From a virus: DNA of 32,614 nucleotides. Shown here one piece after another: positions 1-32,614 of the stretch (positions are counted from its first letter, which is position 1; each line of letters opens with the position of its first letter). The stretch is taken from the IMG/VR virus record IMGVR_UViG_3300020428_000048, positions 1 to 32,614 of that record, one strand, 5' to 3'. The notes below the pieces were generated by a model that worked only from the letters and a program-made list of their open reading frames with translations, did no database searches and had not been told where the DNA came from. The translations under genes and the position numbers were made by a program.

Positions 1-5
1 TAACA

Positions 6-197
6 ATGAAAACAACTCAATTAGAAACCAAACTTAACTTTTTATCTGACGTATTAGAAGACTTTTGTATTAAGAATGGAATTGAATTTATGTCTGCTGA
101 TGATATATTATATTCAGACATTCCATTAACAACTTATCAGAAAGATTGGTTAAGATTGTATATTAATACATGGGATATTATCGAACAAAACTATTAA
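6..197 (+). CDS. Small conserved-type hypothetical protein, 63 aa
   Basis: Short acidic protein of unknown function. The ATG lies just after a TAA at the very edge of the window, which may be the stop of a preceding gene, so this looks like the middle of an operon. It has no membrane segment or signal peptide. It reads as mostly helical: an N-terminal amphipathic stretch (LNFLSDVLEDFCIKNGI) is followed by a Trp-containing C-terminus (KDWLRLYINTWDII). The layout resembles small conserved proteins of cyanophage early regions, but I cannot name a family. The next gene starts 16 nt downstream with a Shine-Dalgarno sequence in the gap, so the two are probably co-transcribed. Confidence 0.7.
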   Translation: MKTTQLETKLNFLSDVLEDFCIKNGIEFMSADDILYSDIPLTTYQKDWLRLYINTWDIIEQNY

Positions 198-213
198 CCA
201 AGAGGACACAATC

Positions 214-534
214 ATGGCACTAATTAACAGAAACCCAGATGCAACTAATAGTGAATTAGATGCAAAACAGATAGTAACAAATAAGGAGTTAAATCCTGAT
301 CAAAGAAATGAACTAATTGAACAGTATGTAGAGTTAGTTGTTGATAATATGGATACTAAATCGTTGGTACAATTTGTTACTGAAGAGTTGGCAAATTACT
401 ATGACCAGTTATCAAATAGTGAGTTAAAAGAACAGATCATTAATACACATGAAGAGGACACATATAACGAATTAATTGATAACGTAAGCAGTGATTATTG
501 TGAGGGTGAGTTTATACCAAATTTACATGATTAA
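214..534 (+). CDS. Conserved-type hypothetical acidic protein, 106 aa
   Basis: Acidic, probably all-helical protein of unknown function. The ATG is preceded by AGAGGA at about 7 nt, a good Shine-Dalgarno sequence. The first 25 residues look disordered (many Asn, Asp and Ser). Residues 30-95 are rich in Leu, Glu and Asp with helical periodicity (ELVVDNMDTKSLVQFVTEEL, then ELKEQIINTHEEDTYNELI). No catalytic motif, Cys cluster or membrane segment is visible. Proteins of this pattern are common as small hypotheticals in cyanophages, and that resemblance is from memory only. It is the last gene before the gene-free stretch 535-993. No terminator with a T-run follows; the nearest inverted repeat is at 598-634. 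Confidence 0.75.
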   Translation: MALINRNPDATNSELDAKQIVTNKELNPDQRNELIEQYVELVVDNMDTKSLVQFVTEELANYYDQLSNSELKEQIINTHEEDTYNELIDNVSSDYCEGEFIPNLHD

Positions 535-597
535 GAAGGTATTATTAACAATTAGAGAAGGTAATATGTAAGGGGTGAGTAATAACCAAATCAGCAG

Positions 598-634
598 AGT
601 TTTCCACAGAAAGTATCATAAACTGTGGAAAACT
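598..634. repeat. Perfect 12-bp inverted repeat carrying two DnaA-type boxes
   Basis: The left arm 598-609 (AGTTTTCCACAG) and right arm 623-634 (CTGTGGAAAACT) are exact reverse complements separated by 13 nt. Each arm contains TTTTCCACA, the 9-mer known as the cyanobacterial DnaA box. No T-run follows, so it does not look like an intrinsic terminator of the upstream operon. It fits a protein-binding palindrome or an extruded hairpin. Confidence 0.8.
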
Positions 635-671
635 ATTGTATTATGATGTTAAATAGCGTTTTAAATGGTCT

Positions 672-679
672 TATAAATA
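672..679 (+). promoter_or_regulatory. T4-type late promoter motif TATAAATA
   Basis: This is an exact match to the T4 late -10 octamer, read by sigma factor gp55 in T4. No gene starts close downstream; the nearest credible start is at 994. It may drive transcription across the box cluster, or it may be a chance match in AT-rich DNA. Confidence 0.4.
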
Positions 680-841
680 TACATCTTCGTTGTAAAGGTT
701 TTCCACAATGTTGTTAATAACTGGATGTAATATGTGGAATAAGTGTGTATAAAGGGCGTTATATTGTGGAATAATTGTTGATAAGTAGTGGTGATAATAG
801 GATGATTAAATGTGTAGAATTCTAGTGATTTTAGCGAGCGT

Positions 842-871
842 AGTATAACACGAACTTGCGAAATATGTCAA
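842..871 (-). promoter_or_regulatory. Minus-strand sigma70-type promoter
   Basis: On the minus strand, TTGACA (871-866) and TATACT (847-842) are separated by 18 nt. Transcription would run leftward through the DnaA-box cluster and antisense to the 106-aa gene. No reading frame of note lies on that strand, so any product would be a non-coding or primer RNA. This is inferred from the motif only. Confidence 0.45.
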
Positions 872-889
872 GGGTTTTTTTACATTTTT

Positions 890-918
890 CTGACAGGTTT
901 TCCACACAAAGTTATAAC
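890..918 (+). promoter_or_regulatory. Sigma70-type promoter with a DnaA box between -35 and -10
   Basis: CTGACA (890-895), a 17-nt spacer and TATAAC (913-918). The box TTTTCCACA at 898-906 lies wholly inside the spacer, so a protein bound there would compete with RNA polymerase. The promoter is in tandem with a stronger one at 937-965. Confidence 0.45.
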
Positions 919-936
919 AATTCTGACACACAGTAG

Positions 937-965
937 TTGACAACAATCCCGTGTAATATTATAAT
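937..965 (+). promoter_or_regulatory. Consensus sigma70 promoter for the 57-aa gene
   Basis: TTGACA (937-942), a spacer of exactly 17 nt and TATAAT (960-965): a full consensus host-type promoter, as expected for early phage genes. Transcription would begin near 972, leaving a leader of about 20 nt before the ATG at 994. The TTG of the -35 box is in frame with the gene and can be mistaken for its start codon. Confidence 0.75.
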
Positions 966-993
966 AGAGTATCAACAATCATCCCCTAATCTC

Positions 994-1167
994 ATGACAG
1001 TTACTAACAACAACTGGACGAAGAGTAAGTATAGAATAACACTGGAAATTGATGCGTTCGATGACTTTAACCCCAGACAGATTGCGTGGGATAAAGTGTT
1101 ACAAATGGGAGACAATGAGCAGGTACAAAGTTACATCGAAGACTTATCGAATCCCGTGAGTTGGTAA
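994..1167 (+). CDS. Small hypothetical protein, 57 aa
   Basis: Small acidic protein of unknown function. The frame is open from a TTG at 937, but that TTG is the -35 hexamer of a consensus promoter and cannot be the start on that transcript. The first ATG after the predicted transcription start is at 994, giving a 57-residue product with the core YRITLEIDAFDDFNPRQIAW. A compact strand-turn-helix fold is plausible, with no cysteines and no catalytic motif. I recall similar small proteins with a DDFNP motif from cyanophage genomes, but cannot assign a function. There is no clear Shine-Dalgarno sequence. It is likely expressed early. Confidence 0.65.
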   Translation: MTVTNNNWTKSKYRITLEIDAFDDFNPRQIAWDKVLQMGDNEQVQSYIEDLSNPVSW

Positions 1168-1268
1168 TACTATAGGGGGACGAATAAAGTGTCCTATTAA
1201 TGTAAGCGAGGACGTGCAAATTGCGTGTTCTTCGTTGTTACTTTATGTTGTTTAATTTCACACACAAA

Positions 1269-1397
1269 ATGTCAAACAGTACAGAACAGTTTGTATCACC
1301 TAACTTCGCAGAGTTTCTGTTAGATAGTGTTAACAATGGTGATGAAATCCTTGCGGTTCTAGATGATCTTTATGAGGTGCAATCTACCCCGTTATAA
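1269..1397 (+). CDS. Very small hypothetical protein, 42 aa
   Basis: A 42-residue frame that starts MSNSTEQFVSPNFAEFLLD and ends at a TAA at 1395-1397. It reads as a disordered N-terminus followed by one or two amphipathic helices (FAEFLLDSVNNGDEILAVLD). The composition is protein-like and similar to neighbouring small acidic proteins, which is the main support. No Shine-Dalgarno sequence is evident before the ATG. It lies 101 nt after the 57-aa gene and is probably on the same transcript. The function is unknown. Confidence 0.5.
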   Translation: MSNSTEQFVSPNFAEFLLDSVNNGDEILAVLDDLYEVQSTPL

Positions 1398-1410
1398 TGT
1401 TAATAACTGT

Positions 1411-1439
1411 TAGGGGCAGTTGTTGACACATTGCCCCTA
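1411..1439. repeat. Perfect 8-bp inverted repeat around a -35 box
   Basis: TAGGGGCA (1411-1418) and TGCCCCTA (1432-1439) are exact reverse complements with a 13-nt centre that contains TTGACA (1423-1428). The position suggests an operator for a dimeric repressor of the promoter at 1423-1452. A GC-rich hairpin ending the 42-aa transcript is also possible, but no T-run follows. Confidence 0.6.
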
Positions 1440-1452
1440 TACATGTTATAAT
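1423..1452 (+). promoter_or_regulatory. Sigma70-type promoter upstream of the HNH gene
   Basis: TTGACA (1423-1428), an 18-nt spacer and TATAAT (1447-1452). The first downstream gene is the HNH endonuclease, about 180 nt after the expected transcription start. The leader includes a GC-rich patch with the direct repeat GCGGGCGTT at 1539-1547 and 1563-1571. Confidence 0.6.
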
Positions 1453-1638
1453 TAATATTATACTTAAGGCACGAACAGTTAGTAACAACAATACACTGTA
1501 ATATGGCAGTGGTTTATAATAGCGTGGCGACAGTGTTTGCGGGCGTTCGTTGTTATTTTATGGCGGGCGTTGCGTATATTAAAAAAAGGAACCTTTGTGA
1601 CCTCCAGAGGTGGCAAATCGAGCGATAGATATCGTTTT

Positions 1639-2337
1639 ATGAAAAAAATTCCCCAGGAAAAAATCTACCCCACAAGGTTCGATGGTTATTACGTCGGCAA
1701 GGATGGTAGTGTGTGGACGCATTGGACCCACGGAGGATATACAGGACCTATTCGAAGGATGACACAAAACCCCAGAGGTGGAGTGGATCCAGAGGATAGG
1801 TATTTGGCTGTCAATATATCACTACGGGACGCACAGGGAAAATCACTTAAGCAGATCAAGTATTATTCTCACAGGTTAGTTGCAGAGACACTTGTAGAGA
1901 ATGTAGAGGGACTCCCAGAAATCAATCATAAGGATGAGAACAAGAAGAATAATAACGTGAGTAATTTAGAGTGGTCTGACAGAAAAACAAATATGGATCA
2001 TTCAAGAAATGAGAATGGTATATTAACAGGATCTCACAAATCACATGATATAGTATTTGAAGAGTACGAACCAGTGATTGATCACATTCCAGAGAACTGG
2101 GTGGCATACTATAAACCAGAGAAGGTGATAGCAAAGCGACCTCCGAAGTTTAAGGTAGTTGATCTGTATACTGATGAAGAGCACTATGTAAGGTCTATGA
2201 CAACATGGGTGAATGTGAATTGGGAATATATCTCAAAGAGGTGTAGAACAAAAAGTTCAAAGAATTTCTATACAGGTTTGATGGTGGCAAAATCCAAGAA
2301 CAAACCGTTGAATGGTTTTCTAGTAACGAATATATAA
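1639..2337 (+). CDS. HNH endonuclease (HNH_3 type, homing-endonuclease-like), 232 aa
   Basis: Predicted DNA-cutting enzyme of the HNH family, in the group that includes free-standing phage homing endonucleases. Residues 10-30 (FDGYYVGKDGSVW) match the usual lead-in strand of this group. The catalytic core spans residues 77-121: SHRLVAETLV, then PEINHKDENKKNNNVSNLEW, with H97 as the likely central His, N105/N109 typical of HNH_3, and a final H121. Residues 140-232 are basic and may bind DNA, but I do not recognise that domain. The frame stays open upstream to a TTG at 1537, but the ATG at 1639 gives the normal N-terminus for the family. A GTG at 1597 with AAGGA upstream is an alternative. The upstream DNA is more GC-rich than its surroundings, in keeping with a mobile gene. 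No intron or intein boundary is visible. Confidence 0.8.
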   Translation: MKKIPQEKIYPTRFDGYYVGKDGSVWTHWTHGGYTGPIRRMTQNPRGGVDPEDRYLAVNISLRDAQGKSLKQIKYYSHRLVAETLVENVEGLPEINHKDENKKNNNVSNLEWSDRKTNMDHSRNENGILTGSHKSHDIVFEEYEPVIDHIPENWVAYYKPEKVIAKRPPKFKVVDLYTDEEHYVRSMTTWVNVNWEYISKRCRTKSSKNFYTGLMVAKSKNKPLNGFLVTNI

Positions 2338-2345
2338 AAATAAAC

Positions 2346-2516
2346 ATGGCAAGTACTTATCACATATACTTAAAAGATAGATGTCTCTTTAAGAATCTTG
2401 ATGAGGGGGAGTTTGAAGTTATATGGGGAAGGTTATACAGATCTTATTGGGACGATATTACATATTCAGAGGTTACGGATATCCCTACAGAGAAATACAT
2501 CGAAGATTCATATTGA
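2346..2516 (+). CDS. Small conserved-type hypothetical protein, 56 aa
   Basis: A 56-residue protein starting MASTYHIYLKDRCLFKNLDE, 8 nt after the HNH gene. I recall cyanophage small proteins that begin with a Tyr-His-[IV]-[FY]-Leu-Lys-Asp-[KR]-Cys-[IL]-Phe pattern, and this one fits. The function is unknown. The protein is acidic with several aromatic residues (VIWGRLYRSYWDDI) and a single Cys, so it is probably a small globular protein. A frame that overlaps it (2398-2586) has an implausible composition and collides with the glycosyltransferase start, so this frame is preferred. The glycosyltransferase begins 47 nt later. Confidence 0.7.
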   Translation: MASTYHIYLKDRCLFKNLDEGEFEVIWGRLYRSYWDDITYSEVTDIPTEKYIEDSY

Positions 2517-2563
2517 CAGATACATAGAATTACTTTATAATAAGAGGGTAATTACAAAACGCT

Positions 2564-3337
2564 ATGGCAAAAGGATTTACTGTTAAAGCAAACCCTCCTT
2601 CAAAGAAAGCAAAGAAAGAAGAATGGGACATTGCTGCGATTAAAGAGAGAATGAAAGGCAAGTCAATTGTCTTCTGTTTACCAGGTAGAGGTTGTTCATA
2701 TATTTTCTTAAAGAACTTTGTACAGTTGTGCTTTGATATTGTACAGAATGGAATGAGTATTCAGATCTCTCAAGATTACTCATCTATGGTTAACTTTGCA
2801 AGATGTAAGTGTCTTGGTGCAAATGTACTACGAGGACCAAACCAGAATCCTTGGGATGGTAAACTTGAGTATGATTATCAACTATGGATTGACTCGGATA
2901 TTGTCTTCGATACTAACAAGTTCTGGCAATTATGCGATCTTGCAAATCCAGCAGAGGGTGAGGAGAGAGAAATCACCGCAGGTTGGTATGCTACTGAAGA
3001 CGGCACGACTACATCTGTCGCACACTGGTTAGAGGAAGATGATTTCCGTAAGAACGGTGGAGTTATGAACCACGAGACCGTTGAGTCAATCAGTAAGCGT
3101 CGTAAGCCATTCACCGTGGACTACACAGGTTTCGGATGGGTGTTAATTAAGAAGGGTGTCTTTGAAGAACTTCCATATCCTTGGTTTGCTCCGAAGATGC
3201 AAGAGTTTGAATCGGGTGCTGTGCAAGATATGTGCGGAGAAGACGTTAGTTTCTGTTTAGATGCGATTGAGAAGGGATATGACATCTGGTGCGATCCTCG
3301 GATTAGAGTGGGTCACGAAAAAACTCGTGTTCTTTGA
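2564..3337 (+). CDS. GT-A-fold glycosyltransferase-like protein, 257 aa
   Basis: Predicted nucleotide-sugar-dependent glycosyltransferase of the GT-A (GT2-like) type, of a kind frequent in cyanophages. The first 25 residues are Lys-rich and probably disordered. The Rossmann-like half begins at KSIVFCLPGRGCSYIFLKNF. The signature DxD is the D110-S-D112 of LWIDSDIVF, which in this fold binds the metal and the UDP-sugar. A later GEDVSFC (225-231) matches the acidic motif that supplies the catalytic base region in this fold. H251 in VGHEKT is in the usual place of a metal-binding His. No membrane segment is present. The acceptor is unknown: phage DNA, virion protein or host surface glycan are all possible. 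The start is the ATG with AGAGGG about 12 nt upstream. The next gene follows after 3 nt. Confidence 0.75.
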   Translation: MAKGFTVKANPPSKKAKKEEWDIAAIKERMKGKSIVFCLPGRGCSYIFLKNFVQLCFDIVQNGMSIQISQDYSSMVNFARCKCLGANVLRGPNQNPWDGKLEYDYQLWIDSDIVFDTNKFWQLCDLANPAEGEEREITAGWYATEDGTTTSVAHWLEEDDFRKNGGVMNHETVESISKRRKPFTVDYTGFGWVLIKKGVFEELPYPWFAPKMQEFESGAVQDMCGEDVSFCLDAIEKGYDIWCDPRIRVGHEKTRVL

Positions 3338-3340
3338 GTT

Positions 3341-3520
3341 ATGGAGAAGCAACTCCATGAATGGGTAGAGAAACATCTACCCTCAAAGACAAATGAGGAC
3401 TTATGGGACCTCCAAGCAGCGATTCTCACCGAATTGTCTCGTAGGGATGATGTTCAATATCGGGTTCGTGCCTCGAAAGAGTCATTAGATGAGAAATTTA
3501 GAGAACTTGGGGTGATTTGA
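3341..3520 (+). CDS. Small hypothetical protein, 59 aa
   Basis: A 59-residue, strongly charged and probably wholly helical protein (MEKQLHEWVEKHL, then EDLWDLQAAILTELSRRDDV, then ASKESLDEKFRELGVI). It starts 3 nt after the glycosyltransferase stop, so translation is likely coupled to that gene. The spacing and protein-like composition are the support. It could assist the transferase or be unrelated; nothing in the sequence decides. Its stop codon lies in a small GC-rich hairpin, GGGGT (3509-3513) with ACCCC (3520-3524), that ends the early block. Confidence 0.65.
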   Translation: MEKQLHEWVEKHLPSKTNEDLWDLQAAILTELSRRDDVQYRVRASKESLDEKFRELGVI

Positions 3521-3558
3521 CCCCGACCCATCTCGTAAAAAACAAAAAAACCAATATT

Positions 3559-3602
3559 AAGTGTCTAAATAGCATTAAAACGTGCCTTTAGACACTTTTT
3601 TT
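3559..3602 (+). terminator. Intrinsic terminator between early-type and late genes
   Basis: An 11-bp perfect stem, AAGTGTCTAAA (3559-3569) with TTTAGACACTT (3587-3597), and a 17-nt loop, followed at once by a run of seven T (3596-3602). A-rich DNA before the left arm would give a U-tract for the other direction, so it may work both ways. It separates the 59-aa gene from the 53-aa gene. Confidence 0.8.
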
Positions 3603-3616
3603 ATCAAAAAAACCAA

Positions 3617-3624
3617 AAGGAGGT
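3617..3624 (+). promoter_or_regulatory. Strong Shine-Dalgarno sequence AAGGAGGT
   Basis: A near-complete match to the anti-SD sequence 4 nt before the ATG at 3629. It fixes the start of the 53-aa gene. It stands out because gp6, the gp7-like gene and gp8 have no clear Shine-Dalgarno sequence. Confidence 0.8.
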
Positions 3625-3628
3625 CGAA

Positions 3629-3790
3629 ATGTCGCCAAAAATGTTAAGAGAAATTGCCGAAGATGACCTAACACCCAAGAAAAGCGATAAAATGGAGAAT
3701 TCCAACGACTTTTACCAACGCTTAAAGGATCCAGATGATGGTTTTGACTATGATATTGAAAGTTATGAGGTAATTTCAGAATATCGTTAG
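3629..3790 (+). CDS. Small acidic hypothetical protein, 53 aa
   Basis: A 53-residue acidic protein (MSPKMLREIAEDDL at the start; FYQRLKDPDDGFDYDIESYE near the end). It has a very strong ribosome-binding site and stands alone between an intrinsic terminator and the late promoter motif of gp25, so it is probably made at high level from its own or a read-through transcript. It has no recognised family, Cys or membrane segment. Its position at the head of the baseplate operon suggests a structural or regulatory link, but that is speculation. Confidence 0.65.
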   Translation: MSPKMLREIAEDDLTPKKSDKMENSNDFYQRLKDPDDGFDYDIESYEVISEYR

Positions 3791-3798
3791 ATTACGAT

Positions 3799-3806
3799 GA
3801 TAAATA
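3799..3806 (+). promoter_or_regulatory. Late promoter motif GATAAATA before gp25
   Basis: Matches the T4-like late -10 (TATAAATA; NATAAATA in cyanophages) at 7 of 8 positions. It ends 21 nt before the GTG start of gp25, at the head of the baseplate operon. Confidence 0.6.
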
Positions 3807-3827
3807 AGTTATAATTGCTGTATTTTA

Positions 3828-4229
3828 GTGCCATTAGAAAGGGTTAGTCAAGGTTTTAAGGACATAAGTATGACGTTTCAGGCAAATCCCCTGAATCAGG
3901 ACCTTATTGTGCTTAAAAACGAGAATGCTATTGCCCGATCAGTTAGGAATATCGTATTTACAGTTCCTGGTGAGAAGTTTTTCCAAGAAAACTTCGGATC
4001 TAGGATATCAGAGTCTCTTTTTGAAAATATAGATGAGGTATCTGCTCTTGAGATTAAGGATGAAATAACTGAATCTATTAACAGGTTTGAACCAAGAGTA
4101 AAATTGATTAGCGTTGATGCAATTCCCGATTATGCGGGTAATGCATTTAACGTTCTTATTGTTTATGAGATAATTGGAATAGACACTCCAGCACAACAAT
4201 TAGAATTCGTTTTACAATCAACCAGGTAA
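3828..4229 (+). CDS. 25: Baseplate wedge protein gp25
   Basis: Homologue of T4 gp25, the small wedge subunit at the inner baseplate that starts sheath assembly and binds gp6. It has 133 residues against 132 in T4. The family's diagnostic Glu-Pro-Arg motif is present at residues 88-90 (FEPRVKLISVD). Upstream, RSVRNIVFTVPGEKFFQENF and the FGSRISESLFENID stretch match the GPW/gp25 fold. The C-terminus EFVLQSTR is typical of marine T4-like phages. The start is GTG: the only early in-frame ATG (residue 15) would remove the conserved LERVSQGFKDI lead. The stop is followed by gp6 after a single base, so translation is probably coupled. Transcription is likely late, from 3799-3806. Confidence 0.93.
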   Translation: MPLERVSQGFKDISMTFQANPLNQDLIVLKNENAIARSVRNIVFTVPGEKFFQENFGSRISESLFENIDEVSALEIKDEITESINRFEPRVKLISVDAIPDYAGNAFNVLIVYEIIGIDTPAQQLEFVLQSTR

Positions 4230-4230
4230 A

Positions 4231-6309
4231 ATGCCGTTAGTTAACTTTTCTAACCTGGACTTTGATCAGGTTAAGACAACTCTTAAGGATTATTTAAAAT
4301 CCAACTCGAATTTCACGGACTATGACTTCGAGGGATCGAACTTATCAACAATTATTGATGTTTTAGCATATAATACTTACATCACTTCGTATAATGCCAA
4401 CATGGTGGCAAATGAAGTGTTCATTGATAGTGCAACATTAAGAGAAAATGTAGTTGCATTAGCAAGAAACATAGGATATACACCAAAATCAAGAAAAGCA
4501 GCAAGAGCAACTGTTAGTTTTTTCGTAGATACAGCAGATGTTACACCAAAACCTGTTACACTAACTCTTAAGAAGGGTCCTATAGCAGCATCAAAGGGTA
4601 ATTTTGGTGGTCAATCATTTATTTTTTCAATTTTAGAGGATATTACAGTACCTGTTGTTGATGATATTGCATCATTTAACGATATTAGCATATATGAAGG
4701 TACTCTTTTACAGTCAAATTACACATATTCTGCAAGAAATCCTAATCAGAAGTTTATTTTACCAAATACTGGGGTAGATACGGAGTTAATTTCTGTTGGA
4801 GTTAGGTCAAATGAGTTTAACACTGCTTCATCCAAGTATAGTATGCACGATAATCTCTTTGATATTGATTCAACATCAAGAGTTTACTATATTCAGGAGA
4901 TAAATGATGAAAGATATGAGATATTTTTCGGTGATGGTATATTCGGAGTAGCTCTTGAAGATCAAAATTACATTACTGTTGAATATATTGCAACAAATGG
5001 AGAAGATGGGAATAGAATTTCCAACTTTACCTTTGCTGGTAAATTAAGTCATACTCATAATGCAGTTGAATATCCAATAACTTCAGGAATTTCCTTATTA
5101 TCTACTGGATTACAGTCTGCTGGTGGTGAAGTTATTGAAAGTGTAGAGTCTGTAAGGAAGTTTGCACCTAAAATATATGCTACTCAAAACAGAGCAGTAA
5201 CAGCAAATGACTATGAATCACTAATTCCAACTAAAATTTACCCAGAAACAGAATCAATCTCTGTATTTGGTGGTGAAGAGTTAGTTCCTCCTCAATACGG
5301 AAAGGTTTTTATTAGTATAAAACCAAGATTTGGTGACTTTTTACCAAATTTAGTCAAACAGAATATAAAATCCAAACTTAAAAAGTTTAGTGTAGCAGGT
5401 ATTGTACCAGAAATATTAGATTTGAAGTACTTATACCTAGAAATTGATTCTAAAATTTATTTTAATAGTAATCTAGCACCTAGTGGAACCTTCGTTGAGG
5501 GTAATGTACAAGCAAATACAACCAAATATGCAGATTCTTCTGAATTGAATAAGTATGGTGCAAGGTTTAAGTATAGTAAATTCTTGAAAATCATTGACGA
5601 AAGCAATGAAGCAATTACGTCGAACATCACAACTCTTCAAATTAGAAGAGATTTAAGAGTTGCATTGAATGCATTTGCAGAATATGCTATTGGTTTTGGT
5701 AATGAATTTTATATTAAGAGTATGAATGGGTATAATATTAAATCTTCTGCCTTTAGAGTTCAAGGAATCTCAACTGATGTGTATATTTCAGATATACCCA
5801 ACAATGATAGGGAAAATGGTGAATTATTCTTGTTTAGTGTTCCTTCTATAAACTCTACAAGTCCAACGATTATTAAGCGTAATGTTGGTAGCATAAATTA
5901 TAAAAAGGGTGTTTTAACATTGAATCCCATTAACATACTTTCAGGTAAGGTTAAGGATGGTCAAACAATCATTGAGATTTCTGCATGTCCTAAATCTAAT
6001 GATGTTATTGGGTTACAGGATTTGTATTTACAATTAGATATTGGTCAAAGTGTATTTACAACAATAGTAGATGAAATCTCTTCTGGACTTGATCCTTCAG
6101 CATCGAATTATGTTGTCACCTCAAGTTACCATAATGGTGTTTTGGTACGTAGTGGTGGACGTGACAGTAGACCCACTCAAACGGCATCTACAGCGTCTGT
6201 AACAGCACCTACAGCATCTACAGGTACTATCGCTAGTGGAAACACTAATTACGGTACTTCTACTACTACATCATCAACATCTACATCATCTCCTTCTTCA
6301 GGGTACTAA
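4231..6309 (+). CDS. 6: Baseplate wedge protein gp6
   Basis: Homologue of T4 gp6, which forms the inner baseplate ring as dimers together with gp7 and gp25. It has 692 residues against 660 in T4. The N-terminal region carries the hallmark DYDFEGSNLSTIIDVLAYNT (about residues 30-50), close to the T4 sequence around DYDFEGS. It continues with NEVFIDSATLRENVVALARN and GYTPKSRKAARA. Residues 210-250 (YEIFFGDGIFG, YITVEYIATNGEDGN) and about 315-340 (AVTANDYESLIPTKI) also match the gp6 pattern. The last 45 residues are almost only Ser, Thr, Ala and Gly (from PTQTASTASV to the end), a low-complexity tail that I do not expect in T4 gp6. It lies between gp25 (1 nt) and the gp7-like gene (13 nt). Confidence 0.93.
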   Translation: MPLVNFSNLDFDQVKTTLKDYLKSNSNFTDYDFEGSNLSTIIDVLAYNTYITSYNANMVANEVFIDSATLRENVVALARNIGYTPKSRKAARATVSFFVDTADVTPKPVTLTLKKGPIAASKGNFGGQSFIFSILEDITVPVVDDIASFNDISIYEGTLLQSNYTYSARNPNQKFILPNTGVDTELISVGVRSNEFNTASSKYSMHDNLFDIDSTSRVYYIQEINDERYEIFFGDGIFGVALEDQNYITVEYIATNGEDGNRISNFTFAGKLSHTHNAVEYPITSGISLLSTGLQSAGGEVIESVESVRKFAPKIYATQNRAVTANDYESLIPTKIYPETESISVFGGEELVPPQYGKVFISIKPRFGDFLPNLVKQNIKSKLKKFSVAGIVPEILDLKYLYLEIDSKIYFNSNLAPSGTFVEGNVQANTTKYADSSELNKYGARFKYSKFLKIIDESNEAITSNITTLQIRRDLRVALNAFAEYAIGFGNEFYIKSMNGYNIKSSAFRVQGISTDVYISDIPNNDRENGELFLFSVPSINSTSPTIIKRNVGSINYKKGVLTLNPINILSGKVKDGQTIIEISACPKSNDVIGLQDLYLQLDIGQSVFTTIVDEISSGLDPSASNYVVTSSYHNGVLVRSGGRDSRPTQTASTASVTAPTASTGTIASGNTNYGTSTTTSSTSTSSPSSGY

Positions 6310-6322
6310 TCTAATATAAACA

Positions 6323-9300
6323 ATGGCAGAGAATAGAATTCAATTTAATAACATTGTTCAGAATCAATTACCTCAATATGTAAGGGAGGAATATCCTTTA
6401 ATTGAGGAATTTTTGAAGCAGTATTATATTGCCCAAGAGTTTGATGGTGCTCCTATTGATTTAATTCAAAATATTGACAAATATATTTCACTTGACAAGA
6501 CAACAAATTTAGTTGAATCTGTTGAATTGCGTACAGAACTTCAGGAATATGATAAAACCATTGAAGTTGTCTATAATACAGGAACTGAAGGATTTCCTGA
6601 TTCTTATGGTCTTTTAAAAATTGGTAATGAGATAATAACATATACGGGCAAAACTGATTATACATTTACTGGATGTATTAGGGGATTTTCTGGAATTAGT
6701 GATTATATTTCAGATGATAATCCAGAATCATTAGTATTTGAATCAACAACTGCTGCACGACATTCAAATGGTGTAGAAATTCATAATTTAAGCAATCTTT
6801 TTCTAAAAGAATTTTTAAAGAAAACAAAACGTCAATTTTTACCACTTTTAGACGAAAGAAAGTTTGATGATCAATTAGATCAAAGCACTTTTATAAAACA
6901 ATCAAAAGATTTCTTTAGTAGTAGAGGAACAGATAGATCTTTTGAGATATTATTTAAATCTCTTTATAATAAAGAGGTAGAAGTAGTAAAACCAAGAGAA
7001 TTACTTTTTACACCTTCAAATTCAGATTATAGAGTTACTAATGATTTAATAGTTGAAGCTATTGAAGGAGATCCAACAAATCTTGAACTAGCAACCTTAA
7101 TTCAGCAACCATATGCTTTTGGATCTGGAATTGAAAAGGCATATGCACCTATAACTGCAGTTGAGACAATTGTTGCTAATGATGGTGCGACTTTTTACCA
7201 ATTAAGCATCGATGCAGGATATAGTAGAGATATTTCTGTTGATGGTGCAACTTATGGTAAGTTTTCAGCAGTTCCAAGAACTAAAAATATAGGACAAATA
7301 TCTGCAGGATCAACTTTCTTCGATGTTGATTCAACTGTTGGATTTGGAACCACTGGAGAGTTGTCAGTTACTTATAATGATGAAAGTATTGGAATAGTAT
7401 CATATAGTTCCAAATCACTAACTCAATTTTTTGGAGTTACTAATGTAACTGGAAATATTCTAGATGCAACAAGTATTGGAATTGATACCTGTGCATATGG
7501 TCAATCTACCCTTGATCCAACAAAGAGAATAAAGGTAAGAGTAAATTCAGTTATTAACAGATTAGAATATCCTGAAAATGCTCATTATTACAATGCAGGA
7601 GATACTGGTAAAATATCTGCATTAGGTAGAAAGTCTCGTAATTTTAAAACAAATAATTGGTTTTATAACAACTATGCCAAGTATAATGTAAAAAGTGTAT
7701 CTCTACTTGATGCGTCTGACCAAACATGGGATATTCTTTTAAATGTTGATCATTCATTTAAAGTAAGCGATTCAATTACAATCACTGGTCAAGATGGTGC
7801 AGATAAGGTAGGTGAGGTTACTGATATTACTTCATCAAAATCAGTAACGATTAAAGGTCAAGGTGGATTAAACACTGTAGAAAGTTATACTATTTTCAGA
7901 AATATATTAAAAGCAGCAACAGTAAATTTTGTAAAGGCAAGAGAATTTGCATGTAATATACAAAATGTATATGAGACAGATGAGAATGTATTAGTAGCAT
8001 CTTCATCACTACCATCATATACAGTTAATACTAATGATAGAACTGTTACATTTAGTGGAACTTTTGTTGGAACGGAGTTTATAATTACAACAGGATTAGA
8101 TCATGGATTATATACTGGAGATCCTGTATATTATGCACCAAATACTGTAATATCAACCATATATGATGGTTTTGGAAACCCTACTGATACTTTAGTAAAT
8201 GGTGATGAATTGTTTGGTGAGGGTTTATATTTTGCATATAGAGTAAACAGTTCAACAATAAAACTTGCAAAGAGTAGAACTGATATTTACAATGACAAAT
8301 TCGTCGAAGTTGAGAGTTCAACCACAGTTACTGATAATACTTTACAACCATATGATTTTAGAAATAAGACTCTAGAGTCTCAAAAACTTTTAAGAAAGAT
8401 TTCTGAACCTATTCATGATAGATCAGTAAAACCAGAAACAAAACCAGGTTACAATGGAATTCTGTCTAATGGAGTAGAGATACTAAATTACAAATCAGCT
8501 GATCGAGTTCATTATGGTCAAATTGATAAAATTGATGTTCTTGATCCTGGTCTTGATTATGACGTTGTAAATCCACCTTCATTATTAATTAAAGATCAAA
8601 CTGGAACTGGTGCTACTGGTAATGTTGCGGTTAGAGGTACTTTAACTCAATTAAGAATTTTAGATACTGGATTTGGATATTTGGATGTACCAAAGGTAAC
8701 AATATCTGGTGGTAATGGAACTCCTTCTTCAGTTTTAGTAAATATGAAGAATATTGACCATTCGGTAGATTTCTTTGCTGATGGTTCTTCTGCTCAAGTT
8801 GGTTTAGGCACTACAGGAACTATTGGACAGACCATTGGATTTAGTACTTTCCATAAATTTAGAAATGGTGAAAGAGTAATATACGATTCAGTCAACCAAC
8901 AAGGCGTTGGTGGAATGTCAACAAACGCAGAATACTATGTTTCTACATTTGTTGAGGAAGGTAATACAAAACAGAGTTTCACGAAAGTAAAATTATACCC
9001 AACATCAAGAGATGCATTGGCAGGTATCAATACTGTTGAATTAACTTCATTTGGTGTAGGTAAGCAATCTTTAAGATCTTTTGATCATAAATCTGTAGTT
9101 GCTGGTGTCAATGTTGTATCAGGTGGAGTTTATGAAAATAAACAAAGAAAGGTTGCTGCTGCTACTGGAATAAGCACTTCTAAAAATGAAATTATAATTA
9201 AAGACCATGATTATAAAGATGGTGAAATAATTAAGTATACTGCTGGAGATAATGGAATTATAGGTCTTACTGATGGATCAGAGTATTATGTTTTAAAGAT

Positions 9301-12300
9301 TGATGATGATAAGTTTAAATTAGCAAATGTTGGTGTTGGCACTACTAATGGTGTTGATTATTTTTATCAGTCTGGACAATATGTTGGTTTATCATCCATA
9401 GGATCAGGAACGCATACATTCAATTATCCTGATATAACAGTTACTGTATCTGGTAATGTTGGAGTTGCCTCTACTGGATTGGAAACTTTTCAAGCAAATG
9501 TTCAACCAATCATCAGAGGACAGATTACATCTGTCAATTTAGATAATCAAGGTAGTGGATATGGATCTGGTGAAATTATTAATCATAATAGAAAACCAGA
9601 AGTTACTCTTATATCTGGATCACAAGCAGAAATTCTTCCTATTGTGGTTGATGGGAAAATAACAGAAGTTGTTGTTCTCAATAAAGGTAAGAAATATAGT
9701 TCTCCTCCTGACATAAGAATCACTGGTGATGGACAAGGAGCTGCAGTAACTCCAATATTATCTGATGGTTTATTAAATTCAGTAAAAGTAATTGAATCTG
9801 GTTCTGGGTATACTCAACAAAATACTTCTGGAATAGTAGTGTTCACTGGAAGAGGTGCTGAATTTGATCCACAACTTCAAACATGGACAGTTAACCTTGT
9901 TAAGAAACTGGAAGCTTTTGTAGAAGAAGATGATGGATTTATAGAAAGAGGAACTAATAGAGGGTTTGGATTACAATATGCACACTTATACATTCCAAGA
10001 AAATTCAGACAAAATGTATATTCTGTTGATCAAGATGGAAATACTGTATGGGGACAAAAAGATTTAACTAGACAACAAGGTCAAGAGCAAATAGCAGAAA
10101 AACACTCCCCTATTATTGGTTGGGCATATGATGGACATCCAATTTATGGACCTTATGGGTATATCACAAAAGAAGGTGGTTTAGTAAGTAAGTTAAAAAG
10201 TGGTTATGTAGAAGAAGCAGTTAAAAAAACTAATAGACCATCTGTTGCTGTATTCCCACCAGAATTTTTTGTAGAAGACTTTACTTATAAACCAAAAAAT
10301 GAAGAAACAATATTAGATCAAAATAACGGAAGATTTTGCGTAACTCCAGAATATCCAAATGGAACTTATGCATATTTTGCAACCATTGATTCAATAGTAG
10401 CACAAACTGCTCCATTTAGTGGATACTTTGAACCAGTATTCCCATACTTTATTGGAAATACATTTTATGGTAGACCTGATGAATTTAACTTTAGTAAAGA
10501 GTCCAATCAAGATGAATTTGATTTAAATCAAACTGAATATTTTAGAAATACTAAACCCTATAACCTAATTGAAGGTAAAATAAAATATAAGTATCTAACA
10601 TTACCAAACAATTTAGAACAGACAGTAGATGTTAAAGGAGTTACTGCAGGTAAAATTGAAGAGGTTGGTATAATTACTGCTGGTACTGGATATAGAGTAA
10701 ATGACGAATTAGTATTTGATAATGACGGGACTGGTGGTTTTGGTGTTGCAGCAAGAGTATCAAAAGTAAAAGGAGTATCTGTTGACTCTATAAGTGTTGC
10801 TACTAGTTCTATTACTAATGTTGAGATATATCCAACAGGAAAAAATAAGTATACTCTCTACACAACTAATCCTCACAATTATAATAATCTTGATATAGTA
10901 TCAATTACTGGATTATCAACATCAACTACTGGTCTTGAAGGTGCTTATGTTGCTGGTGTTACAACCACTACATATGTATTTGCTGGAGTAGGAACCACTG
11001 GTGGTGGTGGTATAGGAACCGCAGGAGCAAGTGGAATAGTAACTCATTTTAATATTGCTGGTAGAGATCTTGGTTTTGATCAGATTAGAGAGAATGATAT
11101 TGTTGGTATTGGAACTGAAGAAGTAAGAGTAATAGAGGTTCTTAAGAATGCTTCTGCACTTAGAGTTATAAGAGGAACAAATGGTATAAGTGCTGCTCAT
11201 ACTGCAGGTGCAGTTATGACAGTTAATCAAAGACAAATAAAGATAGATTCTGGATTTAAGACGGATTATCAGTCCAAAGTAAATACGCAATATTACTTCA
11301 ACCCAGAACAAGCTGTTGGACTTGGATCTACTGCTGGTGTTGGTATTGGAACTACTATATTCTTTACTGGAATCACATCAACCAATCTTGGAATATCTTC
11401 AATTTACATTCCAACTCAAGCAGTTTATCTTCCAAATCATAATTTAGCAACAGGAGATAAAGTAACATATTCTCCAGGCACTGGTGGTCAGGGAATTCAT
11501 TATTCTGAATCGGGACATACGACAATAGGATCAACTTCAGGAGTTACGAAAGCAACTGATGGGCAAGAATTCTTTGTTGCAAGATTTAGTGATACTTTAG
11601 TTGGTTTAGCAACTGTACGAGTTGGATTAGGTACAACTGGAATTTACATTGGTCTTGAAACTGGATCAATTGGTGGTAGAAACCAAACTCCAGTATTCTT
11701 CAGAACTATTGGTGCTGGTAACAGTCATAGTATTAAAACTAACTATGTTCCAATAACAGGTGAGATTGTTAGAAATCTTGTAACTGTTGATACTGGAATA
11801 TCTACTCATGGATTACATGTTGGGCATCACGTAGATGTTTCTGTAAATGCTGGAGCATCTACATCGTTTGTTTTCAATTATGATGACTATCATAGAAAAC
11901 TTATAGTAAATCCAAGAGAATTTACTGGTGGTGATGTAACTACAACCACAGATTCAATCACAGTTAAGGATCATCATCTTGAAACTGGTCAAAAAATTAT
12001 TCATACTTCTGGTGGACCTGCTGCAGGACTAGTTGATAATAAGGTTTACTATGCAGTTAAGGTTGATAAAGATACCATTAAGTTATCAGATACTTATTAT
12101 AATTCTACTCAAGGAATTCCAGAAACTGTTGGAATAGGAACTACAGGGATTGGTGGTACCATTAAACCAATTAACCCTCCCCTAGAGGTCTACAGAGACG
12201 CTACAGTAACGTTTACACTTGCTGATGGATCATTAGGTTATGAAGTACAAGGAACTTCATATCCAGCATTCCAATTGAATTTTTATAAAGATAGTGAATT

Positions 12301-15300
12301 CTGCTATCAATATGATAAAAATGCTCTTGAGAAGAATTTTAATGTTCAAAGAACTGGAACTATTGGTGTTGATGGAACAGCAAAAGTTACTTTGACAGTT
12401 AATGAAGATAGTCCAAAACTTTTATATTATAAGTTAGATCCTGTTGAGGTAAGTAACTTACCAACTATAAAATCGGAAATAAACATTGATGATGAAGTCG
12501 ATTATAACAATCAATTTGCAACTAAAACAAGTTTATATAATGGAACATATAGAGTTTCTTCTGGAACAGGAAATACTCAATTCTCATACAGTGTAAACAG
12601 AATTCCAGAGAAAACTTCTTATCTATCTACAGATAATGCATTCATAACATATGAAACTGATTGCACTCATACTACTGGACCGATTGCACAGATTGAAATA
12701 AAGGATGGTGGTAAAAATTACTACAACCTTCCAGGAATTACGACTGTTACTACTGGTGTTGGTAAAAATGCAATTTTAGAACCATCTAGTACATCTATTG
12801 GTAAGATTAAAACAAATAAAATTAATAAAATTGGTTTTGATCTCTCTATAGACAAAACAGTTAGACCATCAGTTTCTCTACCAAATCTAATAGATATTGA
12901 ATCATTTGCTTCTTTTGATTCTATTGGAATTTCTTCTCAAGGTAGAGGTTATTCAGCTGCTCCACATATTGTAGTATTGGATGGAAAAGATAAGACTGTA
13001 ATTAATGATGTAGATCTCAAATACTCATTAGGTGATACTTCAGTAAAAATATTGAAGAATACCTATGGAATGAATAATATATCTCCAAGACTAGTCCCTA
13101 CTGCAAATACAAATGGTGTGGGAATTAGTACTGTTGGATTTAACACAACTACTAAATTTGCAACTGTAACATTAGATGTTGGATTTAGTACAGCAAACAC
13201 ATTCCCATTCGTTGTTGGTGATAAAGTATTAATTGAAGGTGTAAGTGTTGGTGTTGGATCAACAGGTAAAGGATTTAATTCATCTGCATATAATTACAAA
13301 CTATTCACCATAACATCAACAGATCCAAATATTGGTGGAGTTGGTGCTACTGTATCATACAGTCTTGATGGTGATTATAAAGAAGGTGAGGTTATAGGAC
13401 TTTATGATGATCAAAACTCTGGTGGTAGAATAATTGCAGAAAAAGCATTCCCAATTTATACACCAAAACTTAAGTTTAATGACTATGCAATTGGTGAAAC
13501 AGTAGAATCAGATACTAGTTCAGGTTCTGTTGAATATTGGGATAGGCAAAATGGAGTTTTAAAAGTTTCTACAACCGATAATTTTGTTGTTAATGAAAGA
13601 ATAAAAGGATTATCATCAAATACTGAAGGTATTGCTTCTTCTATAACAACATACAATTCTTCTTTTGAGTTAAGTCCAATAACAAGAGTTGTTAAAGGAT
13701 CTACAACTGTATCAGGTTTCTTGAATGAAGGAATTCAAAGAGTACAAGATAGTCTTTATTATCAGAACTTCTCATATGCTTTAAGGTCTGAAGTTGATTA
13801 TGATAAATGGGATGATGCAGTAGGTTCTACTAACCATACTGCTGGATTTAAGAAATTTGGTGATTATCAATTAGTTACTCCTGCTTCTGATGATTCTGGT
13901 CCAAGTGGAATGGTAGTTGGTGTATCATCTAATGCTATTGAAATTACTAACGAATTAGTTGGACTTGGAGATTTAAATTGTGTTCATGATTTTGATAATG
14001 TAAAAGAAAATGTCTTAAATCTTGGTGGTGGAATTTCTTCTGATGAAATAATATTCTCTAGTAGAATATTGACTGATTATTTTGAATCTGCAGGAAATAG
14101 GGTTCTGTTAATAGATGATATGAGTGGAATATTTAATAGTAATCCACGACCTAATGCATTTAGTACAATTGATACATTCCCATTTTTAGAACATAGATCA
14201 TTAAAATACTTTTTGTTCTATAGAGATAGGAGATTTACTGCAGAAAGAGAGTTGATGGTTGTCACTCTTACTCATGATGGTCAATATTCATACATGAATC
14301 AATATGGTGGAATTGATACTAAAGAACCTATTGGAAGATTTGATTTTGCAATTGCTGGTTTAGATGGTCAATTACAATTCTATCCTTTCAATTATACCAT
14401 TAATGATTTTGATATTGGTTTTATTGCTTATACATTAGATGATAATATTTTAGGTATAGGTACAACGAATTTGGGTGGTGTTGTTGATATTGATACAAGT
14501 AGTTGTTCTACCTATGATTCTAGTGGTGGAACAGGTATTACAACAACTTTAGTATCTGTTGCACACACATACAGATCAATGAAACTTTTAGTATCATTGA
14601 CAGATGCAAATAATGAACATCAGTTTAATGAACTTAATCTTGTTCATGACAATAGTGATGTGTATGGTGTTGATTATGGTGAACTAACCACTACAATGCC
14701 AATCACTGCTACTCCAGGATTTGGAACATATTATGCTCATATTGATGGTACAAATATGGTTGTTAAGTTCATACCAAGAAATAATGGTATTGGAGTAACA
14801 ATCAATACAATTCAAGTAGGGATACACAGCAACCATGCACAAGGTATTGGAACAGCAACTCTAAAACATGCTCTTATAGAAGCAAGAACCACAAATATTG
14901 CATCTTCTGGTAGTCCAGGTATTACAACGGTTGGTGTATATGATGCTAATTATGATGCTGCATATTTCATTCTTCAGGTTACAGACTCGACAAATAAGAG
15001 ATACGTAATGTCTGAACTCTTAATGTGTGATGATGATAATGATAAGGATGGATCAGGTCAAACTTATATGGTTGAATATGGTAATGTTGAGTCACATACT
15101 GGTTTAGGTACATTTGGAACCAAGATGCTTGGGGATACTAAAACATTATACTTCAAACCAAGAGCAGGAATTGCTGTTAGTGTAACTGCATATATGAATG
15201 CAATGGCATTTGTTGATGATACTAATGATAATATTGACTTTACTAATGGTATGATTAGAACTGGTTTTTCTCAATATGAGGGAACCGAAAATGCTATTAA

Positions 15301-18300
15301 GAGAGAATTTGGTTTAACACATGAATTAAATCCAATATTCGAGAAATACTTTACTGGTAATGATACTACTGTTGTTAATCTTTCTGCAGATACAATCAAT
15401 CTTCCAAACCATTTCTTCGTAACTGGTGAGGCAGTTAAGTATCATCACGTTGGTGGTATTACATCTGCTATTGGTATTGCACAAAGTTCTTTTGCTGGTA
15501 TAGGTAATACAACATTATTACCCGAAGATGTATTTGTTATTAAAATTAATGAAGATAAGATTAAACTTGCAAGTAGTGCTCAAAATGCATTAAGAAGAGT
15601 TCCTATTTCATTAGACCTTACAAGTGTTGGTATTGGTACAAGTCATAGATTTGCTGCTACTAATCAGAATGCTAAAGCAGTAATAACGATTGATAATGTA
15701 ATTCAATCTCCTGTTGTTGCAACAGCAATAACTACAGTTCTTGCTGACCAAGTAACTTCAATCGATGATCATCTGAAACTTAGTGGAATTACCTCATACT
15801 ACGGATCAGAATTCATTCAAATTAATGATGAAATAATGAAGATTGAAGGTATTGGTATTGGTGAAACTAATCAAATTAGAGTTCGTAGAGGGTGGTTGGG
15901 AACCAAGATTGGAGCTGCTGCTACTGGTGATCTAGTAACGAAAGTTGTTGGAAATTATAATATCATCAATAATAGTTTGACATTCGCTGAAGCACCATTT
16001 GGTAATGTTCCACTTGGTTCAACTACTAATGCACCTGATGAAAGAGATTGGAGTGGTATATCAACCAGTTCAAGTTTCCATGGAAGAACATTTATGCGTT
16101 CTGGTGTAGAAGATGAGACAAATGAAACTTACTATAGAAACTTTGTTTTTGATACTGTTTCAAATAAATTCAACGGTATTGAGAAATCATTTAGACTTTA
16201 TGATAGTGGAGAAGATGTTACTGGAGTATCTACCGAAAATGCTGTACTTTTAGTTAATGATATATTCCAATCTCCTGGTGCAAGTAATGATTATGTAATA
16301 GAAGAATCTGGTGGTATTAGTTCAGTTAGATTTACGGGAGTTGCTGCATCTATTGGAAATGATGTTAACACTGCAGGTATTCCTCTTGGTGGTGTTATTC
16401 TTTCAGTTGGTTCTACAGAGGGAGGTGGATATCAACCACTCGTAGCTGCTGGAGCAAGTGCAATTATTGTATCTGCAGGAGTTACAGCAACAAAAGGAAC
16501 TATTTCAACTATTGGTGTTGCAAACAGTGGATCTGGTTATAGAGCAGCAATAGAATCTGATATTCTAACTGAAATAGCATCTCCAGTGGGTGTTGGATCA
16601 ACAGTAATTTACCTTAAGAATCAAAATAGTGTCTTTGGATTACTTGATGTATTGAATAATGGAGATAACTGTAGAATAGGGGTAGGAACATTTACAATTC
16701 CTGTTGATATTGTTTCTGTAGGTGGAACATTTGTACGTATTGGTTCAGCTGGCACCTCTCCTCATATTATACCTGTAGACACTTCAGTTAAAGTTGCAAT
16801 AACAACTGCAACAGTTGGTTATGTTAATATTAGGGCAGAGATTAATGAACTTCAGGATGGTGAGTATATTGGTGTAGCAACTGCTGCATATAATCCAGTA
16901 ACAGGTATTACTACAATAACAACTATTGCTGAACATGGTTTAAGTGAACTTGGGTATATTAAGATTAGAGATAAGAGTCTTGCATTTAGTTGTAATGCAG
17001 GTGTTGGTGTTCATACCTATTCTGGCGGAACTGTTGGTGCTGCATTTACTGACGATGGTAATAATGCATATACTGTTACAGACGCTGCTTATGTTGGATC
17101 AACAGGTCTCTTAACATTAACTATAGGATCACATAGTTTAACCACCAGTAATGACATCTTTATTGGTGAAAATAAAATATGCTTTACTTGTAGTGAAGAT
17201 AATCATGCAACAGATCATTGTTACCCTCGTTCAACTGATCCAGCATATAATACTGGACTTGATATTCTATCAAAAACCTCTACAACCGTTACTGTTCGTG
17301 TTGGTATTGGATCAACTACAGATGCAAAACTCTATCCAAGAGAGTCTGATCCAATAAGTGATAGATGGTTACAAACAACTAATGTTAGTGCAAAATCATT
17401 TGAAGTACAAGTTCTTGATAAGGTACCTTCTACAAATCAATCAACTCATATATTCCAGTATGCACATCCTAATGCGATTATAATTGGAAAGAGTATTCCA
17501 GAATATCATGTTGGATTTGCAACTATCATGACTGGAACTGGTAATATATCTACTAACGTTAGTATAACAAATACTGAAGCAAGATTCTATTCCCAGAGAG
17601 CAATATCAGATGTTAAGTATCAAGCAGCATCTGGTTTAACAACTGTTACCACATCAAGACCTCACTCATTATTATATGGTGATGAAGTATTTGTATCTGG
17701 TATTGCGTTTACTTGTGATTATGCACCTGGAGTTAATGTTACTGGTGCAGCATATAGTGCAGCAAGTGGAATTATGACTGTTACCACTTCTGCTGGTCAT
17801 GGTCTAACAACTATTGGAACTAAATCAAGCACTGTTCTTCTAACTGGTATCGCATTTACGTGTCAATTAGACAATGGAGCATCTGAACATGTTTATCCAA
17901 GAACAACAGATCCAACATATAATGGTAATAAAGTTCTTGAAGTTTTGAGTAGCACTCAATTTGTAGTTAATGTTGGTATCTCAACTGTTCCAACATTCTA
18001 TAAATCAGGTGGACTTGCTCAACCAGCAATTATAGCACCTAGAAAAACTGATAGAGCATTTACTGGAGAACCAATTATTCGAATTGTAAGTCCAACATCA
18101 TTTGAGATTAAGAGTGGTATATCAACTAGAGAACATAATTATGCAAGAGGTGGAACGGTTGATAAAGTAACTAATCTTATATTCGATGAACCACGTTCAT
18201 ACCAAGACATACCACTATTCTACTCTTCATCTTCAGTTTCTGGAGTTGGATCTAATTCATTCGTAGATATTGTTGTTGGTCAAGGAGCAAGTGTACTCGA

Positions 18301-20038
18301 CTTCTCTATTGAGAGTAAAGGATATGGTTATGGTGTTAATGAAATTCTAACGGTTCCTACTGGTGGACTTACAGGTATACCAACAACTTCTGCTTATAAT
18401 GATAATGAATTCCAACTTACAGTTCAAAAAGTATTTGCTGATGAATTTACTGGTTGGACTGTTGGAGAATTGCAACTATTAGATAGTCCCCAAAAGAATT
18501 TTGATGGATCAAAGAAAGCATTTAATATTACTCTTGCAGGTACTTTAATATCAATTCTTGCCAAGAGAGGATCAAGAATTAATATTCAAGATGTTCTTCT
18601 TATATTTGTTAATGACGTACTTCAAGTTCCAGGTGAAGGATATGAATTCCCTGGTGGTAGTTTAATTACCTTTACTGAAGCACCTAAACCTGATGATACA
18701 TGTAAGATACTGTTCTATAAGGGAACTGGTGATACTGATGTTGTTTTCGTAGAAATTATTGAAACTGTTAAGAAGGGTGATAAACTTACAATTAGTCCTA
18801 ATCCTGATAAGGGACATCCATATTATTGGGAAGAAGACGCTAGAGCAGTTCTTCGAGTTGATTCTACTGATAAAGTTACTACTCCAACTTACAATGGACC
18901 AGGAAATACTTCAGATGATACTTTAGAAAGACCAGTTAAATGGTGTAGACAGACTGAAGATAAGATTATTAATGAAATTGAAATTGGTAAGGATAGAGAA
19001 TTGTATGAAGCAGTAATTAATCCAGTTGCTCACATTACCAAATCTGTTGGTATTGGTTCTTCATCAGTATACATGAGTAATGTACAACCATTCTTTAACC
19101 CTGCTAATGAAAATGACCAAACAGTTACTTTCCAGAATAAAATCAACTTTATTAATCAAGATACAAAACTTCCTGCATTTGCTAGTGCTAATGTATCTGG
19201 ATTAGGAACTATAACCTCTATAACAATATCGGATGGTGGTGCAGGTTATTCGACTGCAACAGTAAGTGTTGCAAGCACTGTTGGTATTGGTACAACAACT
19301 CAAGCATTTGGTAATGTTGTAATAAGTAATGGAGAAGTTACTGGTGTTGGATTAACCAACCCTGGTTATGGATATACTTCATCAGATGCACCAATTGTTC
19401 TTATTAGTCCACCAACTCTTGATGATTTTGAGGAAAATGCAGTCAACCAATGGTATGGAGATCATGGTGTAATTGTTGGATTTGGAACCACTGCAATAAC
19501 TGGTGTTACAACACAGTTAGTCTTTGATTTACATATTCCACTCAATTCATACTTAAGAGATTCAACTCATGCTGCTAGTGCCATAACCAAGAGTGGAATA
19601 AAAGCAAATGATTACTTTATGGTATTTGATAGTAATATTGGTTCTGCATCAACTACTATCAGAGCGATGGATAATCAAACTGGAACTGTGATTGGTATTG
19701 GAAACTCGCATATAGATAATATATACGTTGTTAAGAGTGCTACTGATATAGTAGGACCTGCTGGTTATGATGGTCTTGGATCAACAACTCTTCGAAGAGT
19801 AATTTGTGATATTCAAGATCGTTTCACAGGGTATTCTGGTATAACTACATTAAATGGTGGTAATCCTTATTTGGGTGCCTTCAGTTGGGGTCGTGTTGAT
19901 GTTAAATCAAGAGCAGGACTAAATTCCTATACTGCATACACTTTGGGTGGTATAGGAACTAACGATGTTACTGGAATTCAAACTTCCATGAAAGTTCAAA
20001 GAACTGCATCGTTAAAATACAAAAATTATGATACCTAA
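6323..20038 (+). CDS. 7: Giant gp7-like baseplate/tail protein with YHYH-type domain, 4571 aa
   Basis: Probable baseplate wedge protein in the gp7 position (between gp6 and gp8), hugely extended. Residues 10-240 contain LPQYVREEYPLIEEFLKQYY and FFSSRGTDRSFEILFKSLYN followed by KEVEVVKPRE. As recalled, these resemble the C-terminal part of T4 gp7 (FYSTKGIEASYKFLFKVLYN then EEVEIE). A YHYH-type domain lies near residues 1261-1280 (SPIIGWAYDGHPIYGPYGY). The rest is beta-type and low in Cys, and is built of recurring modules: 'GxGY' repeats, 'DHxLxxGDxVxY' modules, 'IGxEII...RG' modules, VGIGTT linkers and an FTC/YPR block at about 16.9-18.2 kb. The C-terminus (CDIQDRFTGYSGITTLNGGN, GAFSWGRVD) resembles other cyanophage giant tail proteins. 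The frame is intact over 13.7 kb. There is no clear Shine-Dalgarno sequence. T4 gp7 has 1032 residues, so the gp7 label covers only the N-terminal part. Confidence 0.8.
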   Translation: MAENRIQFNNIVQNQLPQYVREEYPLIEEFLKQYYIAQEFDGAPIDLIQNIDKYISLDKTTNLVESVELRTELQEYDKTIEVVYNTGTEGFPDSYGLLKIGNEIITYTGKTDYTFTGCIRGFSGISDYISDDNPESLVFESTTAARHSNGVEIHNLSNLFLKEFLKKTKRQFLPLLDERKFDDQLDQSTFIKQSKDFFSSRGTDRSFEILFKSLYNKEVEVVKPRELLFTPSNSDYRVTNDLIVEAIEGDPTNLELATLIQQPYAFGSGIEKAYAPITAVETIVANDGATFYQLSIDAGYSRDISVDGATYGKFSAVPRTKNIGQISAGSTFFDVDSTVGFGTTGELSVTYNDESIGIVSYSSKSLTQFFGVTNVTGNILDATSIGIDTCAYGQSTLDPTKRIKVRVNSVINRLEYPENAHYYNAGDTGKISALGRKSRNFKTNNWFYNNYAKYNVKSVSLLDASDQTWDILLNVDHSFKVSDSITITGQDGADKVGEVTDITSSKSVTIKGQGGLNTVESYTIFRNILKAATVNFVKAREFACNIQNVYETDENVLVASSSLPSYTVNTNDRTVTFSGTFVGTEFIITTGLDHGLYTGDPVYYAPNTVISTIYDGFGNPTDTLVNGDELFGEGLYFAYRVNSSTIKLAKSRTDIYNDKFVEVESSTTVTDNTLQPYDFRNKTLESQKLLRKISEPIHDRSVKPETKPGYNGILSNGVEILNYKSADRVHYGQIDKIDVLDPGLDYDVVNPPSLLIKDQTGTGATGNVAVRGTLTQLRILDTGFGYLDVPKVTISGGNGTPSSVLVNMKNIDHSVDFFADGSSAQVGLGTTGTIGQTIGFSTFHKFRNGERVIYDSVNQQGVGGMSTNAEYYVSTFVEEGNTKQSFTKVKLYPTSRDALAGINTVELTSFGVGKQSLRSFDHKSVVAGVNVVSGGVYENKQRKVAAATGISTSKNEIIIKDHDYKDGEIIKYTAGDNGIIGLTDGSEYYVLKIDDDKFKLANVGVGTTNGVDYFYQSGQYVGLSSIGSGTHTFNYPDITVTVSGNVGVASTGLETFQANVQPIIRGQITSVNLDNQGSGYGSGEIINHNRKPEVTLISGSQAEILPIVVDGKITEVVVLNKGKKYSSPPDIRITGDGQGAAVTPILSDGLLNSVKVIESGSGYTQQNTSGIVVFTGRGAEFDPQLQTWTVNLVKKLEAFVEEDDGFIERGTNRGFGLQYAHLYIPRKFRQNVYSVDQDGNTVWGQKDLTRQQGQEQIAEKHSPIIGWAYDGHPIYGPYGYITKEGGLVSKLKSGYVEEAVKKTNRPSVAVFPPEFFVEDFTYKPKNEETILDQNNGRFCVTPEYPNGTYAYFATIDSIVAQTAPFSGYFEPVFPYFIGNTFYGRPDEFNFSKESNQDEFDLNQTEYFRNTKPYNLIEGKIKYKYLTLPNNLEQTVDVKGVTAGKIEEVGIITAGTGYRVNDELVFDNDGTGGFGVAARVSKVKGVSVDSISVATSSITNVEIYPTGKNKYTLYTTNPHNYNNLDIVSITGLSTSTTGLEGAYVAGVTTTTYVFAGVGTTGGGGIGTAGASGIVTHFNIAGRDLGFDQIRENDIVGIGTEEVRVIEVLKNASALRVIRGTNGISAAHTAGAVMTVNQRQIKIDSGFKTDYQSKVNTQYYFNPEQAVGLGSTAGVGIGTTIFFTGITSTNLGISSIYIPTQAVYLPNHNLATGDKVTYSPGTGGQGIHYSESGHTTIGSTSGVTKATDGQEFFVARFSDTLVGLATVRVGLGTTGIYIGLETGSIGGRNQTPVFFRTIGAGNSHSIKTNYVPITGEIVRNLVTVDTGISTHGLHVGHHVDVSVNAGASTSFVFNYDDYHRKLIVNPREFTGGDVTTTTDSITVKDHHLETGQKIIHTSGGPAAGLVDNKVYYAVKVDKDTIKLSDTYYNSTQGIPETVGIGTTGIGGTIKPINPPLEVYRDATVTFTLADGSLGYEVQGTSYPAFQLNFYKDSEFCYQYDKNALEKNFNVQRTGTIGVDGTAKVTLTVNEDSPKLLYYKLDPVEVSNLPTIKSEINIDDEVDYNNQFATKTSLYNGTYRVSSGTGNTQFSYSVNRIPEKTSYLSTDNAFITYETDCTHTTGPIAQIEIKDGGKNYYNLPGITTVTTGVGKNAILEPSSTSIGKIKTNKINKIGFDLSIDKTVRPSVSLPNLIDIESFASFDSIGISSQGRGYSAAPHIVVLDGKDKTVINDVDLKYSLGDTSVKILKNTYGMNNISPRLVPTANTNGVGISTVGFNTTTKFATVTLDVGFSTANTFPFVVGDKVLIEGVSVGVGSTGKGFNSSAYNYKLFTITSTDPNIGGVGATVSYSLDGDYKEGEVIGLYDDQNSGGRIIAEKAFPIYTPKLKFNDYAIGETVESDTSSGSVEYWDRQNGVLKVSTTDNFVVNERIKGLSSNTEGIASSITTYNSSFELSPITRVVKGSTTVSGFLNEGIQRVQDSLYYQNFSYALRSEVDYDKWDDAVGSTNHTAGFKKFGDYQLVTPASDDSGPSGMVVGVSSNAIEITNELVGLGDLNCVHDFDNVKENVLNLGGGISSDEIIFSSRILTDYFESAGNRVLLIDDMSGIFNSNPRPNAFSTIDTFPFLEHRSLKYFLFYRDRRFTAERELMVVTLTHDGQYSYMNQYGGIDTKEPIGRFDFAIAGLDGQLQFYPFNYTINDFDIGFIAYTLDDNILGIGTTNLGGVVDIDTSSCSTYDSSGGTGITTTLVSVAHTYRSMKLLVSLTDANNEHQFNELNLVHDNSDVYGVDYGELTTTMPITATPGFGTYYAHIDGTNMVVKFIPRNNGIGVTINTIQVGIHSNHAQGIGTATLKHALIEARTTNIASSGSPGITTVGVYDANYDAAYFILQVTDSTNKRYVMSELLMCDDDNDKDGSGQTYMVEYGNVESHTGLGTFGTKMLGDTKTLYFKPRAGIAVSVTAYMNAMAFVDDTNDNIDFTNGMIRTGFSQYEGTENAIKREFGLTHELNPIFEKYFTGNDTTVVNLSADTINLPNHFFVTGEAVKYHHVGGITSAIGIAQSSFAGIGNTTLLPEDVFVIKINEDKIKLASSAQNALRRVPISLDLTSVGIGTSHRFAATNQNAKAVITIDNVIQSPVVATAITTVLADQVTSIDDHLKLSGITSYYGSEFIQINDEIMKIEGIGIGETNQIRVRRGWLGTKIGAAATGDLVTKVVGNYNIINNSLTFAEAPFGNVPLGSTTNAPDERDWSGISTSSSFHGRTFMRSGVEDETNETYYRNFVFDTVSNKFNGIEKSFRLYDSGEDVTGVSTENAVLLVNDIFQSPGASNDYVIEESGGISSVRFTGVAASIGNDVNTAGIPLGGVILSVGSTEGGGYQPLVAAGASAIIVSAGVTATKGTISTIGVANSGSGYRAAIESDILTEIASPVGVGSTVIYLKNQNSVFGLLDVLNNGDNCRIGVGTFTIPVDIVSVGGTFVRIGSAGTSPHIIPVDTSVKVAITTATVGYVNIRAEINELQDGEYIGVATAAYNPVTGITTITTIAEHGLSELGYIKIRDKSLAFSCNAGVGVHTYSGGTVGAAFTDDGNNAYTVTDAAYVGSTGLLTLTIGSHSLTTSNDIFIGENKICFTCSEDNHATDHCYPRSTDPAYNTGLDILSKTSTTVTVRVGIGSTTDAKLYPRESDPISDRWLQTTNVSAKSFEVQVLDKVPSTNQSTHIFQYAHPNAIIIGKSIPEYHVGFATIMTGTGNISTNVSITNTEARFYSQRAISDVKYQAASGLTTVTTSRPHSLLYGDEVFVSGIAFTCDYAPGVNVTGAAYSAASGIMTVTTSAGHGLTTIGTKSSTVLLTGIAFTCQLDNGASEHVYPRTTDPTYNGNKVLEVLSSTQFVVNVGISTVPTFYKSGGLAQPAIIAPRKTDRAFTGEPIIRIVSPTSFEIKSGISTREHNYARGGTVDKVTNLIFDEPRSYQDIPLFYSSSSVSGVGSNSFVDIVVGQGASVLDFSIESKGYGYGVNEILTVPTGGLTGIPTTSAYNDNEFQLTVQKVFADEFTGWTVGELQLLDSPQKNFDGSKKAFNITLAGTLISILAKRGSRINIQDVLLIFVNDVLQVPGEGYEFPGGSLITFTEAPKPDDTCKILFYKGTGDTDVVFVEIIETVKKGDKLTISPNPDKGHPYYWEEDARAVLRVDSTDKVTTPTYNGPGNTSDDTLERPVKWCRQTEDKIINEIEIGKDRELYEAVINPVAHITKSVGIGSSSVYMSNVQPFFNPANENDQTVTFQNKINFINQDTKLPAFASANVSGLGTITSITISDGGAGYSTATVSVASTVGIGTTTQAFGNVVISNGEVTGVGLTNPGYGYTSSDAPIVLISPPTLDDFEENAVNQWYGDHGVIVGFGTTAITGVTTQLVFDLHIPLNSYLRDSTHAASAITKSGIKANDYFMVFDSNIGSASTTIRAMDNQTGTVIGIGNSHIDNIYVVKSATDIVGPAGYDGLGSTTLRRVICDIQDRFTGYSGITTLNGGNPYLGAFSWGRVDVKSRAGLNSYTAYTLGGIGTNDVTGIQTSMKVQRTASLKYKNYDT
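6608..6694 (+). repeat. 'IGxEII...RG' module, copy 1 (protein-level)
   Basis: The encoded GLLKIGNEIITYTG...CIRGFSG is a short beta module. Related copies occur in the same gene at about 11086-11224 (VGIGTEEVRVIEV...VIRGTNG) and 15795-15943 (FIQINDEIMKIEG...VRRGWLG). A further copy lies in the DUF4815-type gene at about 28096-28220 (YLQIGNEIIQYN...ERGPNP). The similarity is at protein level and the DNA has diverged. Confidence 0.6.
8085..15600 (+). repeat. 'DHxLxxGDxVxY' modules, five copies (protein-level)
   Basis: Five copies within the giant gene, at about 8085-8290 (LDHGLYTGDPVYY...STIKLA), 9180-9350 (KDHDYKDGEIIKY...DDKFKLA), 11415-11640 (PNHNLATGDKVTY), 11950-12120 (KDHHLETGQKIIH...KDTIKLS) and 15385-15600 (PNHFFVTGEAVKY...EDKIKLA). 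Each has a His-containing turn, a GD/GE turn, an EYYV-like strand and an ending close to D-x-I-K-L-A. The spacing is irregular, which suggests old duplications that have drifted. Confidence 0.65.
10103..10162 (+). other. YHYH-type domain motif in the giant protein
   Basis: Residues 1261-1280 (HSPIIGWAYDGHPIYGPYGY) match the core of the YHYH domain, a family of unknown function found in secreted bacterial proteins and in large cyanophage tail proteins. Flanking Trp/Tyr-rich sequence and a likely second half (FVEDFTYKPKNEETILDQNN, then FCVTPEYPNGTYAYFATID) extend to about 10390. Confidence 0.75.
16900..18170 (+). repeat. FTC/YPR module block in the giant protein
   Basis: Tandem units with an initial GHGL/PHSL-like turn, a strand with Phe-[TS]-Cys, and in several copies His-x(1-3)-Tyr-Pro-Arg-x-Thr-Asp-Pro followed by a strand ending V-x-V-G. 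Clear copies are FTCSEDNHATDHCYPRSTDP, FTCDYAPG and FTCQLDNGASEHVYPRTTDP, with degenerate forms FSCNAG and APRKTDR. These are among the few Cys residues in a Cys-poor protein. Comparable YPR-TDP units are known to me from cyanophage tail proteins. Confidence 0.65.
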
Positions 20039-20044
20039 TAAATA
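20036..20044 (+). promoter_or_regulatory. Late promoter-like motif before gp8, overlapping a stop codon
   Basis: TAATAAATA contains the TAAATA core of the late -10. It begins on the TAA stop of the giant gene and ends 17 nt before the gp8 ATG. Confidence 0.45.
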
Positions 20045-20061
20045 ATAAAAAAACTGTCAAA

Positions 20062-21612
20062 ATGGCCGCCATTATAACAGATCAGATAAGAATATTAAAT
20101 GCCAAAAACTTTGTTTCGGGTGTAACATCCAGTGCAAATGCATATTATTCATTCATTGGATTACCCAATCCAAATGATTATCAATCTGATTGGGATACTA
20201 CCCCTCCTTCACCGAAGGATAACTTTACTGAAGAGAATGATTATTGGGATACTATGGTTGCACTGAAGAAAATTAATTCTTCAGATGTAAGACAAGTTAT
20301 TCCGAAGAGAAATTGGTCTTCGGGAACAACTTATGATATGTACAGACATGATTATAGTAGATCAAAGACGGCAGCAGTTTCGGGTGCAACTAATCTTTAT
20401 GCATCATTTTACTATGTAATGAATACTGAATATCAGGTTTATATTTGTTTGCAGAATGGAAGTAATCCAGATAATCCAGCAGGAAGACCATCATTAGATG
20501 AACCAACATTTACTGACTTGGAACCAAGATCAGCAGGATCAAGTAATGACGGTTATGTTTGGAAATATATGTATACAGTCACTCCAAGTGATGTTATAAA
20601 ATTTGAAACCACTGATTTTATGTCAGTTCCTGCAGATTGGTCTACTGCTACTGGTACTGCTGCAGTTAGAGATAATGCAGTTGATGGATCAATTAAAATA
20701 GTTACAGTAACTGATCGTGGAGTTGGTCTTGGTACTGCAAACAGAACTTATACAAGAGTTCCTATTAAAGGTGATGGCAGCGATGCTGAATGTACTGTTG
20801 TTATAAACAATGATTCTAAAGTTGATACCGTTACTGTATCAAACCAAGGATCGGGATATACTTATGCTAATGTTGATTTGATAGCAGGTGGAGTTCCAAC
20901 AGGAACCACTATACCAAAGATGGATGTCATTATACCACCACAAGGAGGTCATGGTGCAGATATCTACAGAGAACTTGGAGCATTTAATGTTCTTTTATAT
21001 TCAAGAATTGAAAATGATAATGAGAACCCAGATTTTGTAACAGGAAACCAAATTGCTAGAGTTGGTGTTGTAGAAAATCCAGAAGTTAGTACAGGAACTT
21101 TACTTTCTGTTGATAAAGCAGCAGCAGTAAACGGTTTAAGATTGACTGGTACTGGATATAGTTCTGCAACATTTACTGCAGATGCTTATGTTACTCAAAC
21201 AATTGCAACTGGTTCAACTGCTGTTGGACGAGTTATAAATTATAATCAAACAACTGGAGTATTAAAATATTGGCAAGACAGATCTGTATCGGGATTTGCT
21301 ACAGTTGGTACTGCAGAAACTAATCCAAAATATGGATTTAATCTGAATCAATTTACAGCAACACCTGGTAGTGGTGGAAGTAAAGTAATTGTTCCTTCTA
21401 CAGGGTCAAATTTAGAAATTGACTCGGCCTTCACTGGTATCTCTACCATAATAAATAATAAAACATACTACCTTGGTCAATCATTTACTGCTGGAATAGC
21501 GGGTCCTGAAGTTAAAAAACATGCAGGAAACATCATTTATGTCGATAATCGACCAGCAATAACCAGATCAGCCAACCAAAAAGAAGATATTAAAGTTATC
21601 TTGCAGTTCTAA
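20062..21612 (+). CDS. 8: Baseplate wedge protein gp8, enlarged
   Basis: Homologue of T4 gp8, an outer wedge component that acts as a dimer. It has 516 residues against 334 in T4. Conserved N-terminal parts are NAYYSFIGLPNP, WDTMVALKKI, DVRQVIPKRNWSSGTTYDMY and NDGYVWKYMYTVTPSDVIKF followed by FMSVPADW (about residue 190). The C-terminus VKKHAGNIIYVDNRPAITRS...EDIKVILQF closely parallels T4's MRHSGEMIYMENRPPI...EEINILFTF. Two stretches have no T4 counterpart: about 200-290, with the GxGY module SNQGSGYTYANVDL, and about 340-480, with an SGA-like module (TGSTAVGRVINYNQTTGVL). Its position between gp7-like and the DUF4815-type gene fits T4 order. Confidence 0.92.
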   Translation: MAAIITDQIRILNAKNFVSGVTSSANAYYSFIGLPNPNDYQSDWDTTPPSPKDNFTEENDYWDTMVALKKINSSDVRQVIPKRNWSSGTTYDMYRHDYSRSKTAAVSGATNLYASFYYVMNTEYQVYICLQNGSNPDNPAGRPSLDEPTFTDLEPRSAGSSNDGYVWKYMYTVTPSDVIKFETTDFMSVPADWSTATGTAAVRDNAVDGSIKIVTVTDRGVGLGTANRTYTRVPIKGDGSDAECTVVINNDSKVDTVTVSNQGSGYTYANVDLIAGGVPTGTTIPKMDVIIPPQGGHGADIYRELGAFNVLLYSRIENDNENPDFVTGNQIARVGVVENPEVSTGTLLSVDKAAAVNGLRLTGTGYSSATFTADAYVTQTIATGSTAVGRVINYNQTTGVLKYWQDRSVSGFATVGTAETNPKYGFNLNQFTATPGSGGSKVIVPSTGSNLEIDSAFTGISTIINNKTYYLGQSFTAGIAGPEVKKHAGNIIYVDNRPAITRSANQKEDIKVILQF

Positions 21613-21618
21613 AGAATT

Positions 21619-24600
21619 ATGTCACAGCAAACAAATCTAAACGTAGCACCGTATTTTGACGATTTTGATGCTGCAAACGATTATCATAGAGTTTTATTTA
21701 AACCTGGCGTTCCAGTACAGGCAAGAGAATTAACGACTCTACAATCAATATTACAGAACCAGATTGAAAAATTTGGTCAACATTTTTTCAAAGAAGGTGC
21801 AAAGGTAATACCTGGAAATACGGGATTTTCTCAACGATATAAGTGTGTCCAATTAAATAATGACTATCTTGGAGTCCCTGTAGAAGCATATGCTGATCAA
21901 TTAGTTGGAACAAAGATAACTGGAGAAAGGTCTGGTGTTACTGCATTTGTTGATAAAATTTTAACATCAGCAGATTCTGAAAGAGGTAATTTAACACTTT
22001 ATATCAATTATTTAAATTCAAGCACTGCAAATAATTCAACAGAAGAATTTTCTGATGGAGAAAATTTAACATGTAATGCTACAATAACATCAGGTCTTCT
22101 TGGTAATACAACAATTGCTGCTGGAACTCCATTTGCACAAACAATATCTACAGATTCAACTGCAACTGGATCTTCATTCCAGATTCAAGATGGTGTTTAC
22201 TTTGTCAGAGGAAATTTTGTTAATGTAAATCAAGAAACTCTTATATTAGATCAGTATAGTTTTAAACCATCATATAGGGTTGGACTCTTTATTAACGAAG
22301 AAATAATAAATGCTGATATAGATGAAAATTTAAATGATAATTCTCAAGGTTTTAATAACTATTCTGCACCAGGTGCTGATAGGTTAAAAATATCAGTTAG
22401 TTTATTTAAAAAAGCAACTACCGATTTTGATGATGATAGTTTTGTAGAACTTGCCACTATTGTAAATGGTGTAATAAAAACTCAAAATAAAAGAGGTGTT
22501 GGTGGGGGTGGAGCAGGTAAAGAAGATATTAATGACACTCTTGCAAGAAGAACATATGCGGAGTCTGGTGATTATTATGTAAAACCATTTGATTTGACTG
22601 TATTAGATTCATTAAATGATGGTCTAGGTAACAAAGGTCTTTTTGAATCTGGTCAATATACTTATGGTGGAGCAACTGCATCTTCTGATTTAGCACTTTA
22701 CAAGTTCTCTCCAGGTAAAGCATTTGTTCGTGGGTATGAGATTCAAGTTGATAATTCAACATTTTTGGATGTTAAAAAACCAAGAACAACTAAACTGGTT
22801 AAAGATCAATCAATAATTTATAATACTGGTCCTACTTTAAAATTAAACAGAACTCTTAGAAATCCAGATGTTGGTATTGGTAATACTTACGTCTTAAGTC
22901 TCCGTGACCAAAGAGTTGGTCTTACTTCAGATACAACTGCTGTTGGAAGTGAAATTGGAGTTGCAAGGGTTTATGATTACAGATTAGAATCTGGATCATA
23001 TGATGCTAATAATGGATCTTTAAATGAATGGAAAGTATCATTATATGATGTTCAAACTTATACTTCTCTTACATTAAATCAAAATGTTACTCTTGCAGTT
23101 CCAACTTTTGTTAAAGGTGCTAATAGTGGTGCTACTGGATTCATAAAATCTGCAGTTAGTAGTAGCACTTCAGTAACTTTATATGAAACAACTGGAGACT
23201 TTATTAAAAATGAAGCATTATTATTTGATGGTATTGCTAACGGTAGAATAATTACCGCAATAACTCAATATAAATTATCTGATGTAAAATCTGTTTTTGG
23301 GTCAAATGACAGACTTACTGGTGGTGATAAATTTAATGCCGATGTTGTTCAGTCTGATAATATTGTTTTTGGAGCAGCAAGAATAGGGCAAGAAAGTAGT
23401 AATGCAAGTGTTGTAACTTCTGCAAATCCACTATTTCCTGGAGCAGTATCTGTTGGTAATTTAGTTAAATATACCGATACAAAATCTAGTAATGATCCAA
23501 TTTTTGGAAGAGTGACTGTTGTTGGAAGCAATAGTATCACTATCGCTGGAGTAACAACTGTTCCTGGAATTGCTAATGGTAAGTTACCTGTCGCAAATTC
23601 AGCAGGTGTTCATACTAATGGTTTTCAAGCATCTGATTTTACTTTATTAACCACTGATCTTACAGGTTCTCTTGATAATACATTATATACTCATTTACCA
23701 AGAACTTCTATTTCAGAGGTTGATTTAACAGATGCAACATTAACAATTAGAAAAACTTTTACAGTTAATATAACTAACGGACAACTTGATTCTTCTACTA
23801 CTCCAACTGCAGGAACTAATGAAACATTTTTAGCATTTGATGAAGAAAGATATTCTTTAATAAGATCTGATGGAACTACGGAAGCAGTAAATTCTTCCAA
23901 TTTTTCATTTGCTGGTGATGGAAAAACATTACAGATTTATGGTCTTGGTAGTAATGATACTGCTGCAACCCTTATTGCTACTTTAAGAAAAGCCAAACCT
24001 AAAGCAAAATTAAAGATAAAAGATAGAGTAAAATCAATAATAGTCAATAAGTCCTCAAAAGAGGGATCTGGATTTGGTGCTACCACATTGAATGATGGTT
24101 TACTTTATGGAAACTATCCATTTGGAACAAGAGTTCAAGATGAAATTATCTCTTTGAATGTTCCTGATGTAATTGAAATACATGGTATCTTTGAGTCAGA
24201 AAATACTGGAGATCCATCTGCACCAGCAATTAATTTAACTTCAATAACCAATCTTACAGGTACAACTTCTGATTTATTAGTTGGTGAAGTAGTAAAAGGT
24301 GCTAGAAGTGGTGCAATAGCTATAGTTGCGGAAAAAAATACTTCTGCAAAAATTACTATTCTTTATAAGAATGATTTAAGGTTTAAAGAGGGAGAAGCAC
24401 TTACTTTTGCCGAATCAAATACTACAGCAGTAGTTTCTACTTTAGAATCAACTAGTTTTGATGTTTCTGCAAATTATACTTATGAAAGTGGTCAAGAACC
24501 AACTTTCTATGATTATGGTAGAATAAACAGAAAAGTGGATTCTGAACCTGCAGAGAAAAAATTAATAATATATTTTAAGAGTTGTTCTTACGATTCTAAT

Positions 24601-27600
24601 GATACAGGTGATGTAACTACAGCAAATTCTTATGCTGATTTTGAACGTGGCACGGAGATTGATACTATTGGTGGATTCCGTACAACGGATCTCTTTGATA
24701 TCAGACCAAGAGTTTCCCCATATTCAGTTGCTGTAGATACACGTTCTCCTCTTGAATTTGATGGTAGAACATTTAATGCTGATGGAAACTCTGCTGCAAA
24801 TATTTTAGCATCCGATGAAACTATCTTTACTCATTATGCATACTATCAAGGTAGAAAAGATAGAGTTTATTTAACAAAGGATGGTAAATTCCAAGTTAAG
24901 TATGGAGATCCTGCAGATAATCCAAAAAAACCTTCTCCTGTTGATGATGCATTAGAAATAGCACAAATTTCATTACCACCATATCTCTATTCTCCTGAAC
25001 AAGCTTCTGTTCACTTTATGGAACATAAGAGATTTAGAATGACCGATATTAAAGGTCTGGAAAATAGAATAACCAGTCTTGAGTATTATACAGCACTATC
25101 TCTTTTAGAAACAAATACTGCCAATTTATTTGTTTCAGATTCTAGTGGATTAAACAGATTTAAGTCAGGATTCTTTGTTGATAACTTTAATGGATTTAAA
25201 CCTCAAGATGATAAGATAAAAATCAATAATAGTATTGATAGAAAAAATAAAGAATTGAGACCAAGACATTATACCAACTCTGTTGATATGATATATGGTC
25301 CAGTTTTAAATGTTGATCCAACTGCTGACCTTAACTTTGCAGCAATTGAAGGTAATAATGTAAGAAAATCTAGTGACATTATTACTTTAGATTACAGTGA
25401 AGTAGAATATATTAAACAAGAGTTTGCTACAAGATCAGAAAGTGTAACTCCTTTCTTAATTAGTTTCTGGCAAGGTACTCTTGAAATAACACCTGCATCA
25501 GATACTTGGATAGATACAGTTCGATTAGATCCAAAGATTATTCAGGTTGAAGGCGACTATGCATCAACAATGAAAATGTTGGTAGAAACTGAAGGTGTGG
25601 ATCCACAAACTGGCATGGGACCGAATCTTTGGGGTGCATGGGAAACTACTTGGACTGGTGTTTCTGAAACTAATTGGGAAGAAACAAGTACAACAACATC
25701 TGATGGTCCTGAATGGGATGTTGGTGGTTGGCCAAATGGTGATCCTTCAACTAACCCTGCAAAGATATACTTTACAAGAACAACAACCACAACACAGGAT
25801 CTTTACAAAGAAACTACGAGAGAGGGTACAGCAAGAAGAGAAAGTAATAGAACTATTGTAACTGAATCATTTGATAAAGAATCTCTTGGAGATAAAGTTG
25901 TAAGTAGGGATTTAGTTCCTTATATGAGATCAAGGAACATTGAATTTGTTAGTGAAAGAGTTAAACCATTAACACAATTATATGCATTCTTTGATGGACA
26001 AAATGTAACCAAGTACTGTGTTCCAAAATTACTAGAAATTGAAATGACAACTGGTTCTTTCCAAGTGGGAGAAACAGTTAAAGGAATTACTATTAATACT
26101 GGTAATGGTCAGGAAACAATTTCTGGAGTTAATGGTGAAATAGCATTTAGAGTTGCTCAATCAAATCATAAAAAGGGTGCTTATAATGTTCCGACAAAAA
26201 CATTTTCAGATAACCCTTATACAAACCAACCATTATCTGGAGTATATTCTTCAACTTCAACAATATTAAATATTGATACATATTCTCTAGCTGATCAAGC
26301 AACTGGTGATTTTTATGGTTGGGTAGAAGAAGGAATGGTAATTACTGGACAAAGTTCAGGTGCAGAAGCAAAAGTTACAAGAGTAAGACTTCTATCTGAT
26401 ATATCAGCAGTTTGTATTGGTAGTTTCTATATACCGAATCCAAATGTTGCTACTCATCCAAGATTTGAAACTGGAACCAAATTACTAACTCTAACGGATG
26501 AATCAACAAATGATGCTGATGCAGCATCTACAATTTCTGATGAATCATATACTGCTTCTGGTACATTAGAAACAATACAAGAGGAAATTCTTTCTATTAG
26601 AAATGCAAGGGTTGAGAAAAAACAAGAATTCCAAGAAAAACATGTTAATGAGTCTTTAGGAACTCAACTTGTTGGTAGTAGAGTTAGTGGTAGTAGTGCG
26701 GAAGATATCTATGTTGGATGGTACGATCCTCTTGCACAATCATTCTTAATTGATGAAGCAAGTGGTGTATTCGTTACCAAGTGTGATGTATTCTTCAAGA
26801 CCAAGGATGATATGGATATTCCTTGTGTATTCCAGATTAGGAGTATGAAGAATGGATTACCAACGCAAAATATTTTACCATTCTCTGAAATTGTAATAGA
26901 ACCAAATGATATTAATGTTTCTGGTGATGGGTCAGTTGCTACTACTATTGAATTTAAGGCACCTATTTTCCTTGAAGGTAATGGTACTGAATATGCAATT
27001 GCTTTAGCATCTAACTCAACCAAATATAGCGTTTTTATATCAAGAATAGGTGAAACTGATCTATTAACTGATACTTATATTTCCAACCAACCATATTTGG
27101 GTTCTTTATTCAAGTCTCAAAATGCTTCTACTTGGGAACCAAGTCAGTGGGAAGATCTTAAGTTTACATTATACAGAGCAGACTTTATTAATTCAGGATC
27201 TGTAGAATTCTATAGTCCAGAATTAAAAGAAGGAAACGCACAGATTCCTACTTTAATGCCCGATTCTTTAATTTTAAAATCAAGAAGAATTAGAGTTGGT
27301 CTTAATACAAATGGGTTAGCAGGAGATATTGTTAATAAAGGATATGAAATCGGTAATACCTTCACTCAAGCTAATACAAATGCTAGTGGTGATTTAGTAG
27401 GTGTTGCTGGAACTATTACTTCTGCAACCAATTTAACTATTACTAATGCAGGTATTGGATATACTCCTCTTGATGGTAATGCTATTTTCTATGGCGTAGA
27501 TTTAGTAACTCTTACAGGTAAAGGAAGTGGTGCGAAAGCAGATATTAAGGTAGTTGATGGTGTTGCGATTGCTGCTACTTGTAGAAATGATGGTGGTCAG

Positions 27601-29256
27601 GGTTATATGGTCGGTGATGTTGTTGGAGTAACAACTATTGGAACTGGAGATGGTGGTGCTAAAGGCACACAAGTGGCAGGAGTAGGTAGGGATTTAAGAT
27701 TAACTGTAGCTGCTATAGGAAGTACAAGTACGTTAGTGTTGGATAATGTTCAAGGTGAATGGAAAGCCAATTCATCTGGAATAAATTCTATTTTCTATAC
27801 TACAAGTGCTGGTATAACAACAGAATTAAATATTGCAAAACCAGCTGGACGTGGTGGTGATATACAGACAAAAAATATTATTGAAGAAACGGATGGTACT
27901 CACATTCAAGTGAATCATAAGAATCATGGAATGTACTTTACAGATAACATTGTTAAGATTTCTGGAGTTATGCCAGATTCTAAACCAACAAAACTGACTG
28001 CTGCATATGATGCTTCATCAACTGCAAGTATATCTGTTGCTTCTGCTGCTACATTTACAACCTTTGAGGGTGTAGGTGTTGGTACAACAAATACAGGATA
28101 TCTTCAAATTGGTAATGAAATTATTCAATATAACACAGTTAGTGGAAATACTATTGGAGGTAGTCTTGTTGAAAGAGGACCTAATCCAGTAAGTTATCCT
28201 GTTGGAACTCCAGTTTATAAGTATGAACTTGGTGGAGTTAATTTAAAGAGAATTAATAAAACTCACGGATTATCAACTTCTACTGCTTCTGCTCCTGACG
28301 GATCTATTACATTTGATTCTTATAATGTTAAATTGGATATGTCAGAGAAGTTCTATAGTGGTAATGATGATAGAAGTGTTGATACTGGAAATGGTAAACT
28401 TTATCTTAATCAGACAAAATCCTCTGGTGGAATGAATATCAAGGCAACACAAAATATGCCTTATGAGATAATTACACCTATTGTTCATAACTTAACTGTT
28501 GCTGGAACAACGATTAATGCTGAAATGAGATCTATTACAAGTAAGAGTTTGAGTGGTAATGAAATACCATTCATCGATAATGGGTTTGAATCTGTTGTTG
28601 TTAATGAAGCAAATTATCTTAACACTGCAAGAATGATTGCATCCAAGGTTAATGAGGATAAGAAATTAGGTCAAATTCCTGGTAACAAATCCATGAATAT
28701 GAGAATCTTAATGAACACAGTTGATTCTCATGTATCACCAGTTATTGATGGTCAAAGAACATCAATCATCCTTTCATCAAATAGGGTAAATGATGTTATT
28801 ACAGATTATGCTACTGATGATAGAGTTTCCACTCTTGGTGCTGATCCAACTGCTTGCCAGTATATTTCAAAAGAAATTCAACTAGAAAATTCAGCAACTT
28901 CATTAAAACTTCTTTTAAGTGCTCATATCAATAAAGATTCTGATATTAGAGCATTCTATGCTATTAGTAATAATGAAGGATTTAAACCCGTGTTTGTACC
29001 ATTCCCTGGATTTAATAACTTAAATTCAAGGGGTCAAGTAATTGCTGCTGAAAAGAATGATGGAAGTTCTGATGCATTTATTAAGAAGTCAAATACTTTT
29101 GGATTTACTTCTAATGCTATTGAATTTAATGAATATACATTTACCGCAGATGCATTACCTGCATTTAGATCGTACAGAGTTAAATTTGTATTGACTTCTA
29201 AAAATCAGGTTTATGTTCCAAGAGTAAAAGAATTGAGAGTTATCGCACTTGCCTGA
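21619..29256 (+). CDS. DUF4815-type giant tail/baseplate protein, 2545 aa
   Basis: Very large virion protein of the type found in cyanophages, probably an outer baseplate or adsorption component in the place of T4 genes 9-12. The N-terminus is diagnostic: NVAPYFDDFDAANDYHRVLF, KPGVPVQARELTTLQSILQN, QIEKFGQHFFKEGAKVIPGN. This opens a region I identify with DUF4815. Residues around 1040-1300 hold FDIRPRVSPYSVAVDTRSPL and LENRITSLEYYTALSLLE, a likely helix or coiled coil in an otherwise beta protein. Residues 1690-1870 (YVGWYDPLAQSFLIDEASGV, VFQIRSMKNGLPTQNILPFS, ISNQPYLGSLFKSQNASTWE) form a conserved late block. GxGY and IGNEII modules follow (about 1935-2200). The C-terminus ends FRSYRVKFVLTSKNQVYVPR. 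No enzyme motif is visible. It starts 6 nt after gp8. Confidence 0.85.
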   Translation: MSQQTNLNVAPYFDDFDAANDYHRVLFKPGVPVQARELTTLQSILQNQIEKFGQHFFKEGAKVIPGNTGFSQRYKCVQLNNDYLGVPVEAYADQLVGTKITGERSGVTAFVDKILTSADSERGNLTLYINYLNSSTANNSTEEFSDGENLTCNATITSGLLGNTTIAAGTPFAQTISTDSTATGSSFQIQDGVYFVRGNFVNVNQETLILDQYSFKPSYRVGLFINEEIINADIDENLNDNSQGFNNYSAPGADRLKISVSLFKKATTDFDDDSFVELATIVNGVIKTQNKRGVGGGGAGKEDINDTLARRTYAESGDYYVKPFDLTVLDSLNDGLGNKGLFESGQYTYGGATASSDLALYKFSPGKAFVRGYEIQVDNSTFLDVKKPRTTKLVKDQSIIYNTGPTLKLNRTLRNPDVGIGNTYVLSLRDQRVGLTSDTTAVGSEIGVARVYDYRLESGSYDANNGSLNEWKVSLYDVQTYTSLTLNQNVTLAVPTFVKGANSGATGFIKSAVSSSTSVTLYETTGDFIKNEALLFDGIANGRIITAITQYKLSDVKSVFGSNDRLTGGDKFNADVVQSDNIVFGAARIGQESSNASVVTSANPLFPGAVSVGNLVKYTDTKSSNDPIFGRVTVVGSNSITIAGVTTVPGIANGKLPVANSAGVHTNGFQASDFTLLTTDLTGSLDNTLYTHLPRTSISEVDLTDATLTIRKTFTVNITNGQLDSSTTPTAGTNETFLAFDEERYSLIRSDGTTEAVNSSNFSFAGDGKTLQIYGLGSNDTAATLIATLRKAKPKAKLKIKDRVKSIIVNKSSKEGSGFGATTLNDGLLYGNYPFGTRVQDEIISLNVPDVIEIHGIFESENTGDPSAPAINLTSITNLTGTTSDLLVGEVVKGARSGAIAIVAEKNTSAKITILYKNDLRFKEGEALTFAESNTTAVVSTLESTSFDVSANYTYESGQEPTFYDYGRINRKVDSEPAEKKLIIYFKSCSYDSNDTGDVTTANSYADFERGTEIDTIGGFRTTDLFDIRPRVSPYSVAVDTRSPLEFDGRTFNADGNSAANILASDETIFTHYAYYQGRKDRVYLTKDGKFQVKYGDPADNPKKPSPVDDALEIAQISLPPYLYSPEQASVHFMEHKRFRMTDIKGLENRITSLEYYTALSLLETNTANLFVSDSSGLNRFKSGFFVDNFNGFKPQDDKIKINNSIDRKNKELRPRHYTNSVDMIYGPVLNVDPTADLNFAAIEGNNVRKSSDIITLDYSEVEYIKQEFATRSESVTPFLISFWQGTLEITPASDTWIDTVRLDPKIIQVEGDYASTMKMLVETEGVDPQTGMGPNLWGAWETTWTGVSETNWEETSTTTSDGPEWDVGGWPNGDPSTNPAKIYFTRTTTTTQDLYKETTREGTARRESNRTIVTESFDKESLGDKVVSRDLVPYMRSRNIEFVSERVKPLTQLYAFFDGQNVTKYCVPKLLEIEMTTGSFQVGETVKGITINTGNGQETISGVNGEIAFRVAQSNHKKGAYNVPTKTFSDNPYTNQPLSGVYSSTSTILNIDTYSLADQATGDFYGWVEEGMVITGQSSGAEAKVTRVRLLSDISAVCIGSFYIPNPNVATHPRFETGTKLLTLTDESTNDADAASTISDESYTASGTLETIQEEILSIRNARVEKKQEFQEKHVNESLGTQLVGSRVSGSSAEDIYVGWYDPLAQSFLIDEASGVFVTKCDVFFKTKDDMDIPCVFQIRSMKNGLPTQNILPFSEIVIEPNDINVSGDGSVATTIEFKAPIFLEGNGTEYAIALASNSTKYSVFISRIGETDLLTDTYISNQPYLGSLFKSQNASTWEPSQWEDLKFTLYRADFINSGSVEFYSPELKEGNAQIPTLMPDSLILKSRRIRVGLNTNGLAGDIVNKGYEIGNTFTQANTNASGDLVGVAGTITSATNLTITNAGIGYTPLDGNAIFYGVDLVTLTGKGSGAKADIKVVDGVAIAATCRNDGGQGYMVGDVVGVTTIGTGDGGAKGTQVAGVGRDLRLTVAAIGSTSTLVLDNVQGEWKANSSGINSIFYTTSAGITTELNIAKPAGRGGDIQTKNIIEETDGTHIQVNHKNHGMYFTDNIVKISGVMPDSKPTKLTAAYDASSTASISVASAATFTTFEGVGVGTTNTGYLQIGNEIIQYNTVSGNTIGGSLVERGPNPVSYPVGTPVYKYELGGVNLKRINKTHGLSTSTASAPDGSITFDSYNVKLDMSEKFYSGNDDRSVDTGNGKLYLNQTKSSGGMNIKATQNMPYEIITPIVHNLTVAGTTINAEMRSITSKSLSGNEIPFIDNGFESVVVNEANYLNTARMIASKVNEDKKLGQIPGNKSMNMRILMNTVDSHVSPVIDGQRTSIILSSNRVNDVITDYATDDRVSTLGADPTACQYISKEIQLENSATSLKLLLSAHINKDSDIRAFYAISNNEGFKPVFVPFPGFNNLNSRGQVIAAEKNDGSSDAFIKKSNTFGFTSNAIEFNEYTFTADALPAFRSYRVKFVLTSKNQVYVPRVKELRVIALA
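27415..27660 (+). repeat. GxGY modules in the DUF4815-type gene
   Basis: Two units (TNAGIGYTPLDGNAIFYG and NDGGQGYMVGDVVGVT) separated by GKGSGAKADIKVVDG. They are the same pattern as in the giant gp7-like protein, gp8 and gp14. Confidence 0.6.
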
Positions 29257-29257
29257 T

Positions 29258-29476
29258 ATGTATAAACTTGAAGGACATTCTGATCTTGCAAGAGATCCTA
29301 AAACAAACTCAATACTTAATGTTAATACAACTGACTATGAGCAATACGTTGCTAGACGTTTAGTTAAAAATGAAGAAATTCAAAAATCACAAAATGTTGA
29401 ACAAGAACTTGCGGATTTAAAAAGTGAAATGAATGAAATCAAATCCCTTCTCAAGGAGTTAGTAAATGGCAACTAA
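29258..29476 (+). CDS. Small coiled-coil protein, 72 aa
   Basis: Small protein of unknown function with two parts. Residues 1-30 (MYKLEGHSDLARDPKTNSIL then NVNTTDYEQY) follow a 'R-D-x-x-T-x-x-I-L-N-x-N...Y' pattern that I associate with short conserved phage proteins. Residues 35-70 form a probable coiled coil (VEQELADLKSEMNEIKSLLK). It may be a trimeric or dimeric tail accessory near the place of T4 wac, but homology to fibritin is not shown. The ATG at 29258 follows the DUF4815 stop by one base. A TTG at 29249, overlapping that gene, is the alternative start (75 aa). Its last 11 bases overlap the next gene. Confidence 0.7.
   Translation: MYKLEGHSDLARDPKTNSILNVNTTDYEQYVARRLVKNEEIQKSQNVEQELADLKSEMNEIKSLLKELVNGN
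29453..29458 (+). promoter_or_regulatory. Shine-Dalgarno sequence AAGGAG inside the 72-aa gene
   Basis: AAGGAG lies 7 nt before the ATG at 29466, within the coding sequence of the preceding gene, and supports that overlapping start. Confidence 0.7.
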
Positions 29477-29882
29477 AACAGTAACATTTGATCCTGATTC
29501 AGGAGTTCCTTTTGGAGTGAATCTGGTAGTTTATGGTGGTTCCAATTCTGTAACCAACTTAAATGTTGTTGATGTTAATAATAATGATTTTAATTTTTCT
29601 GCAGGTATTGGTACCACAGGAGTAACACAGGATTGGTCTGGTAGTGGTCAAATATCCAAGAGTGTTGGTACTGGAGCAAGTTCATATGCAAATGCAACAT
29701 TTACTGTTGGGTTTACAAGTGCATATGATGGAAAAGTAAAATTATCTTTAGGTTCAACAGCAACTGCAGCACTAGATCAGGGTAGATATATGTTTGATGT
29801 TAATGTTGATTCTGGGTCTACAGTATTCAAACTTGTTAACGGAAATGTATATGTCTATTCAGGCATATCTTCTGCACCATAA
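29466..29882 (+). CDS. Small Ig-like or beta-sandwich virion protein, 138 aa
   Basis: Predicted all-beta structural protein. The pattern is that of short phage proteins with an Ig-like fold: an N-terminal strand (VTFDPDSGVPFGVNLVVYGG), central strands (ATFTVGFTSAYDGKVKLSLG) and the ending QGRYMFDVNVDSGSTVFKLV then NGNVYVYSG. The 'Gly-Arg-Tyr-x-x-Asp-Val' step before the last strands is typical of this group. The likely role is a tail, baseplate or capsid decoration; the sequence does not say which. The start is supported by AAGGAG upstream, and the gene overlaps the preceding one by 11 nt. Its stop codon overlaps a late promoter-like motif before gp13. Confidence 0.7.
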   Translation: MATKTVTFDPDSGVPFGVNLVVYGGSNSVTNLNVVDVNNNDFNFSAGIGTTGVTQDWSGSGQISKSVGTGASSYANATFTVGFTSAYDGKVKLSLGSTATAALDQGRYMFDVNVDSGSTVFKLVNGNVYVYSGISSAP

Positions 29883-29885
29883 ATA
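29878..29885 (+). promoter_or_regulatory. Late promoter motif CATAAATA before gp13
   Basis: Matches the T4-like late -10 at 7 of 8 positions. It overlaps the TAA stop of the preceding gene and ends 22 nt before the gp13 ATG, a spacing very similar to that at gp25 and gp15. Confidence 0.55.
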
Positions 29886-29907
29886 TCTGTGGGGTAATAT
29901 ATCTTAA

Positions 29908-30765
29908 ATGGCAAAACCAGCAAGTAAAACTGAATTAAAACAATATTGTTTGAGGCAACTAGGTGCTCCTGTATTGGAGATAAATGTTGCTGATGAACAG
30001 ATTGATGACTTGATGGATGATGCTCTCCAGTATTTTCAGGAGAGACATTTTGATGGTGTTGAGAGGATGTATTTAAAGCATCAATTGACACAGGATGAAG
30101 TTGATAGAGGTCAAGCATCCAATGAAGCTGATAGTACAAATACAGTTGGTATTGTAACCACATCAGCAACGTCTACTAACATATCTGGTTATGGAACAAC
30201 TGTTACTAATTGGTATGAGAATTCTAATTTTTTACAAGTTCCAGATTCTGTAATTGGAATTGAAAAGGTTTTTAAGTTTGATAGTAGCACAATATCAACT
30301 GGAATGTTTAGTATTAAATATCAATTGTTTTTGAATGATTTGTATCAATTCAGTTCTCTTGATCTTTTACAATATGCAATGACAAAAACTTATCTAGAAG
30401 ATATAGATCGTTTATTAACCACAGACAAACAAATAAGATTTAATCAGAGGCAAGATAGATTATATTTGGATATTGATTGGAGTGCTGAAGATAAAGATAA
30501 TTGGTTAGTTATTGAATGCTTTAGAATTGTAGATCCAAATTCATTTACTGGAATTTATAATGATTCATTCTTAAAGAGATATTTAACTGCTCTTATTAAA
30601 AGACAGTGGGGACAAAATTTAATTAAATTTACTGGAGTAAAATTACCTGGTGGAATTGAATTAAACGGAAGACAAATCTATGATGACGCTCAAGTTGAAC
30701 TTGATAAGATTCAGGAAATGATGTCCAATACTTATGAACTTCCTCCATTTGATATGATAGGTTAA
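29908..30765 (+). CDS. 13: Neck protein gp13
   Basis: Homologue of T4 gp13, which with gp14 forms the neck that closes the filled head and receives the tail. It has 285 residues against 309 in T4. The N-terminus is diagnostic: LKQYCLRQLGAPVLEINVAD followed by EQIDDLMDDALQYFQERHFD (residues 10-49). The C-terminal part is also typical: YNDSFLKRYLTALIKRQWGQ, NLIKFTGVKLPGGIELNGRQ and the closing ELPPFDMIG. No repeat modules are inserted here, unlike gp8 and gp14. There is no clear Shine-Dalgarno sequence; a late promoter motif lies just upstream. gp14 starts 4 nt after its stop, so the pair is probably translated together. Confidence 0.92.
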   Translation: MAKPASKTELKQYCLRQLGAPVLEINVADEQIDDLMDDALQYFQERHFDGVERMYLKHQLTQDEVDRGQASNEADSTNTVGIVTTSATSTNISGYGTTVTNWYENSNFLQVPDSVIGIEKVFKFDSSTISTGMFSIKYQLFLNDLYQFSSLDLLQYAMTKTYLEDIDRLLTTDKQIRFNQRQDRLYLDIDWSAEDKDNWLVIECFRIVDPNSFTGIYNDSFLKRYLTALIKRQWGQNLIKFTGVKLPGGIELNGRQIYDDAQVELDKIQEMMSNTYELPPFDMIG

Positions 30766-30769
30766 TACT

Positions 30770-32221
30770 ATGGTGCTTAACCCTTATTTTACTCAAGGAA
30801 CTTCTTCAGAACAAAATCTTGTTCAAGATTTAATCAACGAACAGTTGAGAACATACGGTGTTGAAATATTTTATTTACCAAGAAAGTATGTAGATGAAAA
30901 AACTGTTATAAGGGAAGTTGTTCAATCCAAATTTGATCTTGCATTACCTTTAGAGGCATATGTAGATAATTATGATGAGTATTCTGGTGCTGGTAATTTA
31001 TTAACCAAGTTTGGAATTCAATCTCAAGATGAAGTTAGATTGGTTATTTCAAGAGAAAGATTTGAAAATTATATCTCACCTTTAATAGAAGATCAGGCTA
31101 ATATTAAACTTTCTACAAGACCCAAGACTGGAGACTTGGTATGGTTTCCACTTGATGATCGTCTTTATGAAATAAAAGATATTGAGTACGCAAAACCATA
31201 TTATCAGTTACAAGATTTATATACATATGAACTTACTTGTGAACTATTCAGAATTGAGGATGAGGTCATTGCCACTGGTGTTGATGATATTGATGATAAT
31301 TTAGTTGGTGATGATGTTGGTGATGGTCTGACTGAAGATGGTATCAGTACAATACAAGGAATAACACAGACTCTAACTTTAATTGGTACAGGGTCTACTG
31401 CAACTGCAATAACAGGTATTGTAACTTCTGGTGCTATCAGATACATTACCATAGGTGATAGAGGTGGTGGATATTTAACACCTCCAACTGTTGCTATATC
31501 TTCTGCACCTTCTGGAGGAACGACTGGTATTGCAACTGTTAGAATGATTGGTGGAATTAATGTATGTAACTTAAATGCAAACCCAAGTGCTCAATCAGTT
31601 CAGCATGTTGATTTATCTAATGCTGGTGCTGGATATACTGTAGCACCGAAAATTGCCTTTATCAGTGCTACTGGTACAGGTGCTACTGCTGTAAGTACTA
31701 TTGGTGATGGAACTATTGGTATAGTTACTGTTTCATCAGGTGGTGGTGGATATACAACATCTCCAACAATCACCTTTACTAATGAAGTATTCAAATCAGG
31801 TGTTACTACAGTTTCTGCTGCTGCTACCGCAGTCGTAAGTTCTTCTGGAGAAATTACTGCTATTAATATAACTAACTCTGGTTTAGGATACAGCACTGCA
31901 CCTACAATTAGTATTTCTGATCCTGGTGCAAGTGGAACTGGTGAATTTGCATTCAATGAGATAATAACTGGTGGTACAAGTGGAACCACTGCAAGAGTAA
32001 GAGTTTGGAACTCCAGCACAAATGTTCTAGAGGTTGCTTCTGTTGTTGGTACGTTTGTTACTGGTGAGACTTTAACTGGAGGAACATCAGGTGCTACTCA
32101 TGTTATAAGACTTATTAGTACTGAACCAGACAATGACGAATATGCAGATAATTTAAATATTGAAAACGAGGCAGATGATATTTTAGACTTCACTGAACGG
32201 AATCCATTCGGTATTCCCTAA
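30770..32221 (+). CDS. 14: Neck protein gp14 with inserted Gly-rich repeats
   Basis: Homologue of T4 gp14, the partner of gp13 in the neck. It has 483 residues against 256 in T4. Residues 1-175 follow T4 gp14: LNPYFTQGTSSEQNLVQDLI, YGVEIFYLPRKYV, NLLTKFGIQSQDEVRLVISR, PKTGDLVWFPLDDRLYEIKD and YYQLQDLYTYELTCELF. Residues about 200-455 are extra and made of GxGY units (GDRGGGYLTPPTVAIS, SNAGAGYTVAPKIAFI, SSGGGGYTTSPTITFT, TNSGLGYSTAPTISIS) and an SGA-type unit (GTFVTGETLTGGTSGATHVI). The last residues (NIENEADDILDFTERNPFGI) return to a gp14-like acidic tail. So a neck protein carries the same modules as the tail proteins, which suggests exposure on the virion surface. gp15 begins 26 nt downstream. 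Confidence 0.92.
   Translation: MVLNPYFTQGTSSEQNLVQDLINEQLRTYGVEIFYLPRKYVDEKTVIREVVQSKFDLALPLEAYVDNYDEYSGAGNLLTKFGIQSQDEVRLVISRERFENYISPLIEDQANIKLSTRPKTGDLVWFPLDDRLYEIKDIEYAKPYYQLQDLYTYELTCELFRIEDEVIATGVDDIDDNLVGDDVGDGLTEDGISTIQGITQTLTLIGTGSTATAITGIVTSGAIRYITIGDRGGGYLTPPTVAISSAPSGGTTGIATVRMIGGINVCNLNANPSAQSVQHVDLSNAGAGYTVAPKIAFISATGTGATAVSTIGDGTIGIVTVSSGGGGYTTSPTITFTNEVFKSGVTTVSAAATAVVSSSGEITAINITNSGLGYSTAPTISISDPGASGTGEFAFNEIITGGTSGTTARVRVWNSSTNVLEVASVVGTFVTGETLTGGTSGATHVIRLISTEPDNDEYADNLNIENEADDILDFTERNPFGIP
31435..31920 (+). repeat. GxGY modules, four copies in gp14
   Basis: Units near 31435, 31590, 31715 and 31845, with irregular spacing of about 125-155 bases, each of strand, Gly-x-Gly-Tyr, Pro, strand. 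They are the most regular run of this module in the window. Confidence 0.75.
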
Positions 32222-32224
32222 ATA
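32217..32224 (+). promoter_or_regulatory. Late promoter-like motif CCTAAATA before gp15
   Basis: Shares the TAAATA core of the late -10, overlaps the TAA stop of gp14, and ends 23 nt before the gp15 ATG. Confidence 0.4.
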
Positions 32225-32247
32225 ATAGTTAACCCCTATAAAATAAA

Positions 32248-32614
32248 ATGTTTGAGTATTTTTACAACGAGATCTTTAGGAGAACAATCATCTCCTTCGG
32301 AACCTTGTTTAATAACATTTCTATTAAGCAAGATGGTGGATCTGTGAAGGTTCCATTGGCATATGGACCTACCCAAAAGTTCTTGGCACGAATTGAGCAA
32401 TCACCAGATTTAAACAAACCATTTGCCATCACTTTACCAAGGATGTCATTTGAGTTTACGGGTTTAACTTATGATTCTTCAAGAAAAGTTACTACTACTC
32501 AACAATTTACTGTAAAGGATCCTAATTCAGAATCCGATACTAAAAAGGCATATATGCCTGTTCCATATAATATGCAATTTGAACTTGCTATTATGTGTAA
32601 GTTAAATGATGATG
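32248..32614 (+). CDS. 15: Tail sheath stabiliser / tail completion protein gp15 (partial)
   Basis: The first 122 residues of a homologue of T4 gp15, the hexameric protein that caps the tail sheath and tube and joins the tail to the gp13/gp14 neck. The gene runs off the window end. The N-terminus MFEYFYNEIFRRTIISFGTL then FNNISIKQ parallels T4 MFGYFYNSSFRRYATLMGDL then FSNIQIKR. Later, VKVPLAYGPTQKFLARIEQS, ITLPRMSFEFTGLTYDSSRK and PVPYNMQFELAIMCKLNDD also fit. T4 gp15 has 272 residues, so somewhat under half is seen. The order gp13-gp14-gp15 is the same as in T4. Confidence 0.92.
   Translation, partial: MFEYFYNEIFRRTIISFGTLFNNISIKQDGGSVKVPLAYGPTQKFLARIEQSPDLNKPFAITLPRMSFEFTGLTYDSSRKVTTTQQFTVKDPNSESDTKKAYMPVPYNMQFELAIMCKLNDD

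Follow-up and report, generated by a model that had tools for sequence, protein, structure and literature searches.

The gene-free region and its features

The DNA analysed here, which we refer to as the window, is a virus record of 32,614 bases and represents a fragment of a phage genome. It encodes gp25, gp6, and further baseplate and neck proteins, identifying it as a cyanomyovirus (T4-like), and its best DNA matches are Synechococcus and Prochlorococcus myoviruses, in agreement with the early hint of a cyanobacterial host. Within the window, positions 535–993 are considered gene-free because the plausible neighboring genes stop at 534 and resume at 994. The original prediction called this the only long gene-free region, a description whose reach is the 32,614-base fragment. 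The region contains matches to a DnaA box on both strands and two divergent sigma-70 promoters, the latter known as sequence only. The features are as follows, with column identities taken from an alignment of 51 relatives.

535–993, no strand: gene-free region with the DnaA-box array and promoters; nearest plausible genes end at 534 and start at 994; conserved block-wise in relatives
600–608, plus strand: DnaA box 1, TTTTCCACA, left half of an inverted pair; exact match, 93% column identity
624–632, minus strand: DnaA box 2, TTTTCCACA, right half of the inverted pair, 24 nt from box 1; exact match, 95% column identity
672–679, plus strand: T4-type late-promoter core, TATAAATA; only copy in the window, 81% column identity
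699–707, plus strand: DnaA box 3, TTTTCCACA; exact match, 93% column identity
733–741, minus strand: DnaA box 4, TATTCCACA (TTTTCCACA in many relatives); exact match, 83% column identity
765–773, minus strand: possible DnaA box 5, TATTCCACA, not conserved in place; exact match, 22% column identity
805–861, no strand: conserved block, TTAAATGTG...GTGATTTTAGCGAGC...; 70% column identity
842–871, minus strand: leftward sigma-70 promoter, TTGACA-18-TATACT, with an extended -10, reading through boxes 5 to 1; 11 of 12 consensus matches
898–906, plus strand: DnaA box 6, TTTTCCACA, between the two promoters, moderately conserved; exact match, 42% column identity
937–965, plus strand: rightward sigma-70 promoter, TTGACA-17-TATAAT, ahead of the 57-aa gene; 12 of 12 consensus matches
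994–1167, plus strand: 57-aa early-type gene (phrog_12516), used as an unbiased bait for relatives

The original prediction described a six-box cluster beyond chance in gene-free DNA, with one pair of boxes forming a palindrome, and each of these points is borne out. The cluster at 600–906 comprises four copies of TTTTCCACA and two of TATTCCACA, where shuffles of the whole window predict 0.69 and 1.41, respectively, and the 32,614-base record holds zero further copies of either outside it. Under first- to third-order models, the position-corrected probability is <4e-6 for four boxes in 307 nt and <3e-10 for six. Likewise, boxes 1 and 2 (600/624) form a perfect 12-bp inverted repeat, AGTTTTCCACAG-N13-CTGTGGAAAACT. 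The two copies of TATTCCACA had also been described as an in-phase pair at 32 nt; this spacing is correct, but boxes 5 and 6 show little positional conservation (22% and 42%), and the 32-nt pair is therefore not a conserved feature.

The two promoters are shared with relatives: the leftward promoter scores highly in 33 of 48 (and in zero shuffles), and the rightward promoter was found in all 48. Behind the leftward promoter there is no minus-strand frame longer than 34 aa, hence no evident gene of its own. The conserved block that it overlaps includes a TTAGCG core (831–836) with 92% identity, which is common to distant cyanomyoviruses and lies downstream of the box position; the TTAGC element is too degenerate for a scan of the collection, in which many matches would be expected by chance, and that scan was excluded from the statistics. 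An inverted repeat (AGCGAG/CTCGCT) surrounds the leftward -10 at 832–861, and by eye its arms seem to covary in some relatives (ACCGAG/CTCGGT, GGGGG/CCCCC); it is missing in several others. Searches of Rfam gave only weak chance matches to miRNA families, all outside 535–993, and Pfam placed the 57-aa gene in no family above its cut-off. Further perfect (12 of 12) sigma-70 promoters occur at 1423–1452 and 2513–2541, with genes of the early-type region. Two giant genes occupy 6323–20038 (4571 aa) and 21619–29256 (2545 aa); the 4571-aa product is a baseplate-wedge protein (phrog_2885), with segments common to several other virion proteins.

Conservation of the boxes and the protein that they would bind

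Relatives were collected through the adjacent 57-aa gene (994–1167), a bait that is blind to the boxes. In these relatives, the 39.7 kb upstream of the gene contain 284 copies of TWTTCCACA and 462 kb elsewhere contain 22, making the upstream density ~150 times higher, and 46 of 48 loci (near-duplicates removed) have at least two boxes. Of the 51 alignment rows, 46 have the inverted pair at a distance of 23–26 nt, 43 have box 3, and 30 have box 4. Column identity reaches 83–95% in boxes 1–4, compared with ~44% in the other columns and 41% in the spacer within the inverted pair; boxes 5 and 6 vary among relatives, and most of the window-like relatives have five or six boxes. The array is thus neither matched in density elsewhere nor absent from close relatives, two of the outcomes that had been named as speaking against it. 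When 2.9 million viral contigs were scanned blindly for the inverted pair, at least 120 stretches matched; among those listed, 83 have at least three reading frames resembling those of cyanomyovirus isolates, and the pair lengths form sharp peaks at 32–34 and 43–44.

The identification of the motif as a cyanobacterial DnaA box, part of the original prediction, is supported by the literature, which lists TTTTCCACA as the cyanobacterial DnaA box (PMC6323995), and by comparing the phage boxes directly with host oriC. Upstream of dnaN in 80 picocyanobacterial loci, GTTTTCCAC, TTTTCCACA, and the trio TAGTAGTAG are among the 9-mers repeated most often. When all 27 single-base variants of the box were counted in the phage regions, TATTCCACA (21), TTATCCACA (14), and ATTTCCACA (13) were found and hardly any other, and the same three variants occur 7, 4, and 15 times, respectively, in Prochlorococcus oriC. 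Variants at the 3′-end, such as TTTTCCCCA and TTTTCCACT, occur in Prochlorococcus oriC but hardly in the phages; overall, the rank correlation between the two variant spectra is 0.62 without the core. Furthermore, a DnaA DNA-binding domain is present in both host genomes searched and in none of 20 phage records (T4 included). Given this distribution of the domain and the oriC-like usage of variants, a host-DnaA site is the simplest reading, and on these sequence comparisons the array very probably consists of host-DnaA-type sites.

A different possibility is that the boxes are sites for a phage-encoded protein, as was raised from the start, or for another host protein, and merely resemble DnaA boxes. 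An inverted pair at a fixed distance does resemble a dimer operator, but the near-variants in use are those of Prochlorococcus oriC, other lineages place their boxes 12–13 nt apart and in other orientations, and the phages lack a DnaA-type DNA-binding domain. These observations weaken the idea, and we regard it as improbable. As a separate matter, the contig CALPNT020000155.1, titled as a Bifidobacterium breve MAG, has a picocyanobacterial dnaN (87% identity) and is probably from a mislabelled or contaminated bin.

Map position and diversity among isolates

Boxes of this type are also found in cultured phages, and at a consistent place. All ten clusters of at least two boxes, in eight cyanomyovirus isolates (Syn9, P-SSM7, S-RIM8, S-SM1, S-SSM5, Syn1, S-PM2, and S-SM2), map to the interval from the UvsW-like helicase to gp25, which in S-PM2 spans, together with its boxes, the start of the circular record. 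The window itself has no uvsW because the record is a fragment. The annotation of T4 places oriF inside the uvsW–gene 25 interval, and in T4 this interval has no box array. Many isolates have just two or three boxes, and their arrangement varies: Syn1 has three tandem boxes 12 nt apart, S-PM2 has three boxes 12–13 nt apart in mixed orientation, and neither has the 24-nt inverted pair. No box cluster was found in SynMITS9220M01, P-RSM4, or S-TIM5, or in the examined parts of Bellamy, P-SSM2, P-SSM4, P-HM1, S-SSM7, and S-CRM01; of these, SynMITS9220M01 and Bellamy retain the neighboring TTAGC block and promoter-like sequences. The array is therefore lineage-specific, not universal, and the boxes are dispensable in some lineages.

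It is worth considering in this light whether the array could be a product of chance or a by-product of nucleic-acid structure, either a hairpin or a tRNA as annotated in S-PM2. The inverted pair of the window folds into a strong hairpin (-11.3 kcal/mol, z -5), and in S-PM2 (17000–23000) a tRNA-Asn and a tRNA-Leu are annotated over DnaA boxes, with other tRNAs nearby. However, ARAGORN detects zero tRNAs in the region of the window and in the S-PM2 stretch 17000–23000, and the S-PM2 annotations over boxes therefore look like annotation errors. Likewise, Syn1 and S-PM2 keep three boxes in arrangements that differ from the inverted pair; the boxes therefore behave as protein sites, not as arms of a conserved hairpin. 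With the corrected chance probability at the value given above and the box sequence conserved across lineages, an origin in chance or structure appears highly improbable. A hairpin or cruciform as a conserved feature was considered and is ruled out by the different box arrangements of other lineages.

A candidate replication origin

What might such an array do? In our leading interpretation, to which sequence and map position lend about even chances, the region is a host-DnaA binding platform that would serve as an origin of phage DNA replication. It has a cluster of host-type DnaA boxes in noncoding DNA, as at oriC; in the isolates it occupies the uvsW–gene 25 position, as does T4 oriF; and it has a conserved leftward promoter with no gene behind it. 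That initiation of replication is the main role of the region is, by this position and anatomy, an evenly balanced proposition. At oriC, DnaA opens the duplex. In the cyanomyoviruses, host DnaA present at infection would bind the array, and a leftward (or late rightward) transcript would give rise to a primer or R-loop over it, as at T4 oriF, whose R-loop arises from a promoter transcript and primes synthesis (PMC3016281). DnaA would then keep the region open or fix the point at which the transcript stops, and the phage replisome (gp59, gp41, gp61, and gp43) would load next. The stricter version, in which widespread T4-like ocean phages have an origin that requires host DnaA and combines an oriC-type array with a T4 oriF-type promoter, is more tentative, and we place it somewhat below even chances.

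Some sequence characteristics do not support this interpretation. The original prediction had suggested GC skew as a check, and nine isolates have no GC- or AT-skew switch at the element, although permuted genomes and one-way gene order may mask one. No DnaA-trio (TAGTAGTA, with up to one mismatch) is found in 535–993, whereas it is present in host oriC. The AT fraction of the region is 0.6–0.78, with a stability z of at most ~1.5 near the boxes and 2.2 at 521–570; the 15 least stable stretches of the window lie elsewhere, and the stretch downstream of the leftward promoter is AT-rich but not exceptionally so. Duplex stability is thus unexceptional. Skew, DnaA-trio, and duplex stability provide no support for an origin, and the box-less isolates and T4, whose interval lacks the array, count against it as well. 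Overall, the first interpretation is supported in part: it holds for the identity of the motif, for the cyanomyovirus, and for a conserved array confined to one place, and it gained no support from the skew.

It is informative to compare the region with known systems. Like Prochlorococcus oriC (upstream of dnaN), it has TTTTCCACA with the same tolerated variants (TATT-, TTAT-, and ATTTCCACA) and boxes on both strands of noncoding, AT-rich DNA; unlike oriC, it has no adjacent dnaN and no TAGTAGTAG trio, but does have strong divergent sigma-70 promoters and a T4-type late core, with a phage-encoded replisome. With T4 oriF, also called ori(uvsY), it shares the uvsW–gene 25 interval and a promoter reading into a noncoding AT-rich stretch (PMC3016281). 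In contrast, T4 relies there on a MotA-dependent middle promoter and lacks an array of DnaA boxes, whereas the phage described here has plain sigma-70 promoters and DnaA-type boxes. The region also differs from T4 oriE with its iterons in that the repeats are host DnaA boxes in mixed orientation. The origins of lambda and P1 use host DnaA and thus resemble it as phage exploitation of that protein; they do so, however, with loading of the host replicative helicase and with their own initiators, O or RepA, whereas this T4-like phage has its own replisome.

DnaA is also a known regulator of transcription, and the array might instead be a switch, with host DnaA controlling the divergent early promoters or blocking the leftward transcript, thereby timing early expression of the 57-aa gene or the leftward RNA, while replication starts elsewhere. 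The two conserved promoters border the array or read into it, with box 6 in the space between and a late-promoter core inside the region. The geometry is less favorable: the most conserved boxes, 1–3, are ~135–240 nt downstream of the leftward start and 230–340 nt upstream of the rightward promoter, which is far for direct control. In addition, the leftward promoter has no protein-coding gene behind it, which argues somewhat against pure control of a gene, and the TTAGC block and promoter-like sequences persist in the box-less SynMITS9220M01 and Bellamy. A purely transcriptional role therefore seems to us rather unlikely, although less so than the alternatives considered above.

A further alternative is titration, in which boxes on accumulating phage copies would soak up host DnaA and halt new rounds of host replication. 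In E. coli, datA is a dense group of DnaA boxes that titrates DnaA, and the region has a similarly high local density of strong boxes, with five or six of host type in most window-like relatives; copy number during infection would multiply them. In contrast to the region, the chromosomal datA locus acts together with IHF and has no link to a conserved leftward promoter. For titration, the number of boxes matters and their spacing need not be fixed, so the observed conservation of spacing and orientation argues against pure titration; furthermore, the boxes are confined to one place, and many isolates have just two or three. The effect would also set in late, by which time attack on the host DNA has usually begun. 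We thus consider a sink for DnaA unlikely.

To our knowledge, T4-like phages are considered not to need the host initiator. For Syn9, prediction of a single theta origin is reported in a review (PMC2984593). In the open-access literature, we found nothing relevant on DnaA boxes in phages that are T4-like or infect cyanobacteria; origins with DnaA boxes and origins of the T4 type are each known, but a conserved host-DnaA array at the oriF position in T4-like phages is apparently undescribed there. The array points to recruitment of host DnaA by these phages to a control region of their own, most plausibly a replication origin, and defines a candidate origin of ~460 bp for abundant ocean phages. 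The site at which replication starts can now be tested, as can whether infection depends on host DnaA or removes it. If the origin does require DnaA, phage replication would be coupled to the host initiator and possibly to the host cell cycle.

Two observations concern the surroundings of the boxes. In the window, an HNH endonuclease gene (1537–2337), possibly encoding a homing endonuclease, is inserted ~0.5 kb downstream of the candidate origin. In P-SSM7 (46602/46623) and Syn1 (59749/59762), a second small box cluster lies 0.6–1 kb downstream of the first.
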